The notes beneath the pieces are model-generated. The model made no database searches, was not told the DNA's origin, and was given only the letters and a program-made list of their open reading frames with translations. The translations under genes and the position numbers were made by a program. A DNA stretch of 64,000 nt from a virus, in IMG/VR virus record IMGVR_UViG_3300027736_001324, positions 62,001 to 126,000 of that record, one strand, 5' to 3'. How positions within the stretch are numbered: the first letter of the stretch is position 1; every line of letters starts with the position of its first letter. Shown one piece after another: positions 1 to 64,000 of the stretch.

Positions 1-3000
1 ACAAATGCTAAAGATTTAGATTACGGCTCACAACCATACTATGGCACTGCGCTAGATTTTAATGATAATCGTGTTACTGTAGGAACTCCTAACTTTGCGC
101 CAACAACTAACGCCAATGACACCAATGGACAAGTAATTACTTATGTAAGTTTAAGTAGCGAACCTGATTGGGCAGTATTTAGAAGTACAAGCGCAATTGT
201 TGATGTTAATAGTTTAGGGCCTATTCAGTTGTTTAGTGCAAGCACCAATCAAACACTAGAGAATTTAGATTATTTTGATCCCTTGCAAGGCAAATTATTG
301 GGGGCTATACAACAAAATATAGATGTTATATCTAATGTAGATCCAGCTGGATATAATAGTCCTAGCTATACCCAGGGTAATTTAGTTTGGGGGCCTGAAA
401 AATTAGGCATGATTTGGTTTAATACCAATAACACTAGATTTATGAATTATCATCAAAATGATGTAACATACAACAGTCAGTGGTGGGGTAGAGTATTCCC
501 GGGAAGTGATGTTTCAGTTTATTCTTGGGTTGTAAGCAATGTGCCGCCGGCACAATATCCAGGTCCTGGTGTACCATTTAGTCCAACTGATTATAGTGTA
601 CAAGGCGTAATTAATGCTGAGGGATTAGTAGTACCTGTTTATTACTTCTGGGCAAGAAACACTAATACTGTGTTTACCCGCAGAGATAAGACATTAGCTG
701 ACACTACATTGCAATTATATATTGCTAACCCACAGGGAACTGGCATTAGTTATTTCTCACCGTTATTACCAAATGTGTTTGGATTATATAACTGTTTTGA
801 TTATGTTAATGGAAATGATACAACATTACATATTGGATATGCAACAGCAAACAATGATGATGTAGCGCATAATCAATATAGTTTGATTAGAGCAAATTAT
901 GCTGATGACTTCTTGCCCGGCGTACCGGGCTCAGGCGCAGCATATCAATATCACGGGGCAGTAGGGATTACAGAGCCAACTAGTCTATACAATAGAATGT
1001 TAGATAGTATGTGTGGCGTAGATAATTTTGGAGCAGTGGTTCCTAATCCGCTATTGCCAAAACTAGTACAAACAGGTGTATTGGCTAAGCCAAGACAAGG
1101 TTTCTTCTACGACAGATTTGGTGCATTACAGAATTATTTACAGTATGCGAATGAAATATTAGCACAGTATCCTATAACTGAAACCAGAAATGCTGCATTT
1201 TTATCAAAAACCGGCACATTCTATGACACTAAAAATTATTGGAATTACATAAACTGGTGGGCAACAGGATATAATAATAATACTAAATCATCATTACAGG
1301 TTTCTATCTACGCAGACTTATCTACGTTGGATGTAGCAGCGGGCACAATTGTTACAGTAGCAGCAAATAGCGCCGGCAATAGCGAAACATACATCTATAA
1401 TGTTGATGGTACCTGGACACGAATTGGATTAACAAACGGCACAATAGAGTTCAGTAGCTATCTTTGGGATTATCCAAGTGCTAAATTAGGGTTTGGTGAT
1501 AATTTCTTTGATACAAACTTATATGATGAATATCCTAGTGAAGAAACACGTAACATAGTTCGTGCATTGAATGAAGAAATATATACCAATGAATTATTAA
1601 TTCATAGAAATAAAAGTTTAATATTATTATTTGAATATATTCAAAGTGAAACTGTTGAAAATCAAAATTATTTACCATGGTTAAACAAAACTTCATTGAT
1701 GGATGTTTCACATACTATTAGAGAATTATTACCATTGGAAGTATTTCGTTCTGATAATCAAGACTTCTTGGCAGGATATATTAATGAAGTTAAACCTTAT
1801 CACGTAGTAATTAAAGAATTCTTATTCAAGTATACAAAAACTGATGTATTTGAAGGAGACATAACTGACTTTGACATTCCATCACAATTTAACACAACTG
1901 TACAGCAATTCATATCTCCTGAGTTAGTATATGCTAATCCAAGTGGCGACAACCAATTCTTGCCAACTGATCCAATATGGCAAACTGCTCCTTATAGCCA
2001 ATGGTTTAGTAATTATGGATTGAGCATAGGATATAGAGTAGAAAACACAGTAGCAGGTGAGACTAATTATCCTATTACTAAATTAGCATCGTATGTTTCA
2101 TTAAGTTCTAACTCACTGTATGTTGATAATGTTAATGGTTTTCCAGTAACCGGTTCAATACTAATTGGGACAGAAGAAATTGCATACAGTTCTATAGATT
2201 TATTAACTAATCAATTATTAGGATTGGCTCGTGGATATAATAGTACTACTATAGAACAACATATTCCCGGCGAACAAATATATATTGATTTGCCAGCAGT
2301 AATAGTATTGAATTCAGGTAGAGGATATACTGAACCTCCTAGAGTTACTGCATATATTGACACTACGGTATATCCTGCACCAAGAGTAGTTGCACAACTT
2401 GAACCTATAATGAGTTTAGATTCAGTTATAGGTGTTAAAGTTTTAAATCCGGGCGAAGGCTATGCAGTTCTCCCAACAATTCAAATTGACCCTGCATTTA
2501 CAATTACATTTAATAGTACAAGTGTTAATGTTGATAATAGTACTATTGAAATAGAAGCACCATTATTACAAACAGGAGATTTATTAATATATAATATCCC
2601 AGCCGGATCTACTAAAATAGGTGGATTAGTTGATGGACAAAAATATTATGTTGGAGTTTTAGAAACTACCCCGTCTACTGTTATTGCATTGTATGATACA
2701 TATTTTACTTTATTAAATGATCACGACAGGGTGCCATTGACTAGTCAGGGTTCAGGAACTCAAACATTAAAAGTAGGAGCAGTAGCATCTTGCATAACAA
2801 GTTCTATTCCAACAAGAGAAAATTCAATAACCTTACGCTATGATAGAACCTCATATACCTCTCAAGTAATTGAGTGGGAACCATCTGGTTATTATGGGTC
2901 TTTTTATGCTGGATCATTCAACGATAGTTTAAGATTATCTTCATCTTCAATATCATTAGAAGCATCAAGCCCTCCAATCAGTTCGGTTTTAGCTAGTGCG

Positions 3001-6000
3001 CAGGGTGTTGGGTTCTCTATTTTAGATGTAGAAAATAATCAAACATTGACTTGGTCATCACGCACAAGAGATACTATACAAACATATGATAATACTACGT
3101 TGTATCCCAATGCGATAAGAATTAATCCAAGTACGGGCGGATCATCAGTAGATGCATTGTTAGGTTCTACCTTAGGATTCTATGTGGGTATGCCTGTGAA
3201 ATTTGTTGGTTCAATTCCAGCTGGTAGTCCAATCGTATCGTCAACTCCAATCGGTGTTACCCCGGAATCTACTACAATATATTATGTTAAGTCATTGCTT
3301 AAGTTACCTAAAATAATAGATGCAGGTTCTTTTGTATTCGGAAAAGTTTATACGATTGTTTCAGTAGGTAATACTGATTTTGTGGCAATAGGTGCTAGTG
3401 CTAATACAGTGGGTGTTGTTTTTACTGCAACTGGCACAGGATCTGGCACAGGTACAGCATCAGACGCAACATTATTAGAAGATACTGGATTTACAATTTC
3501 TGCCACAGTAGATACAGATGGTGTACCGGGCGCTACCTTTTCATTGACAACTGCAACAGTTGGAACCGCAGGGCTTACTTTGTATGTAGGTGAGTTAACT
3601 AATACTGCAATAATGACAGTTAATTATAATGGTATTAGAACAGTAACAGGAACAAGTTCTACAAATAATATCATTACAATACCATTAAATGCTATTGGGG
3701 AAAATGGAACAACAGGATTTTATCAAGGTCTTCCTATATTCTTCACTGGAAACGTATTTGGCGGTGTTGTTGAAAATGACACTTACTATGTAACTACAGT
3801 CATTGACTTGCAGAATTTCACTATGTCTACAATCAATGATCCATTAGTATTAACTGCAACTGCAACTAATGCATCCGGATATGCAATTACATGTAATACA
3901 ACATTGGGATTATCAGTAAATGATCCGATTATATTTACCGGAACAACATTTGGTGGTATAGTTGAAGGCACCATCTATTATGTAAGAGAGTTATTCTCTG
4001 GCAATTCAACATTCTCTATTTCAGCTTCTGTTAATGGAAGTGCAGTTGTTTTAACAACTGATTCAGGTTCATGTACTGTTACTAGTCAGGTTGATACTGT
4101 AGTATTAACTACATCAACCGGATCAATGACATTAAATATGGGCTTGCCAGTAAGTCCCGGACAAGTTAATGGACAACAATTTACATTGTATAAAACATCC
4201 GGGGAATACACTTCAGTATCTGGAACTGTTTCTAATTTAATAGAAAGAAATATTACTGCTACATTGGCTACAGTTAATAGAGTATGTTTAACTACAAACA
4301 GCGGTGGAATAACTAATATTTACACGAACATGGATTTTGATGTTGCTAGTAATATTGGTGGATTAACTACATCCGGCGGTCCATATACAGTTACTGGTAC
4401 AGGAACAACATCAATAACAGTTACCGCTACTTTTTCAAATAATAGATTAAGATGTACTGACACTGACATATTATACGAAGGAATGCCAATATATTTTAGT
4501 GGAACATCATTGGGTGGAGTATCACTTGATGAAGTATATTATGTATTAGATATTGTTAATTCTACTGATTTCACAATATCTGAATCACCTGCAGGATCAG
4601 AATTTGATACGTTAGGTGACAGTGGGTCAATGACTGGTACAGGTGAACCTTATCTAACTGTAGCAGATACATTATCTGATGCTACTGGATTAGTAACATT
4701 AACTCAATCAGTAGGAACTACTCCGACATTTAATGTAAGTTATATATTAGGTGGATATCAAGCTGTTGTTGCCACAGCTGGCACCGGCTATGCTGAAACT
4801 AATATTATAACTATTTTAGGAACTGCTATTGGCGGAACTACTCCTACAAATAATTTATCATTACAAGTATCGGCAGTTAATTCATCAGGCGGAATACTCG
4901 GCACTATTGCAAGTGGTGCTCCTGCAGGCGCAACAGAACAATATTATGTTAAAGTCTATTCTGAAACTCAGTTAGAATTATATGAAAATTCTAACTTAAC
5001 GGTTGCAGTAAGCGGACTAAACTTCCCATATACAGGAATAACAACAACTACTGCAACAGTAGCAACCGCATCTAATAATAGATTTACAGTTGGTAGTTCT
5101 GCTGGCTTCAATTTGAATGATTCTGTTGTGTTTACTGGAACAGTATTTGGTGGAGTCACACTAGGGGAAACTTATTATATTCTAGCTAAACCAACTTCAA
5201 CTACTGTTACTATTTCTACATCAATCGGTGGAACAGTTTTTGATATAACTGCTGATGACACTGGCTCAATGTCAATGGCTAAAGCTGGTGATTTTGCGTT
5301 GTTACCAGAACCGTTCTTCTTTGATGCATCTGTTGTAAAATATAATAATCGTCTATATCAATGTATTATTAGCAATAATGACCAAGACTTTATCTTTGGC
5401 AAGTGGGAATTGTTGCAAGCTGGAAACTATAACTTAAATGCACTAGATAGAATTGTTGGTTACTATAAGCCGAACAAAACAAATACTGAAGCATGGGCAC
5501 AATATATTAATATGCCCGGTGATGACTTGACGCAGTTAGTATCTGGAATAACATATCCAAATGCAACATACTTAGGTAATCCGTTTGCCCCAGCAGACGA
5601 ATTCACACTTGATACTATCTTAACTGATAGGCCATTCTATGCCACTGGATTAGATTTGAAAGCTGTAATTTGGAATGGCACAACTTATATTAGTGCAGCA
5701 GATACAACTTCATATACTTCATTGAATGTAAGTGCAAATAGTGTAACCTGGGCTATAACACAACTATCAAATTCAACTATCAATGTTACTGACATGATAT
5801 TTAATGGTTTGTATTATGTTATGACATGTAATAACAGTGCAACTCCTGTATTAACAAGTACAGATGGAATTAATTGGAGTACTATTACTTCATACACTCC
5901 ATATGGATTAACAGCTACTACGATACCATTATCATTGAATAGCATAGTGTATCAGACTAGTTTGCCATATGTTGCAGTAGGAAATACTATTCTTATTTGT

Positions 6001-9000
6001 GCTGATGTAATAAATCTAGCAGCATGGACTGAAGTTTACAGATTGCCAACTACAGCTACATTTAACGGCAACCCAGTTGCGGTAACTAATGTACTTAACG
6101 GAGTTACTTATGCACATACAACTGGTTACACTGGATTTGTTGCAGTTGGTTTAGGACAAACACCGTCTGGTTCTAATTTAGTTAATGTAGCATTAATATA
6201 TACTAGCGTTGATGGAATTACTTGGAATCAAGTAACATTCAATGCTACAACATACGGGTTTAATGCAATCGCATCTAACGGACAAACAATTGCAGCAGTC
6301 GGTGATCATGGCATCATCTACACAAGTACCAATGCAATTACTTGGTTTGCACAATCATCTGGAACTGTTCGTAATCTAACTAACATCATTTGGGACAGTG
6401 TTAATAATGTATTTGTTGCGCTTGGTGAAAACGGTGTAATTTTAACTTCTGATATATTTGGCATTACATGGACTGCCCGAACATCAGGCACAACTGAAAC
6501 ACTAGAAAGCGTTGTTTGGAACAATGATGATAGTGAATATGTAGTAGTTGGTTTAAACAATACTGTATTGAGAAGTACCGACCTGACCACATGGACATCA
6601 ACATCTAATTTTGTAACTCCAGAAGCTGTGTACACCGTACAGGGGGATGCATTTACAGCAGGTTACGGTCCAGAAGAAATGGTACCAGGCATAGTGTCTG
6701 ATACGATTACGATGATTACTAATACTCGTCCTGGATCAAACTGGGATGAAACAATATATCAACATGTTGGATATGGTGTAGTTTCTTTAGAATTGACTCC
6801 AACCTCAGGAAATCAAGTTGAATATAGTTTTGTCAACGCAACAATTGTTCCAACTCAAGTTAGTGTATTTGTAATAGATTACGCTACTGGATTAAGCACC
6901 ACTTTATATGAAGGTATTGATTATTCAGTTGATTGGATTAATAAAATAGTAACATTAGATACTCCTATTAATTACATTACTCCGGGTACTGATACTTTAC
7001 GCATTGACGTATATGAAGTTGGTAATGGAGATCAATTAGTTAAAGCAAATACAGAAACTGATCCTATCAGATTAAATTCAACAACAGGCTTCCATGAAAT
7101 TTATGTTAATGCAAATTATACTGCTGGTATATATCAAGGATCAGGGGTAATTAGACCCACTACTGAACCATTAAAAGCAATTGCACTTTTAACTAACGGA
7201 ACATCTGATGCGATAACTTGTGATTCTGTAGAAAACTTTGTGTTGAATAGTCCAATAACATTTAGCGGAACAGTATTTGGTAATATTGTAGAAGATCAAG
7301 TTTATTATGTTAAATCTATTAGTGGTGCAACAAACAGAATTACTATATCATTGACTGTCAACGGTGATACTTTTGCATTGGCTGATGCCACAGGATCCAT
7401 GACTGCAATTATACAAGTGGGTACTGGTATTGTGTGGACTCCCCCTGCAATGTATCACAATGGATCTCCGTTGACATTGGGTACTACTAGTATCGTTACT
7501 AGAACAAAATCAACTACTAATACTATCACAACCAATTCAACCGGAACGATGGTACCAAATCAATCAATCGTATTCAGTAATACAATGTTTGGGGATGTAA
7601 TTGTACCACAACAAGTGTATTATGTAAAAACAGTATATGATGCAAATGAGTTTACTGTATCAGAAACTCAAGGTGGAGATACATTAGAATTATCTGATGC
7701 AACCGGCGGCGCAATATTCATTACCAATGATTATGCAATCGGATTAGCAGATAATGGTGTCACTGCATCAATTATGCTAGCAGCAGATTATGATGTTACT
7801 ATAGATTATCTAGCATATACTTTAATGGGTGAAACATTGCCTATACAGTATGGTTATACATTGCCAATAGTAGAAACATTTGTCGGTGATGCTGTTGGAA
7901 CAGCATCATTCACTTTGACTAACTATTTGGGAGGAACTAACCCAACAAATGCAATTGTGGAAATTAATGGGGTAAGACAGAATAATTCTGCATACACAAT
8001 AAATGATATTAATAATACAATATTATTTTATAGTCCACCATCTGATGGAGATGTTATTTCAGTAACCACATATAACTTAACTGACCGTCAATATTTTAAT
8101 ACACAATACAATATTACAAGTTCCGGAGCAGGTGTAGCAAGTATTACAATAAGCAATACTACTGCAACAGCAATACCGTTTGATTACAGTGTTCTTGCTG
8201 GAAGTTTTGTTATTGGACAACTTTATACTATACAATCACTTAACGATGATGCATATCCTACTCCCGGAGCAAATACAAATTTCACTTTAATTGGGGCCTC
8301 TTCAAATACAGTAGGCGTTACATTTACTGCAACCGGCCCCGGAACTGGAACTGGATCAGCGATAATTGCCGGCAATGGATTTGATGCTACACAACAAACT
8401 GTATTACAAACGGCCGGATCATTTGTTTTGACTAATGTTTATTCTATTGTAACATTAGGAACAACGACTAATACACAATGGAATACTATTGCAGGAACAT
8501 CCGGCGTAACTTACAGCGTTGGTAGTACTTTTACTTGTGCTAATATTGGTACAGGTTTGGGGAACGGAACGGCCTATGCTTACTCATCTGGCTTGTATAG
8601 TCAATCATTATATTATTTGACATTGGCTTCAGGTACTACAAGTTCATTGATAATTAATAGTTCTATTGTATTTGAAAATGTAATAGGTGGAATAGTTGCT
8701 GGACAAACATATTATATAACAGAAATATTAAATTCTACTGACTTTGTTATCTCAAGTCAAGTGGGAGGATTACCATACGAAGTTACCACTGACAGTGGAG
8801 CAATGACTAGTGTTGTTGGTGAGCTAACTGTTTCTAACATTGTTGGAATAGATAATTCTATCACTACTCCTGTTGCAATTACTGTTTCAGGAACTATAGC
8901 CGCGGATGATTCAGTAATTTGTAGCACTACAAGTAATTTAACTGTTGGACAAGATATAATATTTAAAGCAGCAATTATAGGAGTTACTGAAGGAATAGTA

Positions 9001-10800
9001 AACAGTTATCAATATCAAATTATTGATTTAGGTACTACTACTAATGCTGAATGGAATGACATTGCATTAACGTCCGGTGTTACATATGAAGTAGGTAGCA
9101 CGTTCACCGTGCTTGCAGCTTCAGCAGCAGCGGGAACCGGCACTGTGTTACTTACTAATTTAGGTGGTATCAGCACACTTGGTGAAGTTTATTTTGTTAG
9201 AGCATTATTAGATAGCACACATTTTACTATAGAAGATCAATATGGTAATATAATTGAACTTACTGATACCTCAGGTAATTCATTATATGCATACAGCGGA
9301 GGCTTAGTAGCAGTTAGAGTTATAACTGGAATTGATCACGGTTTAACAGAAAATTCATTAATTCGTATTGACGGTGTAGTTGGATCAACCCAGTTAAACA
9401 ACAATACATATTATGCTAGAATAATAAGTAATACTGAATTTGATTTGTATACCTATCCATACAATCCTGCATATGGAGCTATTAATTACCCGGTCGTTGC
9501 AATATCTGCATATATCTCAGGTGGATATGCATGGTTAGATCAATTGTTTACTATTGCTACTACTGTAACAATTGGAACAAATTCTACTAATAACAGAATT
9601 GCTGTACAAGACGGAACTAAATTAATACATGGAACTCCGGTATACTTTACTCAATTTGGCGCTACTCAAAATGAAGATATATTGGGTAATATTTTAGCAC
9701 AGCATGAATATTATGTGTATGAAATTACACCGGCAACAAGTGTAGATGATTTTGTAATAGGGTACCAGTATCAAATTTTAGAATTGGGTGATACTGACTG
9801 GAACTTTGTTGCAGGTACAGTAGACGTTGATTATGTTGTAGAGGATATAATTACAGTTGAGGATGTTGATTCAGGAACAACAGGCGTTGCAAGTAGTTTA
9901 CAAGAATTTACTATTAGCGAAACTCGCTATCCAAATGAATCAATTTTTGCAGTAACAACAGCTACAGGTGTAGTAAATGTTTCTCAATTCCAACAAATCA
10001 ATGTTGATAGATTGTGGGTAACTGTAAATGGTTTACGAGTTCCGGCGTCGTCATTGAGACTAAATGAATATAATAATTTAAGTATTTTGACAACTATTCA
10101 AACTGGCGATGTAGTTATTATAACTAGTATGATGCCAACAGCTACTCCAAATGAAGAAACTTATTTATTAAATGTAACTACAAGCAATCAGCCATCTGTA
10201 TATAGAGCAAATTCACAGACTAGAACTTGGTTAACTCACCCATTAGAATACACTGATACTTTGATTTATTTAAATGATGTAAGTCGTATAACCGATACTA
10301 TTGTTCAGGATGTAACGTGTCCAGTTGCTGTAGACGGGTTATATAATATTGGATTAACTTCTAATAAGAACGTAATATGTCATTTGACAGTTTATAACAA
10401 TACAACTTCTACCTTAGTGGACCCAGTAAATTATTCAACAATTGTTGTAGATACCGCTCCAATATTGCAAATTTCTGCTCAAGTTTCAGTTGGGGATTCA
10501 TTGACAATCACTTCAGTTGAAGGTAGATTATTATATGTCAATGGGGAGCAAATTGGATTCAGAGAATGTGATTTGACCAACAATACAGTCAGTGATTTGC
10601 AACGCGGAACAAACGGCACAGGTACACAGACTTATATTCCGTTATATTCTGAAGCATACGGATTGGTTCCAAATAATCGTATGACAGACGTACTATATTC
10701 TTCTGCGTGGAATTCTTATGTATACAATACAGTTGAGGGCGATCCGTTGCAGATTAGTGACACATTGGGAGCAGGTTTCTTAAGAACGGATAGAACTTAA
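1..10800 (+). CDS. Giant modular virion protein (partial, 5' end outside window)
   Basis: The frame is open from base 1, so the start lies upstream; at least about 3,599 residues are visible. I do not recognise the whole protein. The first ~2.3 kb encodes a non-repetitive region rich in Asn, Tyr and Trp. From about 3.2 to 9.3 kb it is built of at least eight copies of a ~55-residue beta module (pattern FTGTxFGGxxxxxxYYV, then FTIS, then TTDSGSM) and five copies of a second module beginning AGSFVxGxxYTI or YQYQIxxLG. Between about 5.86 and 6.61 kb, several SxDGxTW-type blades resemble a BNR/Ycf48-like beta-propeller. There are no membrane segments. Position next to fibre-like genes under late promoters supports a tail, baseplate or fibre role. 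That role is inferred from context and repeat architecture, not from a known family. Confidence 0.75.
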   Translation, partial: TNAKDLDYGSQPYYGTALDFNDNRVTVGTPNFAPTTNANDTNGQVITYVSLSSEPDWAVFRSTSAIVDVNSLGPIQLFSASTNQTLENLDYFDPLQGKLLGAIQQNIDVISNVDPAGYNSPSYTQGNLVWGPEKLGMIWFNTNNTRFMNYHQNDVTYNSQWWGRVFPGSDVSVYSWVVSNVPPAQYPGPGVPFSPTDYSVQGVINAEGLVVPVYYFWARNTNTVFTRRDKTLADTTLQLYIANPQGTGISYFSPLLPNVFGLYNCFDYVNGNDTTLHIGYATANNDDVAHNQYSLIRANYADDFLPGVPGSGAAYQYHGAVGITEPTSLYNRMLDSMCGVDNFGAVVPNPLLPKLVQTGVLAKPRQGFFYDRFGALQNYLQYANEILAQYPITETRNAAFLSKTGTFYDTKNYWNYINWWATGYNNNTKSSLQVSIYADLSTLDVAAGTIVTVAANSAGNSETYIYNVDGTWTRIGLTNGTIEFSSYLWDYPSAKLGFGDNFFDTNLYDEYPSEETRNIVRALNEEIYTNELLIHRNKSLILLFEYIQSETVENQNYLPWLNKTSLMDVSHTIRELLPLEVFRSDNQDFLAGYINEVKPYHVVIKEFLFKYTKTDVFEGDITDFDIPSQFNTTVQQFISPELVYANPSGDNQFLPTDPIWQTAPYSQWFSNYGLSIGYRVENTVAGETNYPITKLASYVSLSSNSLYVDNVNGFPVTGSILIGTEEIAYSSIDLLTNQLLGLARGYNSTTIEQHIPGEQIYIDLPAVIVLNSGRGYTEPPRVTAYIDTTVYPAPRVVAQLEPIMSLDSVIGVKVLNPGEGYAVLPTIQIDPAFTITFNSTSVNVDNSTIEIEAPLLQTGDLLIYNIPAGSTKIGGLVDGQKYYVGVLETTPSTVIALYDTYFTLLNDHDRVPLTSQGSGTQTLKVGAVASCITSSIPTRENSITLRYDRTSYTSQVIEWEPSGYYGSFYAGSFNDSLRLSSSSISLEASSPPISSVLASAQGVGFSILDVENNQTLTWSSRTRDTIQTYDNTTLYPNAIRINPSTGGSSVDALLGSTLGFYVGMPVKFVGSIPAGSPIVSSTPIGVTPESTTIYYVKSLLKLPKIIDAGSFVFGKVYTIVSVGNTDFVAIGASANTVGVVFTATGTGSGTGTASDATLLEDTGFTISATVDTDGVPGATFSLTTATVGTAGLTLYVGELTNTAIMTVNYNGIRTVTGTSSTNNIITIPLNAIGENGTTGFYQGLPIFFTGNVFGGVVENDTYYVTTVIDLQNFTMSTINDPLVLTATATNASGYAITCNTTLGLSVNDPIIFTGTTFGGIVEGTIYYVRELFSGNSTFSISASVNGSAVVLTTDSGSCTVTSQVDTVVLTTSTGSMTLNMGLPVSPGQVNGQQFTLYKTSGEYTSVSGTVSNLIERNITATLATVNRVCLTTNSGGITNIYTNMDFDVASNIGGLTTSGGPYTVTGTGTTSITVTATFSNNRLRCTDTDILYEGMPIYFSGTSLGGVSLDEVYYVLDIVNSTDFTISESPAGSEFDTLGDSGSMTGTGEPYLTVADTLSDATGLVTLTQSVGTTPTFNVSYILGGYQAVVATAGTGYAETNIITILGTAIGGTTPTNNLSLQVSAVNSSGGILGTIASGAPAGATEQYYVKVYSETQLELYENSNLTVAVSGLNFPYTGITTTTATVATASNNRFTVGSSAGFNLNDSVVFTGTVFGGVTLGETYYILAKPTSTTVTISTSIGGTVFDITADDTGSMSMAKAGDFALLPEPFFFDASVVKYNNRLYQCIISNNDQDFIFGKWELLQAGNYNLNALDRIVGYYKPNKTNTEAWAQYINMPGDDLTQLVSGITYPNATYLGNPFAPADEFTLDTILTDRPFYATGLDLKAVIWNGTTYISAADTTSYTSLNVSANSVTWAITQLSNSTINVTDMIFNGLYYVMTCNNSATPVLTSTDGINWSTITSYTPYGLTATTIPLSLNSIVYQTSLPYVAVGNTILICADVINLAAWTEVYRLPTTATFNGNPVAVTNVLNGVTYAHTTGYTGFVAVGLGQTPSGSNLVNVALIYTSVDGITWNQVTFNATTYGFNAIASNGQTIAAVGDHGIIYTSTNAITWFAQSSGTVRNLTNIIWDSVNNVFVALGENGVILTSDIFGITWTARTSGTTETLESVVWNNDDSEYVVVGLNNTVLRSTDLTTWTSTSNFVTPEAVYTVQGDAFTAGYGPEEMVPGIVSDTITMITNTRPGSNWDETIYQHVGYGVVSLELTPTSGNQVEYSFVNATIVPTQVSVFVIDYATGLSTTLYEGIDYSVDWINKIVTLDTPINYITPGTDTLRIDVYEVGNGDQLVKANTETDPIRLNSTTGFHEIYVNANYTAGIYQGSGVIRPTTEPLKAIALLTNGTSDAITCDSVENFVLNSPITFSGTVFGNIVEDQVYYVKSISGATNRITISLTVNGDTFALADATGSMTAIIQVGTGIVWTPPAMYHNGSPLTLGTTSIVTRTKSTTNTITTNSTGTMVPNQSIVFSNTMFGDVIVPQQVYYVKTVYDANEFTVSETQGGDTLELSDATGGAIFITNDYAIGLADNGVTASIMLAADYDVTIDYLAYTLMGETLPIQYGYTLPIVETFVGDAVGTASFTLTNYLGGTNPTNAIVEINGVRQNNSAYTINDINNTILFYSPPSDGDVISVTTYNLTDRQYFNTQYNITSSGAGVASITISNTTATAIPFDYSVLAGSFVIGQLYTIQSLNDDAYPTPGANTNFTLIGASSNTVGVTFTATGPGTGTGSAIIAGNGFDATQQTVLQTAGSFVLTNVYSIVTLGTTTNTQWNTIAGTSGVTYSVGSTFTCANIGTGLGNGTAYAYSSGLYSQSLYYLTLASGTTSSLIINSSIVFENVIGGIVAGQTYYITEILNSTDFVISSQVGGLPYEVTTDSGAMTSVVGELTVSNIVGIDNSITTPVAITVSGTIAADDSVICSTTSNLTVGQDIIFKAAIIGVTEGIVNSYQYQIIDLGTTTNAEWNDIALTSGVTYEVGSTFTVLAASAAAGTGTVLLTNLGGISTLGEVYFVRALLDSTHFTIEDQYGNIIELTDTSGNSLYAYSGGLVAVRVITGIDHGLTENSLIRIDGVVGSTQLNNNTYYARIISNTEFDLYTYPYNPAYGAINYPVVAISAYISGGYAWLDQLFTIATTVTIGTNSTNNRIAVQDGTKLIHGTPVYFTQFGATQNEDILGNILAQHEYYVYEITPATSVDDFVIGYQYQILELGDTDWNFVAGTVDVDYVVEDIITVEDVDSGTTGVASSLQEFTISETRYPNESIFAVTTATGVVNVSQFQQINVDRLWVTVNGLRVPASSLRLNEYNNLSILTTIQTGDVVIITSMMPTATPNEETYLLNVTTSNQPSVYRANSQTRTWLTHPLEYTDTLIYLNDVSRITDTIVQDVTCPVAVDGLYNIGLTSNKNVICHLTVYNNTTSTLVDPVNYSTIVVDTAPILQISAQVSVGDSLTITSVEGRLLYVNGEQIGFRECDLTNNTVSDLQRGTNGTGTQTYIPLYSEAYGLVPNNRMTDVLYSSAWNSYVYNTVEGDPLQISDTLGAGFLRTDRT
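3178..9285 (+). repeat. Two interleaved protein-repeat families within the giant virion gene
   Basis: Family A (FTGTxFGG...YYV...FTIS...GSM) can be read at about 3.73, 3.92, 4.48, 5.12, 7.25, 7.56, 8.66 and 8.95 kb. Family B (AGSFVxGxxYTI... or YQIxxLGTTTNxxW...GSTFT) can be read at about 3.33, 8.20, 8.41, 9.00 and, just beyond this span, 9.75 kb. The B copy at about 9.00 kb sits inside an A copy: the A front half is at 8.95 kb and the A back half (GEVYFVRALLDSTHFTIED) at 9.18 kb. The copies are diverged at the DNA level, so this is old modular duplication. Confidence 0.75.
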
Positions 10801-10801
10801 A

Positions 10802-10810
10802 GATAAATAA
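10802..10810 (+). promoter_or_regulatory. Late-type promoter motif GATAAATAA
   Basis: This matches the T4 late promoter core (TATAAATA) with a G at the first position, as at 11589, 54935 and 58919. It lies immediately after the giant gene's stop codon and 4 nt before the ATG at 10815. A transcript from here would start near that ATG and serve the 10968 gene. Confidence 0.5.
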
Positions 10811-10814
10811 ATAT

Positions 10815-10967
10815 ATGAACGAAAAACTGGAAGAAAACAAAGAACAAACGCCCGTGGCACAGGAGAAAAAACCCAATGAACACGGGGGTTTTTACTTTTC
10901 TTCCAGCGTAAAGATAACGGACCCAAATACTAAGGAAGTCTTAGTACATACACGAGGCGATAATTAA
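10815..10967 (+). CDS. 50-residue hypothetical virion-region protein
   Basis: ATG at 10815, TAA at 10965-10967, directly abutting the next ATG at 10968. The protein begins MNEKLEENKEQT and ends VKITDPNTKEVLVHTRGDN. The N-terminal half is charged and probably disordered. The C-terminal half (GGFYFSSSVKITDPNTKEVLV) echoes the N-terminus of the next protein (GFIKIYDPNNGEIFV). It lies in the late structural block and no catalytic motif is visible. It could be a small accessory virion protein; function unknown. Confidence 0.65.
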   Translation: MNEKLEENKEQTPVAQEKKPNEHGGFYFSSSVKITDPNTKEVLVHTRGDN

Positions 10968-11588
10968 ATGTCAGTAATAACACTATCATATAAAGTAGAA
11001 GGATTTATCAAAATCTATGACCCTAACAATGGGGAAATATTTGTAGACAAGAAAAATGCTATAAATTATGAAACCATGTCTGAGGCCATTGCTGACACAT
11101 TAAGCAGTCGTGGTTACGGGGAAATCTATGAAATGGCGTTTGGGAACGGTGGCGCAAGCGTATCTGAGACCGGAGTTATTACTTATTTGCCCCCAAACGT
11201 AACCGGGCAAAATGCAGCACTATACAATCAAACTTACGCTAAAATCGTAGATGATACAAGTGTTTTTAATTTGGATCCTACACGCAACAAGATGACAGTT
11301 TCTCATACTACAGGGAAGTATTATACAGATATTTTGGTACAATGCTTGTTAGATTACGGTGAACCAGCTGGACAAGCAGCATTTGATAATAGTACACAAA
11401 CCGACAGTTCTTATATTTTTGATGAATTAGGTTTGCTTGCTAATTACGGGACTGATAGTTCGGGAGCAACTATCACTAGATTATTGACCCATGTGATTTT
11501 TCACCCGGTTCAAAAGAGTTTAAATAGACAGATACAAATTGATTACACGGTTAGAATTCAAAGTCTGACAAACTTAGTAACAATTTAA
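10968..11588 (+). CDS. Putative virion structural protein, 206 aa
   Basis: The start ATG abuts the previous stop. The protein has no signal peptide or membrane segment and is rich in beta-prone segments (VEGFIKIYDPNNGEIFVDKKN near residues 10-30). It sits between the giant virion protein and the fibre-like genes and is followed directly by a late promoter motif. No enzymatic motif is seen. A baseplate or tail-associated role is inferred only from position. The opening ~30 residues resemble the end of the upstream 50-residue product, suggesting an old duplication of a small beta module. Confidence 0.65.
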   Translation: MSVITLSYKVEGFIKIYDPNNGEIFVDKKNAINYETMSEAIADTLSSRGYGEIYEMAFGNGGASVSETGVITYLPPNVTGQNAALYNQTYAKIVDDTSVFNLDPTRNKMTVSHTTGKYYTDILVQCLLDYGEPAGQAAFDNSTQTDSSYIFDELGLLANYGTDSSGATITRLLTHVIFHPVQKSLNRQIQIDYTVRIQSLTNLVTI

Positions 11589-11597
11589 GATAAATAA
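11589..11597 (+). promoter_or_regulatory. Late-type promoter motif GATAAATAA
   Basis: T4-late-like core 23 nt upstream of the ATG at 11620. A ribosome-binding site (CGGAGT, 11605-11610) lies between. The geometry fits a promoter for the fibre-like gene. Confidence 0.6.
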
Positions 11598-11619
11598 CAG
11601 ATATCGGAGTAATTTTAAA

Positions 11620-12870
11620 ATGGCATATACAATTGTAAAAAGTAATGGTTCAGTATTAACAACCATTGCTGACGGTACTATTAACACAAATAGTACCTCA
11701 CTAGCATTACCGGGTAGAAACTATGCAGGATATGGTTCCTATCTGGATACCAACTTTGTTCACGCCCTAGAAAATTTTGCAAATGCTTCACCCCCAACAA
11801 ATCCATTACAGGGTCAACTATGGTATAATACTAATGCTAATACATTATGTATTTGTCCAGCTGATGGCACTACTACTGCAAGTTCATGGATCACCCTGGC
11901 ACAATCAGGCAGCGGTGGAACAACAACATTTGGAACAGTTAACGTTACAGGAACATTAACAGCAGGAAATCTTTCTACTGGTGGAACAGTAACCGGGGCA
12001 AATGCAGTAGTTACTAATATATCTGTAAGTGCAAATGCTAATATAACTACCGGAAATCTTACTACCGCTAATATTGGAACAACAAATACTCAACTTATTT
12101 CTACTGGTGCTAATGCTACTAATGGAATACTACAAGGTACTTGGACATTAAACGGCGGTGGCATTGCAGGTAGTGTAGCAGGACTAAGTTTATTAGTTCA
12201 AAATGGTAATCTACAAATTGGAACTGAAGGCAGCACATTAGGAATTAGAACGGACAACTACAGATATGCTAACGGTACTACAGTTAGTTTTGCAGGTACA
12301 TACAACAATAGTAATGTATCTGACTATCTATCAAACGCATCGGTGGCAGGCGGCAGATTTGCAGGATCAATTTACCCGGCTAGTGTAACAACAGCCAATA
12401 TAACTACTGGTGCAAGTGGTACGGCAGGCCAATTTACTGGTAACTGGACATTGACTAGCGGTTCTAGGCTTAATGCAACATACGCTGACTTGGCCGAACG
12501 CTTTGAGGCAGATGCATATTATGATGCAGGAACAGTAGTTGAATTGGGCGGAGAAAAAGAAATCACTAGTGTAAGATACGAATTAAGTGAAGATATATTT
12601 GGTGTTATCTCTGATACTGCTGCTTATTTAATGAATTCAGGTGCAGGAGATAATACAACTCACCCGCCAGTAGCTATGACAGGACGGGTTCAAGTAAAAG
12701 TCACTGGTATAGTAAAGAAAGGTGATCGTTTAGTTAGTGCAGGCAACGGCATAGCACGAGCAGCACAAGCAGGCGAGGCAACTGCGTTTAACGTTATCGG
12801 ACGAGCATTAGAAAATAAAACAACAAATAGCATTGGAACAGTTTTAGCAATTGTTACTGTATCTAAATAA
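11620..12870 (+). CDS. Tail-fibre-like protein with YADLAE-type C-terminal domain
   Basis: 416 residues. The N-terminal ~90 residues form a compact domain (MAYTIVKSNG...NPLQGQLWYN). The middle (about 95-270) is a low-complexity Thr/Gly/Asn/Ala shaft with quasi-repeats around TANITTG and TGNLTT. The C-terminal ~130 residues contain YADLAERFEADA, HPPVAMTGRV and VKKGDRLVSAG. This arrangement is familiar from tips of phage tail fibres related to peptidase-G2-like or intramolecular-chaperone domains. An adhesin/fibre role at the tail is likely. The late promoter at 11589 and the ribosome-binding site at 11605 support the start. Whether the tip is self-cleaving cannot be told from sequence alone. 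Confidence 0.75.
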   Translation: MAYTIVKSNGSVLTTIADGTINTNSTSLALPGRNYAGYGSYLDTNFVHALENFANASPPTNPLQGQLWYNTNANTLCICPADGTTTASSWITLAQSGSGGTTTFGTVNVTGTLTAGNLSTGGTVTGANAVVTNISVSANANITTGNLTTANIGTTNTQLISTGANATNGILQGTWTLNGGGIAGSVAGLSLLVQNGNLQIGTEGSTLGIRTDNYRYANGTTVSFAGTYNNSNVSDYLSNASVAGGRFAGSIYPASVTTANITTGASGTAGQFTGNWTLTSGSRLNATYADLAERFEADAYYDAGTVVELGGEKEITSVRYELSEDIFGVISDTAAYLMNSGAGDNTTHPPVAMTGRVQVKVTGIVKKGDRLVSAGNGIARAAQAGEATAFNVIGRALENKTTNSIGTVLAIVTVSK

Positions 12871-12879
12871 GGATTAAAA

Positions 12880-13818
12880 ATGAGTTACGCACAATACGGA
12901 ACAATCGCAGCATCAGATTATAACACCTTGGTGGGTGGAGATCCGGTCACAAGTTCCGGAACTTTAAATGCAGTCTGGGCAACAGGTGGAACTAATACTG
13001 GGTATGGTCAAACAGCAGAAGCAAATGTGGCGGCGGGTGATTCAGTTACTGCTACAAAATGGGCTAATCTTGTAAATAAAACTGCAAACTCCGCATCGCA
13101 TCAAGGAACATCAATTAGTTCAGTTACTGCACCTGCAGCGGGCGGCACAGTTACTTACTTGTCTGCAATACCAACAAATTTAACTACAATTTATACCAAT
13201 AGATTAAATGCCACAAGTCAAGGTACTACAACTGCTAATACTGCAACTTATGCTAGTACATGGCAAGCAGCATTAACTTTTACACATACTGTAACATTTG
13301 CTAATGCAAATGCTGCTAGGTATTTCTTTAATGCAGGCGGACAACTAAAAGTTACTTGCGCTCATGCAAATACCGCAACTTCTATCAATACATTATATAA
13401 CGGACTAGCATCTAATATTGGTACAGTTGTATTAAGTTCACCCGTTACTGGCTCAATAACTGTGAATAGTGTCTCATTCAACGGTATCACTAAAGTTGGT
13501 GGAGGTGGTAATGCTCCTACTATTAGTACTAATACAGGGTATTATGCACTGACTACTAGTAATGCAAATGTATTCACCCAATTAGCATCAACTGGCCCAT
13601 CAGGATACTTAAGTTCATTCATTCGTATAATCGCTGTAAGTAATGGCTCCCCGGGCGCTACTGTTACTATCTATACAGTTTGGGATGAAGTTCCAGATGG
13701 ATTAACTGTTGGAACAGGCTCTGCTACTACGGTAACTATTGTAGCACCTGAAACAACTTATTTACCTACAGCAAGTTGGGGAACTCCAACCGTATCCGGA
13801 ACAGTAACCGGCTCATAA
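12880..13818 (+). CDS. Fibre-like virion protein, 312 aa
   Basis: Begins MSYAQYGTIAASDYNTLVGG with AAGGA just upstream and lies 9 nt after the preceding fibre gene, so probably the same transcript. The composition is strongly Thr/Ala/Ser/Asn/Gly, as in beta-structured fibre or adhesin subunits. There is a central stretch with FANANAARYFFNAGGQL and a Gly-rich turn (VGGGGNAP). No signal peptide, membrane helix or catalytic motif is visible. Similar N-termini occur on phage particle proteins, in my recollection. Role inferred as tail fibre, fibre tip or virion decoration. Confidence 0.65.
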   Translation: MSYAQYGTIAASDYNTLVGGDPVTSSGTLNAVWATGGTNTGYGQTAEANVAAGDSVTATKWANLVNKTANSASHQGTSISSVTAPAAGGTVTYLSAIPTNLTTIYTNRLNATSQGTTTANTATYASTWQAALTFTHTVTFANANAARYFFNAGGQLKVTCAHANTATSINTLYNGLASNIGTVVLSSPVTGSITVNSVSFNGITKVGGGGNAPTISTNTGYYALTTSNANVFTQLASTGPSGYLSSFIRIIAVSNGSPGATVTIYTVWDEVPDGLTVGTGSATTVTIVAPETTYLPTASWGTPTVSGTVTGS

Positions 13819-13843
13819 TTTTTCACATCATCTTTGTATCCAT

Positions 13844-13851
13844 CTAAATAC
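13844..13851 (+). promoter_or_regulatory. Late-type promoter motif CTAAATAC
   Basis: Lies 14 nt upstream of the ATG at 13866, with a strong ribosome-binding site AGGAG at 13856-13860 between. It heads the long overlapping glycan gene train. Confidence 0.55.
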
Positions 13852-13865
13852 TCATAGGAGTACTC

Positions 13866-14171
13866 ATGGATACAAAGACATTAATAAGTGAAGCTAAAGC
13901 CCGCTTCAATCATAACTCAGCTAAAGCCTATCTAAAAGACAAATACGACAGTAAATTTATTGTTGCTGATCAAAATGGACTTTGGCGCGCCAATCTAGAA
14001 ACCATTAACTTCTTAAATTCTTCTACTGAAGAATGGGTAATACTAATAGACACCTTTGATAATCCAGTTAAAGTAAAACGAGTAGATTTGCTAAGTAAAC
14101 TTTCTGATACTTACAAAATCACAATGGAAGAATGGTATAACGAATGGGCTGAATTAGAGAAGAAAAGATGA
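13866..14171 (+). CDS. Conserved hypothetical protein, 101 aa
   Basis: Starts MDTKTLISEAKARFNHNSAKAYLKDKY and ends WYNEWAELEKKR. It is mixed alpha/beta and charged, with no signal or membrane segment. It is preceded by a late-type promoter and AGGAG and overlaps the next gene by 4 nt (ATGA), so the two are translationally coupled. I recall similar small proteins in T4-like phages but cannot name a function. Being first in the glycosyltransferase operon it could be an accessory factor, but nothing in the sequence proves it. Confidence 0.7.
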   Translation: MDTKTLISEAKARFNHNSAKAYLKDKYDSKFIVADQNGLWRANLETINFLNSSTEEWVILIDTFDNPVKVKRVDLLSKLSDTYKITMEEWYNEWAELEKKR

Positions 14172-14974
14172 GTAGAGGCGTATTACTTTTTGCATTCAAT
14201 AGCCCAAAATATAACTACTACAAAATGGCAGTAGCAACTGCTAAACGAGTAAATCACTTTTTGGATCTACCTGTTACAATCGTAACAGATAATGATTCAT
14301 TGCCTGAACAACAAACATATACATTTGATAAGGTTATCATAGCTGATGCTGATAAAACCAATAAAAGAGATTGGGGGATATGGTTCAACAAAGGTAGATA
14401 TCGTGCATATGCATTAAGTCCATATGATGAAACTATATTGCTAGACACAGATTACATGGTCAACTCAGACAAATTATTAAAGACATTTGATTTACTAACA
14501 GACTTTTGCTGCCACGATACTACTAGTTTTATTATGTACCCAAACGCCGAACAAGAACTATTGAGTGGTCGTAGCTTTAACACATTGTGGGCTACTGTAA
14601 TTATGTTTAAGAAAACAAAAAGAGTAGAACAAATATTCAATTGCTTAGAAATGGTTCAAAAGAACTTTGAACATTACTCAAATATACACGGATTCATATC
14701 ATCTACCTTTCGCAACGATTACGGATTGACACTAGCAACAAGAATAGTTAACGGACATCTTACTACTAAAGAAGATGTAATCCCATGGAACTTATTACAT
14801 GTGGGAAAAAACACAGTAGTGTACAGAAACAATGATGATGAATTTAATAATGAATATACAGTAATGTTTGATAATTGGAACCGCGGAAAGATTCGTAAAG
14901 AATATATCACTATCAAAGATACTGATTTTCATGTTATGAACAAAGAAAACTTTATGGAGCTGATAAGTGAATAA
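14168..14974 (+). CDS. GT-A-fold glycosyltransferase-like protein
   Basis: 268 residues. It opens with a GVLLFAFNSPKYNYYKMAVATA strand-helix typical of nucleotide-sugar-binding folds and has a clear DxD motif (LLDTDYMV, D93 and D95) for metal/nucleotide-sugar binding. Later residues include HVG near 215-217. The pattern is GT8-like or related GT-A. No membrane segment is present, so it is expected to be cytoplasmic. It overlaps the upstream gene by 4 nt and the downstream gene by 8 nt, the first of several transferases in this cluster. The donor and acceptor sugars cannot be read from the sequence. Confidence 0.75.
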   Translation: MSRGVLLFAFNSPKYNYYKMAVATAKRVNHFLDLPVTIVTDNDSLPEQQTYTFDKVIIADADKTNKRDWGIWFNKGRYRAYALSPYDETILLDTDYMVNSDKLLKTFDLLTDFCCHDTTSFIMYPNAEQELLSGRSFNTLWATVIMFKKTKRVEQIFNCLEMVQKNFEHYSNIHGFISSTFRNDYGLTLATRIVNGHLTTKEDVIPWNLLHVGKNTVVYRNNDDEFNNEYTVMFDNWNRGKIRKEYITIKDTDFHVMNKENFMELISE

Positions 14975-15707
14975 AGGTTTTGTAATAATGGCTCAGGATA
15001 CCGAGAAAACAAGCTATACTAAGTGTGCTGAAACATTAAAGAAAAGTATATTAAGAGTAATGCCAGACGCTAGCATCACTATTATAACTAGTGATATGTT
15101 GCCCTACGGTGATCTAGGTGGCTTTGCAAATGATTGGCAAGTATATGAAGCTAGTCCATATGATTATACAATCAAGTTAGAAGCGGATATGTATATCCCG
15201 CGCAACATAGACCATTGGTGGGATGTACTCAACCACAGAGATGTTGTAGTTTCAAGTACAATTAGAAATTTCATGCAGGAGATATCTGATGTAAGGGTGT
15301 ATCGCAGATTCATTGATGATAACAATTTGCCAGACGTATATAATGCAATCACTTATTTTAAGAAATCTGATGTGGCTAACCAATTCTTTAGTATAGTTAA
15401 AGACATATTTGAGAACTGGGAAGAATACAAAAAGATATTGAAATGCAACCAAACAGAATTAGTTACTACAGACTGGGTTTATTCTATTGCTTGTCATATT
15501 ATGGGAGTAGAAAAAACTACAATGCCTACGTTTAATGAGATGAGCATGGTGCATATGAAAGCATTTGTTAATAATAATGTGACTGAAAACTGGACTGATA
15601 CTTTTGTATATGAATGCTTGCCCGATCAGATTAGAGTACAGACAGTTCCGCAGCAATATCCATTTCACTATCATGTGAAGAACTTTTGTGATAAAATAGT
15701 AATATGA
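14967..15707 (+). CDS. Glycosyltransferase-like protein (GT-A type)
   Basis: 246 residues starting at a GTG codon inside the end of the previous gene, so probably coupled. It shares the layout of its neighbour: an N-terminal MNKGFVIMAQDTEKTSYTKCA segment, then KLEADMYIPR with an ExD motif (E72, D74) at the usual metal-binding position. No signal peptide is present. It is most likely a diverged paralogue of the 14168 product. The change from DxD to ExD could alter metal or donor use; that is inference. Confidence 0.65.
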   Translation: MNKGFVIMAQDTEKTSYTKCAETLKKSILRVMPDASITIITSDMLPYGDLGGFANDWQVYEASPYDYTIKLEADMYIPRNIDHWWDVLNHRDVVVSSTIRNFMQEISDVRVYRRFIDDNNLPDVYNAITYFKKSDVANQFFSIVKDIFENWEEYKKILKCNQTELVTTDWVYSIACHIMGVEKTTMPTFNEMSMVHMKAFVNNNVTENWTDTFVYECLPDQIRVQTVPQQYPFHYHVKNFCDKIVI

Positions 15708-16039
15708 CCGAAGAAGATTATATTATTATTTGGGAAGCACCTAAATTAATACCGCCGGAGTATAGATTATATTATGATGACAAGGGTAAAGTAATTTGCT
15801 ATTCAGGAGATAAATCGGTAGAGGGCAAGTACATTGTTATTGATGCACAAACTTTTGTTGAAGCAAGACCTGATCTAGTGGTTATCGATGAAAAACTATC
15901 CCGTGCTAGACCAAACGCAATGGTAAGTAAATTGATGCCTGACGATAGTGAAGGGGTCACTTGTCATCCAGAAGATATGAGTATAATAGTTGATGATGCC
16001 AATCACATTAAATGGAAATTAAATATATATGAACTCTAA
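15704..16039 (+). CDS. Hypothetical protein, 111 aa
   Basis: The start ATG overlaps the previous stop (ATGA). The protein begins MTEEDYIIIWEAPKLIPPEYRLYYD and contains KYIVIDAQTFVEARPDLVVID and a HPEDMSIIVDD segment. It is small, acidic and beta-rich, with no membrane helix. It lies between two glycosyltransferase-like genes and overlaps the next by 11 nt. I recall similar short proteins in T4-like phages of aquatic bacteria, with no function known to me. Confidence 0.65.
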   Translation: MTEEDYIIIWEAPKLIPPEYRLYYDDKGKVICYSGDKSVEGKYIVIDAQTFVEARPDLVVIDEKLSRARPNAMVSKLMPDDSEGVTCHPEDMSIIVDDANHIKWKLNIYEL

Positions 16040-16979
16040 TATCGTAGATGTGGCAGACTTGGATTGTATCTATCTAAGTTATGATGAGCCACAGAAAGAA
16101 GAATTCTGGCTTAAGATAAAGAACATGGTTCCCTGGGCAAAGCGTGTTGATAGTGTTAAAGGTAGTGATGCCGCACATAAAGCCGCAGCAGAAGAATCTG
16201 ATACCGAAAGATTTATTCTTATTGATGGTGATAATATGCCTAATGAGAATTTCTTTAATATACAATTAGACTTTACTGATAAAGGTTCTGAATATCAGCT
16301 AGCACAATATCGTTGGAAAGCTGTTAATAGTATTAACGGACTACGTTATGGCAATGGCGGCATGAGTAGCTGGACTAAAACTTATGTGCGTGAAATGAAA
16401 ACTCACGAAAATCAAAAAGACGGAGATGTAGCACGTATTGCTGATTTCTGTATGGATGGAAAAGATAATTTATATTGGGCAATGCATGATTGTTATTCTA
16501 CTACTTATCCTAATTATACTCCGTTTCAAGCGTGGCGTGCTGGATTCCGAGAAGGAGTAAAAATGGTTCTTGATAAAGGTGCAAGACCTGATATTGACAC
16601 TTTTAAAGAAACTGTTGCTAGTCGCAACTTAAACAATTTAACAATCTGGCATAACGTAGGTGCTGATGTTGAGAATGGCATGTGGGCTATCTATGGTGCA
16701 AGACTTGGAACATATATGACTATGTTAACTGAGTGGGATCACGCAAATGTTCAATGGTTTGATAACTATATAACACTTTGGGAAGAACAAGAATACAGAG
16801 ATCCAGAACGTGAAGCAACATTGATTGGTGAAGCATTAAATGATAAACTAGGATTGCCAATGTGTACATTGAGTAGCGAACAAAGCAAATTCTTTAAGCG
16901 ACACTATAATGCTGATAAGTACAATATCGGTCCATTGATAAGAGAGATGGATGTAATAAGAAAGATTGAGGGTTGGTAA
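16029..16979 (+). CDS. Glycosyltransferase-like protein sharing a domain with the 2,014-aa repeat protein
   Basis: 316 residues. A DxD motif (LIDGDNM, D66 and D68) follows a helix with GSDAAHKAAAEESDTERF. The C-terminal two thirds include NSINGLRYGNGG, FQAWRAGFREGVKM and LTIWHNVGADVENGMWAIYGA. The same order of motifs recurs at the C-terminus of the repeat protein at 32595-38639 (SQHAAAESSATPWYF, NPVNGLVYGHQA, WDTWRTAFRECIKL, LDVWLNVG), which argues for a shared domain. A GT-A-like glycosyltransferase is likely; the substrate is unknown. It overlaps the upstream gene by 11 nt, and its stop overlaps the ATG at 16979. Confidence 0.7.
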   Translation: MNSNIVDVADLDCIYLSYDEPQKEEFWLKIKNMVPWAKRVDSVKGSDAAHKAAAEESDTERFILIDGDNMPNENFFNIQLDFTDKGSEYQLAQYRWKAVNSINGLRYGNGGMSSWTKTYVREMKTHENQKDGDVARIADFCMDGKDNLYWAMHDCYSTTYPNYTPFQAWRAGFREGVKMVLDKGARPDIDTFKETVASRNLNNLTIWHNVGADVENGMWAIYGARLGTYMTMLTEWDHANVQWFDNYITLWEEQEYRDPEREATLIGEALNDKLGLPMCTLSSEQSKFFKRHYNADKYNIGPLIREMDVIRKIEGW

Positions 16980-18550
16980 TGAAAAAGCTAGATGATGTAA
17001 TTTGGATAAAAAATAATTCCGGTGATATTGTTTCTAATAAAGAAAATGTAGAAACTGTAAAAAATCTATTAAATGACACTGGATGTGGATTTTGTTTAGC
17101 AAAGTTTACACAAGTCACTATGCATTTGGGTACAGGATTAGTACATTCATGTCATCATCCAAAAGCACATGTTGTGCCATTGGAAGAATTAGAAAATAAC
17201 CCGGCTGCATTGTTTAATACAAGCAAGTTAAAAAAAGCACGAAAACAAATGTTGTCCGGCGAGAAACCAAGTGAGTGTGATTATTGCTGGCGCGTAGAAG
17301 ATAGAAATAGTCCAAGTGACAGATACTTCAAGAGCCTTGAAAATTGGGCATTATCAAGTCATGATATGGTACTTGATAATGGACATGAGATTGATTACTA
17401 TCCTACTTACTTAGAGGTTGACTTTAGCAACGTATGTAATTTTAGCTGTATCTATTGCGGGCCTGAGTATAGTAGCATTTGGGTAGAAGATTTAAAAAGA
17501 AACGGTCCAGTTAAAGTATTAGATAATACAAGCAAGGTACAATGGGTACAGGGATGGCAAGACTTAGATTCTATTACATATAAGAACAGAGAACATAATC
17601 CATATGTTGAAGCATTTTGGAAATGGTTCCCCGATGCATATAAGAAACTTAAGTTTTACCGTATTACGGGTGGAGAGCCATTACTAAGCAAAGAAACATT
17701 TAGAAGTATTGATTGGCTCATTGAGAATCCAAATACTGAATTAGATTTCAGTATTAACAGTAACATGGGTGTACCAGATAAGTTATGGTATTCATTTTTA
17801 GATAAGATAAAAGTATTAGCAAATGGAAATTATGTTAAGAAATTTACCTTGTTTACAAGCGTTGATGCCTGGGGAGAGAAAGCAGAATATCTACGCCCTG
17901 GATTAGATTTTGAATTATTCAAAAAACGATATGAAGAAGTCCTACAAATTGGTGGTGTAAGATGCGTAATCATGTGTACATTTAATCTATTGAGTGTTAC
18001 TAGTATACAAAAGTTATTAGAATGGCAGTCTGAGTTACGAAGCAAATATAATGTTGACAGAGAGTTGTTACATTTAGAAACACAATTTGGTGTTAATCTA
18101 GGTGGAGAAATTTCTCATACTGAAAGAAACAAATTATCCGGTGAGCATTTTGCAATAGTTGGTATTGATATTCCGTATCTGCGTCATCCTCAATGTTTAG
18201 ATGCACATTTCTCGGATAAAAATTTGATTGAGAAATATTTAGTGCCGGCGATTAATTTCATGGCAAAAAACACAGGAAGTTCGCATTGGGGATTACATCA
18301 AGGGTATGAGTCATATGAAGTTGAAAAAATGAAAAGAAATGTATTTGATATAATTCATTTCAATTCAATACATGATGAAGAAAATCCAGTTGTAGTTGAA
18401 GGTAGGGCGAAGTTTTATGATTTTGTTAATGATATGGATAGGCGGCATGGTAAAAATTTCGTAGATGTCTTCCCAGAGTTTAAATCATTTTATGAAAAAT
18501 GTAGACAAAACAAAAACGACATATTAAAAGAGGAACATAAACTACCATGA
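16979..18550 (+). CDS. Radical SAM protein with N-terminal twitch domain
   Basis: ATG at 16979 overlaps the previous TAA; a TTG 6 nt earlier is less likely. It encodes 523 residues. The N-terminal ~105 residues carry Cys36, Cys39, Cys58, Cys100 and Cys103 (GCGFCLAKF, HSCHHPKAH, ECDYCWRVED), the layout of a twitch auxiliary iron-sulphur domain. The radical SAM CX3CX2C motif is CNFSCIYC (C153, C157, C160), followed by ITGGEP near 229-234. These bind a [4Fe-4S] cluster and SAM to generate a 5'-deoxyadenosyl radical. Twitch-domain radical SAM proteins occur in phage glycan regions as far as I recall, without a defined substrate. The context suggests sugar or peptide modification. The next gene overlaps by 4 nt. 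Confidence 0.85.
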   Translation: MKKLDDVIWIKNNSGDIVSNKENVETVKNLLNDTGCGFCLAKFTQVTMHLGTGLVHSCHHPKAHVVPLEELENNPAALFNTSKLKKARKQMLSGEKPSECDYCWRVEDRNSPSDRYFKSLENWALSSHDMVLDNGHEIDYYPTYLEVDFSNVCNFSCIYCGPEYSSIWVEDLKRNGPVKVLDNTSKVQWVQGWQDLDSITYKNREHNPYVEAFWKWFPDAYKKLKFYRITGGEPLLSKETFRSIDWLIENPNTELDFSINSNMGVPDKLWYSFLDKIKVLANGNYVKKFTLFTSVDAWGEKAEYLRPGLDFELFKKRYEEVLQIGGVRCVIMCTFNLLSVTSIQKLLEWQSELRSKYNVDRELLHLETQFGVNLGGEISHTERNKLSGEHFAIVGIDIPYLRHPQCLDAHFSDKNLIEKYLVPAINFMAKNTGSSHWGLHQGYESYEVEKMKRNVFDIIHFNSIHDEENPVVVEGRAKFYDFVNDMDRRHGKNFVDVFPEFKSFYEKCRQNKNDILKEEHKLP

Positions 18551-19323
18551 GAGTAGCATTATGTATTAGTGGTCAGCCTAGAACATGGGAAAAATGCTAT
18601 CAAAATTGGATAGATAGTATTCTTCCCGGCGCAGAGAAAGACGTTTTTTTTCATTTATGGGATTACAATTCATTACCTAGTATAATTAATACTATCCCGG
18701 GCGCACCGACAAACTATAATAAAAAAATATCTGAGGATGAGAAAAATCTAATTGTGGATACATTAAAGCCAAAGAAGCATAAATTTGATAATAAGGAAAT
18801 TCCAAATCGTAGTGATGATCCTAGTTTTATTAATGAATTTGTTAAAACTCCTTTGGGATGGTGGTGCAGAGGACAATATTATAGTTTATGGTATGCTGCT
18901 CAATTAAAACGACAATATGAATTAGAAAATAACTTTGATTATGATGTAGTATTCAGATTGAGAACTGATTTGATTTTTACAGAACCAGTTATATTACCTG
19001 AAAAAGTTGAATATAATTCTATATATTCTACAAATAATGGATGGATGGAAAATGTTGGAACTTTTATGATAGGTGATACTTTTTATTTTGCTGATAGTTT
19101 TACCTACGATCAAATATCTCAATTTATACATGGATTAGATTTTATCGACACATTTAATGTAGTTGATTCACATATAACTTTTCACCCACCTGAAGTTGCG
19201 TTTTATCCTTTTATTAAATCACTTGGAATAAAAAACATAAATTCACCGCAGCATTTTAAAATAGCAAGAACACAAGAATATCTTGACATTAAGAAAGAAT
19301 TAGGTTCGTATGAAATCATATAA
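18547..19323 (+). CDS. FSGxxRT-family glycosyltransferase-like protein, copy 1
   Basis: 258 residues beginning MRVALCISGQPRTWEKCYQNW, followed by DVFFHLWDYN and, near residue 136, YDVVFRLRTDLIF. This order of motifs (xCxSGxxRT, FFxHxW, YDxVxxxRxD) is shared with four other genes nearby at 19310, 20062, 24126 and 24902. It looks like a cytoplasmic nucleotide-sugar-dependent transferase fold, with the RxD segment at the DxD-like position. That reading is inference from motif layout. It overlaps the upstream gene by 4 nt and the next by 14 nt. There is no signal peptide. Confidence 0.65.
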   Translation: MRVALCISGQPRTWEKCYQNWIDSILPGAEKDVFFHLWDYNSLPSIINTIPGAPTNYNKKISEDEKNLIVDTLKPKKHKFDNKEIPNRSDDPSFINEFVKTPLGWWCRGQYYSLWYAAQLKRQYELENNFDYDVVFRLRTDLIFTEPVILPEKVEYNSIYSTNNGWMENVGTFMIGDTFYFADSFTYDQISQFIHGLDFIDTFNVVDSHITFHPPEVAFYPFIKSLGIKNINSPQHFKIARTQEYLDIKKELGSYEII

Positions 19324-20062
19324 TATTGCTGTTTGTTTTAGTGGTCAAATTAGGACCGGGGTTTATGCTGCACCAAATATAAAAAGATTTATAGGTGATT
19401 TATGGGACAATTGTGATTTTTTTATACACACGTGGAATGTTTCTAATGAAAAGCCTACTCCTAAACAAGCTAAAGATGGAAATATGTTTGGTGATGCGCA
19501 GGAAATAGATTTTGAAACACTTAATAAAATTTATAATTTTAAAAAAATAAACATTACCCCGAGAATTCTATTGGACATGGGACTATGGCTGTCTTGGCTA
19601 CTAAGTGTACATTTAAAACAACAACATGAAATAGAAAATAATAAAAAATATGATTATGTTGTGAAGTTAAGACCTGATATGATTTATCGCAACTCATTAA
19701 CGCTAGATGATATGATTAAAAATACTTCATCTAAATCGGTTTCTGTAATGGAAACTTTTATATACGACGGTGATCAAATTACCGATGATTCATTGTATAT
19801 TGCTGATTCAACAACTATGGATCTATTTGTAAATTTTGTAAATGAATTACCCCATCTAACTCCTCACAAGACACCCCATCATGCTTTATATAATTATGCA
19901 ATAGAACACGGTATCATCATTAATGATTTAAAATGCGGATATTTTTCTGGTAACTACACTATATTAAGACAACCCTGTATATCGTATTGTACGTTGACTG
20001 AATTTGAAAAATGTGAAAAAATGGATAAGTTAATATATTATCCTGGAATGGCTAACAGATAA
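19310..20062 (+). CDS. FSGxxRT-family glycosyltransferase-like protein, copy 2
   Basis: 250 residues starting MKSYNIAVCFSGQIRTGVY, with DFFIHTWNVS near residue 36 and YDYVVKLRPDMIY near 113-125. It shares the three-motif signature with its neighbours, and its GQIRTG is closest to the 24126 copy (GQIRTGIH). It overlaps the previous gene by 14 nt and abuts the next (the stop shares a base with the following ATG). Likely a surface-glycan transferase; donor and acceptor unknown. Confidence 0.65.
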   Translation: MKSYNIAVCFSGQIRTGVYAAPNIKRFIGDLWDNCDFFIHTWNVSNEKPTPKQAKDGNMFGDAQEIDFETLNKIYNFKKINITPRILLDMGLWLSWLLSVHLKQQHEIENNKKYDYVVKLRPDMIYRNSLTLDDMIKNTSSKSVSVMETFIYDGDQITDDSLYIADSTTMDLFVNFVNELPHLTPHKTPHHALYNYAIEHGIIINDLKCGYFSGNYTILRQPCISYCTLTEFEKCEKMDKLIYYPGMANR

Positions 20063-21036
20063 TGAAAATTGCTGTTTGTTTTAGCGGAGAACCAAGAACC
20101 TGGAAACATACCGCCGCCGCAATTAAATATTTTTTTAGTAGCGATGTACATGATTATAAATTTTTTGGACATGCATGGAATAGCAGTTATTTTAATAAAG
20201 AACGTCAATCTGCTATGAACTCTGTTATGAATTCTTTTAAATCATCCACTGTATCCACTGCAACACCGGAACAGTTATTATATAAAAATATTTTAATAAA
20301 TAAATTTAAAAATCGTAATGTACAGACAATAAGTAATTGGCAAGAGCAGTATGAGAACAAAACCCTAGCAGACAATTTAATTGATACTTTTGGAATGACT
20401 GATGTGTTAGTTGAAGATAAATTGGTTGTTACTGAAGCTATGTCAAAAGATGAACTCATTGATCCCAACCTGAGGATTAACATTCCTAGAGCCACTATGG
20501 CTAATATGCGAAAACCGACCGGATGGGCGTATCTATCTTATACTAAGATGAGGGCTAATGCGTTAAAAACTAAATATGAATTAGCAAACGAAATGCAATT
20601 TGATGTAGTAGTAAGTGCTAGGTATGATGTATGTTACCCTCCTGAAGCAAAATTTGATCATTTATTGAACTATCACGGGAAACTTCTCCCTATTGCAGTA
20701 TACGGCGAAACTAATTATTATCCCAACGAATTCTTTTTGCCGCATATAAATGAGTTATTGTATTTTGGAAATAGCAGAGTTATGAACATAGTTGACGATT
20801 TTTATCGTTATTATGCCTCAGGAAAATTTTGGGAAATGACAAATGAACCGTTTACTGACAGTTCATTGAAATTCTGTGGATATGGTCCTAATTTGTATCG
20901 TTGGCTTACTATGAAAAACATATTAATGGTTAGTAAATTTAACCCATATGGTGTTTTTAGAAAAACAGCGGAACATTTAACATGGCCCCAAGACTGGGAT
21001 AAAATCCTTAAGGCTAACTCTAATTTGTTTACATAA
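20062..21036 (+). CDS. FSGxxRT-family glycosyltransferase-like protein, copy 3 (longer)
   Basis: 324 residues, the longest of the five paralogues. It begins MKIAVCFSGEPRTWKHTAAAI, then FFGHAWNSSYFN, and FDVVVSARYDVCYP near residues 181-193. The extra ~70 residues lie between the FFxHxW and RxD motifs (about 55-140) and are charged and probably helical. The start ATG overlaps the upstream TAA by one base. It is followed by a 16-nt gap before the SGNH-like pair. Same inferred role as its neighbours. Confidence 0.65.
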   Translation: MKIAVCFSGEPRTWKHTAAAIKYFFSSDVHDYKFFGHAWNSSYFNKERQSAMNSVMNSFKSSTVSTATPEQLLYKNILINKFKNRNVQTISNWQEQYENKTLADNLIDTFGMTDVLVEDKLVVTEAMSKDELIDPNLRINIPRATMANMRKPTGWAYLSYTKMRANALKTKYELANEMQFDVVVSARYDVCYPPEAKFDHLLNYHGKLLPIAVYGETNYYPNEFFLPHINELLYFGNSRVMNIVDDFYRYYASGKFWEMTNEPFTDSSLKFCGYGPNLYRWLTMKNILMVSKFNPYGVFRKTAEHLTWPQDWDKILKANSNLFT

Positions 21037-21052
21037 CGTAACTGAAAGTAAT

Positions 21053-21850
21053 ATGATTAATCACTTATATACTAATGGTTGTAGCTGGACAGCAGGCAAC
21101 GGAATTGATTTTGATCCATTATTAGCACATATACGTTACCCAGAAAAATATAATTATTTAAATAAATTAAATTGGCCCAGTCAACTAGCAGATCACTTAA
21201 ACATTCTTTTTACTAATGAAGGTATGGGAGCCGGAAGTAATAAAAGAATAATTCGTACAACTTACGATTTTTTAAGAAATTATCCCAAGCAAGAATATAA
21301 AAATTTACTGGTAGTGTTGGGATGGACATCAGTTGATCGTAGTGAAATGTATTTCAAAGAAAATGAAAATTTAAAAGGCTGGTGCATGTTTAATGCATCT
21401 CAGCCTGCAAGTAGTCATGGTTTACTATTTCGTCCAAATTTCTCATCAAACTTTTTGGCTAGCATGGATCAATGGCAAAAACAATATATTACTGATTTTT
21501 TTGATGAATATCCTAATTATTCATATTATTTTCAAGAAATGTATTTAATGAGTAATTTGCTAGAAAATTTAGGAATTAAATATATATTCTTTAGTAGTTT
21601 GCCATGGAAAAATACAATATATAGCGCAGAAAATATTTTAGAATTATTTGAACAAGAAATCAAAGAACTCAAAAAACCAAATATTTTGCAAACAAGAGAG
21701 TGTGATGATTCATTAAATGTAATGTCAAATTTTTGTTTGAAAAATAATTTACCAATGGCACCGGATAATCATCCAATGATTGAAGGACATGCTAAATGGG
21801 CTATGCATTTATTCAATGAAATTAAAGGTATTTATCCAAATGACATTTAA
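21053..21850 (+). CDS. SGNH-hydrolase-like protein 1
   Basis: 265 residues. It opens MINHLYTNGCSWTAGNGID: the block-I GDS-like motif appears as NGCSWTAG, with Ser as candidate nucleophile. GMGAGSNKRI near residue 56 would be a block-II Gly/Asn segment. DNHPMIEGHAKWAMHLF near the C-terminus (about 241-257) supplies a DxxH-like catalytic pair. This is the order expected for SGNH/GDSL esterases that add or remove acyl groups on glycans. No signal peptide, so probably cytoplasmic. It is paired with a second SGNH-like gene that overlaps it by 11 nt. Confidence 0.6.
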   Translation: MINHLYTNGCSWTAGNGIDFDPLLAHIRYPEKYNYLNKLNWPSQLADHLNILFTNEGMGAGSNKRIIRTTYDFLRNYPKQEYKNLLVVLGWTSVDRSEMYFKENENLKGWCMFNASQPASSHGLLFRPNFSSNFLASMDQWQKQYITDFFDEYPNYSYYFQEMYLMSNLLENLGIKYIFFSSLPWKNTIYSAENILELFEQEIKELKKPNILQTRECDDSLNVMSNFCLKNNLPMAPDNHPMIEGHAKWAMHLFNEIKGIYPNDI

Positions 21851-22724
21851 ATTAATAACAAACGGTGATAGTTGGACTTTTGGTAGTGAAATAGCTGATC
21901 CAAAATTAGTGAGTAAATATATAGACAAAAAACATGTTACGGAATTTGATCATTTTCCAGAAAATGATTCTTACAGAATTACAAAAATTTGGCCCACATT
22001 CATGAGTAAACTTGTGGATTGTGAGGTAATTAATTTATCCTGGCCTGCTGATGATAACGGATCTATCCTTAGGCGAACTATAAATTATATAACCAATACA
22101 TATATTGCAAATAATATTCCAATGAATGATTTATTTGTAATAATTGGATGGAGTAGCCCTGAACGTAATTCATTCTGGTATAAGGATGAATCTATGACAA
22201 GGCCATTTAGATTATGGCCGCAGAATAACCATTTTGATGCAAAGCCCCAAGAAAAGTTTTGGGATTTATATACTAGATACTTATGGAACGCTGAAGAATA
22301 CATGCCCAGGTATGTATTAGATGTATTACAATTTCAAAATTTTTGTAAGGCTCATGATATTAAATGGATGTGCTTTAATAGCTTTTATCAAACCCCTAAT
22401 AGTAATATTGAAGATTGGAATGACTTAGATGTTTCCGCAGAATTAAAAAATTTACAAAATAAACTCTCCGGGTATCAATATCAATCTACAACTGATATGT
22501 TACGCCGGTATGATCAAATAGATTATCAAACACTTTGGAAAACAATTGATCCTATTCGTTTTTATAAGAAAGATCAGCCTTGTAATACTTTTAAGAGTTA
22601 TATTGAAAACGTTGAACCTAAAATTGAACCGGTGTTCAATGGGTGGCATCCTAGTCCTGCTTCACATGAAATGTGGGCATACGAATTAGTAAATTATATT
22701 ACAACTAATAATTTAATAAAATGA
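21840..22724 (+). CDS. SGNH-hydrolase-like protein 2
   Basis: 294 residues with the start taken at the ATG at 21840, because that gives MTFKLITNGDSWTFGSE, matching the family N-terminus; an upstream in-frame ATG at 21780 would add 20 residues inside the previous gene. Block-I is NGDSWTFG, the block-II-like segment is LSWPADDNGSILRR, and the C-terminal GWHPSPASHEMWAYEL provides a His near residue 278. It is a paralogue of the preceding gene. It ends 15 nt from the convergent lipoprotein gene; no clear terminator lies between them. An esterase or O-acyl role is inferred. Confidence 0.6.
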   Translation: MTFKLITNGDSWTFGSEIADPKLVSKYIDKKHVTEFDHFPENDSYRITKIWPTFMSKLVDCEVINLSWPADDNGSILRRTINYITNTYIANNIPMNDLFVIIGWSSPERNSFWYKDESMTRPFRLWPQNNHFDAKPQEKFWDLYTRYLWNAEEYMPRYVLDVLQFQNFCKAHDIKWMCFNSFYQTPNSNIEDWNDLDVSAELKNLQNKLSGYQYQSTTDMLRRYDQIDYQTLWKTIDPIRFYKKDQPCNTFKSYIENVEPKIEPVFNGWHPSPASHEMWAYELVNYITTNNLIK

Positions 22725-22739
22725 AGCATTATTGTGTAA

Positions 22740-24041
22740 TTATTTGAACTTGACATTCATCGAACAGGCGCCTGCATTTGACCAACAACCGCCGGTGTAG
22801 GCAACAAACGCTCCAGAAGTAGTGGGTTTAATTTGTGCCGAATATGGCTTTAACGTAACGCTAGGGTTATAAAAAGTATGTATAACACTGGCAGTAACTG
22901 TATCAGTTGAGTATTTAATAATAGCCCATTCTACTCCTTCTATTGGTACTCCTGCCCACCCGTCAGTAACGTAGAAATAAAAATACCCATTATCGTATAC
23001 AACATCTAGCGCGGTGCTATATCTAGTGCCATGAGAAGTTGATAATGGCATGATAAATTTTTTAATAGTTGACCAATCAAAACCTCCTTTTTTGTCCCCC
23101 TTGACCCAAATCGTAAATGACTCTTTAGACAAAATCAAATCCAATCGACCATCAATTGGAATTACCATGAGGTTCCACATTATATTTAAATCTGGCATTG
23201 AAGAAGATTTTGGAATTATTTTGGTATCTTGTTTAAATGTACCGTCGCCATTCCCCAACAAAACTGCCACACTATCAACTCCGCTATTAGAATCGGGGAA
23301 AATAGTATTACCAAAAACATTAATAGTTACTATATCAATATTTCCGTCACCGTTTATATCGGCTGCTGCTGCTTGGTGAGCGTATATGTTAAATGGAACT
23401 TCTACTCGTTTGTACGTATTGTCTTTTTGGCTTAAAAAAATAATTTGATTACTACTCTTATAATTTATTAATTCGGACATAGAAAATCCAAAATTATAGA
23501 AATCATTGTCAACCCCACTACATGAAATATAAACATCAGGTTTACCGTCATTGTTGAAATCCGCGGTCATAGAATAACTTGCTGATATACAAGTTGCCCT
23601 ATCTGAGTTCGTCTTTAATAATTCGTTTGTTCTATCTCGCCACTTTCCATTAATATCCTGACTAAGAAAATAAGCCACCCCTGGCGCATCAGGTAAATTT
23701 TCAATACCGTACTTATTGGTAGCCCGCATAGATGAAACGAAAGCTGAATATTTCCCTTCTTGAAAAAAATCCCCAAATGTAACAGACCTTTCATTTGAAT
23801 CTAATTCGTCGGAATATACTTTTGGTATTCCTAAATTACGTACTCCGGGCATTTGAGTTTGATCAAAATTAATTGAGTTTTTATTTTCGTAAGAAGTACC
23901 AAATACAGCAAACGGTACTATTTTGGCAGGTATATTAGCTGGCGCAGTAGTATTACTAATAGAACCGCCCCCGCCCCCACCCCCACACGCAACTAATGCA
24001 AAAATGGAATATGCTATTGCTGTATACTTGATATAGTTCAT
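22740..24041 (-). CDS. FG-GAP/VCBS-repeat outer-membrane-type lipoprotein
   Basis: 433 residues on the minus strand. The N-terminus MNYIKYTAIAYSIFALVACGG is a lipoprotein signal with lipobox LVAC (Cys19), followed by seven Gly, a style common in betaproteobacterial lipoproteins. Two calcium-binding FG-GAP/VCBS loops are clear: DFNNDGKPD (161-169) and DINGDGNID (228-236). Such proteins are surface-anchored beta-propellers, often involved in binding. It is one of only two minus-strand genes in the window and splits an otherwise continuous plus-strand glycan operon, so it looks like an acquired bacterial gene. A consensus sigma-70 promoter lies at 24068-24096 on the same strand. Confidence 0.8.
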   Translation of the reverse strand: MNYIKYTAIAYSIFALVACGGGGGGGSISNTTAPANIPAKIVPFAVFGTSYENKNSINFDQTQMPGVRNLGIPKVYSDELDSNERSVTFGDFFQEGKYSAFVSSMRATNKYGIENLPDAPGVAYFLSQDINGKWRDRTNELLKTNSDRATCISASYSMTADFNNDGKPDVYISCSGVDNDFYNFGFSMSELINYKSSNQIIFLSQKDNTYKRVEVPFNIYAHQAAAADINGDGNIDIVTINVFGNTIFPDSNSGVDSVAVLLGNGDGTFKQDTKIIPKSSSMPDLNIMWNLMVIPIDGRLDLILSKESFTIWVKGDKKGGFDWSTIKKFIMPLSTSHGTRYSTALDVVYDNGYFYFYVTDGWAGVPIEGVEWAIIKYSTDTVTASVIHTFYNPSVTLKPYSAQIKPTTSGAFVAYTGGCWSNAGACSMNVKFK

Positions 24042-24067
24042 ACGAATTTCACTATGTTAAATAACGT

Positions 24068-24096
24068 ATTATACTGTATTTCTGCAATAAAGTCAA
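24068..24096 (-). promoter_or_regulatory. Sigma-70 promoter for the lipoprotein gene
   Basis: On the minus strand, TTGACT (24096-24091) and TATAAT (24073-24068) are separated by exactly 17 nt. The -10 lies 26 nt before the lipoprotein start codon. This would let the host polymerase express the gene without phage factors. Confidence 0.7.
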
Positions 24097-24113
24097 GTGT
24101 CTCGGGTTGCACA

Positions 24114-24121
24114 CTAAATAA
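24114..24121 (+). promoter_or_regulatory. Late-type promoter motif CTAAATAA
   Basis: Plus-strand late-like core 4 nt before the ATG at 24126, just past the inserted minus-strand gene. It could restart plus-strand transcription of the glycan operon. The short distance to the ATG weakens the call. Confidence 0.35.
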
Positions 24122-24125
24122 TACT

Positions 24126-24905
24126 ATGAAAATTGCAGTATGTTTTTGGGGACAAATAAGAACCGGTATACATTCGCATCCGAGTATATTATCTTATTTT
24201 GATGGATTATTGGGCAATATAGATTTTTTTACACACACATGGGATACGGAAACAATTTCTTATTGTGAAATAAATGAAAATCCCATGCTTCCAGATTATC
24301 AGTCATTAAAAGAAAAAATATATAATGACTTGTCAACCTTTCAAATTGAAGTGCCAAAGGAAAAATTGAATAATTTTTTAAATATATATCAGCCAAAAAG
24401 ATTTAAAATTGACAATCCACTCAATTTTAAATTTAGTTTACCGGCGCATTATAGAAGCAGATATGAAGTCAATTTGCTGAAACAAGATTATGAAAAAAAT
24501 AATAATTTTGAGTATGATGTAGTTATTAGTATGCGCCCAGACCTTATATTTAATTCTTCTACTAAATTAAGTGCTGATTTAAATAAAGTAAATTTAAATG
24601 GTACTAATATTTACAATCGACACCATACTGATTTAGAAAACAAAGAAGAATTGATTGAAAGTTTATTTATTATAGGAAATTCAAAAAACATGGATTTGTT
24701 TTCCAGCTTTAAAACTTGCGATACAAACACGGGGGAAGATACACAACGATTGGATTATAAATATTCAACCAGTCGAGGATTAAATTTGAAAAGAATAATT
24801 AACTATGACTTTAGGGTGTTTCGATATTATAATAAATTTATGTTTGATATGGGAATATCATTTGATCAAATGATACAAAATTTTTATCTAGGTAAAATAA
24901 TATGA
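24126..24905 (+). CDS. FSGxxRT-family glycosyltransferase-like protein, copy 4
   Basis: 259 residues with the start at the ATG at 24126, giving MKIAVCFWGQIRTGIHSHPS; an upstream in-frame ATG would add 24 residues with no family match and would run into the promoter region. Motifs: FFTHTWDTE near residue 39 and YDVVISMRPDLIF near 134-146. Trp replaces Ser in the xSG motif (FWG), unlike the other copies. It overlaps the next gene by 4 nt. It belongs to the same paralogue set as the 18547-21036 genes, from which the lipoprotein gene separates it. Confidence 0.65.
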   Translation: MKIAVCFWGQIRTGIHSHPSILSYFDGLLGNIDFFTHTWDTETISYCEINENPMLPDYQSLKEKIYNDLSTFQIEVPKEKLNNFLNIYQPKRFKIDNPLNFKFSLPAHYRSRYEVNLLKQDYEKNNNFEYDVVISMRPDLIFNSSTKLSADLNKVNLNGTNIYNRHHTDLENKEELIESLFIIGNSKNMDLFSSFKTCDTNTGEDTQRLDYKYSTSRGLNLKRIINYDFRVFRYYNKFMFDMGISFDQMIQNFYLGKII

Positions 24906-25729
24906 GAATTGCAGTATGTTTTAGTGGTATGGTTAGGACTGCCAACTATGTTACCCCCAATCTATTAAATTATTTTGGAGATTTACTTCCTAATATTGAT
25001 TTTTTTATGCATACATGGGATGTAACACAACATAAACAATACACTCAGGGTGCAATGGGAGTGCTATCACACAACTACAGACAATGTCCAATGGAACCTA
25101 GTTATCCAATAGTATGTACGATTACAAATGACTATAAAAATTTTAAAAAAATAAAAATTGAATCATATTCAGTTCACTGTCAGTCGTATGTTCGTTTTCC
25201 ACTGTGGTATTCATGGGCCAAAAGTATAGAGTTAGCAAAAGAATATGAAAAAGAATATAATTTTACATATGATGTAGTATTAAAAATGAGACCGGAAATG
25301 ATTTTTCCTGCAAAAAGTACACTGCAACAGGAAATAGATAATTTTTTAATTAATCCTGAAATATTTTATGTTATGGGAGGCGATGACACCCGTTTAAATG
25401 ATGTATATTTTTTATCATCTTCACTAAACATGTCTACTGCTACTAACATAATACATAACACAACCCATTGGAAAAACAATGAATTTAATATGCATCTTTT
25501 AAGTAATAATATTAAATATTCACAAGTTTATAGACCAGCATATGCTATATACAGAGAAGAATGTGTTGGAGTTTCTCCAATGGATTGGTTAGGATGTCAT
25601 GTAGTTGAAACGTATTATTACTCTCCAAAAGAAACATTTGAGATATATTGCAGACAACAAAATTTTTTAACTAAATTTGTAGAACTATACGAATTTTTAA
25701 TGAAAAAAACAAAAAATGAAATTAATTAA
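24902..25729 (+). CDS. FSGxxRT-family glycosyltransferase-like protein, copy 5
   Basis: 275 residues beginning MRIAVCFSGMVRTANYVTPN, with FFMHTWDVTQ near residue 39 and YDVVLKMRPEMIF in the middle, where Glu replaces the Asp of RxD. It overlaps the previous gene by 4 nt and the methyltransferase by 14 nt. The C-terminal ~60 residues (SPMDWLGCHVVETYYY onward) are aromatic-rich and not obviously shared with other copies. Same inferred role in glycan assembly. Confidence 0.65.
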   Translation: MRIAVCFSGMVRTANYVTPNLLNYFGDLLPNIDFFMHTWDVTQHKQYTQGAMGVLSHNYRQCPMEPSYPIVCTITNDYKNFKKIKIESYSVHCQSYVRFPLWYSWAKSIELAKEYEKEYNFTYDVVLKMRPEMIFPAKSTLQQEIDNFLINPEIFYVMGGDDTRLNDVYFLSSSLNMSTATNIIHNTTHWKNNEFNMHLLSNNIKYSQVYRPAYAIYREECVGVSPMDWLGCHVVETYYYSPKETFEIYCRQQNFLTKFVELYEFLMKKTKNEIN

Positions 25730-26855
25730 CAGGAACACTGATGTAATCACTAATAGTGCAAATCTTGAAGATTTACATGCTGTCACGGATGTTCCTATAT
25801 TGATGAGTTGTACAGCAGAAAAAGAATCAACTGATATTAAGAAAGATTTAATTTGGCAAATAAGTAAAGACTCCGGGATCATACAATTAAAAAATCTCAT
25901 CCCATTGAATGTGCTATATTCCGTGCCTCATAGCGGCACAACAGGTGGAATGTGGTTACAACATCATCAAGAATTTTCTAAATTCTTAAGTAAATTCAAC
26001 CCTACCTCAGTGTTAGAAATTGGCGGAGCACATGGTATATTGGCTACTGATTATTTGAAAAATAATATGATTCCCTGGACTATAATTGAACCTAATCCCT
26101 GCCCAATAGATAAGTGTCTGGCTAAATTTATTAAAAGATTTTTTGATGATAAGTTTTCTGTTAACGAAATTAACGAAAAAATTGACACAATAGTACATAG
26201 TCATGTGTTTGAACATGTTTATGACCCGACGGAATTTATGCAAAACATTTCAAATATAATGCATAACGGTAATAAATTAATATTTACCTTGCCCAATCTA
26301 CAAATTATGTTAGAAAACAAATATACTAACTGTATAAATTTTGAACATACTATTTTCTTGTCTGAACCGTACATAGAATACTTATTATCAAAATTTGGGT
26401 TTCGGGTCATAGAAAAAACATACTTTAGCAATCATAGCATTTTTTATTCAACTGTCAGAGATGATACGGTTGCCCCGTTTGAATTAGATCCCAATCTGTA
26501 TGAACAGAACAAACAACTGTACTTGGACTATGTAAAATATTATGAGGATCTTATAATAGAATTAAATAATAAATCAAAGGATACTACTCTTCCCATTTAT
26601 TTGTTTGGGGCACATGTGTTCTCGCAATATTTGTTAACATTAGGATTGGATAGCACTAAAATTAATAGTATCTTGGATAATGATCCAAAGAAACACGGCA
26701 AGCGTTTATATGGCACTGGTTTGAAAATTCAATCACCTAGTGTACTAAGCAGCGTAGAACCAATGATTGTTATTTTAAAAGCAGGGTTTTATAATGAAGA
26801 AATTAAACAAGATATATTGAAAAACATAAATCCAAATATAATATTTTGGGAATAA
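25716..26855 (+). CDS. SAM-dependent C-methyltransferase-like protein
   Basis: 379 residues. A SAM-binding motif I VLEIGGAHGILA begins near residue 99, and HSHVFEHVYDP near 157-167 is typical of class-I methyltransferases that act on deoxysugars. The C-terminal ~110 residues (YLFGAHVFSQYLL, ILDNDPKKHGKRLYG) match the Rossmann-like C-terminal domain of the NDP-sugar C-methyltransferase family. The N-terminal zinc-binding Cys cluster usual in that family is not evident, which may indicate a diverged substrate. It overlaps the previous gene by 14 nt and is followed by a cupin, consistent with nucleotide-sugar tailoring. Confidence 0.75.
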   Translation: MKLINRNTDVITNSANLEDLHAVTDVPILMSCTAEKESTDIKKDLIWQISKDSGIIQLKNLIPLNVLYSVPHSGTTGGMWLQHHQEFSKFLSKFNPTSVLEIGGAHGILATDYLKNNMIPWTIIEPNPCPIDKCLAKFIKRFFDDKFSVNEINEKIDTIVHSHVFEHVYDPTEFMQNISNIMHNGNKLIFTLPNLQIMLENKYTNCINFEHTIFLSEPYIEYLLSKFGFRVIEKTYFSNHSIFYSTVRDDTVAPFELDPNLYEQNKQLYLDYVKYYEDLIIELNNKSKDTTLPIYLFGAHVFSQYLLTLGLDSTKINSILDNDPKKHGKRLYGTGLKIQSPSVLSSVEPMIVILKAGFYNEEIKQDILKNINPNIIFWE

Positions 26856-26857
26856 AG

Positions 26858-27310
26858 ATGATCACAAAAGATAAAAAGTTAGTTAAAAAACACTGGGGAC
26901 AGGAAGAATGGTTTGCAGATGGAGTAGCTACCCCATTTGCATTGAAACGTATATTGTTCTTAGCTGGGAACAGAACAAGTCTACAAGTGCATCAATATAA
27001 GTTTGAAACAACTTTTGTATTGTCTGGCACTGGCAAATTATATAAGTCTAAAGAACCATTGGATATAGAAAATTTCCTACATGTAGGAATGACCTCTAAG
27101 CAAGTTGAAGAATATGAAGCAACGTTTGATGTACTAGATTTGCATGAGGGTGTTTTATTCGACCTCAGCCCAGGATACGTTCATCGTGTTGTGGCTACTA
27201 CCGACTTAACTTTTATCGAAGCTAGCACTTGTGAATTGGATGATGTATTTCGTTTACAAGATGATGGTGGAAGAACACACGGGCGCATAAGCTACGAACA
27301 TGAAAATTAA
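26858..27310 (+). CDS. Cupin-fold sugar-phosphate isomerase-like protein
   Basis: 150 residues from ATG at 26858, 2 nt after the methyltransferase stop; a TTG at 26846 would overlap it. The core shows the cupin signature: SLQVHQYKFETTFVLSGTGKLY, then a second strand set with LFDLSPGYVHRV. The two His residues and the Glu/Lys around HQYKFE would form the metal site. This resembles mannose-6-phosphate-isomerase-type cupins. It overlaps the nucleotidyltransferase gene by 11 nt, consistent with a role in making or binding the activated sugar. Confidence 0.7.
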   Translation: MITKDKKLVKKHWGQEEWFADGVATPFALKRILFLAGNRTSLQVHQYKFETTFVLSGTGKLYKSKEPLDIENFLHVGMTSKQVEEYEATFDVLDLHEGVLFDLSPGYVHRVVATTDLTFIEASTCELDDVFRLQDDGGRTHGRISYEHEN

Positions 27311-28829
27311 TACAGTAATTATACCTACTGCAGGTACAGGTAGTAGAATGGGTAACTATACAAAGAATCTCAACAAAGCATTATTGCCCTATAAAAATAA
27401 ACCAGTGATATCACATATCATTGACAGTTTCCCCCAAGACACAAAATTTATTCTACCAGTTGGTTACTTAGCAGATCAAATCAAAGACTTCTGTAAAATA
27501 GCATATGCTGATAGAGATATTGAATTTGTTCAGATAGATGATTATCTTAGTAGCAAATCAGGCACTTCATATACATTGCGACATTGTAGAGACAAAGTAA
27601 ACGCACCGTTTTGGTATGTGCCGTGTGATACTTATTTTAATGAATCAGTTGTTGACAAAGTAAACGAAAGTAATTGTTACTTTGTAAAAAAAGTTCCAGA
27701 GAAAGACAGCTATCTCTATACTATGTTTGATGTAGATACCAACAAAAATATAACTGAGATAACATTTAAAAAACACACCCCAGAATCATATGAAGCCTTT
27801 ACTGGGTTAATGTACATACATGATTATGTAGAATTCTTTGATAGTTTGGAAACAATCAATTCAACTGAATTAATTTATTCCATACAGTTAGGTGACAAAG
27901 TAGCTAAGTTGGACACTTGGCAAGACTTTGGAGATCCAGTCAACTATCAAACTGAATTGGGGAAAAGTCAAAAGTTTGACTTTAGTAAAAAAGATGAACT
28001 AACCTATATCTGTAACAATCGTGTAGTCAAATGGTGGATAGATGATGCTACCCCAAAAAAGAAATATATTAAGACATTAAAAAATCCCTCTGTATTTCCT
28101 GCTAACTGTCAACACATTGGCAACTTCATGGCTTACGATTACTTTGATGGCCAAACACTATATGAGTATAATAACCCAGTAGCATTTACTTCATATCTTA
28201 ATTGGCTAAAAGATGAAGTTTGGTTGCCAGTTGATGCGGATATTACCAGTGCTGCAACTGAATTCTATAAAAACAAAACACTAGCACGAGTTAATAAGTT
28301 TTTAGAAAAGTACCCAGACCTCAAACAAATTAACTTTATTGATGGTATAAAAGTTAATGATTATAGTTACTACTTGAATAAGATTGATTGGGACTATTTA
28401 AGCACTACCACATTACCAGGGTTTGTGCATGGGGATTTACATTTTGATAATACTGTTATCAATGATGAGGGTAAATTTAAAGTGATAGATTGGAGACATG
28501 AATTTGCTAATATAGTAGAGTATGGGGATATCTATTATGACCTAGCTAAACTAGCAGGTGGATTTATAATCAACTATGCTAACATCAAAGAACATAACTT
28601 CAATATTGAAATAGATAATGATAATGTCACACTAGCTATCCCTAGTGTAGACCATGTTAATGTTTATCAACGTCAACTTAAAGAATTCGTAATAAGTCAG
28701 GGGTACGATTACAAAAAAGTACAAACGCTAATTCCAATTATATATTGGAATATGAGTCCATTACATACTGCGCCATTTGATGTATTCTTATGGTACTTGG
28801 GTATTAAATTGTTCCAAGAATTAGAATGA
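27300..28829 (+). CDS. Fused NTP-transferase / choline-kinase-like phosphotransferase
   Basis: 509 residues with two domains. Residues 1 to about 235 form a MobA/GlmU-like nucleotidyltransferase: IIPTAGTGSRMG (nucleotide loop), LNKALLPYKNKPVISHI and YVPCDTYF. Residues from about 250 to 509 form an aminoglycoside/choline-kinase-like domain with FVHGDLHFDNTVIN (catalytic HGDxxxxN) and VIDWRHEF (metal-binding Asp). The combination resembles a LicC/LicA-type pairing fused in one chain: phosphorylate a small alcohol or sugar, then activate it with a nucleotide. The substrate is unknown. It overlaps both neighbours (11 nt and 4 nt). Confidence 0.85.
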   Translation: MKINTVIIPTAGTGSRMGNYTKNLNKALLPYKNKPVISHIIDSFPQDTKFILPVGYLADQIKDFCKIAYADRDIEFVQIDDYLSSKSGTSYTLRHCRDKVNAPFWYVPCDTYFNESVVDKVNESNCYFVKKVPEKDSYLYTMFDVDTNKNITEITFKKHTPESYEAFTGLMYIHDYVEFFDSLETINSTELIYSIQLGDKVAKLDTWQDFGDPVNYQTELGKSQKFDFSKKDELTYICNNRVVKWWIDDATPKKKYIKTLKNPSVFPANCQHIGNFMAYDYFDGQTLYEYNNPVAFTSYLNWLKDEVWLPVDADITSAATEFYKNKTLARVNKFLEKYPDLKQINFIDGIKVNDYSYYLNKIDWDYLSTTTLPGFVHGDLHFDNTVINDEGKFKVIDWRHEFANIVEYGDIYYDLAKLAGGFIINYANIKEHNFNIEIDNDNVTLAIPSVDHVNVYQRQLKEFVISQGYDYKKVQTLIPIIYWNMSPLHTAPFDVFLWYLGIKLFQELE

Positions 28830-29524
28830 AACAATTTTATAGTCTAAGTCAATATCCTGGCAAAACCGGAGAAACTTACTATCGTAAGTTTTTTAATTTA
28901 AAGAATTTGCCACACTCTTACAATGCATTAAAATGCGAAAATATAGTTGATAGTGTTACTGAATTAAAAAATATTAAAGCTAGTGGGTTCAGTGTCAGTA
29001 TGCCCTACAAGGCATCAGTCATACCTTTACTTGATGAAGTGGATAATTTAGTTACACAATTCAATAGTTGTAACACAGTAGTGAACGTCGACGGAAAGTA
29101 TATTGGTTACAATGCTGATTACTATGGGGCAATACATGTACTAAAAACTATCCTAGAACATGAACCAATTAACATATTGGGCAACGGTGCAATGGGCAAT
29201 ATGTTTAAAAAAATACTAGGTTCTAGGGCTAACATCTACAGTCGTTCATTGGGCAATTGGGACCAAATACAATCATTATCTGGAACTATAATAAACTGTA
29301 CTAGTTTAGGTACCTCTACTAAGGATAGTCCCTTCATTAAGTTGCCAAATATAAGCCATGTGATTGACTTGGCTATGAATGACAATGATTTAAAAAAACA
29401 AACCATCTCATCTGATATTAAATATATAGGCGGAAAAGAGTTTTACCAGCAGCAATTCAAAAAACAATTTGAAATTTACACCGGTATAACATTAAGCCAA
29501 TCAGAACTTGAAGATGATAATTAA
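28826..29524 (+). CDS. Shikimate-dehydrogenase-like (AroE-like) oxidoreductase
   Basis: 232 residues, shorter than typical AroE (~270). The substrate-binding half keeps FYSLSQYPGKTGETYY, GFSVSMPYK (with the Lys) and CNTVVNVDGKYIGYNAD. The NAD(P)-binding half has INILGNGAMGNMFKKIL and NCTSLGTSTKDSP. The motifs are those of shikimate or quinate dehydrogenases. In this sugar-modification operon it may act on a shikimate-like or ulosonic-acid-like polyol rather than serve the aromatic pathway; that is inference. It overlaps the upstream gene by 4 nt and the next by 11 nt. Confidence 0.8.
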   Translation: MKQFYSLSQYPGKTGETYYRKFFNLKNLPHSYNALKCENIVDSVTELKNIKASGFSVSMPYKASVIPLLDEVDNLVTQFNSCNTVVNVDGKYIGYNADYYGAIHVLKTILEHEPINILGNGAMGNMFKKILGSRANIYSRSLGNWDQIQSLSGTIINCTSLGTSTKDSPFIKLPNISHVIDLAMNDNDLKKQTISSDIKYIGGKEFYQQQFKKQFEIYTGITLSQSELEDDN

Positions 29525-29999
29525 TAAATTAGTTTTAGACGTTGACGGAGTACTTAACACCGGGCATATTTTATATAGCAGTCAGGGTAAGATGTATAAA
29601 GTCTTTGGTCCACACGACAAAGATGGATTCAAAATAATAAAAAAATATCTAAATGATATTACCTTTATCACAGCAGATGTGACTGGCTGGGATATAACCT
29701 ACGCCCGAATAGTAAACGATTGGAAGTATGATCCTTCACAATTAATATTGGTTACAGAAGAAGATCGTATGAGATGGTTTGAAAAGAATTGTGATTTTGA
29801 AACTACAGCATATATAGCAGACGGATACAATGATGCCCCTATACTAGATAGAGTTAAAGTTGGCATTGCACCCAAATCAGCAAGAATAGAAGCAAGATCA
29901 GCAGCAATATATGTAACACCTTCAAAAGCAGGACAAGGTGCTGTGTTAGATGCTTGCTTATACTTAGAAAGATTAATTAATGGACTTGAAGAAATTTAA
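29514..29999 (+). CDS. KdsC-like HAD phosphatase
   Basis: 161 residues from ATG at 29514; a TTG at 29508 is an alternative. The HAD motif I is LVLDVDGVLNTG. FITADVTGW stands where motif II (S/T) is expected. YIADGYNDAPIL is motif IV. The length and the small single-domain layout match KDO-8-phosphate phosphatases (KdsC) and N-acylneuraminate-9-phosphate phosphatases. It probably dephosphorylates the product of the adjacent GatZ-like aldolase. It overlaps its upstream neighbour by 11 nt and the aldolase by 20 nt. Confidence 0.8.
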   Translation: MIINKLVLDVDGVLNTGHILYSSQGKMYKVFGPHDKDGFKIIKKYLNDITFITADVTGWDITYARIVNDWKYDPSQLILVTEEDRMRWFEKNCDFETTAYIADGYNDAPILDRVKVGIAPKSARIEARSAAIYVTPSKAGQGAVLDACLYLERLINGLEEI

Positions 30000-30996
30000 A
30001 TTGGGCGTGGGCCCTATGAGTCCAGAAGTAGTTGATATTTGTTTGGAATACAGCAAGGTACATAATTTTCCAATTATGATTATTGCTAGTAGAAATCAAG
30101 TTGATGCTAATAATGGATATTCATTTACCACTGAGAAATTAGTAGATTTTGTCAAATCTAATACAAACTATGATCCTGAAAGAATACTTATATGCAGAGA
30201 TCATTGCGGACCATACTACGGTGATGTTGACACTGGCTTATCAGTAGAGGATGCACTAAAGAATTGTATCAACACAATTGATTCTGACGTTAAGAATGGA
30301 TTTAATTTGATACATGTGGATATCAGCAGAGTAGCTAAAGAAGAAAGATACACAATAGCACACGAAATTATCAATTACATTTTGAAATTGAATCCCAATA
30401 TTATGTTAGAATTTGGTAGTGAGGACAATCTTAGCGTAGAAGAAAACAACAATCAAATACATTATGATGTTGAGTTTAGTAGACGCTATCTAAATCAGAT
30501 TAAATTTGTTGTTGGTCGTACAGGTAGTCTCACTAAACATAAACAAGTGGGTCATTTTGATGTGGAAGATAATATCAAACTAGCAGAGGTTATACACAAG
30601 CATGGATTCTTATTTAAAGAACATAATGCTGATTACTTAACTGAACAAGATATTGTATTAAGAAAACAAGCCGGAGTAGATTCGTTAAATATTGCACCAC
30701 AATTAGGAGTGGTACATACTAATGTACTTGTTAAGTTAGGTAAAGAATTTGAGGATGAGTATAATACATTTAAGAAATCTGTAATTGAAAAAGAAGTATG
30801 GAAGAAATGGATTACTCCTGAGATAACAGATGACGAAACTAAGTTATCAGTAAGCGGACATTATTTCTTAAACACAGTTGAAGCCAAACAGTTGTTAGAA
30901 AAAATTGATATAGCAAAGTTTAAAAATGTTTTGAAAACAGAGATATTTGAAGTACTTGATATATATAGAAAAGGACTTGGCAATGAGCATACTTAA
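29980..30996 (+). CDS. GatZ/KbaZ-like class II aldolase-family protein
   Basis: 338 residues. The N-terminal region has GVGPMSPEVVDICLEYSKVH and IIASRNQVDANNGYSF, close to the NQV(N/D)xxGGY motif of tagatose-bisphosphate aldolase subunit GatZ/KbaZ. It is followed by ILICRDHCGPYYGD and NLIHVDISR, a TIM-barrel pattern with metal-binding His/Asp. This family either chaperones GatY or acts itself as an aldolase. No GatY-like partner is seen in the window. Next to a KdsC-like phosphatase it suggests synthesis of an unusual higher-carbon or ketose-derived sugar. It overlaps the next small ORF by 14 nt. Confidence 0.75.
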   Translation: MDLKKFKLGVGPMSPEVVDICLEYSKVHNFPIMIIASRNQVDANNGYSFTTEKLVDFVKSNTNYDPERILICRDHCGPYYGDVDTGLSVEDALKNCINTIDSDVKNGFNLIHVDISRVAKEERYTIAHEIINYILKLNPNIMLEFGSEDNLSVEENNNQIHYDVEFSRRYLNQIKFVVGRTGSLTKHKQVGHFDVEDNIKLAEVIHKHGFLFKEHNADYLTEQDIVLRKQAGVDSLNIAPQLGVVHTNVLVKLGKEFEDEYNTFKKSVIEKEVWKKWITPEITDDETKLSVSGHYFLNTVEAKQLLEKIDIAKFKNVLKTEIFEVLDIYRKGLGNEHT

Positions 30997-31108
30997 AAAA
31001 ATTAAATACTTCATTGTAGAACGATTGTTTGGTAAAATTACCAGAGAATTGCGCTATAGAAAAAGATTAAAAGAATTACGCAAACGAGACCCGTTTATTT
31101 ACAAATGA
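30983..31108 (+). CDS. 41-residue strongly basic protein
   Basis: ATG at 30983 lies inside the end of the aldolase-like gene, and the stop TGA at 31106-31108 overlaps the ATG of the carbamoyltransferase. The product is MSILKKIKYFIVERLFGKIT followed by an Arg/Lys-rich helix (RELRYRKRLKELRKRDP). It has an amphipathic, highly basic look. Precise overlaps at both ends argue it is translated. It could be a membrane-surface anchor or regulatory peptide of the operon; no family is recognised. Confidence 0.6.
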   Translation: MSILKKIKYFIVERLFGKITRELRYRKRLKELRKRDPFIYK

Positions 31109-32586
31109 ACTATATAGGTATAAGTGCCGGTTTTCATGACGCTGCAATCAGCGTAGTTGATGACCATGGCAACATCTTGTTTGCTGGACATAGTGAACGC
31201 TATAGTAAGAATAAGCATGACAAAGATGTATGTGAAGAATTATTAACGGATGCATTAAAGCACACTAATTCATCATACTTAGAGTATCATTACTATGAAC
31301 GCCCGTGGTTAAAGTCATTACGTCAATTACGCACTGGTGAAGGCTTTACTTGGCCGTCATGGGAAAAGATATTAGGTAGTACATATCATCAGATGGGTAC
31401 ACCTAAAATACATACACATAGTCATCATCTATGTCATGCGGCTGCAGGATTTCAAACAAGTCCATTTGAAGATGCCACTGTTGTTGTGATTGATGCTATA
31501 GGAGAATTTGATACTATCACTATCTGGGATGCTTGGTACGATTTCTCAACGGGCAAAGCACAATACAAAAAACTATGGAGTCTTAAATATCCAGATAGCA
31601 TTGGATTATTCTATTCAGCAATGACTGAACGAGTTGGACTACGCCCATTAGATGAAGAATACATTCTAATGGGTATGGCTGCGTACGGAGAACCTAATCA
31701 TGTTGCTGATATGATTAATGAGTTAGTAGATAAAAAAGATATATTAACCTTCAAGCAAAATCTACACACTGGGGTTAGTAAAGATTTCTTAAAAGATGCT
31801 GATCCATTGGACATTGCTAGCAGTAGTCAACACTTAGTTGAGTACATGATTACTAGAGTAATGAGTAAAGCTAGAACATTGGGTCGTAGTAGAAATCTAG
31901 TATACGGCGGCGGGGTAGCATTGAATTGTTTAGCGAACAGACTATTAGGGAACTTCTATGAAAATATTTGGATTATGCCTAACCCTGGCGATGCGGGTAA
32001 TAGTCTCGGTGCAGCATGTCTTGGGCACAGTCGTAAAACTAATTGGACTGATGCTTTTCTTGGTCATAACATTCCTGGTAAGTATCCTGTTAACGGTTTA
32101 CTTGATGTGTTACTTACTGATAGGATTGTTGGTGTCGCTTCAGGACGAGCAGAGTTCGGCCCGAGAGCATTGGGAAATAGAAGTCTACTCGCAGACCCAA
32201 GAGGCGATGAAATTAAAGATAAAGTAAATGAGATTAAACGTAGACAAAAGTTTAGACCATTTGCTCCTGTCATATTAGAAGAATATGCTCATCAGTATTT
32301 TGAAATGCCTAAGCACTGGCATGATAGTAGATATATGCAGGTTATTAGTAAATGTAAATATCCTGAGAAATTCCCTGCTATTGCACATCACGATTGGACT
32401 AGTAGAGTACAAACTGTACCAAAAGATGGGTCTGGCATCAGAGAGTTATTAGAAAAATGGTATGTAATGACCGAATGCCCAATGTTATTGAACACAAGTT
32501 TAAACATACGTGGCGAGCCAATGGTCAACGACCATAGTGATGCTGATAGGTTTGAAAAACTATATGGAGTTAAGGTTTTGTCATAA
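31105..32586 (+). CDS. Carbamoyltransferase (NodU/CmcH family)
   Basis: 493 residues. The N-terminal Kae1-like domain begins MNYIGISAGFHDAAISVVDD and has the metal-binding HSHHLCHAAAGF near residues 104-115. VIDAIGEFDT and GGGVALNCLANRLL follow. The C-terminal domain carries GRAEFGPRALGNRSLLADPR and KFRPFAPVILEE, diagnostic of O-carbamoyltransferases that use carbamoyl phosphate and ATP to carbamoylate sugar or antibiotic hydroxyls. The start overlaps the 41-residue ORF (ATGA). It is placed at the end of the small-molecule enzyme series, so it likely adds a final carbamoyl decoration. Confidence 0.9.
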   Translation: MNYIGISAGFHDAAISVVDDHGNILFAGHSERYSKNKHDKDVCEELLTDALKHTNSSYLEYHYYERPWLKSLRQLRTGEGFTWPSWEKILGSTYHQMGTPKIHTHSHHLCHAAAGFQTSPFEDATVVVIDAIGEFDTITIWDAWYDFSTGKAQYKKLWSLKYPDSIGLFYSAMTERVGLRPLDEEYILMGMAAYGEPNHVADMINELVDKKDILTFKQNLHTGVSKDFLKDADPLDIASSSQHLVEYMITRVMSKARTLGRSRNLVYGGGVALNCLANRLLGNFYENIWIMPNPGDAGNSLGAACLGHSRKTNWTDAFLGHNIPGKYPVNGLLDVLLTDRIVGVASGRAEFGPRALGNRSLLADPRGDEIKDKVNEIKRRQKFRPFAPVILEEYAHQYFEMPKHWHDSRYMQVISKCKYPEKFPAIAHHDWTSRVQTVPKDGSGIRELLEKWYVMTECPMLLNTSLNIRGEPMVNDHSDADRFEKLYGVKVLS

Positions 32587-32594
32587 GTAATTAA

Positions 32595-35500
32595 ATGCTA
32601 AGAGATGTATTTTATTACGGCGCCAAACCCAACGTTCACCCAAGAGAAAAATTTGCAACTTCACTAGAAGATGCTAGACAACAATCTACCACAGAACATT
32701 TTTGGATAATAAACGAATATTGTGATTATCGTAATTTTGATTGGGACTTTGATTTTGAATTTCTACCCGACGAAGATGTATGGGCAGAAGAACATAACAA
32801 CGTATGGCCTAGTATACATCAAAAAGATAGCGGCACATGGCTATGCACATCAAACCCAACCGAGATAATTATATATCGGGCTGACGTTGAACCAGTAAAA
32901 CGTAAAAACGAAACACACAAAAATTGGGTACTACTAGATTTAGTAGATGAAACTAAATTTGATTTTAGTTGGCATCCAGACCCAACTGACCCTCCCTATA
33001 TCTATACATGGGGATGTAAATATTTCCCAGTAGAATTGCAAGCCTGCTTAGAATATCATGTTCCGGGTGCAACAACCGTGAAGTACATGGATAGTATTGT
33101 AGAGTTGTTGCCACATACAGATCGATGGGTTGAAGTACAGAATATTGACAAATCATTATTTGATATGTCATGGAGACCTAGTCCATTGGATCCTCCTATG
33201 AATTATGTTTGGGGTAACAAACACATTGATGGCAAATTGAAATCTACACTAGAGTATCATATGCCCGGTGCGACTGATACAAAGTATATGTCTTATCCTT
33301 TGCCAGTATTACCTGAGTGGGATAGATGGCAAATCCATGACGAGATAGATAAAACTAGTTTTGATTTTAGTTGGAGACCAGATCCAAGAGAGCCGGCTTA
33401 TATATACCAATGGGGTAATAAACATTATAGTAGTGAATTATCTCCTACTATTTCCTATACTGCCCCGGGAGCAACTGAAGTTAAACATATGTCACAAGAT
33501 GTTAATCTAGCAGTAAGTAAAAATTGGGTTTTCTATCACGCAGTAAATAAAACTAAATTTGATTTGACATGGAGACCTGATCCAACTAGCCCACCTTATA
33601 TCTATGCATGGGGAAATAAATATGATCCAGCAGAAGTTAAACCTACGCTAGAATATATTGTACCCGGGGCAACCGAATACAAGTATATGGACGTTGTTGA
33701 TTTAGAGCCAGAATGGGATAGATGGAAAGAACATATTTTTGTTGATCATTCTAAATTTGATTTTAGTTGGAGACCAGATCCTAATCTACATGAGCCACCT
33801 TATATCTATGTGTGGGGCAACAAGTATGATCCGGCAGAAGTTAAGCCTACGCTAGAATATCATGTGCCCGGAGCAACTGAATATAAGTATATGAACATTG
33901 TTGATTTAGAGCCAGAATGGGATAGATGGCAAGAAATTCAACCAGTAGATAAAAGTAAGTTTGATTTTAGTTGGAGACCTGATCCTAACTTACACGAACC
34001 ACCTTATATCTATGTGTGGGGTAATAAACATATATCAGCAGAACTTAAATCAACAATAGAATATCATGTGCCGGGCGCTACAGAACGCAAGTACATGAGT
34101 CAGTTAGTAGAAGTGTTGCCTGAATTCAATCGGTGGAAAGAAATACAATCTATTGATAGAAACAAGTTTGATTTAACATGGAGACCAGATCCAAGAGAAC
34201 CAGCATATATTTATGTATGGGGAAATAAACATATACCGGGTGAACTGAAATCAACAATAGAATATCAATGTGACGGGGCTACTGAATATAAGTATATGGA
34301 TGAACTTGTTGAAGTATTACCTGAACAAGAACACTGGAAAGTTACGCAAGAAGTAAAAAACTTTGACTTTACCTGGAGACCTGATCCACGTGAACCTGCA
34401 TACATTTACACTTGGGGTAATAAACATATAGCAGCAGAACTTAAACCCACAATAGAGTATTATTGTGAGGGTGCAACAGAACACAAGTATATGGGTGAAG
34501 TTGATGTTGTTCCTGAAATGGATCGTTGGAATATTGTACAAGAAATTTCTAACACATTTGATTTGTCATGGAGACCTGACCCACGTGAACCTGCATATAT
34601 CTATACATGGGGTAACAAATATATACCCGGAGATATAAAACCTACACTTGAATATCATTGTGAGGGTGCTACCGAACGAAAGTATATGGGTGATGTTGAT
34701 GTATTGCCTGAGTTAGACAAGTGGAAAGAAATTCAATCAATAGATAAAACTAAGTTTGATATGTCGTGGAGACCAGACCCGCGTGAACCGGCATACATTT
34801 ACGTGTGGGGTAATAAACACGTTGAAGCTGAATTAAAGTCAACTATTGAATATCATTGTCCTGATGCAACCGAACGCAAGTACATGGGTGATGTTGAAGT
34901 ATTACCTGAATTAGATAAATGGAATATTGTACAACAAGTAGAAAACTTTGATTTTACATGGAGACCAGATCCAAGAGAACCTGCATATATCTACACATGG
35001 GGTAACAAGCATGTTAGTGCTGAATTGAAACCGACACTTGAATATCATTGTCCTGATGCAACTGAACGAAAATACATGGGTGATGTTGAAGTGTTACCGG
35101 AGTTTGACAAATGGAAAGAAATACAGCCAATAGATAACACTAAGTTTGATATGTCGTGGAGACCTGATCCACGTGAACCTGCATATATTTACACATGGGG
35201 TAATAAACATGTTAGTGCTGAGTTTAAGCCAACACTTGAATATTATTGTGAAGGTGCAACAGAGCGCAAGTACATGGGTGATGTTGAAGTTTTACCTGAG
35301 TTTGACAAATGGAATATTGTACAACAAGTAGAAAACTTTGATTTTACATGGAGACCAGATCCAAGAGAACCTGCATATATTTATGTATGGGGTAACAAAT
35401 GGATACAAGGAGATTTAAAATCTACACTTGAGTATCACTGTGAAGGGGCAACTGAATTCAAGTATATGAAAGAATTATTAGATGTTGCACCAATACACGA

Positions 35501-38500
35501 CCACTGGAACATTATACAAAAAGTAGAAAACTTTGATTTTAGTTGGAGACCTGATCCACGTGAACCTGCATATATTTATATATGGGGTAATAAACATATA
35601 GCAGGTGAATTAAAACCAACACTTGAATTTCATTGCCAAGGTGCTATTGAACGTAAATTTATGGGTACTGCTGAAGTAGCACCAGAATGGGATAGATATC
35701 AAATATTAATACCAGTAGATAAAACTAGCTTTGACTTCACGTGGAGACCAGATCCCAGAGAACCTGAATTTATATATGTATGGGGTAATCAATCTAACAT
35801 TGCAGAAAAAGAACCTACTATTGAATATCATTGTCCTGGCGCTACTGAACGAAAATACATGAATGACAATGTGGCTAAGACATTACCTGTAGTTGAAAAT
35901 TGGAAGATATTAATTTCAGTAGAAAACTTTGATTTTAGTTGGAGACCTGATCCTAATAGCCCTCCCTACATCTATATATTTGGTAATCAATGGCATGATG
36001 CTATGACAGAGCCTACATTAGAATATCATGTAGAGGGCGCTGCCGAAAAGAAATATGTCACAGAGATTGTTCCTACTGCAACAAAGACTCAGGAGTATTG
36101 GAAAACTCTTATTCCAATCGAATCATTTGATTATAGCTGGAGACCCAATCCACATTCAACCCCTTACATATATGTATTTGGTAATCAATGGCATGATAGC
36201 ATAACTGAACCCACAATAGAATATCATTGTCCTGGCGCAACGGATAAGAAATACATTACTGATGTAATTGCATTAGCCAAATCAACAGCAACAGACAATC
36301 ATTGGAAACGATTAATACCGATTGAATCATTTGATTATAGCTGGAGACCTGATCCTAATAGTCCTCCTTATATCTATGTGTTTGGTAATAAATGGAACGA
36401 TGCTGCAACTGAACCATCGGTTGAATATTATGTTGACGGCGCAACTGAACACAAATATGTATCTGACCCTGTTGCTATTCCTAAAGCAGAGATACAATAC
36501 TGGGCTATCAATAATAATGATGACTTAGAAACATTTGATTTTACATGGAGACCCAATCCACATAGTCCATCACAAATATATCAATGGCAAGATAATGGAC
36601 CAAGGTATACGGTTCCTGGCGCAACAGATGTGGTGTTAATGGAACACACTGGAAAGACAAAGAAAGTAATCGTTAATCGTTACAAGATTAAAACAACATT
36701 GGAAGATTTAATTAACGAACATCCGGAAGAAGTATTCTGGGCTATCAACCCTGATTTGAATTATGATAAGTTTGACTTTAGTTGGCGACCCAACGAAGAA
36801 AACTTTAGACATATAAATGTATTTGGCAATGAGTATAGCAAAAATACACAAACGTATTATATTAATAGTCCAATGTATATGCTTGGAAACAAAGAATATA
36901 ATTATGTAGAGGATCAATCAGTGCAGGTTGATAGTAATCTAAGTATGTTCTTTATTGATAAAAGTAATAAGGAAAGTACAAGTAGATTTAATGAATTAAA
37001 ATTACGCTATCCACAATTACAAAAGACAAGATATCTTAATAGTTGGGTAGATACAATCAATCGTTGTATTACTAAATCAGAAACTAAATTGTTCTGGGTA
37101 CTGAATAGTGAATTAGATTATAGTGAGTTTGATTTTGACTTCTATCCTAGCCCATGGCAAATGAATATGATACATGTGTTTGGAACACAATGGAGTCATT
37201 GGGGTAACACCTACATGGTTAATAAAGAAACCTTTGCAGAAGATACAAAGTATGTAAAGATTATTGAACATCTATCTAACTTGAATTTTGTAAAACAAAG
37301 AAAAGCAAAAGCAACAAATGTATTGTATGACATTGTTTATATTGACCATGGTAATAAAGATTTGTCTGATATTAATAACTTAATCATCAAGTATGAAAAG
37401 AGTTATTTGACTACTTTTAGAAACATGTTAGATAAACTTTCAGTAAAGAAAGAACATTATGTTTGGGTAGCTAGTACTATATGTGATTACACAAACTTTG
37501 ACTTTACCTATATATGTGATCCGTTTGCCAAAGAGCAATTACATGTATTTCCAAGTGATAAGCAGAAGTTTGGTGATACGTTTTTAATTGATGTGAATAG
37601 ATTACGTGAATTAGTAGATGATATGACTACATTGGAAGACTACAATAAGATTAACTTTAATCAAAGTCAAAGAGTAAAAAGATTAGAAGCACCTGTGATT
37701 ATTACTGAGGAAGATACTCATGTATCTAGTATTAACACGGAGTTTGATTTTCCGTATGCTGTATTCACCACAGTTGATAATAAAGACATTAAAGTATTGG
37801 ATAATGAACCAATGAACATATGGAGTTATGAGACTAAAAATATCATAATAACCAGTGAAGGTGGAACAAGAATTATTGTTCCCAAAGAAGCAAGAAAATA
37901 TATTAAAAACGAATTATATGATTATCCATATATAATGCCCAATGACAAATTAGCAAAGTCTAATCCGTTGGACATTGTTTTCTTTAGTAACGGTGAAGCC
38001 TGTGCTGAGGCAAATTATAAACATTTGCTTAAACTAACTGAAAAGCTACCCAACAATGTATTAAGAATTGACGGTATAAATGGTCGTGTAAAAAGCCAAC
38101 ATGCTGCTGCTGAAAGTAGTGCTACCCCATGGTACTTCTTAGTCAATGCTAAACTGAAAGTAGATTCAAAGTTTAATTTTAATTGGCAACCGGACAGATT
38201 GCAGATACCTAAGCATTATATTTTCCATGCCACCAACCCTGTAAACGGATTAGTATATGGTCACCAAGCTATCGTTGCTAACAACAAGAAACTTACCTTA
38301 GCAAACTTTGGAACTGGATTAGACTTTACTATGGACAGTGAGCATGAAGTTGTTGCTATTAATAGCGGCATTGGTATGTATAATAGTAGTGAGTGGGATA
38401 CATGGCGTACTGCATTCCGCGAATGTATTAAACTTAAATTATCCAAAACTATGGAAAATAAAGAACGTCTAGATGTATGGTTAAACGTTGGCCTTGGTGA

Positions 38501-38639
38501 GTTTGCCCAATATAGTATACAAGGTGCCAAAGATGCAGTAGAATACTATTATGAAGTTGAAAGTGACTTTAAAAAATTGCGTTTAAGTTATGATTGGGAT
38601 TGGTTAAGAACATTCTATGAGACTAAATACAAACTATGA
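32595..38639 (+). CDS. 2,014-aa tandem-repeat protein with glycosyltransferase-like C-terminal domain
   Basis: The ATG at 32595 starts MLRDVFYYGAKPNVHPREKF. Residues 36-83 are a degenerate first unit (FWIINEYCDYRNFDWDF). Residues 122-1313 contain 18 tandem units of 63-70 residues with consensus FDFSWRPDPREPAYIYxWGN, then KHxxxELKPTxEYHCxGATE and RKYMGDVEVLPExDKWxxxQ. Residues 1314 to about 1560 hold four longer degenerate units (FDFxxxPxP...HVFG). The last ~200 residues (SQHAAAESSATPWYF, NPVNGLVYGHQA, WDTWRTAFRECIKL) match the C-terminal part of the 16029 product. There is no signal peptide or membrane segment. It lies in the glycan operon; function unknown. It may be a multivalent binding scaffold fused to a transferase-like domain. 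Confidence 0.8.
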   Translation: MLRDVFYYGAKPNVHPREKFATSLEDARQQSTTEHFWIINEYCDYRNFDWDFDFEFLPDEDVWAEEHNNVWPSIHQKDSGTWLCTSNPTEIIIYRADVEPVKRKNETHKNWVLLDLVDETKFDFSWHPDPTDPPYIYTWGCKYFPVELQACLEYHVPGATTVKYMDSIVELLPHTDRWVEVQNIDKSLFDMSWRPSPLDPPMNYVWGNKHIDGKLKSTLEYHMPGATDTKYMSYPLPVLPEWDRWQIHDEIDKTSFDFSWRPDPREPAYIYQWGNKHYSSELSPTISYTAPGATEVKHMSQDVNLAVSKNWVFYHAVNKTKFDLTWRPDPTSPPYIYAWGNKYDPAEVKPTLEYIVPGATEYKYMDVVDLEPEWDRWKEHIFVDHSKFDFSWRPDPNLHEPPYIYVWGNKYDPAEVKPTLEYHVPGATEYKYMNIVDLEPEWDRWQEIQPVDKSKFDFSWRPDPNLHEPPYIYVWGNKHISAELKSTIEYHVPGATERKYMSQLVEVLPEFNRWKEIQSIDRNKFDLTWRPDPREPAYIYVWGNKHIPGELKSTIEYQCDGATEYKYMDELVEVLPEQEHWKVTQEVKNFDFTWRPDPREPAYIYTWGNKHIAAELKPTIEYYCEGATEHKYMGEVDVVPEMDRWNIVQEISNTFDLSWRPDPREPAYIYTWGNKYIPGDIKPTLEYHCEGATERKYMGDVDVLPELDKWKEIQSIDKTKFDMSWRPDPREPAYIYVWGNKHVEAELKSTIEYHCPDATERKYMGDVEVLPELDKWNIVQQVENFDFTWRPDPREPAYIYTWGNKHVSAELKPTLEYHCPDATERKYMGDVEVLPEFDKWKEIQPIDNTKFDMSWRPDPREPAYIYTWGNKHVSAEFKPTLEYYCEGATERKYMGDVEVLPEFDKWNIVQQVENFDFTWRPDPREPAYIYVWGNKWIQGDLKSTLEYHCEGATEFKYMKELLDVAPIHDHWNIIQKVENFDFSWRPDPREPAYIYIWGNKHIAGELKPTLEFHCQGAIERKFMGTAEVAPEWDRYQILIPVDKTSFDFTWRPDPREPEFIYVWGNQSNIAEKEPTIEYHCPGATERKYMNDNVAKTLPVVENWKILISVENFDFSWRPDPNSPPYIYIFGNQWHDAMTEPTLEYHVEGAAEKKYVTEIVPTATKTQEYWKTLIPIESFDYSWRPNPHSTPYIYVFGNQWHDSITEPTIEYHCPGATDKKYITDVIALAKSTATDNHWKRLIPIESFDYSWRPDPNSPPYIYVFGNKWNDAATEPSVEYYVDGATEHKYVSDPVAIPKAEIQYWAINNNDDLETFDFTWRPNPHSPSQIYQWQDNGPRYTVPGATDVVLMEHTGKTKKVIVNRYKIKTTLEDLINEHPEEVFWAINPDLNYDKFDFSWRPNEENFRHINVFGNEYSKNTQTYYINSPMYMLGNKEYNYVEDQSVQVDSNLSMFFIDKSNKESTSRFNELKLRYPQLQKTRYLNSWVDTINRCITKSETKLFWVLNSELDYSEFDFDFYPSPWQMNMIHVFGTQWSHWGNTYMVNKETFAEDTKYVKIIEHLSNLNFVKQRKAKATNVLYDIVYIDHGNKDLSDINNLIIKYEKSYLTTFRNMLDKLSVKKEHYVWVASTICDYTNFDFTYICDPFAKEQLHVFPSDKQKFGDTFLIDVNRLRELVDDMTTLEDYNKINFNQSQRVKRLEAPVIITEEDTHVSSINTEFDFPYAVFTTVDNKDIKVLDNEPMNIWSYETKNIIITSEGGTRIIVPKEARKYIKNELYDYPYIMPNDKLAKSNPLDIVFFSNGEACAEANYKHLLKLTEKLPNNVLRIDGINGRVKSQHAAAESSATPWYFLVNAKLKVDSKFNFNWQPDRLQIPKHYIFHATNPVNGLVYGHQAIVANNKKLTLANFGTGLDFTMDSEHEVVAINSGIGMYNSSEWDTWRTAFRECIKLKLSKTMENKERLDVWLNVGLGEFAQYSIQGAKDAVEYYYEVESDFKKLRLSYDWDWLRTFYETKYKL
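32958..36533 (+). repeat. 18 tandem ~199-bp coding repeats (FDFSWRPDP units)
   Basis: Each unit begins with an FD(F/M/L/Y)(S/T)W(R/H)Px core and spans about 66 codons. Central units (roughly 33.96-35.5 kb) are the most similar; outer units diverge. A higher-order two-unit period is visible: 34917-34990 and 35307-35380 are identical over 74 bp, 390 bp apart, matching alternation of KEIQxID-type and NIVQQVEN-type linkers. Confidence 0.9.
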
Positions 38640-38827
38640 TAGTTAAACTCGCAAACAAAATTGGGCAAGCACATGCCAAGTTCTTTATGTGGTTGGGTCA
38701 CAAAGCCGAAACTAACCCATGGTGGGCAGTCGCATTAACTGTTTGGGCATTATATGAAATTGGCGAGCATATTGCTGGTCCAGTTATGGCAATCATGTAT
38801 GCTACCGGACATCTTGTTGTCCAATAA
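38636..38827 (+). CDS. Small membrane-associated protein, 63 aa
   Basis: The ATG overlaps the repeat protein's stop (ATGA), so it is coupled to the end of the long operon. The product MIVKLANKIGQAHAKFFMWL is followed by a hydrophobic stretch (PWWAVALTVWALYEIGEHI and GPVMAIMYATGHLVV), giving one or two membrane helices. The N-terminus is basic. No catalytic motif is present. It might be an anchor for operon products or an unrelated small inner-membrane protein. Function unknown. Confidence 0.6.
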   Translation: MIVKLANKIGQAHAKFFMWLGHKAETNPWWAVALTVWALYEIGEHIAGPVMAIMYATGHLVVQ

Positions 38828-38833
38828 TGTCAA

Positions 38834-38841
38834 CTAAATAC
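38834..38841 (+). promoter_or_regulatory. Late-type promoter motif CTAAATAC
   Basis: Lies 36 nt before the ATG at 38878; AGGAG (38866-38870) sits 7 nt before that ATG. It would start the small host-interaction set. Confidence 0.5.
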
Positions 38842-38877
38842 ATATCTAGCACGTTATATATGTATAGGAGATAAAAT

Positions 38878-39204
38878 ATGAAAAAATTACTTTTGGTTGC
38901 TTTAACATTAATGGTCAGTAATATGGCTTTTGCTCAAGATTGCCGTTGGGGATTAGATCATCGTCATCACAATTGTGGACCTCGTTGGGAACCTCGCACA
39001 GTTATTGTTGAACGTAATGATTGGATAGCCCCATTAATCATCGGCGGAATTGCAGGAGCAGTTATTGCTAATCAAAATCAACAGCAACCAGTTGTTCAAC
39101 AACCGCAGACGGTAATAGTTCAGACTCAAAATGTGTGTACAGCATGGAAAGAGATTCAACAACCAGATGGTCAAATTTACCGTGAGCGTACCTGTACAAA
39201 ATAA
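38878..39204 (+). CDS. Exported glycine-zipper-like small protein
   Basis: 108 residues with a clear Sec signal peptide (MKKLLLVALTLMVSNMAFAQ, cleavage after AFA near residue 19). The mature part begins DCRWGLDHRHHNCG and has a Gly/Ala hydrophobic hairpin (APLIIGGIAGAVIANQ), a Gln-rich linker and a C-terminal CTAWKEIQ...RERTC segment. Four Cys could form disulfides in the periplasm. The layout resembles bacterial glycine-zipper envelope proteins, suggesting origin from a Gram-negative host. AGGAG at 38866 decides the start. Confidence 0.7.
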   Translation: MKKLLLVALTLMVSNMAFAQDCRWGLDHRHHNCGPRWEPRTVIVERNDWIAPLIIGGIAGAVIANQNQQQPVVQQPQTVIVQTQNVCTAWKEIQQPDGQIYRERTCTK

Positions 39205-39350
39205 TGTATCGTTATAAAGTTTGGGTTAGGTTAAATCAATATCAGACGGCTGATGTAACAATCAATGCTGATAATGATTTACAAGCCAAGATGTTAGCAG
39301 AATCTATATATGGTCAGGGCATGGTACTAAACTATACTCGCATTGACTAA
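39204..39350 (+). CDS. 48-residue hypothetical protein
   Basis: The ATG at 39204 overlaps the previous stop by one base. The product begins MYRYKVWVRLNQYQTADVTI and ends GQGMVLNYTRID. It has a beta-beta-alpha look (NADNDLQAKMLAESIYG as helix), common in tiny phage proteins. It is followed 10 nt later by another short ORF with its own AGGAG. No family is recognised. Confidence 0.6.
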   Translation: MYRYKVWVRLNQYQTADVTINADNDLQAKMLAESIYGQGMVLNYTRID

Positions 39351-39360
39351 AGGAGAACTT

Positions 39361-39507
39361 ATGTTTATTGGGTTAATGGGTGTTGATAATGATGGCAAAA
39401 CCATGTATACTCCAAATGGTAATAAGATATGGTTCACATTGCCATGGGGACTAGCGTGGAAATTACAAGAGATACAACATTGGATCGCTAAGAAAACTTG
39501 GCGATAA
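39361..39507 (+). CDS. 48-residue hypothetical protein
   Basis: The start ATG follows AGGAG at 39351-39355. The product MFIGLMGVDNDGKTMYTPNG then continues KIWFTLPWGLAWKLQEIQHW and IAKKTWR. It is aromatic-rich with one amphipathic or membrane-surface helix. The stop codon TAA lies within the late-type promoter motif at 39503-39511 that precedes the tmRNA. Function unknown. Confidence 0.55.
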   Translation: MFIGLMGVDNDGKTMYTPNGNKIWFTLPWGLAWKLQEIQHWIAKKTWR

Positions 39508-39511
39508 ATAG
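39503..39511 (+). promoter_or_regulatory. Late-type promoter motif GATAAATAG upstream of the tmRNA
   Basis: Late-like core about 40 nt upstream of the tmRNA T-arm. A transcript starting 6-10 nt downstream would include the whole acceptor piece. It overlaps the stop codon of the preceding ORF. Confidence 0.45.
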
Positions 39512-39520
39512 TAGTTATTG

Positions 39521-39580
39521 CTGTATGAAGCAAAGAGAAAAGTGTTCTGGACGCGGGTTCGACTCCCGCCAGGTCCACCA
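39521..39580 (+). ncRNA. ssrA: Circularly permuted tmRNA, acceptor (3') piece
   Basis: It contains a perfect T-arm (stem GCGGG 39553-39557 with CCCGC 39565-39569, loop TTCGACT), the 3' acceptor strand CAGGTCC (39570-39576), discriminator A and an encoded CCA at 39578-39580. The partner acceptor strand GGGCCTG lies downstream at 39651-39657 and pairs over 7 bp with a G3-U70-type wobble at position 3, the alanyl-tRNA synthetase identity element. Thus the 3' piece precedes the 5' piece, as in permuted two-piece tmRNAs of some proteobacteria and cyanobacteria. The 5' boundary is approximate. Confidence 0.88.
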
Positions 39581-39650
39581 TAAACATAATGTCTACTGGT
39601 GAATGAGATAACAATGCTCATAATAAAAGTCCAAACAGTATGTTTATGAT
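39581..39650 (+). other. Intervening segment of the permuted pre-tmRNA
   Basis: This 70-nt spacer joins the mature 3' CCA to the 5' end of the coding piece. Its ends pair with each other: together with the last two bases of CCA, CATAAACATA (39579-39588) and TATGTTTATG (39639-39648) form a 10-bp helix stacked below the acceptor stem. It would be removed by RNase processing (RNase P at the 39650/39651 junction by analogy) to leave two RNA pieces. Confidence 0.75.
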
Positions 39651-39830
39651 GGGCCTGACATTGGTTTCGACAGGGCAACAAGTAAATGAGTGGACAGCAC
39701 AAGAGCAACCTTGTAAAAAGAAGAAAAACCGTAAACGCAAACGACGAATTGTTCGCATTAGCAGCCTAAACGCTGCTTAGGGTTTCGGTAGGTTTCCTCG
39801 TAACAGAATAACCTACCATTAAGTTAATAC
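39651..39830 (+). ncRNA. ssrA: Circularly permuted tmRNA, coding (5') piece with tag ANDELFALAA
   Basis: It starts with GGGCCTGACATTGGTTTCGA, the conserved tmRNA 5' end (acceptor strand plus D-analogue). A small stem ACAAG/CTTGT (39699-39703 with 39710-39714) fits pseudoknot 1. The resume codon GCA is at 39737, and the reading frame to TAA at 39767-39769 encodes A-N-D-E-L-F-A-L-A-A, a proteolysis tag like the bacterial ANDExxALAA tags. Downstream, GGTAGGTT (39787-39794) pairs with AACCTACC (39810-39817). The piece ends close to the ATG at 39833; its exact 3' end is uncertain. It would rescue ribosomes and tag products for ClpXP-type degradation. Confidence 0.9.
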
Positions 39831-39832
39831 GT

Positions 39833-40504
39833 ATGAACAAAGAAATTATTTACGATAGTCCATTGATTATAAAATATCACAATTTTTTAACTTATGATGA
39901 GTGTAAATCCATAATAGATGCAATTGATGCAAAAGAATATGATAAAGCAACCGTATATTCCGTACCGGCTAGAGATTATTATAAGTCTGAGGGTAGAACT
40001 AATTCGACCTATGTAGACCGTACTAAAAAATTATTGCAACTAGAGATAAAAATTACTGATTTTTTTAATACTGAATTAAATGCAATCAATGGTAAAAATA
40101 CTCAGTATAATCCGGAAACACCACTTGCAATACAAAAATATGGAGTTGGCGAACAATACAAGGTACATGTAGATTATTTTAATAACACAGAAAAAGTTCA
40201 TAATAATGATAGACTTGCAACCTGCATTTTATACCTTAATGATGATTTTGAAGGTGGACACACATTTTTTAAACAGCTTAATATTAGTATTAAACCTAAG
40301 TCAGGAATGATATTATTTTTTAAGTATGATAGTAAATATTCACACGAAAATTATAAAACGATACATGCAGGTTTGCCAGTGGAGTCAGGAACCAAGTATA
40401 TTATATCAGCGTTCATGCGTGAAGGAAGTATACCGGACTGGAAACCCACTGCATCGGATAAAATAATTAAATTAAATCATGTTTACCCACATATAACTGC
40501 ATAA
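39833..40504 (+). CDS. 2-oxoglutarate/Fe(II) oxygenase (prolyl-4-hydroxylase-like)
   Basis: 223 residues. The Fe(II) site is HVD (H112, D114) in YKVHVDYF with the distal His178 in TIHAGLPV. Lys188 in SGTKYIISAF would bind 2-oxoglutarate. FEGGHTFF and KSGMILFF are typical of the P4Hc fold. The N-terminus (IIKYHNFLTYDECKSIIDAI) matches the usual lead-in. Such enzymes are common in aquatic phages; targets may be proteins, DNA or small molecules. It starts only a few bases after the tmRNA and has no obvious ribosome-binding site. Confidence 0.85.
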   Translation: MNKEIIYDSPLIIKYHNFLTYDECKSIIDAIDAKEYDKATVYSVPARDYYKSEGRTNSTYVDRTKKLLQLEIKITDFFNTELNAINGKNTQYNPETPLAIQKYGVGEQYKVHVDYFNNTEKVHNNDRLATCILYLNDDFEGGHTFFKQLNISIKPKSGMILFFKYDSKYSHENYKTIHAGLPVESGTKYIISAFMREGSIPDWKPTASDKIIKLNHVYPHITA

Positions 40505-40577
40505 ATATAATTTTCCTTTATCAACTAGCATACATTACGCAAACAGTATACTTACTTTGCGAGAATACATAATTTAT

Positions 40578-40606
40578 TTGACTGTATTTCTACTACTAAA
40601 TATTAG
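40578..40606 (+). promoter_or_regulatory. Sigma-70-like promoter for porin with overlapping late motif
   Basis: TTGACT (40578-40583), a 17-nt spacer and TATTAG (40601-40606) form a sigma-70-like promoter. A late-type CTAAATAT (40596-40603) overlaps its -10. This 146-nt gap between the oxygenase and the porin holds no gene. The porin ribosome-binding site AAAGGAAA lies near 40637-40644. Confidence 0.5.
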
Positions 40607-40650
40607 TCTAGCCTGAGTAATATCAGGTTTTTATTTAAAGGAAATTTAAT

Positions 40651-41535
40651 ATGAAGAAAATCGCACTTGCGACAATTTTAGCCGCTGCATCTCTTGCAGC
40701 ATCAGCACAAGTAGCCGTTTACGGTAAAATGCGTGTGTATGAAGAATCAGTAACAGTTGGATCTGCGGCAGCAGTAACAGCACTAACCAACGATACAAGT
40801 CGTTTAGGTTTTAAAGGTACTGAAGCATTAGGTGGCGGACTATCTGCTAACTTCACAATTGAAACTGGTATCGGTGCAGATGCTCCAGCAGCATCAACAT
40901 TGGGCGACAGAACTATGATTGTAGGTTTGTCAAACAGTTTAGGTTCAGTTAATGTTGGTCGTGACAAGCACACAATCGCACGTACACTTGATAACTATGA
41001 CGCAATGGGTAATGTATACGGTTCTAGTACCGCAGTCATTCACGCTGCTCAAGGTTCACGTTTCAGTAATGCGTTGTTTGTTTCAGCTACTCCAATGGCT
41101 GGTTTAACTGTTAACTACATCAATAGCAATAGCGAAGTAGCAGGCGTTAATAACCCACAAGCTGCTAGTATTGAATTTACTCGTGGTCCAATCAGTGCTA
41201 CTGTAGCAAATTTTGATAACGGTACAACAAGTACTTCAACAATCTATGGTGCAAAAGTTAAAGTTGAAAAGACTGGTACTACAGTTTTCGCTACATACTC
41301 TGATGACAAAGTTTCAGGTGTAACTACAAGTGGTAAAAGTATTGGTGTTAATCACCCAGTTACTGGTTCATTGATGGCACTTGCTAGCTATGGTGAGAAC
41401 AATACTACTAAAGCATTAGACTTAGGCGCAAGCTATAGTTTAAGCAAGCGTACAACAGTTCACGCTCGTTACATCAAAGAAGATGCAGCAGCAACAACTA
41501 CTAAGTACGCATTGGGTATGGAACACAATTTCTAA
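40651..41535 (+). CDS. Outer-membrane porin (betaproteobacterial Gram-negative porin type)
   Basis: 294 residues. A signal peptide MKKIALATILAAASLAASAQ is followed by VAVYGKMRVYEESV, the typical first strand of betaproteobacterial trimeric porins (VTLYGxxxxG style), then SRLGFKGTEALGGGLSANF and FVGL/VGLSNSLGSVNVGRD. The C-terminus ends ALGMEHNF with a terminal Phe, the BAM recognition signal. It is shorter than the usual 330-390 residues, so some loops are trimmed. Phage-borne porins are rare: it could alter nutrient uptake, mask receptors or exclude competing phages (inference). It is preceded by promoter-like sites and followed by a hairpin at 41559. Confidence 0.9.
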   Translation: MKKIALATILAAASLAASAQVAVYGKMRVYEESVTVGSAAAVTALTNDTSRLGFKGTEALGGGLSANFTIETGIGADAPAASTLGDRTMIVGLSNSLGSVNVGRDKHTIARTLDNYDAMGNVYGSSTAVIHAAQGSRFSNALFVSATPMAGLTVNYINSNSEVAGVNNPQAASIEFTRGPISATVANFDNGTTSTSTIYGAKVKVEKTGTTVFATYSDDKVSGVTTSGKSIGVNHPVTGSLMALASYGENNTTKALDLGASYSLSKRTTVHARYIKEDAAATTTKYALGMEHNF

Positions 41536-41558
41536 TCCAATCTAATCACATTGATTAT

Positions 41559-41577
41559 AAAGGGGCTTTGCCCCTTT
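41559..41577 (+). terminator. Hairpin after porin
   Basis: AAAGGGGC (41559-41566), loop TTT, GCCCCTTT (41570-41577). It is a strong 8-bp stem but followed by AGCC rather than a long T-run, so it is a probable terminator or mRNA 3' stabiliser. Confidence 0.55.
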
Positions 41578-41583
41578 AGCCAT

Positions 41584-41618
41584 ATGTAACATTACTGTCA
41601 CAATTCAATAACTAAATA
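41584..41618 (+). promoter_or_regulatory. Pho-box-like direct repeats and promoter upstream of pstS
   Basis: Seven-base repeats ATGTAAC (41584-41590) and CTGTCAC (41595-41601) are spaced by 4 A/T bases, and a weaker CAATAAC (41606-41612) follows after another 4. This is the CTGTCAT-N4-CTGTCAT architecture of PhoB operators. It sits at the expected distance before a -10-like or late-like TAAATA (41613-41618). It suggests host PhoB control of pstS under phosphate starvation. Confidence 0.6.
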
Positions 41619-41640
41619 TTTGTGTAACAAAGGAGATTAC

Positions 41641-42636
41641 ATGAAAAAACTATTTGCTATTCTATTAGCGGCTGTAACATTTGCAGCATCAGCACAAGAC
41701 ATTACAGGAGCCGGGGCAACATTCCCGGCTCCGTTGTATTCAAAGTGGGCAAGTGAATATAACAAAGCAACTGGCACTAAAATCAACTATCAATCAGTTG
41801 GTTCAGGAGCTGGCATTAAACAAATTGAAGCAAAGACAGTTACATTCGGTGCAAGTGATATGCCACTTACAGATGACAAACTAGCAGCGTCAGGGTTGTT
41901 TCAGTTTCCGACAGCAATCGGCGGAGTTGTCCCAGTTATCAATGTCAATAACATTGCTCCAGGACAATTGAAATTAACAGGCACAGTTATCGCTGATGTC
42001 TTTTTAGGTAAGATCACTAAATGGGATGACAATGCTATTAAGGCATTGAACCCAACATTAGTTTTGCCTAATCAAGATATTACTGTAGTTCGTAGAGCAG
42101 ATGGTAGTGGTACTACATTTATTTGGACAAACTATCTAAGCAAAGTAAGCAAAGAGTTTAAAGAAGTTATCGGTGAAGGTACTGCTGTAAATTGGAAAGT
42201 TGGAGCAGGCGGTAAGGGCAATGAAGGCGTAGCACAAATGGTTCGTCAACTACCGGGCTCATTGGGATATGTAGAGTTTGCTTATGTTAAACAAACTAAA
42301 ATGAATTGGGTTAACGTACAAAATAGTGCTGGAACTTGGGTGGCCCCAACAGAAGATGCTTTTAAAGCAGCGGCTGCTAATGCTGATTGGAACAAAAGTT
42401 ACTATCAGATACTAACTAATCAAGCAGGCAAAGAAGCATGGCCTATCAGTGGTGCTACATTTATTCTTGTTTACATCAAACCAGAAGATGTTGCTAAGTC
42501 TAAAGCAGCAATGACATTCTTTGATTGGGCATTCAGTAACGGAGATAAAGCAGCAGATGATTTAGATTATGTTGCACTACCAACATCAGTTAAGAACAAG
42601 ATTCGTGCTGATTGGAAACATTTAGGATTATTTTAA
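41641..42636 (+). CDS. pstS: Periplasmic phosphate-binding protein PstS
   Basis: 331 residues from ATG at 41641, chosen because AGGAG lies at 41631-41635 and because it gives a signal peptide MKKLFAILLAAVTFAASAQ; an upstream TTG would add seven residues. Mature motifs: ITGAGATFPAPLYSKW, SVGSGAGIKQI, FGASDMPL, IGGVVPVINV, RRADGSGTTFIWTNYLS and GKGNEGVAQMV, all characteristic of PstS with its phosphate-contacting Ser/Arg/Asp residues. It would feed the host PstABC transporter to raise phosphate uptake during infection, as proposed for cyanophage pstS. The Pho-box-like site upstream supports phosphate-responsive control. Confidence 0.95.
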   Translation: MKKLFAILLAAVTFAASAQDITGAGATFPAPLYSKWASEYNKATGTKINYQSVGSGAGIKQIEAKTVTFGASDMPLTDDKLAASGLFQFPTAIGGVVPVINVNNIAPGQLKLTGTVIADVFLGKITKWDDNAIKALNPTLVLPNQDITVVRRADGSGTTFIWTNYLSKVSKEFKEVIGEGTAVNWKVGAGGKGNEGVAQMVRQLPGSLGYVEFAYVKQTKMNWVNVQNSAGTWVAPTEDAFKAAAANADWNKSYYQILTNQAGKEAWPISGATFILVYIKPEDVAKSKAAMTFFDWAFSNGDKAADDLDYVALPTSVKNKIRADWKHLGLF

Positions 42637-42681
42637 ACCGACCGCAAGATTGAGCGGAAGCTGGAACTCGTAACCAGTACT

Positions 42682-42703
42682 AAGGGCCGAAAGGCTCTTT
42701 TTT
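42682..42703 (+). terminator. Rho-independent terminator after pstS
   Basis: Stem AAGGGCC (42682-42688) with GGCTCTT (42693-42699), GNRA-type loop GAAA, followed by a T-run. Confidence 0.8.
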
Positions 42704-42734
42704 ATTATAACAATAAGAGTGAGAACAACAATGT

Positions 42735-43496
42735 ATGAAAACTTACCGATCAATATTTGTATCCGATGTTCATTTGGGTACAAAAGATAGTCAAGCCGAA
42801 AAATTAAATAACTTTCTGAAACACAATTCATGTGATACATTATACTTAATAGGAGATATAATCGATGCCTGGAGAATTCAACAAAACAAATGGAGATGGA
42901 AACAAAGCCACACTAATGTGGTCCGTCGTGTTCTCGGTCATGCTAAACGCGGCACTCGTGTTGTTTATATTGCAGGTAATCACGATGAATTTTTAAGACC
43001 TATGATACCATATGGGTTCAGTTTTGGACTCATTGAGATACATAATCAAATAGAACATATAGGTGCAGATGGTAATCATTATCTTGTAGTACACGGAGAT
43101 ATGTTTGACGGTATAACTAGATTGGCACCTTGGATAGCATTTTTAGGAGACAAAGCATATGATGTCATTTTATCAGTTAATAGCAAATTCAATTGGCTAC
43201 GCCATCGCATGGGTTTTGGGTATTTTAGTCTTAGTAAATATCTCAAAGCAAGAGTAAAGAAAGCAGTAGACTTCATATTCCACTTTGAAAAAAATCTCGC
43301 AACCTATTGTAAAAAACGTGGGTTTGATGGTGTTATCTGTGGACACATTCACCATGCAGAGATTAAAGACATTGATGGTATTAAATACATGAATGATGGT
43401 GACTGGGTTGAATCCTGTACAGCACTTGTAGAACATTGGGACGGTCGTTGGGAAATAGTTACTTGGACTAAGGAGAAGGACAATGAAATTAAGTGA
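42735..43496 (+). CDS. UDP-2,3-diacylglucosamine diphosphatase-like metallophosphoesterase (LpxH-like)
   Basis: 253 residues. Metallophosphoesterase motifs are in order: SDVHLG (D11, H13), LIGDIIDAW (D41), AGNHDEF (N82, H83), VVHGDMFD (H120) and CGHIHHAEI near 210-216. The long insertion with NKWRWKQSHTNVVRRVL resembles the LpxH family, which cleaves UDP-2,3-diacylglucosamine in lipid A synthesis. A phage-borne copy could alter LPS output; a related phosphoesterase role cannot be excluded. It overlaps the next gene by 14 nt. Confidence 0.8.
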   Translation: MKTYRSIFVSDVHLGTKDSQAEKLNNFLKHNSCDTLYLIGDIIDAWRIQQNKWRWKQSHTNVVRRVLGHAKRGTRVVYIAGNHDEFLRPMIPYGFSFGLIEIHNQIEHIGADGNHYLVVHGDMFDGITRLAPWIAFLGDKAYDVILSVNSKFNWLRHRMGFGYFSLSKYLKARVKKAVDFIFHFEKNLATYCKKRGFDGVICGHIHHAEIKDIDGIKYMNDGDWVESCTALVEHWDGRWEIVTWTKEKDNEIK

Positions 43497-44193
43497 TAAA
43501 ATTACTATAGTTGTACCCTGTAAGAATGAAGAAGATTATATTCATCATCTATTAGATTCATTACGTTCACAAAACATAGGTGATACTAGAGTCATTATTG
43601 CTGATTGCTCTACGGATAACACCAGACAAGTTATACGTGATAACAGTTTTGAATTGAATGTTGAGATCATTGAGGGAGGGCCTGTTTCAGTGGCCAAGAA
43701 TAATGGAGCAAGATTAGTTACTACTCCCTACATCTTATTCATTGACGCCGATGTTCGTTTTTTTAAATACGATGTGATCCATGATGCTGTCAATAAAATT
43801 GAATCTATGAACTTGGATTTAGTTGGATTGAACATCAAGTGCTATGACAATGACATAAGAGCAAAATTTGGGTTTACTATTTTTAACACTATAAATCACA
43901 CATTGAAATATTTCTCACCCTTTGCGGTTGGAGCATTTATGCTAACTCGGAAAGATAAGTTTGATGAGTATGGTGGATTCCCTGAACAGTTTTCAACGTC
44001 AGAGGACTATTTCTTGTCTAGGAAATATAGTCCTAAGAAGTTTAGAATAGTCAAACATCACTTTGGGCAAGACAGTCGTAGATTTAAGAAAATGGGTTAT
44101 ATGGGAATGGCTAAGTATCTAGTTAAGAACTTTGTCAATCGCAACAATAAGAAGTACTGGGACAGTTTAGACTCATCTAAATATTGGAATTAA
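43483..44193 (+). CDS. Family 2 glycosyltransferase
   Basis: 236 residues. The GT2 N-terminal motif is ITIVVPCKNEEDYIHHLLDS, with VIIADCSTDNTRQVI and the DxD in LFIDADVRFF (D88, D90). The later GGFPEQFSTSEDYFLSRK carries the catalytic-base ED segment typical of GT2 enzymes. There is a short hydrophobic stretch near FSPFAVGAFML but no clear transmembrane anchor. It is coupled to the LpxH-like gene by a 14-nt overlap, consistent with envelope-glycan modification. Its stop overlaps the convergent gene's stop by 4 nt. Confidence 0.9.
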   Translation: MKLSDKITIVVPCKNEEDYIHHLLDSLRSQNIGDTRVIIADCSTDNTRQVIRDNSFELNVEIIEGGPVSVAKNNGARLVTTPYILFIDADVRFFKYDVIHDAVNKIESMNLDLVGLNIKCYDNDIRAKFGFTIFNTINHTLKYFSPFAVGAFMLTRKDKFDEYGGFPEQFSTSEDYFLSRKYSPKKFRIVKHHFGQDSRRFKKMGYMGMAKYLVKNFVNRNNKKYWDSLDSSKYWN

Positions 44194-44834
44194 CGTTTCA
44201 TTAAATCGTTAGTAAAATCTAACAGCAACTCATGGTGTCTACCACCATGCCATTTGTCACGCATATAACTATAACTATCATACCAAAATGGTTCTGATTC
44301 TGGATGACAACCAATTAGTCCTATGCGTTTTTGATATATTGCCATTGGATCGCCGTTAGCGTATGTAGCAATTGTTTTGAATTTATGTCTATTACCAACT
44401 AAAGCACACCCATCATAGAAGAACATATTCATGCGTTCATCTTTCCATGTTATTGGTAAATTTTTAGCATGTGGTCTACGTGTATCAGTTCCGGGTTGTT
44501 TGATGTATTGTACGGCATCAACATCATCTAACACATTTAGGTAATAACTACCCGCCCAATATGCACCCATACAGATACCTAAATATCTGCCACCGCCGTG
44601 GATAAAATCTTTTACCCGTTTTCCGTTATTTTTGAATAGTTGTTTGAATGTATCACTATCACCTATTCCGCCGGGAACGGCAATCATGTCTACATCATCA
44701 AAGAAATCATATTCCAATTTGTTTTTGCTAAAGATTTTGAAGTTATAGTATTCACTCAAAGCCTTCATCATCCCATTTCCAGATTGCACGGAACATTTTG
44801 GGTCATACAAAAATAATGCGATTGTGGGTTTCAT
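44190..44834 (-). CDS. Glutamine-amidotransferase-like protein (biotin-protein-ligase N-terminal type)
   Basis: 214 residues on the minus strand from ATG at 44834; a GTG at 44837 is possible. Contains VPGGIGDSDTFKQLF, then GGGRYLGICMGAYWAGSYYL, where the GICMGAYWAG nucleophile elbow (Cys) matches class-I amidotransferase/BPL-N proteins, and LIGCHPESEPFWYD with a His-x-Glu. Whether it is an active amidase is not certain. It is the second minus-strand gene of the window, convergent with the GT2 gene and divergent from 44897. A late-type motif on its own strand (44841-44848) lies just upstream. Confidence 0.7.
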   Translation of the reverse strand: MKPTIALFLYDPKCSVQSGNGMMKALSEYYNFKIFSKNKLEYDFFDDVDMIAVPGGIGDSDTFKQLFKNNGKRVKDFIHGGGRYLGICMGAYWAGSYYLNVLDDVDAVQYIKQPGTDTRRPHAKNLPITWKDERMNMFFYDGCALVGNRHKFKTIATYANGDPMAIYQKRIGLIGCHPESEPFWYDSYSYMRDKWHGGRHHELLLDFTNDLMKR

Positions 44835-44840
44835 CACAAC

Positions 44841-44848
44841 TATTTATG
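44841..44848 (-). promoter_or_regulatory. Minus-strand late-type motif CATAAATA
   Basis: Read on the minus strand this is CATAAATA, 6 nt before the ATG at 44834 (4 nt before the GTG). It could drive the amidotransferase-like gene. No Shine-Dalgarno sequence is evident. Confidence 0.35.
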
Positions 44849-44861
44849 TTAGGGAAAACAC

Positions 44862-44890
44862 TTGACATAAATATCTCAGGATAGTATAAT
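44862..44890 (+). promoter_or_regulatory. Consensus sigma-70 promoter (early)
   Basis: TTGACA (44862-44867), 17-nt spacer, TATAAT (44885-44890), a perfect consensus. The predicted start site falls on or next to the ATG at 44897, so the message may be leaderless. Confidence 0.8.
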
Positions 44891-44896
44891 GTTATT

Positions 44897-45151
44897 ATGA
44901 GAATAGAAAAGTCTTTGGATTGGCAACAGGTGTCTAGTAAAATACGCACTGATTTGAATAATATTGGGTACAATCCAGACTTAAAACGGATGTTTAATAA
45001 CATCAACACTATGGTATCAGAATTAAGTAAATTAGAAGTAAATGGGCGTAGATTACATACTGATAATTTTACTAAAGAGCCATTAGAAAAAATTAACAAA
45101 GCAATAGACCATTTAGAAAAATTAATTCTAATGGGTTTACTTATGAAATGA
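44897..45151 (+). CDS. Small helical protein, 84 aa
   Basis: Begins MRIEKSLDWQQVSSKIRTDL and is predicted all-helical, with two amphipathic helices (MFNNINTMVSELSKLE and LEKINKAIDHLEKLIL). It is driven by a perfect sigma-70 promoter with almost no leader. It overlaps the next gene by 4 nt (ATGA). I recall similar short proteins in T4-like phages but know no function. Early expression suggests host takeover or a regulatory role (inference). Confidence 0.65.
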   Translation: MRIEKSLDWQQVSSKIRTDLNNIGYNPDLKRMFNNINTMVSELSKLEVNGRRLHTDNFTKEPLEKINKAIDHLEKLILMGLLMK

Positions 45152-46008
45152 ATCATTCAGAATTAACAATCGTTGCCGTATACGGTCATAATAGTGGAGC
45201 AAGTGCAATCCCATCAATAGTAAAAAGCATGACTGAATTACCTGGTAGTCGTGGATTGCTACTATCAGTAATTAAGCCAGATGACTTGCCTGAGGAAATT
45301 GAATGGAAACATATTTACCCCTTCAACTATAATCGTTATAGTGTTTTTATGATGCATTCATTGTATGCATTTATTGAAACTGAATATTGTTTGGTGGTGC
45401 AAGATGATGGATGGGTGTTGAATGGCAAAAACTTTAAACCTGAATTTTATAATTATGATTATATTGGGTCACCGGGACATTGTGCATTAACATTAAACGA
45501 GAAATCAGAAATAACAGGTATCTATCTTAACTTTAGATGGACTGAACCTGAGTTTGCTGATGTTGAAAATTTACATATAGTGCAAAATGGTGGGTTTAGT
45601 TTACGTTCTAAAAGATTTTTAGAATCTTGTAATAAACATGGATTACCACATTGGGGAGTAGAATCTATTCCAATGAAACAACCCGATGGAACTGATAAAC
45701 CCTGGAACCCAATTTGGAATGAGGATGTACATCTTACTGCATTGTTCAAACCAAAATTAGAAAAGATTGGGTATAGGTTTGCGCCACTTGAAGTGGCAAA
45801 ATCTTTTAGTATAGAATATTTGTTCCCGGCATTACATACTGAAGGATTTGATATAGCACTTAGTAATGCTTTAGGACAACATGGCCCAACTAGAAAATTG
45901 GCTACACTCAATGAGGTTCATTTCAAAAAACATACAGTTGGTATTGGCGGCGAACATCATGTTGTAAATTGGTTCATAGAGAACGGGTACAAAGTAAAAA
46001 TGGTCTAA
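45148..46008 (+). CDS. DUF5672-type glycosyltransferase-like protein
   Basis: 286 residues. The characteristic order is seen: LTIVAVYGHNSGA, YCLVVQDDGWVLNGKNFKP (DD as metal site), YDYIGSPGH, VQNGGFSLRSKRFLES and WNEDVHLTALF. These match the DUF5672 family of predicted glycosyltransferases. No signal peptide. It is coupled to the 84-residue gene by an ATGA overlap and so expressed from the early promoter, unlike the late glycan cluster. The C-terminal FKKHTVGIGGEHHVVNWF is unusual and His-rich. Confidence 0.75.
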   Translation: MNHSELTIVAVYGHNSGASAIPSIVKSMTELPGSRGLLLSVIKPDDLPEEIEWKHIYPFNYNRYSVFMMHSLYAFIETEYCLVVQDDGWVLNGKNFKPEFYNYDYIGSPGHCALTLNEKSEITGIYLNFRWTEPEFADVENLHIVQNGGFSLRSKRFLESCNKHGLPHWGVESIPMKQPDGTDKPWNPIWNEDVHLTALFKPKLEKIGYRFAPLEVAKSFSIEYLFPALHTEGFDIALSNALGQHGPTRKLATLNEVHFKKHTVGIGGEHHVVNWFIENGYKVKMV

Positions 46009-46033
46009 AATTGCTCAAAAATTAAGCAATTTT
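46007..46033 (+). terminator. Hairpin terminator candidate
   Basis: AAAATTGCT (46007-46015) pairs with AGCAATTTT (46025-46033) around a 9-nt loop. The A/T ends give a bidirectional-looking terminator right at the stop codon and 4 nt before the -35 of the next promoter. Confidence 0.55.
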
Positions 46034-46037
46034 GAGG

Positions 46038-46066
46038 TTGACATTAAATGGTTTTGGGCTTATAAT
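46038..46066 (+). promoter_or_regulatory. Consensus sigma-70 promoter (early), copy 1
   Basis: TTGACA (46038-46043), 17-nt spacer, TATAAT (46061-46066). The spacer and downstream bases are nearly identical to the promoter at 46354. Confidence 0.85.
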
Positions 46067-46099
46067 AGAGGCTTAGACAGTCAACAAACGGAGTTAATT

Positions 46100-46357
46100 A
46101 TGTCAGCATTGCAAAAATACATAGACCAGAAAAATCGTTGGAACGCTATCTTTAAGGGTAAGCAGTATGAGATCCAAACTGCCGAAGGTCGTCAGGAAAT
46201 TGCTAATTGTTTGGACAGCGACCTCAGCCCCGAAAACTTGACTTGCGACGGTGAATTGTCCCGTAGTCAGGTCAATGTGAAGTATAATTCACTGACAAAA
46301 GCCGCAAAAGAACTGCAAAAACTGGATCCTAAAGTGAAATTCTACGAATTCGCTTGA
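46100..46357 (+). CDS. Small early protein, 85 aa
   Basis: Begins MSALQKYIDQKNRWNAIFKG, with a CGGAG ribosome-binding site shortly upstream. It is a soluble mixed helical protein with two Cys (NCLDSD, LTCDGE). It is expressed alone from a consensus early promoter. Its stop codon TGA lies within the -35 box of the following promoter. No family is recognised; small early phage proteins often target host enzymes, but no evidence for a target is visible. Confidence 0.65.
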   Translation: MSALQKYIDQKNRWNAIFKGKQYEIQTAEGRQEIANCLDSDLSPENLTCDGELSRSQVNVKYNSLTKAAKELQKLDPKVKFYEFA

Positions 46358-46382
46358 CATTAAATGGATTTGGGTATATAAT
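46354..46382 (+). promoter_or_regulatory. Consensus sigma-70 promoter (early), copy 2
   Basis: TTGACA (46354-46359), 17 nt, TATAAT (46377-46382). It shares TTGACATTAAATGG, TTTGGG and a downstream CTTAGACAGT element with the 46038 promoter, indicating duplication of the whole cassette. Confidence 0.85.
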
Positions 46383-46415
46383 ATAGACTTAGACAGTTAG
46401 ATAAAGGACTAGAAA

Positions 46416-46694
46416 ATGGCTTATTATGTTATCGCTCGTGGCACTGGACTTATCGTTACAGACGGCAAAAATCGTACCCAGACTTACAAAACGTTTGCGG
46501 CTGCCCGTGCTACACGGACCCGTCTATGTAACAAGTCAGGTTGGTCTGCTGGTGAACTGAGTATCGTTGATACCAAAACTTACAAACCTAACATGGTGAC
46601 TCGCAAGAATCTCATGAGTGGTATTGAATATCAGGAAGATGTTAACACTCCCCTGTGCTGTTCCCCAGCTAGCGAAACTTTTTGGAGCATGTAA
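46416..46694 (+). CDS. Small early protein, 92 aa
   Basis: Begins MAYYVIARGTGLIVTDGKNR, preceded by AAAGGAC. It is a beta-rich, basic N-terminal half with a helix TFAAARATRTRLCNKSG. The C-terminal end holds LCCSPASETFWSM. Its stop overlaps the next ATG by one base. Early promoter upstream. No known family is recognised; a nucleic-acid-binding role is conceivable from the basic face but unproven. Confidence 0.65.
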   Translation: MAYYVIARGTGLIVTDGKNRTQTYKTFAAARATRTRLCNKSGWSAGELSIVDTKTYKPNMVTRKNLMSGIEYQEDVNTPLCCSPASETFWSM

Positions 46695-46834
46695 TGAATT
46701 TACATATTGAATACGATTCGGTACTTAGTTGCTATACCCTGCATTACAAAGGTGAGATTGTTTGCTTAGGTGCAAACACTAAGGCAGAGGCAAAGGAAGA
46801 AGCTATGCAATTGATTGAAAATGGATTAGTATAA
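46694..46834 (+). CDS. 46-residue early protein
   Basis: The ATG overlaps the previous TAA, and its own TAA overlaps the next ATG by one base. The product MNLHIEYDSVLSCYTLHYKG continues with EIVCLGANTKAEAKEEAMQL and a short tail. The beta-beta-beta-alpha pattern resembles many tiny phage proteins. It sits in an unbroken overlap chain from 46416 to 47244, so it is probably translated. Function unknown. Confidence 0.6.
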   Translation: MNLHIEYDSVLSCYTLHYKGEIVCLGANTKAEAKEEAMQLIENGLV

Positions 46835-47244
46835 TGGAAATAGAAGTAGAAGGGTCCGCCCGTAGCAAAAAATTTGTTGAGGCAATGCTCCCTTCAATGG
46901 TCCGTCAACTTGGATTGGAAAAAAGTCGCAAGGCTTTATTGATCCGAATTAAAAACGAAACTGAAGGTACGGACGAAGGAATGACAATTGACTTGTCTAA
47001 ATGGACAGGTGCATATTTGGTGGTACTTAAACCCAAACGTAACCTAGTGCAATTGGGTTTGACATTGGCCCACGAAATGGTCCACGTGAAACAGTTGGCA
47101 AAAGGTACCTTGAAACAAAGGCGCAGTGGTCATACTTGGTTAGGTAAAATGTACAGTAAGAAAACTCCTTACTTGCAAATGCCCTGGGAGATTGAGGCAT
47201 TCAGTAAACAAGAATTGATTCTACGCCGTGCATTTGAGGAATAA
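46834..47244 (+). CDS. SprT-like zinc metallopeptidase
   Basis: 136 residues. The HExxH motif is LAHEMVHVKQ (H80, E81, H84), followed by a GHTWLGKMY segment; MPWEIEAFSKQ supplies further candidate ligands. This is the SprT/WSS1-like minimal metalloprotease layout, a family tied to DNA-protein crosslink processing. It is translationally coupled to the 46-residue protein and driven by the early promoter at 46354. No signal peptide, so cytoplasmic. Confidence 0.75.
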   Translation: MEIEVEGSARSKKFVEAMLPSMVRQLGLEKSRKALLIRIKNETEGTDEGMTIDLSKWTGAYLVVLKPKRNLVQLGLTLAHEMVHVKQLAKGTLKQRRSGHTWLGKMYSKKTPYLQMPWEIEAFSKQELILRRAFEE

Positions 47245-47260
47245 TCTCTTACCCAAAATG

Positions 47261-47299
47261 TATAACAGATATTTGACGATAAATCAATTTTCTGTTATA
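47261..47299 (+). promoter_or_regulatory. Inverted repeat overlapping the MoxR promoter
   Basis: Perfect 9-bp arms TATAACAGA (47261-47269) and TCTGTTATA (47291-47299) enclose the -35 box and spacer and overlap the -10. This is a candidate operator for a dimeric repressor or activator; it could also form an RNA or DNA cruciform. Confidence 0.5.
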
Positions 47300-47301
47300 C
47301 T
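47273..47301 (+). promoter_or_regulatory. Sigma-70 promoter for the MoxR gene
   Basis: TTGACG (47273-47278), 17 nt, TATACT (47296-47301). A ribosome-binding site AAAGGAAA lies just before the ATG at 47348. Confidence 0.75.
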
Positions 47302-47347
47302 ATGTTTTTAGTTTGTTAGTGTTAGTAAATATCTTAAAGGAAACAAA

Positions 47348-48454
47348 ATGGCATATTCAGTAGTTAGCGACAATCTTACAGTTACTTCAGTACAAGCCCG
47401 TAAGGCTATGCTGAAAGCATTTAAATCTAAGCGCCCACTCTTTCTCTGGGGCCCTCCCGGTATCGGTAAATCAGAAGTTGTGGCAGAAGTAACTGCTGAA
47501 CTTGGCGGTCATATGATTGACTTGCGTATGGCACAAATGGAGCCTACTGACATTCGCGGTATCCCATACTTCAATAAGGACCTCAATAAGATGGATTGGG
47601 CATCTCCCGTAGACTTGCCTGACGAGGATCTCGCATCACAATACCCTATCGTTGTTCTTTTCTTAGATGAAATGAATAGCGCATCACCCGCAGTACAGGC
47701 TGCTGGCTATCAATTGATTCTTAATCGCCGTGTAGGTAAGTATGTACTGCCTGATAACGTTGTTATCGTAGCAGCAGGTAATCGTGAATCTGACAAAGGT
47801 GTTACTTATCGTATGCCGATGCCCCTTGCTAATCGTTTCTTGCACTTGGAAATGCGCCCTGACTTTACAGCATGGCAAAACTGGGCAGTGAACAAAGGCA
47901 TTCACAAGGATGTGGTTGGTTACTTGTCGTTTGCTAAACAAGACTTGTACGATTTTGATAGCAAAAGTTCAAGCCGTGCTTTCGCTACACCACGCACTTG
48001 GTGCTTTGTTTCTGACTTGCTAGATGACGAGGCAGATACTGATACTGATACGTTGTTCAATCTGATTGCAGGTTCAGTTGGTGAAGGTCTCGCAGTTAAG
48101 TTTGCGGCCCATCGCAAAACATCAGGCAAGATGCCCGACCCGGCAGATATTCTTTCTGGCAAAGTAACTACATTGTCTGTGAAAGAAATTTCGGCAATGT
48201 ATTCATTGACAATTTCAATGTGCTATGAGTTGAAGGATGCATTGGAAGTACAAAAAGTGAACAACAAAAAGTTTCACGAAATGGCTGACAATTTCTTCAC
48301 ATACATCATGGCTAACTTTGAAACAGAGTTGGTTGTAATGGGTGCTAAAATTGCGCTTAAGACTTACAAGTTGCCGATTGAGCCTAGTCAATTGAAACAC
48401 TTTGATGAGTTTCACAAAAAGTACGGTAAGTACATTGTAGACGCAGGCAATTGA
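47348..48454 (+). CDS. MoxR-type AAA+ ATPase
   Basis: 368 residues. Walker A GPPGIGKS (35-42), Walker B VVLFLDEMN (D107, E108), sensor segment VIVAAGNRES and LANRFLHLEM (arginine-finger region), with the MoxR-style NSASPAVQAAGYQLI helix. MoxR ATPases act with VWA proteins as chaperone- or metal-insertase-like pairs, and such a partner follows at 48554. It has its own early promoter and ends in a strong terminator at 48463. Its phage target could be a host or virion complex; unknown. Confidence 0.88.
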   Translation: MAYSVVSDNLTVTSVQARKAMLKAFKSKRPLFLWGPPGIGKSEVVAEVTAELGGHMIDLRMAQMEPTDIRGIPYFNKDLNKMDWASPVDLPDEDLASQYPIVVLFLDEMNSASPAVQAAGYQLILNRRVGKYVLPDNVVIVAAGNRESDKGVTYRMPMPLANRFLHLEMRPDFTAWQNWAVNKGIHKDVVGYLSFAKQDLYDFDSKSSSRAFATPRTWCFVSDLLDDEADTDTDTLFNLIAGSVGEGLAVKFAAHRKTSGKMPDPADILSGKVTTLSVKEISAMYSLTISMCYELKDALEVQKVNNKKFHEMADNFFTYIMANFETELVVMGAKIALKTYKLPIEPSQLKHFDEFHKKYGKYIVDAGN

Positions 48455-48462
48455 TTTTATGG

Positions 48463-48494
48463 GTGAGAATGGTGTGAACATTCTCACTCTTTTT
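48463..48494 (+). terminator. Rho-independent terminator after the MoxR gene
   Basis: GTGAGAATG (48463-48471) with CATTCTCAC (48479-48487), 7-nt loop, followed by TCTTTTT. Confidence 0.85.
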
Positions 48495-48496
48495 AC

Positions 48497-48525
48497 TTGC
48501 GTTTAAATAGATGTTGTGCTATAAT
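48497..48525 (+). promoter_or_regulatory. Sigma-70 extended -10 promoter for the VWA gene
   Basis: TTGCGT (48497-48502), 17 nt, TATAAT (48520-48525), with a TG just upstream of the -10 (TGCTATAAT). Confidence 0.75.
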
Positions 48526-48553
48526 ATAGCATATTTTAGATAAAGGATTGTAT

Positions 48554-49825
48554 ATGAGTAGCGTAATTGCAAAAAAGAAAACACGTAGCAAAAAATATGA
48601 AAATCTTATTGGACCTACTGATCCTAAGATTGATATGCTAGCCCGTGAACGATTGATTTCGGCACGTGTGGGTTTGCTATTGCGTCATTCATTCTTTGGC
48701 AATCTTGCTACCCGTCTCAAGTTAACTAATGCTGATGACTGGTGTGGTACTGCGGCTACTGATGGATTGAAATTCTACTACAATAGTCGTTTCATTATGC
48801 TATTGAAACCCAAAGAAGTTGAGTTTCTAGTTGGTCATGAAGTATTGCACGTTGTATACGAACACATGGACCGTCGTGGTAATCGTGATCCACAAATGTG
48901 GAATATTGCTGATGACTACGCAGTTAATGCTGACTTGAAGCGGCACAATGTTGGTCAGTTTATCACAAGCGTCCCATGCTTGTATGAAAAGAAATATGAC
49001 GGCAAGCCTGCTGAGGAAATCTATGATGATTTGATGTCAAATGTTCAGAAGATTAACATTGATGACTTGATTGAACAAATGCTGGATGATCACATGGATA
49101 GTGATGGTGATAGCGCAGGCGACGGTGAAGGTCCTGAAAGTCAAGGCAACGGTCGTCCCAAAATGACTGACGAGGAACGTGAACGTGCCCGTCAAGAAAT
49201 GAAGCAAGCAATTATCAGTGCGGCACAAAGTGCAGAAGCTGGTCAATTGCCCGCAGGTGTTGAACGCTTAATCAAGCAACATACTGACCCAGTTATGCCC
49301 TGGCGTGAACTGATTCAAACTAACTTGACTAGCAGTATTCGTACTGACTACACATGGATGCGTCCCTCACGTAGAGGTTGGCACATGGATGCTATCATGC
49401 CCGGCATGACTCCCGGAGAAGAAATTGATGTTGTAGTTTCACTTGATATGAGTGGTTCTATCAGCAACAAACAAGCACAGGCATTCTTGGGTGAGATTGG
49501 TGGCATGATGGATTCGTTTGATGGTTACAAGGTTCATGTATTCTGTTTTGATACTGATACATACAACCCGCAAGACTTTCATAGTGATAACATGGACAGT
49601 ATTGATGAATACGAACCACAAGGTGGTGGTGGTACTGACTTTGATTGTATCTTTAAATACTTGAAAGATAATGCAATTGACCCTAAGCGACTGATTGTAT
49701 TTACTGATGGATATCCCAATGGTTCATGGGGCGACCCAGACTACTGCGACACTACATGGATCATTCATGGTGACAAGAATCCCAATCCCCCGTTTGGTAC
49801 ATACGCATTGTATGACGAGGCATAA
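48554..49825 (+). CDS. VWA-domain protein with metallopeptidase-like N-terminus (MoxR partner)
   Basis: 423 residues from ATG at 48554; a TTG at 48548 is less likely. The N-terminal half has VGHEVLHVVYEHMDRRG (HEVLH at 95-99), a predicted zinc-metallopeptidase-like domain seen in DUF2201-type proteins. A charged linker follows (DSDGDSAGDGEGPESQ). The C-terminal VWA domain has the MIDAS motif SLDMSGSIS and FTDGYPNGS. It pairs with the MoxR ATPase upstream but has a separate promoter. The pair may remodel or quality-control a protein complex during infection. Confidence 0.85.
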   Translation: MSSVIAKKKTRSKKYENLIGPTDPKIDMLARERLISARVGLLLRHSFFGNLATRLKLTNADDWCGTAATDGLKFYYNSRFIMLLKPKEVEFLVGHEVLHVVYEHMDRRGNRDPQMWNIADDYAVNADLKRHNVGQFITSVPCLYEKKYDGKPAEEIYDDLMSNVQKINIDDLIEQMLDDHMDSDGDSAGDGEGPESQGNGRPKMTDEERERARQEMKQAIISAAQSAEAGQLPAGVERLIKQHTDPVMPWRELIQTNLTSSIRTDYTWMRPSRRGWHMDAIMPGMTPGEEIDVVVSLDMSGSISNKQAQAFLGEIGGMMDSFDGYKVHVFCFDTDTYNPQDFHSDNMDSIDEYEPQGGGGTDFDCIFKYLKDNAIDPKRLIVFTDGYPNGSWGDPDYCDTTWIIHGDKNPNPPFGTYALYDEA

Positions 49826-49936
49826 ATGACATTTGAAGCATTGATTGCGTTAGGCGGTGTAGCATTGGTGGTGATTTTAATTATCATCAAGTGCTACACT
49901 TTTTTTATTAGCACTGACGATGAACTTCCAAAATAA
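49826..49936 (+). CDS. 36-residue single-span membrane protein
   Basis: ATG at 49826, one base after the VWA stop. The product MTFEALIALGGVALVVILII is followed by IKCYTFFISTDDELPK, giving one strong transmembrane helix with a short cytoplasmic or periplasmic tail. It overlaps the next gene by 17 nt. Tiny membrane proteins of this form are common in phages; it may tether the MoxR/VWA system or be unrelated. Confidence 0.55.
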   Translation: MTFEALIALGGVALVVILIIIKCYTFFISTDDELPK

Positions 49937-50159
49937 TAAAGTATATGAAAGTCCGGACGGTGGTCAAACTATCTATGAGCGTGATGTAGGTTCCTCTGAA
50001 CGTACCTTGATTAAAGAGAATATCTCAATGAGAGACCAAGTAAGAGAACAGCAATTGTGGCATGAGATTCGTATAGCAGCAAGAACAAACACCACATTAG
50101 CAGATATTTTAGAACAGGCAAAGATGGTATATGCCCTCATCAAAAAAGAAACTAACTAG
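49920..50159 (+). CDS. Hypothetical protein, 79 aa
   Basis: Begins MNFQNNKVYESPDGGQTIYE, overlapping the membrane ORF. The N-terminal beta hairpin (KVYESPDGGQTIYERDVGSSERTLI) resembles a motif I recall in small phage proteins, followed by two helices. It overlaps the next gene by 29 nt in another frame. No function is known. Confidence 0.6.
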   Translation: MNFQNNKVYESPDGGQTIYERDVGSSERTLIKENISMRDQVREQQLWHEIRIAARTNTTLADILEQAKMVYALIKKETN

Positions 50160-50502
50160 ATTTGTAGTAATGTGGGACATGACTGGGCTTGAAGCCTTGA
50201 TCAATGTTACACAAATTGAAAAAGAACATGAACAATGGGAAAAAGAAAATATCTTTCGTATCCTAAAGGATCAAGATAAAACACTTAAGCCAGCACATGT
50301 TCCATTAGATATGATGATATTGCGGGCTAGAGTAAATAGTCAACGACATTATGAAATTTATACCTTTGATTCAGAATTGGCTGAAGAAGATATTAGAGAA
50401 ACATTTGAAACTAGTCCACAAGTAATAGTTGATGCTATTCGTAATGTAGGGCATGAATTGTATAGTGATAGAGTATTAAAGAAAACACAGGTGATTGTAT
50501 GA
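50131..50502 (+). CDS. Conserved hypothetical protein, 123 aa
   Basis: Begins MPSSKKKLTRFVVMWDMTGL. The stretch FVVMWDMTGLEALINVTQIE followed by a Lys/Glu helix, and later RARVNSQRHYEIYTFDSELA, is familiar from T4-like phages of aquatic bacteria, in my recollection. It is soluble, with no motif of known activity. Overlaps: 29 nt with the previous gene and 4 nt with the next. Confidence 0.65.
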   Translation: MPSSKKKLTRFVVMWDMTGLEALINVTQIEKEHEQWEKENIFRILKDQDKTLKPAHVPLDMMILRARVNSQRHYEIYTFDSELAEEDIRETFETSPQVIVDAIRNVGHELYSDRVLKKTQVIV

Positions 50503-50909
50503 TGTATATTGGCACAAGTTTGGGTAGATGTTTACGTAGTATCTTGTTGGACGAAGTGTCCGAGGATGATGTACTATTGCTTATTACTCGGACACAAACT
50601 AAGGACTATGAGGCCTTCCTTGCTATTGTAAAACAATATTATGAGGATGGCAATTGGTCCTCACGCCGCCCAGAAGATTATGATCTTGCAGTCAAGCCAT
50701 GGAATGAAGTAGAAGAACTTGCTAGTAGATTGTATAAAGGCGGTAAGATTCATCAGCCTAGAAACTTTGTAGGTTTGGGTAATCAATTTATACATCCTGA
50801 TTTGAGAGATGATGTTTGGGTAGAAGTATCTCCTAAAAATCGTAACACAACACCTGCGGTTGTGCAAGCATATGAGCAATATAAATTGCTTGATTCATTG
50901 ACCAAATAA
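50499..50909 (+). CDS. Hypothetical protein, 136 aa
   Basis: Begins MMYIGTSLGRCLRSILLDEV; a second Met at codon 2 is possible. Contains ITRTQTKDYEAFLAIVKQYY and HQPRNFVGLGNQFIHPDLRD. It is a soluble alpha/beta protein with an ATGA-type overlap to its upstream neighbour. It ends 25 nt before a TATAAT element that heads the next group. No recognised family. Confidence 0.6.
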   Translation: MMYIGTSLGRCLRSILLDEVSEDDVLLLITRTQTKDYEAFLAIVKQYYEDGNWSSRRPEDYDLAVKPWNEVEELASRLYKGGKIHQPRNFVGLGNQFIHPDLRDDVWVEVSPKNRNTTPAVVQAYEQYKLLDSLTK

Positions 50910-50934
50910 TACTTATAGAAAATATTTCATTGAG

Positions 50935-50940
50935 TATAAT
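50935..50940 (+). promoter_or_regulatory. -10 element TATAAT (probable promoter)
   Basis: A perfect -10, with only a weak -35 (CTTATA, 50912-50917) at 17 nt. The AGGAGA ribosome-binding site before the 50976 gene lies at about 50965. Confidence 0.45.
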
Positions 50941-50975
50941 AGATATTAAATATCTATGCACTCTAGGAGAATAAT

Positions 50976-51704
50976 ATGAGTTTTTTAAAACATGTCGGTA
51001 AACAAGGTGATCGTAAGGTTGCTATCATTTTTCGTGAGATTCCAGGTGAACCTCACATGTGTCTTGTAACATATACAGAAACACTAAATCAACACATTCA
51101 CGATCCATTGATCCGTTGTATTGAAAGTGATATTGGGCAACATTCTGAATCATTATCAGATGCACTAAACCGCACATTGGGTTTAGATGGTCGTCCTATC
51201 TTACAAGTATTACATGCTGAAGGTTTACTAAAGAAAGTAAACACAGAAAATATTATTGTCACCCCAAATCCTCAAACTAAAATCAAGTTAAATGAACTTA
51301 ATAAGATTTTAACTGAGATGAAGCAAGGAGAAGAAGCAGTTAAACGTATGGCTGATATTGATCAAAGCAGAGGAATGCAAACTCCTGCAGAGGTAGCACG
51401 TAGACAACGTGAAAACAAAACCCGTGATGCTAAGGTTCAACAACCACCATTGATGGCTAGTGGCAATGATGCATTAGGCGATCAAATGTTAGCAAACAAT
51501 TTGCGTCAACAAGCAGCTAGAATGGCAGCAGAGGCTAAAGGATTGATGGCTGAAAGTCAAGACCTATTAAAGCAAGCAGCAGCAATGGATCCTCCTGTAA
51601 TGGAGAAGAAGCCACGTGCATCTAAGAAAGCAGTTGTAGTTGAAGCCCCAGTAGCAACACCTGCACCTAAGGTAAAGAAAACAAGAGCAAAAGTTAGTGC
51701 ATAA
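50976..51704 (+). CDS. Conserved T4-like hypothetical with Ala/Lys-rich tail, 242 aa
   Basis: Begins MSFLKHVGKQGDRKVAIIFR, AGGAGA upstream. The first ~110 residues form a compact domain (FREIPGEPHMCLVTYTETL, LDGRPILQVLHAEGLLKKV). The rest is a long Gln/Ala-rich helix likely to form a coiled coil (about 115-200) and a basic Lys/Ala/Pro tail. I recall related proteins in T4-like cyanophages. The basic tail suggests nucleic-acid contact, but no activity is established. Its stop overlaps the next ATG. Confidence 0.65.
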   Translation: MSFLKHVGKQGDRKVAIIFREIPGEPHMCLVTYTETLNQHIHDPLIRCIESDIGQHSESLSDALNRTLGLDGRPILQVLHAEGLLKKVNTENIIVTPNPQTKIKLNELNKILTEMKQGEEAVKRMADIDQSRGMQTPAEVARRQRENKTRDAKVQQPPLMASGNDALGDQMLANNLRQQAARMAAEAKGLMAESQDLLKQAAAMDPPVMEKKPRASKKAVVVEAPVATPAPKVKKTRAKVSA

Positions 51705-52000
51705 TGAGCCCAGACTTCATCGAAAAGTGGGAACATATCCTTGAAGATGTTGAGAAAAATAAAATACCCGTAGAGTTTATTAAGAAATTAGTAGTCAAAC
51801 TACAGGGTAAAAAACAACATACTATAAACATTGAAAAGTTTTTAACTCAAGGATTAGACCCAGATCAGATAGAGGATATTGTCAGTAGAAAATTGCAAGA
51901 ATTAGATGAATCAGTGGTTGGTGTTGAATTTATTCTTAACGTCCAAAGCATTGCTGATACTGTACAGCCTGAAACAGATAAACTATTGAATAGACTATGA
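51704..52000 (+). CDS. Conserved small acidic protein, 98 aa
   Basis: Begins MSPDFIEKWEHILEDVEKNK. It is entirely helical and charged, with KKLVVKLQGKKQHTINIEKF and a C-terminal VQPETDKLLNRL. It overlaps both neighbours (1 nt and 4 nt) in the chain leading to thyA. Similar proteins occur in T4-like phages as I recall; a transcription or replication accessory role is possible but not shown by the sequence. Confidence 0.65.
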   Translation: MSPDFIEKWEHILEDVEKNKIPVEFIKKLVVKLQGKKQHTINIEKFLTQGLDPDQIEDIVSRKLQELDESVVGVEFILNVQSIADTVQPETDKLLNRL

Positions 52001-52908
52001 AACAATACTTAGAATTATTAAAAGATATTCTAGAAAACGGAGAAACAAAAGATGATAGAACTGGCACAGGGACTATTAGTGTGTTTGGACGTCACCTTCG
52101 CTTTGATTTGCGTAGGGGTTTTCCAGCCGTCACAACTAAAAAACTTGCTTGGAAAGCGTGTGTAGGAGAATTAATCTGGTTCATTGAGGGTAGCCGAGAT
52201 GAACGCAGATTAGCAGAACTTACACATGGTACCCGTGATGGTGTTGTTACTATATGGACACCAAACGCATTAGCAAGTTACTGGAAACCTAAAGCAAAGT
52301 TTGAGGGTGACTTAGGTCGTGTATACGGAGTACAATGGAGACATTGGCTTACCCCTGTATCACATAAAAGCGAAGTCTTTATGGATGAGTTTGGCTCAAC
52401 ATACAACCGCAAAGGTAGTATACATCATAAAGAAATTGACCAATTAAAAAATCTAATTGAGGGTATTAAAAATGACCCCAATGGTCGTAGACATATACTC
52501 ACTGCATGGAACCCAGGTGAGTTAGACCAAATGGCATTGCCACCATGTCATGTATTATGCCAATTCTATGTCAACAAGAATAAAGAACTATCTTGCCATA
52601 TGTATCAGCGTAGTGTTGATGTTTTCTTGGGGTTACCTTTTAACATTGCTAGCTATGCGTTACTCACTCATTTAATAGCACAAGTATGTGGATTGGGTGT
52701 AGCTGAATTAGTTATCAGTACAGGTGATACACATATCTATACCAATCACGTTGAGCAGGTTAAAGAACAATTAAGCCGTGAACCATTACCGTTGCCCACA
52801 TTGAAGATTAATCAATCTATAAAAAACATAGATGATTTCTTACCCGAAGATATTGAGTTAGTTGATTACAAGTGCTATACTGCTATTAAAGCAGATATGG
52901 CAGTATGA
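51997..52908 (+). CDS. thyA: Thymidylate synthase
   Basis: 303 residues. Conserved ThyA motifs: DDRTGTGTISVFGRHLRFDL (N-terminus), WKACVGELIWFIEGS, GVQWRHW, DPNGRRHILTAWNP, the catalytic Cys184 in LPPCHVLCQFYV, CHMYQRSVDVFLGLPFNIAS and GDTHIYTNHVEQV. It methylates dUMP to dTMP using methylene-tetrahydrofolate, supplying thymidine for phage DNA. It overlaps neighbours by 4 nt on both sides. Confidence 0.97.
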   Translation: MKQYLELLKDILENGETKDDRTGTGTISVFGRHLRFDLRRGFPAVTTKKLAWKACVGELIWFIEGSRDERRLAELTHGTRDGVVTIWTPNALASYWKPKAKFEGDLGRVYGVQWRHWLTPVSHKSEVFMDEFGSTYNRKGSIHHKEIDQLKNLIEGIKNDPNGRRHILTAWNPGELDQMALPPCHVLCQFYVNKNKELSCHMYQRSVDVFLGLPFNIASYALLTHLIAQVCGLGVAELVISTGDTHIYTNHVEQVKEQLSREPLPLPTLKINQSIKNIDDFLPEDIELVDYKCYTAIKADMAV

Positions 52909-53162
52909 CACTAGAACCAGATACAATTGAATGCGTAGTACACACCATTAAGATGGGTGATGTAGAAGATCCTGATTTGTATGTTGCTGAACCAATTTGG
53001 AAATGGCAACAAACAGAAGAAGGACAATGGCTTATGAAAAATAGTAAGCCGGCTCCAATTTGGAAAAGATATCACGATCCAATGATATATGGTTATTCAT
53101 ACACCATCCATGCCTTTTTAAAATCAAAAGATTACGTATTTTGGAGTTTAAAGTATAAATGA
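52905..53162 (+). CDS. Hypothetical protein following thyA, 85 aa
   Basis: Begins MTLEPDTIECVVHTIKMGDV. Contains AEPIWKWQQTEEGQWLMKNS and WKRYHDPMIYGYSYTIHAFL. It is compact and aromatic-rich, in ATGA overlap with thyA and with the epimerase gene. Similar proteins are familiar to me from aquatic T4-like phages without a function. Confidence 0.65.
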   Translation: MTLEPDTIECVVHTIKMGDVEDPDLYVAEPIWKWQQTEEGQWLMKNSKPAPIWKRYHDPMIYGYSYTIHAFLKSKDYVFWSLKYK

Positions 53163-54175
53163 ATATATTAATAACAGGTGGACTTGGACTTATTGGACAT
53201 AACGTAGTCACACGATTACAAGATTTGGGACATCAAGTATCAATTGTTGATAACAAAACTAATTATGGTATTATACCTCAAAGTGAAATTGATTATCTTA
53301 TAAGCGAACGAGAAAAGAAAGTTGTTAATGATAAATTTATTAACACCTTAAGTTTTATCTATAACAAAGATATTGCAGATGTTGGGGAAATGGATAATGT
53401 CCTTCATATTGAAGAACCCGAAATTGTTATTCACATGGCTAGCTTTCCTAGGCAGAAAGTAGTTAATAGTAATCCAGCATTGGGCAGTCGTACAATGAGT
53501 GAAGGGTTACTAAATTTATTAGAATTATCTAATAAGTACGAAGTCCGTAAATTTATATATCTTAGTAGTTCAATGGTATACGGAGACTTTACAGACGATG
53601 TAAAAGAAGATGCTATTTGTAAACCGCAAGGTCAGTATGGCATTATGAAATTAGCAGGTGAGTGGCTAGTGCGTGATTATTCTCGCAAAACCAATCTTGT
53701 ACATACTATTATTCGTCCAAGTGCAGTATACGGTCCATTAGATGTAGAAGATAGAGTTATCAGTAAATTCTTACTTACAGCAATGCGAGGTGACGCAATA
53801 AAAGTAAACGGTGAAAAAGAAACACTAGACTTTACTTATGTTGATGACGCTGCTGATGGAATTGTTGCGGCTACACTAAGCGATAACACCGAGAACAAAA
53901 CATACAATATTACAAAGAGCCATAGCGTTACATTATTAGAAGCTGCACAGATGGCACTAAAATTAGCAGGTGGTGGTACACTATCTGTGTATCCCAAGGA
54001 CAGTGATTTCCCATCACGGGGAGCATTGAACATTGATGCTGCACGTAGAGACTTTGGGTATGATCCTAAAGTTGATGTAGCTGAAGGATTTCAGAAATAT
54101 TATGAGTGGTTAATTAATGATCCATACTTCAATAAAGATAAATATATGAATGTGGATTCTATCATATCTTCCTGA
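53159..54175 (+). CDS. NAD-dependent sugar epimerase/dehydratase (extended SDR)
   Basis: 338 residues. The Rossmann motif is ITGGLGLIGHNV (GxxGxxG), then VIHMASFPRQKVVNS, YLSSSMVYGDF and the catalytic YxxxK as YGIMKLAGEW. IIRPSAVYGPLD and a TYVDDAADGIV segment complete the UDP-glucose-4-epimerase-like fold. It likely interconverts or dehydrates an NDP-sugar and may supply the glycan genes. It overlaps the upstream gene by 4 nt and the spanin-like gene by 26 nt. Confidence 0.88.
   Translation: MNILITGGLGLIGHNVVTRLQDLGHQVSIVDNKTNYGIIPQSEIDYLISEREKKVVNDKFINTLSFIYNKDIADVGEMDNVLHIEEPEIVIHMASFPRQKVVNSNPALGSRTMSEGLLNLLELSNKYEVRKFIYLSSSMVYGDFTDDVKEDAICKPQGQYGIMKLAGEWLVRDYSRKTNLVHTIIRPSAVYGPLDVEDRVISKFLLTAMRGDAIKVNGEKETLDFTYVDDAADGIVAATLSDNTENKTYNITKSHSVTLLEAAQMALKLAGGGTLSVYPKDSDFPSRGALNIDAARRDFGYDPKVDVAEGFQKYYEWLINDPYFNKDKYMNVDSIISS
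54137..54145 (+). promoter_or_regulatory. Late-type motif GATAAATAT within the epimerase 3' end
   Basis: Lies 4 nt before the ATG at 54150 of the spanin-like gene, inside the end of the epimerase gene. It could be the late promoter for the lysis genes. Confidence 0.35.
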
Positions 54176-54662
54176 TTTCGTAACTCATATCATCTTTACT
54201 GTCGGAGTTGTAGGAACTATCGCTGGATTTGTTCTAGGTTTTATCCCTTTTATTGCTACATATAAACTCCCTATACAGATTATCAGTATTTTAGTATTAA
54301 GTTTTGGTTTATTCTTAGAGGGCGGATTAGCTGACCAAGCAGTTTGGCAGCTTAAAGTCAAAGAAATGGAAGCTAAAGTTGCTAAAGCTGAGACTGAATC
54401 ACAGAAAGTAAACACAGAAGTTGTTACCAAGATACTTACCAAGAAGCAAGTAATCAAAGAAAAGGGTGATGACATAGTGCAATTTATTGACAGGGAAATT
54501 GTCAAATATAACAATATCTGCGAAATCCCAGAGATAGTTATCACTACTCACAACGCAGCAGCAAAGAATGACCCAACCTTATTAAAGAAACAGATAGAAG
54601 TTCCTACTGATTTACATAATCAATTGGCTACCCCACCGATGATATTGGCCCCAAGAAAATGA
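54150..54662 (+). CDS. Probable inner-membrane spanin-like protein
   Basis: 170 residues. Two N-terminal hydrophobic segments (VTHIIFTVGVVGTIAGFVLG and LPIQIISILVLSFGLFLEGG) are followed by a coiled-coil region (QLKVKEMEAKVAKAETESQK) and a soluble C-terminus. The immediately overlapping downstream gene encodes a small lipoprotein, as in Rz/Rz1 pairs that disrupt the outer membrane at lysis. Rz proteins usually have one N-terminal helix, so this is a variant; that it is the i-spanin is inference. Confidence 0.6.
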   Translation: MWILSYLPDFVTHIIFTVGVVGTIAGFVLGFIPFIATYKLPIQIISILVLSFGLFLEGGLADQAVWQLKVKEMEAKVAKAETESQKVNTEVVTKILTKKQVIKEKGDDIVQFIDREIVKYNNICEIPEIVITTHNAAAKNDPTLLKKQIEVPTDLHNQLATPPMILAPRK

Positions 54663-54931
54663 AAAAACTACTACTATTATCGGTAATCTTTTTGTCAGCC
54701 TGTAGCACAGTAGTTCCTGTGCAGCAAAAGTTCCCTGAATTGCCGGAACCACTGACACAAACCTGCAAACCTTTACAAACTATTGAGGGTAAAACTACAA
54801 CATTAAGCAACTTAATGGAAGTTGTAGCAAAAAACTACGCTACAAGACACGAATGTGCGGCTCAATTAGAAGCAATACTAGAGTGGTATACAGAACAGAA
54901 GAAGATTTTTGAGCAGGTCAATTCTGACTAA
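54659..54931 (+). CDS. Rz1-like outer-membrane lipoprotein spanin
   Basis: 90 residues. The signal and lipobox are in MKKLLLLSVIFLSACS (Cys15), followed by VPVQQKFPELPEPLTQ, a Pro-rich start typical of o-spanins. CAAQLEAILEWYTEQKKIFE near the end is common in phage Rz1-like proteins. The ATG overlaps the upstream stop by 4 nt. It is predicted to sit on the inner face of the outer membrane and to join the inner-membrane partner at lysis. No endolysin or holin is recognised nearby. Confidence 0.75.
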   Translation: MKKLLLLSVIFLSACSTVVPVQQKFPELPEPLTQTCKPLQTIEGKTTTLSNLMEVVAKNYATRHECAAQLEAILEWYTEQKKIFEQVNSD

Positions 54932-54934
54932 ACT

Positions 54935-54943
54935 GATAAATAC
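54935..54943 (+). promoter_or_regulatory. Late-type promoter motif GATAAATAC
   Basis: A strong late-like core, 21 nt before the ATG at 54965. Confidence 0.6.
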
Positions 54944-54964
54944 ACTATAGTTTAGGATATAGAG

Positions 54965-55510
54965 ATGACCCAAGAAATAATCAATATAGGTGCACAACCC
55001 AACGATGGGGAAGGTGATCCGTTACGTACAGCCTTTGAGAAGATTAACAATAATTTTTCACAATTATACGGTACAGGGTTTTTTACTAGCAATGCGTACA
55101 CAGTGGGAAACACCTCTCAAGTTATATATGAAACCCCTGCAAATGCATTTACACAGGCAACATTTCAAATTAATTCTCAAAACGTAGATAACATGGATAG
55201 TCAAAACATTACGTTAAATGCCAGTATACTTAATGACTTAGACGGCGTAAGATGGAATGGTCACAGTACAATGTTTAACGGTAATTACCTTACACAATAT
55301 GATATGGATGTTTTTGATTCAAATGTTCGTATATTAGTTACTCCATTGACAGATAATGCTGCTACGTTATTTCACTTTATCTCATCACAGGTTACCTGGA
55401 TTGGAGAACCTGTTCCAGGATTGAATATTCAATTAAATGATTATCCTGATAGTATCATGGAAACAGAAAATTATTTGGATATGCAAACCGAGACCGATAG
55501 TATAATATGA
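54965..55510 (+). CDS. Virion protein with baseplate/fibre-type N-terminus, 181 aa
   Basis: Begins MTQEIINIGAQPNDGEGDPL, continuing RTAFEKINNNFSQLYG. This IGxxPNDGxGDxLRxAFxKxNxNF motif is a well-known N-terminal signature of phage fibre or baseplate proteins. The remaining ~130 residues are beta-rich. Late promoter at 54935. It probably attaches a small fibre or baseplate element. It overlaps the next gene by 4 nt. Confidence 0.75.
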   Translation: MTQEIINIGAQPNDGEGDPLRTAFEKINNNFSQLYGTGFFTSNAYTVGNTSQVIYETPANAFTQATFQINSQNVDNMDSQNITLNASILNDLDGVRWNGHSTMFNGNYLTQYDMDVFDSNVRILVTPLTDNAATLFHFISSQVTWIGEPVPGLNIQLNDYPDSIMETENYLDMQTETDSII

Positions 55511-55881
55511 GAGCAAAAGAATTTATAACCGAACAAAGCAATTTACCTCAACGTATTGCTAATCCGTTGCCGGCTACCTGGGTAATACCAGAGTTACAAA
55601 ATCAAAATGCATATTTACAATATAGATTTTCCGTAGCATTAGCGGGGGCAAAAGCAGCACGTAATGGAGATATACCTAGAGTGAGCAAAGATTCAGTTTG
55701 GGGAGAAAATCAAATTGTGTCAGGTTATATGAATCCAGGAACCGCAGAAGATATTGATTTTGCATTAGGTGAAATGGGTCTTAGTGGTAAAGAATTAGTT
55801 ACATCTGAAAAGAGTGAAGAAACAAGTGATACTGGTATAATTAGCCCACTTAACGCCTTTAAGGGATATAAAAGAAAATGA
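55507..55881 (+). CDS. Putative internal/virion protein with T4 capsid-targeting-like N-terminus, copy 1
   Basis: 124 residues beginning MRAKEFITEQSNLPQRIANP. The first nine residues resemble the T4 internal protein targeting leader (MKTYQEFIAE), which is cleaved after Glu by the prohead protease. The C-terminal end is PLNAFKGYKRK, shared with the next gene. The middle is polar. It overlaps both neighbours by 4 nt in a late operon. A head-packaged protein delivered to the host is a plausible inference. Confidence 0.6.
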   Translation: MRAKEFITEQSNLPQRIANPLPATWVIPELQNQNAYLQYRFSVALAGAKAARNGDIPRVSKDSVWGENQIVSGYMNPGTAEDIDFALGEMGLSGKELVTSEKSEETSDTGIISPLNAFKGYKRK

Positions 55882-56264
55882 GAGCAAATGAATTTATAGT
55901 TGAAGGCGGTGCCGGATCTAATAACGGTTCTAAAGGAAAACTACATCCACATCAAGAATCTGCAATGGGTATGATACATAAATTTGCAGGAACCGCTGAT
56001 AGAATTTATGATTTAAATCGTGCTATGATGGCTGTAGCCAGTAGTGATGGCAAAACTATGAGCCATGAACCGAAAGAAGAAAGTTGGATCGGTAGAAACA
56101 ATATGGCTGCACCGTATACTAAAGTAGAACATGATATGTTACATCATGCATATAAATCAATTGGTACTCCAATTGAATCTGCACTAAGTGATGACCGTTC
56201 TGAGCCTGATGACACAAACAAAGTAAGTCCACATAAACCATTTAAAGGTTACAAAAGAAAATAA
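55878..56264 (+). CDS. Putative internal/virion protein with T4 capsid-targeting-like N-terminus, copy 2
   Basis: 128 residues beginning MRANEFIVEGGAGSNNGSKG and ending HKPFKGYKRK. Paralogue of the previous gene at both ends, with a different middle (HPHQESAMGMIHKFAGTAD, DMLHHAYKSIG). The same leader-like MRAxEFIxE start suggests capsid targeting and cleavage after Glu9. It overlaps the previous gene by 4 nt. Confidence 0.6.
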   Translation: MRANEFIVEGGAGSNNGSKGKLHPHQESAMGMIHKFAGTADRIYDLNRAMMAVASSDGKTMSHEPKEESWIGRNNMAAPYTKVEHDMLHHAYKSIGTPIESALSDDRSEPDDTNKVSPHKPFKGYKRK

Positions 56265-56316
56265 TCAGAACATCAAATCCTAGAATAAGTAATTATATCA
56301 AATTATAGGATTCTTG

Positions 56317-57018
56317 ATGCTAATCGATATTAACAAAACACTAGATTTAATTAAACTTAAATTTTACAACGAATGGTTATACACCGCTCATATCTATGAA
56401 GAAGGTGATAGCGAACTACACAAGGGGTTAACCGAAACTGTAGTTAAACAATACATTGACCCACTTGAAATTCCCAAAGATGCTAAAATCTTAGATTTAG
56501 GCTGCGGCCCGGGCTATTTCTTAGACGAGATGAAATCTAGAGGTTATACTGATTTAACTGGGGTAACATTAAGCCCAGGTGATATAAAAATCTGTGAAGA
56601 TAAAGGGCATACAATTAAAAAGTATGATTTAACTTTCATCCCGCAAAGTGAAGGTTACTATGATGAATCAGTAGATATGATATTCTTGCGTCATGCATTA
56701 GAACATAGTCCATATCCTATCTTTAGTTTAATGGAATATAATCGTATATTAAAGCAGGGTGGCAAGATTTACATTGAAGTCCCGCAACCTGATTGTGAAA
56801 GACGCCATGAAGATAACTTAAATCATTACAGTATTTTGGGGCAAACTCAACTAGCAGCATTGATTGTTAGAACTGGATTTAACATTGATAAATTCGATAA
56901 TTTTGAATTTGATGTTGAATTCCCTGATCAGGAGAACCCAGGGGAACCTAATCTTAAAGCAAAAGAGAAATTCTATTGCATCGTTGCTACTAAGCAACGA
57001 CCTTTAGATATCAAGTAA
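56317..57018 (+). CDS. SAM-dependent methyltransferase
   Basis: 233 residues from ATG at 56317, with AGGA at 56307-56310; a TTG at 56314 is an alternative. Motif I is ILDLGCGPGYFLDEM (near 60-74), and MIFLRHALEHSPYPI and LKQGGKIYIEVPQPD follow, the class-I (Methyltransf_11-like) pattern. Substrate unknown; a sugar or a small metabolite are possible. It lies among late genes just before terminase. Confidence 0.8.
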   Translation: MLIDINKTLDLIKLKFYNEWLYTAHIYEEGDSELHKGLTETVVKQYIDPLEIPKDAKILDLGCGPGYFLDEMKSRGYTDLTGVTLSPGDIKICEDKGHTIKKYDLTFIPQSEGYYDESVDMIFLRHALEHSPYPIFSLMEYNRILKQGGKIYIEVPQPDCERRHEDNLNHYSILGQTQLAALIVRTGFNIDKFDNFEFDVEFPDQENPGEPNLKAKEKFYCIVATKQRPLDIK

Positions 57019-57021
57019 AAC

Positions 57022-57030
57022 AATAAATAC
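57022..57030 (+). promoter_or_regulatory. Late-type promoter motif AATAAATAC overlapping a terminator
   Basis: Its last four bases are the start of the terminator stem at 57027. It lies 23 nt before the ATG at 57054. Confidence 0.55.
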
Positions 57031-57053
57031 TCACTACATGTGAGTATTTTTTT
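57027..57053 (+). terminator. Rho-independent terminator
   Basis: ATACTCAC (57027-57034), loop TACAT, GTGAGTAT (57040-57047), then six T (57048-57053). The next ORF begins at once after the T-run. Confidence 0.8.
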
Positions 57054-57332
57054 ATGTTCGATCCATTTAAACAAGCAAAAATTCAAAACGGTTATGCCAA
57101 ACTCAGAGGCATTAAACTCCCTGAGAAGGATATGACATTAGATGAACTAAAACAATTGAGTGGGTCTGGACAAGTCACTGGTGAATATTCATATACACTA
57201 TTACATGAATTAGCGCAAAAGAAACAACAATATATGCGTGAGAATAATATCAAGCCAGGTGACAAAGAATGGTTTAGAGTTATGTTTGCTAAAACACATC
57301 TTACAGGTGAAGATCCGTTTTCTAAAAACTAG
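57054..57332 (+). CDS. Small protein upstream of terminase, 92 aa
   Basis: Begins MFDPFKQAKIQNGYAKLRGI. It is helical and charged, with YSYTLLHELAQKKQQYMREN and a C-terminal DPFSKN. It ends 23 nt before the large terminase, the place where many phages carry the small terminase subunit, but it is shorter than T4 gp16 (about 160 residues) and shows no clear motif. Small terminase is therefore only one possibility. No ribosome-binding site is obvious, as the T-run precedes the ATG. Confidence 0.55.
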   Translation: MFDPFKQAKIQNGYAKLRGIKLPEKDMTLDELKQLSGSGQVTGEYSYTLLHELAQKKQQYMRENNIKPGDKEWFRVMFAKTHLTGEDPFSKN

Positions 57333-57342
57333 TAGTTACCGT

Positions 57343-57351
57343 AATAAATAC
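57343..57351 (+). promoter_or_regulatory. Late-type promoter motif AATAAATAC
   Basis: 4 nt before the terminase ATG at 57356. The core plus the trailing CATTT is close to that at 58919 and 62044. Confidence 0.5.
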
Positions 57352-57355
57352 ATTT

Positions 57356-58912
57356 ATGGCAACCAATAATGCAGGACCTTCGTTAGTAAAGAATCCCTAT
57401 ACAAAGACGAAATTTAAGAATGATAAGGAATTACAGGACTTTATAAAGTGCTGTGACCCAGACACAGGTTATCTATACTTCATGGATAACTTCTTTATGA
57501 TACAACACCCTACCATGGGCAGCTTAGTATATCATCCATACGGATATCAAAAACGATTAATAGAAACTTATCATAACTATCGCTATAGTATTAGCTTGAT
57601 GCCACGACAGTCAGGTAAATCAACAAGCGCAGCCGGATACTTACTCTGGTATGCCATGTTCAAACCAGACAGTACGATTCTTATCGCAGCACATAAGTAC
57701 ACGGGCGCACAAGAGATCATGCAGCGTGTTCGTTACGCATATGAAAACTGTCCAGACTATATCAAAGCAGGTGTAACAACATATAACAAAGGCTCATTGG
57801 ACTTTGAGAATGGTAGTCGTATTGTAAGTGCAACTACAACTGAAAACACAGGTCGTGGTATGAGTATTACACTACTATACCTTGACGAGTTTGCGTTCGT
57901 TAGACCAAGTATCGCTAAAGAATTCTGGACAGCTATTACTCCAACATTAAGTACTGGTGGTAAAGCTATTATCACAAGTACACCAAACAGTGACGAAGAT
58001 CAGTTTGCCTTCATCTGGAAAGGTGCTAACAAAACTGAAGATGAATTTGGTAACACAACTGAATTAGGTATCAATGGCTTTAGAGCATATAGAGCAGAGT
58101 GGCATGAACAACCAGGTAGAGATCAGAAGTGGGCTGATGAAATGAAAGCACAGCTTGGTGAGGATCGTTTCAACCGAGAGATTGGTTGCGAATTCATTAT
58201 CGCTGATGAAACACTTATTAATCCTAATACATTATTAATGTTAGAAGGAATAGAACCAGTTAGTCGTATGGGACAAGTTCGTTGGTATCAGAAGCCAAAA
58301 AAGGGCAGTATCTATACAGTATCATTAGATCCAAGTCTTGGTACAGGTAGTGATCCAGCGGCAATACAAATCTTTGAAGCAAATACTGTTACACAGATTG
58401 GTGAGTGGAAACACAACAAAACTGATATCCCAACACAGATTAAACTTATTGCACAAATAAACAAATACATAGTTGAATGTACAGGTGAACCAAACAATTT
58501 ATATTATTCTGTAGAGAATAACAGTATCGGTGAGGCCTCATTAGTGTCATTAAACGAATATGGAGAGAACAATATCCCCGGAACATTCATTAGCGAACCG
58601 GGCAAGAAGCGTAAGGGCTTTAATACTACAAACAAGAGTAAATTAACCGCTTGCGCCAAGTTTAAGACATTACTAGAAAGCAAGAAACTAACCATTAATA
58701 GTCGTAGTCTTATCAGCGAGTTGAAAGCGTTTGTAGCACATGCGGGTAGTTATGCTGCCAAGATCGGTGATACAGATGATTTAATTATGGCCAGCTTATT
58801 AAATGTCAGAATGATTCAAGAATTAGGGTCATATCACTTTGAATTAGATAGTTATGTCAAGGACCACGAGGAATTTATTGCACCCTTGCCCTTCTTTGCC
58901 GTGCTAAGTTGA
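57356..58912 (+). CDS. Large terminase subunit (gp17-like)
   Basis: 518 residues. ATPase domain: MPRQSGKST (Walker A, 83-90), LLYLDEFAF (Walker B, D178? region 173-181), motif III TSTPNSDEDQF. The nuclease domain starts near SLDPSLGTGSDPAAI (first metal Asp at about 325), followed by ENNSIGEASL and GDTDDLIMASLLNVR with further acidic ligands. It drives ATP-dependent DNA packaging into proheads and cuts the concatemer, as in headful T4-type phages. It is slightly shorter than T4 gp17 (610). Late promoter at 57343. Confidence 0.96.
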   Translation: MATNNAGPSLVKNPYTKTKFKNDKELQDFIKCCDPDTGYLYFMDNFFMIQHPTMGSLVYHPYGYQKRLIETYHNYRYSISLMPRQSGKSTSAAGYLLWYAMFKPDSTILIAAHKYTGAQEIMQRVRYAYENCPDYIKAGVTTYNKGSLDFENGSRIVSATTTENTGRGMSITLLYLDEFAFVRPSIAKEFWTAITPTLSTGGKAIITSTPNSDEDQFAFIWKGANKTEDEFGNTTELGINGFRAYRAEWHEQPGRDQKWADEMKAQLGEDRFNREIGCEFIIADETLINPNTLLMLEGIEPVSRMGQVRWYQKPKKGSIYTVSLDPSLGTGSDPAAIQIFEANTVTQIGEWKHNKTDIPTQIKLIAQINKYIVECTGEPNNLYYSVENNSIGEASLVSLNEYGENNIPGTFISEPGKKRKGFNTTNKSKLTACAKFKTLLESKKLTINSRSLISELKAFVAHAGSYAAKIGDTDDLIMASLLNVRMIQELGSYHFELDSYVKDHEEFIAPLPFFAVLS

Positions 58913-58918
58913 GTTTAA

Positions 58919-58927
58919 GATAAATAC
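58919..58927 (+). promoter_or_regulatory. Late-type promoter motif GATAAATAC
   Basis: 3 nt before the ATG at 58931, directly after the terminase gene. Confidence 0.5.
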
Positions 58928-58930
58928 ATT

Positions 58931-61900
58931 ATGCCTACGAATACAGAATCACTAAACCGCGAATTGTTTAGATTATTGTCTAAATATAAACCAAAACCCC
59001 TGGATGCTGAGGGCAAAGCCACTCCTGTTCCAGAAGAAGCAGATATTTTCAAGTTTGAATTCACTAAAGACGGAGAAGATTACGGAACTGTTTATGTTAC
59101 ATTAGATGATGAACGTGTACTGACTGTCTATTTTGGCGATGACGTATCCGATAGTCCCGGCGACAAAACACCTGGATTAGATTATGATGACACATGGAGT
59201 GGGTTACTACATCAATTAAGTTCTTGGAGAATGACCAAGGGCCTAAGAGGATTCAAAACACAAAACAAAGACCGAGTCGGAGATGACATGGCAAGAAGGA
59301 ACCATATGAGAAACAAAGATAAAATAGCAGAGGGTTACTACCCAATGGGCAAGAGTCGCAGTTATAGTGATGCTGTACCTAGCGTAAAGATTGTTATTGA
59401 ACATAGCCGTGTCATTGAAGAAGGTGAACAACGCTATCGTAATATCAATAGAATTTTCTTAGAGAATCAAGACGGTGAACGCTATTTACTTGATACTAAG
59501 AAGCCTGGTATTGCCCGTGTCTATGCTAGACATATTGCTGAAGGTGGCAAAGTCAATGATGACCGTTGGAGTCATATTGGTAATCTTTGTGAAGAATATC
59601 AAAAGATGGCTGGATTTGTCCGTGCTACACGTAATGGACAATTCAATGAATCAGCACAAGCATTAGTTAACGAAGGACTAGAACACTATCAAAGTCTACG
59701 TGAATCATTAAGCCGTATGACTGGTAAGCGTGGATATAACGCTTATTTTGAAAGTTGGACTCCACCTTTGATGGAAGATGGAACTGAAGAAAACAATCTA
59801 AACGAATTGTTTGTACAAGAGACATTAGATCCACGCATTGAAAGCGTAATGCCAATATTGAATAGAATACATAAAAAAGTTTCTGAATCAATAGTTGATA
59901 AAGAAATGAACAAGTTAGCAGAGTGGGCTGATAGTTTAGTTGAAGAAGAAAGTCTAACAAGTAATAATCCAGGTGGCATTCCTGAAGATCGCAGTTTAAA
60001 GACAGAGGCCAAGTACGATCCAACCGTCGATGGTTCACACAGCTACGGCACAGATTTGCTATTCAATATTCGTATGCTATACATATATGCTAGAGACGGT
60101 AGGGACACCCGTCATCAGATTGCATCGTTGAAGAATTTAAAAGATGGAATTGAACAAAGTGAAGAACCGCGTCTTATCCAGTGCTACGACTACCTAATGA
60201 AGAATCTTGCTGGTGGAACAGTGACTGATCCTAAAATGATAATGCAAATAGCAGATAAGGCTCATCAATTATTTCACCCAAGCCTTGAACCCATTGCACA
60301 AGCAACTCGTGAGGGTGTAGAAATGGAAGAAGCTATTACTCCAGGTGCTTCTTTACAAAGATTTAGAAACGATCCTAGAGGTAATGAAAAATTACCTGCA
60401 AAAGAAGTTGACGAAGGCAGTTCAGAAAACAAATATTCTAACTTATCTAACCGCGGAGTAACTCGTGGAATAAATCGTGCCGCTGATGATTTTGACAGAT
60501 TTATGGACCTTGACCAAGTAGAATCACCACATTATAAAACACAACATCAACAAGATACAAAGCAAAGACTAAAAACAAAACCAATGGCAGGTCCTAAGGG
60601 GCAATTACCTGAAGAGCAAGGTGTGGCGGAAGAAGGTCTTGATGCTAATCAAAAGCGTGTAGGTCAATTAGGCCCAACAGAGAAAGTTAAAAACAATAAC
60701 ATTGGTAAACTAGTCGGTGCTAATGAAAACTTTATCAACCAAGCTAGCCAAGCAGTTACAACTGAAGAAGATGAGGGTATGTTTGGTAGATCCAAAAACG
60801 ATAAACGTTATTTAGATAAATTTGATCCAACTGAAGTGATGAACATCAGTGATGATCCTAGTAAGGCACATAAAACAACGGGCAAGGGTTCATTAAGAAC
60901 ATCTAAGGAAGATTTAGAATTTGCATTTGGACCACCCGGAGAAGATGATACATGGGTTTTAGAATTTGGTAATGGATTAATTGCTACTATATATCCTCAA
61001 TCTAACAGTGGTGGCATGGATTGGATCATAGGTGGTAATCATCCAGACACTGAAGATTTTGTGCATATGGCTTATTCGGCTGCGCTTGATGATGAACTTG
61101 AAGAAGGTGAACATACTCAACATGCCATGCGCGGCCGCAATCCTGGTGCTAACGAATTTGAACATGATTTTGAAAATGATAAGATTGATAACATCCATGA
61201 CAAGATATCAAAGATGTTAAAGAGATTAGAGAAACCAAAACATGAACCAAGTATGAAAGATACCGATCTTGGCAATACATTACATGAAGTAGACACTGGT
61301 GAATATGATGCCCGTAAATCAACTCATAAGGGTGAAACTACTCCAGAACAGGAAAAGGAATTCCGTAAGAAAGTAGACACATACGGCAAAGAATTAGAAC
61401 AGAGACAAAAAGAAAAGGGTAATGTAAAAGAAGGGCAAGAAGATTTTGATGCTATTCTAAGAATCATTAGCAAGAAAAATGTGAAAGAAAGCATCCAATT
61501 AAATGAAAGTCTCATGGATTCATTGAACAGTATGATTGCTAAAATTAAAGCAATGCCAGGAATACAAAAATATATTCAAATGGCACAATCCAAGAAAGCA
61601 GAATTGACTCAAGCATTACAACATAGTGCAAATGGTAAAGATTTAGTTGCAAACATTCAACAAGCAGTTGGCGGACAACAAGCTGTAGCTGAAGGTTGGG
61701 GTCAAAAAATCGGCGGCGCTGTGGCTGCTAGTGCAGGCGGCGGTCTATTAGCAGGTGCTGCCGACATTATGATGAGAGCATATATTGCTATGGGTAAACC
61801 AGATTTAACACAGATGATGAATGACCCTAATGGTAAAAATGCTTTGGTACTAGTATCAATGTTAGTTGTATTGGGTGCATTAGCAATGTTTGCCGGCGGC

Positions 61901-61996
61901 CATCAAGTTAAACAAGGTATGGACAATGATATCGGACAACAAATGCGTGAAGGTCAAGAGGACCTAGACGCTATTCTAAGAATCATTAGAAAATAA
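58931..61996 (+). CDS. Large hypothetical virion-associated protein, 1,021 aa
   Basis: Begins MPTNTESLNRELFRLLSKYK. The first ~330 residues are a folded domain (e.g. WSHIGNLCEEYQKMAGFVRA, SLRESLSRMTGKRGYNAYFE). The centre (about 370-850) is very acidic/basic and Gly/Gln-rich, likely disordered. Two copies of GQED(F/L)DAILRII occur at about residue 835 and at the very C-terminus, and similar VEEG/EEG segments recur. Near the end lie two hydrophobic segments (AVAASAGGGLLAGAADIMM and VLVSMLVVLGALAMFAGG). It resembles an ejected or internal head protein able to enter membranes, but I do not recognise a family. Late promoter at 58919. Confidence 0.7.
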   Translation: MPTNTESLNRELFRLLSKYKPKPLDAEGKATPVPEEADIFKFEFTKDGEDYGTVYVTLDDERVLTVYFGDDVSDSPGDKTPGLDYDDTWSGLLHQLSSWRMTKGLRGFKTQNKDRVGDDMARRNHMRNKDKIAEGYYPMGKSRSYSDAVPSVKIVIEHSRVIEEGEQRYRNINRIFLENQDGERYLLDTKKPGIARVYARHIAEGGKVNDDRWSHIGNLCEEYQKMAGFVRATRNGQFNESAQALVNEGLEHYQSLRESLSRMTGKRGYNAYFESWTPPLMEDGTEENNLNELFVQETLDPRIESVMPILNRIHKKVSESIVDKEMNKLAEWADSLVEEESLTSNNPGGIPEDRSLKTEAKYDPTVDGSHSYGTDLLFNIRMLYIYARDGRDTRHQIASLKNLKDGIEQSEEPRLIQCYDYLMKNLAGGTVTDPKMIMQIADKAHQLFHPSLEPIAQATREGVEMEEAITPGASLQRFRNDPRGNEKLPAKEVDEGSSENKYSNLSNRGVTRGINRAADDFDRFMDLDQVESPHYKTQHQQDTKQRLKTKPMAGPKGQLPEEQGVAEEGLDANQKRVGQLGPTEKVKNNNIGKLVGANENFINQASQAVTTEEDEGMFGRSKNDKRYLDKFDPTEVMNISDDPSKAHKTTGKGSLRTSKEDLEFAFGPPGEDDTWVLEFGNGLIATIYPQSNSGGMDWIIGGNHPDTEDFVHMAYSAALDDELEEGEHTQHAMRGRNPGANEFEHDFENDKIDNIHDKISKMLKRLEKPKHEPSMKDTDLGNTLHEVDTGEYDARKSTHKGETTPEQEKEFRKKVDTYGKELEQRQKEKGNVKEGQEDFDAILRIISKKNVKESIQLNESLMDSLNSMIAKIKAMPGIQKYIQMAQSKKAELTQALQHSANGKDLVANIQQAVGGQQAVAEGWGQKIGGAVAASAGGGLLAGAADIMMRAYIAMGKPDLTQMMNDPNGKNALVLVSMLVVLGALAMFAGGHQVKQGMDNDIGQQMREGQEDLDAILRIIRK

Positions 61997-62006
61997 AAAG
62001 GGTAAA

Positions 62007-62033
62007 TAAACCTCACTTAAAAGGTGAGGTTTA
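62007..62033 (+). terminator. Hairpin after the 1,021-aa gene
   Basis: TAAACCTCAC (62007-62016) with GTGAGGTTTA (62024-62033), loop TTAAAAG. Ten perfect pairs but no T-run; a probable terminator or processing stem. Confidence 0.55.
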
Positions 62034-62043
62034 CCACATCTGG

Positions 62044-62082
62044 CATAAATACATTGACAGGTTGAGAAAGTAGTGCTATACT
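62044..62082 (+). promoter_or_regulatory. Tandem late-type and sigma-70 promoters for gp32
   Basis: A late-type CATAAATAC (62044-62052) directly precedes a sigma-70 promoter: TTGACA (62054-62059), 17 nt, TATACT (62077-62082), with TG upstream of the -10. Both could drive the gene at different times. Confidence 0.7.
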
Positions 62083-62098
62083 TACTCATCGTGTTAGT

Positions 62099-62115
62099 TA
62101 CTTCATAGTGAAGTA
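62099..62115 (+). promoter_or_regulatory. Leader hairpin in the gp32 5' UTR
   Basis: TACTTCA (62099-62105), loop TAG, TGAAGTA (62109-62115), in the ~75-nt leader. T4 gene 32 is autoregulated at a structured leader, so this may play a similar role; inference only. Confidence 0.4.
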
Positions 62116-62161
62116 GCGAATTAAAAACGAGACCATCTCAAATTTATAAGGAAATATTATT

Positions 62162-63166
62162 ATGGCATCATTAGCAGAAATCCGCGCACGTATCGCAGCG
62201 CAAGACAATAAGTCAACAACAAAGAGTTCTAACACTCAATCAGATAATTCTATCTACCCCCACTGGAATATGGACGAAGGCACAACAGCCGCAATTCGTT
62301 TCTTGCCCGATGGCGACACAAAGAACGAATTCTTCTGGGTAGAAAAACAAATCATTAAACTTCCATTCAATGGAGTTAAAGGACATCCTGAAATGAAACA
62401 GGTTGTTGTTCAAGTACCTTGCGTTGAAATGTATAACGATGGTTCAACTTGTCCTATTTTGGCTGAGGTTCGCCCTTGGTACAAAGATGAGACATTGAAA
62501 GAAATGGCAAACAAATATTGGAAGAAGCGTAGTTACATCTTTCAAGGCTTTGTACGTCAGAACCCACTTGGTGATGACAAGACTCCTGCGAATCCAATTC
62601 GTAGATTCGTTATCAGCCCACAAATTATCCCAATCGTTAAGAGTGGATTACTTGATCCTGAAATCATGGAATTGCCTACAGATTATACACGTGGTCTTGA
62701 CTTCAATATTAAGAAGTCTAGCAAAGGTGGCTATGCTGATTACAGTACAAGTAACTGGGCACGTAGAGAAACAGCATTGACTGAGGTTGAACAAACAGCA
62801 ATCGAGGCACATGGATTGTTTGACCTTAGTACATTTTTACCGAAGAAGCCAGGTGAAGCTGAATTGCGTATTTTGAAAGAAATGTTTGAAGCATCAGTAG
62901 ATGGTCAACCATACGACAACGAACGTTGGGGACAATACTATCGTCCATGGGGCTTAGATGCTCCAGCTGGTTCACAAACTGAAGCAGCGCCCTTGCCAAC
63001 TCGCACTGCACCAGCAGCACCCGCAGGTCTACCCGCTTGGGAAGATGATGTTGCGGCAGCAGAAGCATCTTTCACTAGTCCAGTTGTAGTTCCTACAGCG
63101 GCTCCGTCAAGTGATAAAGCACAAGACATTCTAGCAATGATTCGTGCTAGACAAAACAAGTCTTAA
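62162..63166 (+). CDS. Single-stranded DNA-binding protein (gp32-like)
   Basis: 334 residues. The N-terminal basic B-type region (MASLAEIRARIAAQDNKS), then an OB-fold core with IYPHWNMDEGTTAAIRFLPD and VQVPCVEMYNDGSTCPI, whose Cys/His could form the zinc site of T4 gp32. YKDETLKEMANKYWKKRSYI, FVRQNPLG and RRFVISPQI match the T4-like family. The C-terminal acidic tail (PAWEDDVAAAEASF) would contact partner proteins. It coats ssDNA in replication and recombination with UvsX, encoded just downstream. Confidence 0.92.
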   Translation: MASLAEIRARIAAQDNKSTTKSSNTQSDNSIYPHWNMDEGTTAAIRFLPDGDTKNEFFWVEKQIIKLPFNGVKGHPEMKQVVVQVPCVEMYNDGSTCPILAEVRPWYKDETLKEMANKYWKKRSYIFQGFVRQNPLGDDKTPANPIRRFVISPQIIPIVKSGLLDPEIMELPTDYTRGLDFNIKKSSKGGYADYSTSNWARRETALTEVEQTAIEAHGLFDLSTFLPKKPGEAELRILKEMFEASVDGQPYDNERWGQYYRPWGLDAPAGSQTEAAPLPTRTAPAAPAGLPAWEDDVAAAEASFTSPVVVPTAAPSSDKAQDILAMIRARQNKS

Positions 63167-63171
63167 TCTAA

Positions 63172-63191
63172 ATAGGGGCTACGGCCCCTAT
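63172..63191 (+). terminator. Hairpin after gp32
   Basis: ATAGGGGC (63172-63179), loop TACG, GCCCCTAT (63184-63191). Strong stem with a UNCG-like loop but no T-run; may attenuate or protect the gp32 message. A late-like CTAAATAG (63168-63175) overlaps its left arm. Confidence 0.5.
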
Positions 63192-63205
63192 CTTAGGAGA
63201 ACACT

Positions 63206-63445
63206 ATGACATTACCAGACGAAAGATATCGTGCCTTAAAGCAAGGCAAAAAATTATTAGAGGAGTTGTGTGATCCTGGACGTACACCACGTGTACCTAG
63301 TTTAATCAGAGACCGCGCAAGAGCCGCACTACGTCACTATCCGCAAGATTGGGAAATTGATTCAATTGCAGAAAAATGTCCCGATATACTTGATAAAATA
63401 TCATATTCTGATAGAATGTATCTTAATGGTACAAATAACCGATAA
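63206..63445 (+). CDS. Small conserved protein resembling the betaproteobacterial BPSL0761 family
   Basis: 79 residues beginning MTLPDERYRALKQGKKLLEE, then LCDPGRTPRVPSLIRDRARA and ALRHYPQDWEID. The TLPDERYRAL...TPRVPxxIRxRARxxLRHYP pattern resembles a small conserved family of betaproteobacteria as I recall. AGGAGA lies just upstream. It is placed between gp32 and uvsX. It would support a Burkholderiales-type host. Function unknown. Confidence 0.75.
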   Translation: MTLPDERYRALKQGKKLLEELCDPGRTPRVPSLIRDRARAALRHYPQDWEIDSIAEKCPDILDKISYSDRMYLNGTNNR

Positions 63446-63465
63446 CAAAGAAAGAGAGATTATCA

Positions 63466-64000
63466 ATGGCAAAACCATTTGACGTATCGAAATTTAGAAA
63501 AGAAATTACTAAGTCAATTGAAGGACTTAGCATAGGATATAACGATCCAACAGATTGGATCAGTACAGGAAATTATGGACTTAATTATCTCATTAGCGGG
63601 GATTTTAATAAAGGCGTTCCTCTTGGTAAAGTTACTGTCTTTGCCGGAGAGTCTGGATCAGGAAAATCATTCATCTGCTCAGGAAACCTCGTCAGACACG
63701 CACAACAACAAGGAATCTACGTTGTCTTAATTGATAGCGAAAACGCCTTAGATGAAAAATGGCTACACGCATTGGGTGTAGATACAAGCGAAACTAAATT
63801 GCTTAAACTAAACATGGCTATGATTGATGATGTGGGTAAGACTATATCAGAATTTATGAAGTCATACAAACTAATGGCAGAAGATGATAAACCAAAAGTA
63901 TTGTTTGTCATTGACAGTCTTGGTATGCTATTGACTCCAACTGACGTTAATCAGTTTGAAGCAGGTGATATGAAAGGTGATATGGGTCGTAAGCCTAAAG
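63466..64000 (+). CDS. uvsX: UvsX/RecA-like recombinase (partial, 3' end outside window)
   Basis: The frame opens at ATG 63466 (MAKPFDVSKFRKEITKSIEG) and runs off the right edge after about 178 residues. It has Walker A FAGESGSGKSFI (61-68 core), then YVVLIDSENALDEKWLHAL and VLFVIDSLGMLLTPTD (Walker B), plus the start of the DNA-binding loop (EAGDMKGDMGRKPK). These match T4-type UvsX. It promotes strand exchange in recombination-dependent replication with gp32. AAAGAGAG precedes the ATG. Confidence 0.92.
   Translation, partial: MAKPFDVSKFRKEITKSIEGLSIGYNDPTDWISTGNYGLNYLISGDFNKGVPLGKVTVFAGESGSGKSFICSGNLVRHAQQQGIYVVLIDSENALDEKWLHALGVDTSETKLLKLNMAMIDDVGKTISEFMKSYKLMAEDDKPKVLFVIDSLGMLLTPTDVNQFEAGDMKGDMGRKPK

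Follow-up and report, generated by a model that had tools for sequence, protein, structure and literature searches.

What is a phage doing with a 2,014-residue protein composed largely of one repeated unit, and encoded behind a run of sugar genes? The gene, here given the working name REP (for a giant pseudo-glycosyltransferase), lies in the window: the 64,000-nucleotide stretch analysed here, which spans positions 62001-126000 of a 263,709-bp virus record. A preliminary description counted 18 consecutive units of about 66 residues at residues 122-1313, flanked by degenerate ones. The open frame and a unit HMM bear out both coordinates and count, and two degenerate units were found behind the array. 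The layout of the gene is as follows.

32595..38639, + strand: REP gene, 2,014 aa, open frame
32595..32930, + strand: N-terminal mini GT-A-like domain, residues 1-112
32958..36533, + strand: array of 18 half-GT-A units, residues 122-1313, homologous to GT-A second halves
36534..36932, + strand: two degenerate units, residues 1314-1446; the second (gt1b) has a short helical first half
36936..37274, + strand: GT-A-like domain gt2, residues 1448-1560
37308..37604, + strand: GT-A-like domain gt3, residues 1572-1670
37956..38636, + strand: C-terminal GT-A-like domain, residues 1788-2014

Residues 1-112 are very conserved, and start with the motif MLRDVFYYG.KPN.HPRE. The clear units, each 64-69 aa, begin at residues 122, 189 and 256, the last at 1246. 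All 18 score between E 5.5e-38 and 9.6e-31 with the unit HMM; the degenerate units, which begin at residues 1314 and 1393, score 1e-7 to 0.04, and looser echoes appear at residues 1512, 1635, and 1860. Over the entire 263,709-bp record, the HMM found no copy outside REP. The residues once described as strictly kept are so only in part. All of the 16 aligned units have F-D, W, P.P, Y, G, A, and K. Exceptions occur in Pro-Asp-Pro, where S or N can replace D; in Gly-Asn-Lys, where Q can replace K and where C replaces N once; and at the M of GATxxKYM.

Are the repeats real, and do they occur elsewhere? Scanning IMG/VR with the aligned units, the search of metagenomic viral sequences that the preliminary description had proposed, gave 196 confirmed stretches, and 77 distinct loci were retained. 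The architecture of REP recurs in homologues on about 75 IMG/VR contigs, with differing numbers of units: a fixed N-terminus of ~122 aa; 5 to ~32 units; and a fixed C-terminus of ~600 aa, which is 52-80% identical to that of the window REP. Among 44 non-redundant full-length proteins (5 to 32 units), length equals 727 + 73 x units (r 0.99). The unit register also shifts, unit 7 of the window REP pairing at 98% with unit 6 of its homologue in the closest relative, L002, which indicates that units have been both gained and lost. An assembly artefact, one of the conditions initially set to refute the array, is rejected, as is chance: the same architecture recurs on about 75 contigs, and the units have diverged (only about 72-79% alike in DNA). 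A cellular origin for the array also was considered and rejected. In the sole GTDB match (L079, a Crocinitomicaceae MAG), a secreted repeat protein gives way abruptly to two units where the contig ends; this match probably is a chimera.

The expectation that REP belongs to no named family has held. Sequence searches of Pfam, NCBIfam, PADLOC and PDB returned no family matching REP, and GenBank phages (INPHARED) contained no match; nor is REP a known anti-phage defence protein by the PADLOC models (best E 0.16). The literature on giant, repeated or pseudo-glycosyltransferases in phages yielded no description of such a protein. Two proteins of uncultured Caudovirales phage in BFVD, A0A6J5L5L5 and A0A6J5LK21, resemble the REP N-terminus plus units (E 5.6e-42 and 6.2e-24; 36% and 22% identity, respectively). 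Both were deposited as uncharacterised, and are shorter than the window REP (1,076 and 804 aa, against 2,014 aa).

From what, then, is REP built? AlphaFold models made with family alignments are confident, with pLDDT 91 for residues 1-455 and 86 for residues 1246-2014. In fold searches, residues 1786-1933 match B4GALNT1 (Z 11.7, rmsd 2.9, 141 residues), followed by ThuS, WrtF, SunS, and others, and residues 1444-1580 match the GT-A-fold nucleotidyltransferases (MobA and related proteins, Z about 10). Both values lie above background, since models without a match typically reach Z 7-8 in the same tool, and GT-A domain architecture is recognised in the last domain and in the gt2 region. For the N-terminus plus units, the PDB fold search gave weak GT-A matches on residues 1-104 only (Z 5.3), and assigned no known fold to a unit by structure alone. 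Profile-profile comparison with hhalign links the unit to gt1b (98.3%) and to the second half of gt2 (93.5%), gt2 to gt3 (98.4%), and the N-terminus to gt1b, gt2, and gt3 (90-95%). Column-shuffled controls fall well below the real scores for the unit-gt1b, unit-gt2, unit-gtLast, and gt2-gt3 pairs; direct hhalign of the units with the N-terminus and with gt3 was not significant. With this homology and these controls, the unit is most readily interpreted as a GT-A second half that lacks the nucleotide-binding first half, a derivation well supported by the profiles. Also well supported, here by the models, is the reading of the C-terminus as a series of GT-A domains. The preliminary description had suggested a folded binding module: folded the unit appears to be, but as half of a GT-A domain and not as a free-standing module.

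Do these domains retain the active site? One relative of the C-terminal domain lies elsewhere in the window.

16029..16979, + strand: stand-alone GT-A-like glycosyltransferase, DxD kept (as DGD)

The domain that REP was first thought to have in common with this gene is indeed there: residues 2-225 of the gene 16029 product align with the REP C-terminus at 26% identity (E 3e-7). Proteins from Rhodobacter sp. CZR27 and from Streptomyces plasmids, the latter adjoining annotated glycosyltransferases, also align over the whole of the last domain, and identities to these relatives are about 25-29%. All of them are single domains with no array, and all keep D-G-D or D-A-D after beta4. REP, by contrast, has FAK or NAK at this position of its last domain in 39/40 alignment rows (WGK in one). 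In gt2 the position is NSE, kept in 36/40 rows; in gt3, SSI, SSV, or STI; and in the other domains, NEF/NEY, or NPD/RKN and variants. A canonical DxD (or close variant) after beta4 was sought at five REP positions and found in none. Judged by these motifs, REP is apparently a catalytically dead giant glycosyltransferase. The lack of a canonical DxD also sets it apart from the proteins with which its C-terminal domains have a fold in common (B4GALNT1, ThuS/SunS, WrtF, and MobA; Z 10-11.7, under 15% sequence identity), as do the serial domains and the long half-domain array.

The conservation of NSE leaves a small chance that gt2 might have a non-canonical active site. REP could in that case be an active multi-domain glycosyltransferase or glycan polymerase, and its top Foldseek matches are two-domain chondroitin and heparosan polymerases. 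Those alignments, however, extend over several domains and fit poorly (rmsd above 20, low TM-score); no REP domain has the canonical motif, and the units are without the nucleotide-binding half. We consider an active enzyme improbable.

The lysyl hydroxylase LH3 has an accessory domain that is GT-A-like, non-catalytic, and situated beside other modules, and LH3 is among the fold matches of REP. It is one chain with a hydroxylase domain, whereas REP is a serial array in a phage. The 2OG oxygenase gene at 39833 was considered as a lysyl-hydroxylase-like partner of REP, an idea given up because the other loci do not share that gene.

What surrounds REP? The sugar-gene context reported earlier is confirmed upstream, in the form of a swappable island and a carbamoyltransferase gene.

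11620..12870, + strand: conserved structural gene of the IMC peptidase G2 type, on the far side of the island from REP
12880..31104, + strand: swappable sugar-gene island, with no DNA in common with L002
31105..32586, + strand: NodU/TobZ-type carbamoyltransferase, 8 bases upstream of REP

The carbamoyltransferase matches Pfam Carbam_trans_N (E 4.6e-38) and Carbam_trans_C (E 1.6e-47) above cut-off, and also TobZ, GdmN, and decarbamoylnovobiocin carbamoyltransferase. Not counting the window, its gene immediately precedes REP in about 48 loci, either overlapping it or separated from it by at most about 12 bases; some REP loci are without it. The window island encodes a Twitch radical SAM protein, a C-methyltransferase-type enzyme, a nucleotidyltransferase-kinase, shikimate-dehydrogenase-like and GatZ-like proteins, and unknown genes. 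The cassettes upstream of the carbamoyltransferase differ between loci, and include B12 radical SAM, DegT aminotransferase, epimerases, and radical SAM arrays; another type has shikimate-dehydrogenase-like plus GatZ-like genes. A homologue of the structural gene is upstream of REP in 11/12 contigs tested, with an interval of 11.5 to 30.9 kb (19.7 kb in the window). The position of REP is constant, on one edge of a sugar island that is swappable and 11-31 kb long.

The phages that carry REP are T4-like. Their TerL is 48-50% identical to those of Sinorhizobium phage Phosso and Pseudomonas phage PA5oct; from one REP-carrying contig to another the identity is 77-96%. A beta-type tmRNA and a Porin_4 gene hint at freshwater Betaproteobacteria as hosts. 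REP is present in 7/11 contigs picked by TerL alone, and in 5/5 of those of at least 80 kb; it therefore looks like a core gene of one widespread, uncultured T4-like jumbo phage clade. Relative to L002, the carbamoyltransferase and REP have a synonymous divergence of 0.5-1.3, versus 0.1-0.2 for the genes just downstream. This contrast, together with the lack of common island DNA, shows that the block was exchanged by recombination.

An apparently dead enzyme at the end of a sugar island probably holds or organises phage-made sugars rather than making them. The dead multi-domain glycosyltransferase, the many second-half modules, the carbamoyltransferase, and the interchangeable sugar enzymes together lead us to favour, tentatively, the reading of REP as a multivalent scaffold or binder that serves the phage glycan pathway without catalysis, derived from GT-A and apparently dead. 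In GT-A domains generally, it is the second half that binds the acceptor. In the mechanism that we infer, the island enzymes would make a carbamoylated glycan; REP, having lost sugar transfer, would offer many binding sites for the glycan, for its acceptor, or for its nucleotide-sugar precursors; and this multiple binding would hold the growing glycan, or the enzymes, together. The number of units would set length or avidity, and the glycan would be destined for a virion protein, the host surface, or another target. The multivalent glycan-binding scaffold offered in the preliminary description fits the GT-A-derived architecture seen in the models. A further idea, which seems doubtful, is that an enzyme fold has been halved and then multiplied into a long tunable array whose 5 to about 32 half-GT modules act as a glycan ruler or assembly line: they would hold a growing carbamoylated polymer and co-evolve with the interchangeable pathway.

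GT-A is one of the commonest enzyme folds, yet as far as our searches reach, serial DxD-less GT-A domains joined to a variable half-domain array are undescribed. REP also offers a testable way into the question of why clusters for sugar synthesis are present in large phages. The T4-like cyanophages S-SSM7 and P-SSM2 have, as do the REP phages, sugar clusters with a carbamoyltransferase, and the function of the cyanophage clusters was left open (PMC3037559); REP was not found in any of the S-SSM7 and P-SSM2 records.

Is REP matched to the pathway beside it? Among 27 non-redundant loci, REP C-terminus distance correlates with island gene content (r 0.27, p 0.008), and does so given the carbamoyltransferase (p 0.006, 27 loci), with the core ATPase as control (p 0.036), and with both controls (p 0.016; 21 loci). 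Carbamoyltransferase and core ATPase distances show no correlation with island content (21 loci). Simple linkage would predict the opposite order, since the carbamoyltransferase gene lies between REP and the island. The correlation is a weak one (r about 0.25, 21-27 loci), controlled by carbamoyltransferase and core ATPase rather than by a full tree, and points weakly to REP being matched to the island pathway.

Some of the same observations would suit a virion component: a decoration, fibre, or adhesin whose repurposed GT-A half-domains bind host or environmental glycans. Unit number ranges from 5 to about 32 through gain and loss; REP is more diverged from L002 (80-83% identity) than is the adjacent carbamoyltransferase (95%); and the REP region is bounded by a structural gene. 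Yet REP stands behind metabolic enzymes, most often adjoining the carbamoyltransferase gene, and its dN/dS of 0.10-0.22 indicates purifying selection overall. PHROG gave no structural match, its matches being 12-36-residue stretches in families of unknown function. We judge a virion role to be rather unlikely. The genes of this uncultured phage speak neither for nor against the fibre alternative raised in the preliminary description.

REP might instead be an acceptor, its repeats modified many times by the radical SAM enzymes, glycosyltransferases, and carbamoyltransferase of the island. Many radical SAM and sugar enzymes are encoded upstream, and many W, Y, and K residues are conserved in the units. 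The units, however, are modelled with confidence (pLDDT 91) as folded beta domains that descend from half of a GT-A domain, and REP also is present in loci whose upstream genes are other cassettes, so we give this proposal a slim chance.

Finally, the island, carbamoyltransferase, and REP might hypermodify phage DNA. A phage-type carbamoyltransferase is known to act on 5-hydroxymethylcytosine (PMC8670742), and in the jumbo-like phage YerA41 thymidine carries a bulky modification, probably a sugar-based one (PMC9023294). Hypermodification is weakened by the only thymidylate-synthase-family gene of the record, which has an Asn-type active site (LGLPFNIASY) and thus encodes a true thymidylate synthase, not a dCMP hydroxymethylase. 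The partner dCMP hydroxymethylase (an Asp-type thymidylate synthase homologue) is not in the record, which may be incomplete. This explanation appears very unlikely.

The motif [AC]TAAATA, a sequence pattern that is a putative promoter, has 27 copies on the + strand of the window. Of these, 14 are within 60 bp upstream of a gene start, that of the terminase gene included. None is just upstream of the genes between 14168 and REP in the window; transcription of the island may therefore start from the copy at 13844.

The window encodes a tmRNA whose type and tag peptide, ANDELFALAA, suggest a betaproteobacterial host for the phage. This gene and others in the window are as follows.

Further features of the window
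229-10800, plus strand: ORF of 3,523 aa, upstream of the structural genes
16973-18550, plus strand: Twitch-domain radical SAM protein (NF033640, 294 bits)
22740-24041, minus strand: FG-GAP repeat protein of 433 aa, inside the island
39468-39826, plus strand: phage-encoded tmRNA (Rfam beta_tmRNA, 112 bits; tmRNA_permuted, 129 bits)
40651-41535, plus strand: phage-encoded outer-membrane porin (Pfam Porin_4, E = 4.9e-23)
41620-42636: PstS-like phosphate-binding gene, adjoining the porin gene

The porin gene is common to 11 of the loci carrying units of REP, the giant pseudo-glycosyltransferase gene. No family clearly matches the 3,523-aa ORF (lowest Pfam E = 0.03), which possibly encodes an adhesin.

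Radical SAM genes recur across many of the islands, the swappable sugar-gene blocks, often with several in one island. The FG-GAP gene lies on the minus strand, and the remainder of the window island on the plus strand. Two island families matched nothing when compared with Pfam and NCBIfam. One, P0003 (about 410 aa; L033:553-1782 plus 86 more ORFs, in 43 loci), looks like a glycosyltransferase, judged by its motifs TEKT..PI...PFI and L...GYKTF. The other (327 aa; L013:6100-7080 and 15 other loci) bears the amidinotransferase-like motifs FDAAN, HLDS, and GGCFHC, and is adjoined by DegT and B12 radical SAM genes; with such neighbors, an aminocyclitol-like sugar is conceivable.

In L079, the sole GTDB match to the repeat array, a secreted Bacteroidota repeat protein is joined to two REP units at the end of a MAG contig (7049-10324). 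This is probably an assembly chimera with a phage.

Finally, a motif scan of the window found 27 plus-strand copies of the late-promoter-like sequence [AC]TAAATA, spanning 10803-63168; 14 lie no more than 60 bp upstream of gene starts.

Follow-up and report, generated by a model that had tools for sequence, protein, structure and literature searches.

Phage-encoded tmRNAs of the circularly permuted (two-piece) kind are already known, with 53 described in phage genomes, of which 50 were of marine or aquatic origin (Buchholz et al. 2022, PMC9004378); 79 unique sequences from phages are listed in a tmRNA database (PMC11915505), and huge phages with both a tmRNA and SmpB have been reported (PMC7162821). 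Among the closest described systems are those of the Methylophilales phage Melnitz and of pelagiphages, in which a complete permuted tmRNA is likewise carried by a T4-like aquatic phage, with the same proposed roles (PMC9004378). The Melnitz tmRNA is of the alphaproteobacterial type and follows a glutamine riboswitch and an early promoter (PMC9004378), whereas the gene described here is, by its best-scoring subtype model, of the betaproteobacterial type, is adjoined by no known riboswitch and is preceded by a late-type promoter candidate. Bacillus phage G and mycobacteriophages also carry a tmRNA on a large phage, but in one piece and in the standard gene order, and Bacillus phage G matches the one-piece model RF00023.

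The window (the whole stretch of 64,000 nucleotides analysed here) spans bases 62001-126000 of a virus record of 263,709 bp, a 264-kb contig. Positions 39519-39769 of the window constitute a complete circularly permuted tmRNA gene encoding the tag ANDELFALAA. Searches with cmscan returned RF04321 at 129.3 bits (E 5e-25; cut-off 47 bits) over the full length of 39519-39769, covering model positions 1-213 of 213, and RF01850 (beta_tmRNA) at 112.2 bits (E 2e-33; cut-off 84 bits) over 39468-39826, the latter being the top permuted subtype model, with overlapping models of the same clan scoring lower. ARAGORN, which is independent of cmscan, also reported a permuted tmRNA with this tag. A chance match to tmRNA models is excluded, the assignment to a two-piece-type tmRNA of the betaproteobacterial subtype is supported at the sequence level, and the gene looks intact and working.

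The original prediction had described a complete two-piece tmRNA on a phage and had named a covariance-model search as its check; RF04321, RF01850 and ARAGORN confirmed it, both covariance models scoring above their cut-offs. Its location for the gene stood, but not its 5' start: the mature 5' half opens with the P2 strand TGCTG at about 39519, and not at 39521. The layout it had proposed was borne out: the acceptor half, with T-arm (39553-39569) and CCA (39578-39580), precedes a coding half that starts GGGCCTG from 39651, a 7-bp acceptor helix with a G-U third pair is seen in GGGCCUG/CAGGUCC, the tag ANDELFALAA was recovered by ARAGORN with its open reading frame at 39737-39769, and the SmpB-side D-loop that it had singled out for structural alignment (GGUUUCGA) is kept. 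The features of the locus are as follows.

39503..39510, forward strand: GATAAATA, candidate late promoter of the T4 type, separated from the mature 5' end by 8 nt
39519..39580, forward strand: acceptor half, comprising P2 5' strands, T-arm, acceptor 3' strand and encoded CCA (RF04321 alignment, covariation)
39519..39523, forward strand: P2 5' strand TGCTG, pairing with CAGCA at 39695-39699 (pairing in 100% of the 30 sequences)
39553..39569, forward strand: T-arm GCGGG-TTCGACT-CCCGC (100% paired, 4 of 5 pairs compensatory)
39570..39580, forward strand: acceptor 3' strand CAGGUCC (39570-39576), discriminator A and CCA (39578-39580), pairing with 39651-39657
39581..39650, forward strand: intervening segment of 70 nt, expected to be cut out (covarying end stem)
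39651..39657, forward strand: acceptor 5' strand GGGCCUG, with which the coding half begins; G3.U70 present (sequence)
39663..39670, forward strand: D-loop GGUUUCGA, SmpB-side element of the tRNA-like domain (RF04321 and RF01850 alignments)
39695..39699, forward strand: P2 3' strand CAGCA (pairing, covariation)
39700..39713, forward strand: hairpin CAAG-AGCAAC-CUUG upstream of the tag (covarying pairs at the same position in relatives)
39737..39769, forward strand: tag open reading frame, with resume codon GCA, ANDELFALAA with its hydrophobic LAA end, and stop UAA (ARAGORN; the RF04321 alignment ends at the stop)
39761..39776, forward strand: stop-codon hairpin GCAGC-CUAAAC-GCUGC (66.7% of cells paired and compensatory changes at 2 of 5 pairs, a moderate degree of support)
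39787..39817, forward strand: 3' hairpin GGUAGGUU...AACCUACC with conserved loop CCUCGUAACAGAA (8 of 8 pairs compensatory, 75% of cells paired)

The locus resembles the betaproteobacterial two-piece tmRNA (RF01850; general model RF04321) in its permuted order, P2 and acceptor pairing, D- and T-arms and tag context, as well as in its stop-codon and 3' hairpins, and its D-loop without an anticodon stem (SmpB side) aligned to the model (GGUUUCGAC). Unlike the bacterial form of RF01850, it is carried by a phage, encodes the CCA and has no 3' terminator hairpin, and its intervening segment measures 70 nt as against about 28 nt in the RF01850 consensus. The 3' intrinsic terminator hairpin of RF01850, deleted in the alignment of the window and present in the sister contig L080, lies outside the mature RNA and is not essential for membership. 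With regard to the pseudoknot that the betaproteobacterial subtype has downstream of the tag, the 3' hairpin with its conserved loop covaries, and a possible AGG/CCU loop pairing, too short to test, was noted by eye. Inspection of the loop lengths led to the rejection of an H-type pseudoknot located at the stop codon. No match was found on plasmids, and exact patterns, run without a positive control, gave 0 matches in 84,980 bacterial genomes, both for the ANDELFALAA tag with AAC and TAA and for the permuted arrangement CCA-50..80-GGG..TGA.

Pattern scans of IMG/VR recovered 40 contigs with the same layout, and 30 phage sequences, that of Stenotrophomonas phage Marzo included, were aligned (alignment A1). 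The search pattern fixes TCCACCA, GGG..TG and TGGTTTCGAC, so that invariance there, including that of G3.U70, is imposed by the search; it left acceptor pairs 4 and 5, the T-stem and P2 unconstrained. These two acceptor pairs covaried in 30 of 30 sequences, with 16 and 9 both-side changes, and the P2 helix was paired in 98-100% of cells with compensatory changes at two of its five pairs; this pairing (39519-39523 with 39695-39699) would hold the two pieces together. The stem of the intervening segment (39580-39588 with 39639-39647) had compensatory changes at eight of nine pairs and 93.7% of cells paired. Across the predicted fold, 24 of 41 pairs had changed on both sides, whilst the named structure showed compensatory changes at 34 of 49 pairs, 90.6% of cells paired (38-48% in slid controls) and a covariation score of 0.402 (0.145 when shuffled). 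As the 34 compensatory pairs include those in the stem of the segment expected to be cut out, the gene is under selection as a folded and probably processed precursor, and the covariation of that stem fits a single precursor that is folded before cutting.

In relatives, the reading frame of the tag is kept and its end is mostly ALAA. In one rival reading, that of a decoy, the phage RNA would compete for SmpB and inhibit host trans-translation like the DS6A-kind tRNA-like domain. DS6A-type RNA does inhibit tmRNA (PMC11915505; PMC4131195), but a decoy needs neither a tag frame, nor a resume region, nor a 3' hairpin, all of which are under selection here, and we regard it as very improbable.

We consider it highly likely that the window gene instead gives rise to a two-piece tmRNA that works with the SmpB, AlaRS and proteases of the host and so rescues ribosomes that stall in infected cells. 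One precursor RNA would be made with the acceptor half first, and, by analogy with bacterial two-piece tmRNA, host RNases (of the RNase P, tRNase Z and RNase E class) would remove the 70-nt intervening hairpin, leaving two RNAs joined via the 7-bp acceptor stem and the P2 helix. The CCA end would be charged by host AlaRS by virtue of G3.U70, host SmpB would bring the charged RNA to ribosomes halted on mRNAs that are broken or lack a stop codon, and ANDELFALAA, with its ClpXP-type LAA degron, would be added to the growing chain for host proteases. The likely gain for the phage would be ribosomes kept free and independence from the host tmRNA supply during infection. The roles put forward originally, namely that translation of phage mRNAs is kept running or that tagging is redirected, are plausible, and resemble those proposed by Buchholz et al. 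2022 (PMC9004378).

Tag redirection as the selective reason, with the phage tmRNA tagging host proteins for breakdown and thereby recycling amino acids or remodelling the cell, was suggested for Melnitz by the same authors (Buchholz et al. 2022, PMC9004378) and agrees with the ALAA tag end being a ClpXP-type degron. The host's own tmRNA would, however, already add a similar tag, and the loss of LAA from some phage tags (LMVA, LAAA, AAAA, ARYA) would weaken degradation; we find this explanation improbable. With regard to ribosome rescue itself, the lost LAA ends, together with the altered D- and T-loops of some related phage tmRNAs, suggest that function may differ within the group. Changed ends (LMAA, ALVA, LAAA, LMVA, ARYA and AAAA) were observed in L007, L014, L015, L027, L078 and L079, and may change recognition by ClpXP. 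The permuted tmRNA of L006 (139-565) has a tag of 28 residues (ANADTFDFTALSFTGNSVTSKSKVALAA) where 10 are usual, and its usual 3' hairpin is not recognisable. The permuted tmRNAs of L097 (8755-9299) and L099 (8411-8793) have a T-loop without TTCGA (GCGGG-GGCAGTG-CCCGC) and the D-loop GGATCGATTGG, such that the elbow contact is changed on both sides; the intervening segment of L097 is 220 nt.

Late expression of the gene may be proposed from the candidate promoter GATAAATA, which overlaps the stop codon of a small upstream open reading frame, so that part of the signal could be of coding origin. Of 29 distinct relatives, 8 have the hexamer TAAATA at -10/-11 relative to the conserved 5' end, compared with 0.27 expected in shuffles (0 of 2000 shuffles had as high a count), and this position before the tmRNA 5' end is like that of T4 late promoters. 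No gp55-like late sigma factor was found among about 20-30 phage proteins outside the window, for which reason we infer rather than assert a late promoter. Other relatives have sigma-70-like TTGACA-17-TATAAT sites before the tmRNA; in L002, L023, L027, L030 and L032 a near-consensus TTGACA-17-TATAAT lies directly before it, with TAAATA inside the spacer.

The phage is related to T4, encoding a T4-type terminase (57356-58912) and a T4-type DNA polymerase, and the nearest annotated relatives of its terminase, at approximately 48-50% identity, are those of Sinorhizobium phage Phosso and the PA5oct group. Flanking the tmRNA are a gene for a 108-aa protein and a 2OG-Fe(II) oxygenase gene, beyond which are genes for a Gram-negative porin, a PstS-like protein, a metallophosphoesterase and a glycosyltransferase. 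The best solved structures for the porin are PorB and porin 32, and its relatives on plasmids all (26 of 26 records) come from betaproteobacterial genera. A betaproteobacteria-like porin alongside a beta-type tmRNA suggests a betaproteobacterial host. The porin gene (Porin_4, 40651-41535) adjoins that of the PstS-like binding protein (41620-42636); porin relatives were present in the sister viral contigs L080 (95%), L083 (51%), L099 (38%) and L150 (35%), and in none of 50,697 annotated phage records. Very long open reading frames were also observed in the window at 229-10800 (3523 codons) and 32595-38639 (2014 codons), the latter being kept in the sister phages L080 (74%) and L083 (51%). No tRNA, SmpB or integrase genes and no terminal repeats were detected on the phage contig, and SmpB was found in none of the 13 records searched. 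The contig may be incomplete, and a tRNA cluster could be missing from the record.

Eighteen large contigs, chosen via their metallophosphoesterase or terminase and some of which may be near-duplicates, were searched whole. RF04321 matched in 16 of the 18, in 15 cases over the cut-off; two contigs (G012 and G018) had already shown a tmRNA near the marker gene, and 14 of 16 matched when these were set aside. Five of the 18, the sister phage included, showed no tRNA, and the rest showed 12-53, whilst six other tmRNA contigs and phage Marzo had 21-30 tRNA matches each. In the relative G001 the tmRNA lies some 105 kb from the tRNA array. That the tmRNA is part of a tRNA array was rejected for the window phage, on whose contig no tRNA was detected, and its retention on long tRNA-less contigs indicates that it is not simply a component of such arrays. 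Ribosome rescue thus appears to be widespread in a large group of environmental phages rather than confined to isolated cases.

Permuted tmRNAs, mostly unannotated, were also present in isolated phages of Stenotrophomonas (Marzo, QDWS359), Xanthomonas (Rb1, X1) and Alcaligenes (QDWS595). In annotated phages a DNA match to the window gene was confined to the acceptor/T-arm stretch, despite which the covariance model identified permuted tmRNAs in the five isolates followed up. That of Marzo (MZ326868, Menderavirus) scores 94.6 bits with RF01850 and aligns with the window gene, but is situated among tRNA genes (24 tRNA matches in the record) and encodes a tag ending ...ANDDSYTVRIAA. Its Stenotrophomonas host is a gammaproteobacterium with a one-piece tmRNA, the form that Xanthomonadales hosts have, and their phages hence do not simply carry the host form of the gene. 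Given these isolates, the matches in 16 of 18 large relatives and the 53 published cases (Buchholz et al. 2022, PMC9004378), the description of such a gene as unusual on a phage was overstated: the window gene adds a case to a known kind. Less expected are its near-constant presence in a group of large freshwater phages, its persistence on tRNA-less contigs, and an allele swap with exchange of halves.

The same survey bears on whether the gene could be a functionless passenger acquired by imprecise excision at an ssrA integration site. The ssrA gene is a common integration site. Fragments of ssrA do occur in prophages (PMC9004378), but the window gene is complete and its strong covariation and compensatory changes already contradict this origin, no integrase was detected on a T4-type phage with a T4-type terminase, and the gene is present in those 16 of 18 large relatives; we consider a passenger barely credible.

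In the sister contig L080, the metallophosphoesterase is 99.6% and the terminase 96% identical to those of the window phage, and the flanks are 90.9% (38600-39190) and 95.0% (40511-41618) identical, whilst the segment between them has been replaced. The same slot in L080 holds a different permuted tmRNA, with the tag ANDELYSLAA, 51% identity in a whole-gene alignment and its own terminator hairpin. The acceptor halves of L083 and the window are 100% identical over 62 nt, whereas the tag and 3' part of L083 are 97.6% identical to L240 and 66% to the window. The acceptor half of L083 pairs with a central segment (GCAAAGAGTAACAGAGTGGACAGCA) that is likewise of the window type; the pairing partner has thus travelled with the acceptor half, as is expected if two RNAs must pair to work. 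These comparisons show that alleles recombine at one slot, and swapped and mosaic alleles represent natural experiments on how the two pieces meet and how a tmRNA of its own benefits a phage.

A different selective reason, with the same chemistry as rescue, would be that the phage tmRNA replaces or protects host tmRNA that toxins or defence nucleases destroy during infection, a sequence-different copy escaping them. Phage tRNAs are known to counter tRNA-cutting defences, and the exchange of alleles at one slot between flanks 91-95% identical, the altered D/T-loops of some relatives and the diversity of tags all fit selection for difference. Allele swapping also follows, however, from ordinary recombination at a conserved slot, and we hold replacement of host tmRNA to be rather unlikely. 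As a tentative proposal on the group as a whole, the permuted tmRNA may be a core gene of large freshwater T4-related phages, probably of Betaproteobacteria, that is kept even on long tRNA-less contigs and evolves as an exchangeable cassette (whole-allele swap, half recombination, and a pairing segment that follows the acceptor half); this would point beyond rescue supply alone to selection for sequence difference, for instance through evasion of host factors that target tmRNA or through adjustment to the SmpB and proteases of the host.

Elsewhere in the same phage genome, the Rfam freshwater-2 cis-regulatory RNA motif was found at L050:5272-5348 (record 151272-151348; 65.2 bits, cut-off 49.9). 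At L053:14425-19380 (record about 220.4-225.4 kb) are genes for a GTP cyclohydrolase and QueD-like and QueE-like proteins, with a partial QueC-like match nearby (L053:4306-4911); together these probably represent a 7-deazaguanine pathway for modified DNA.
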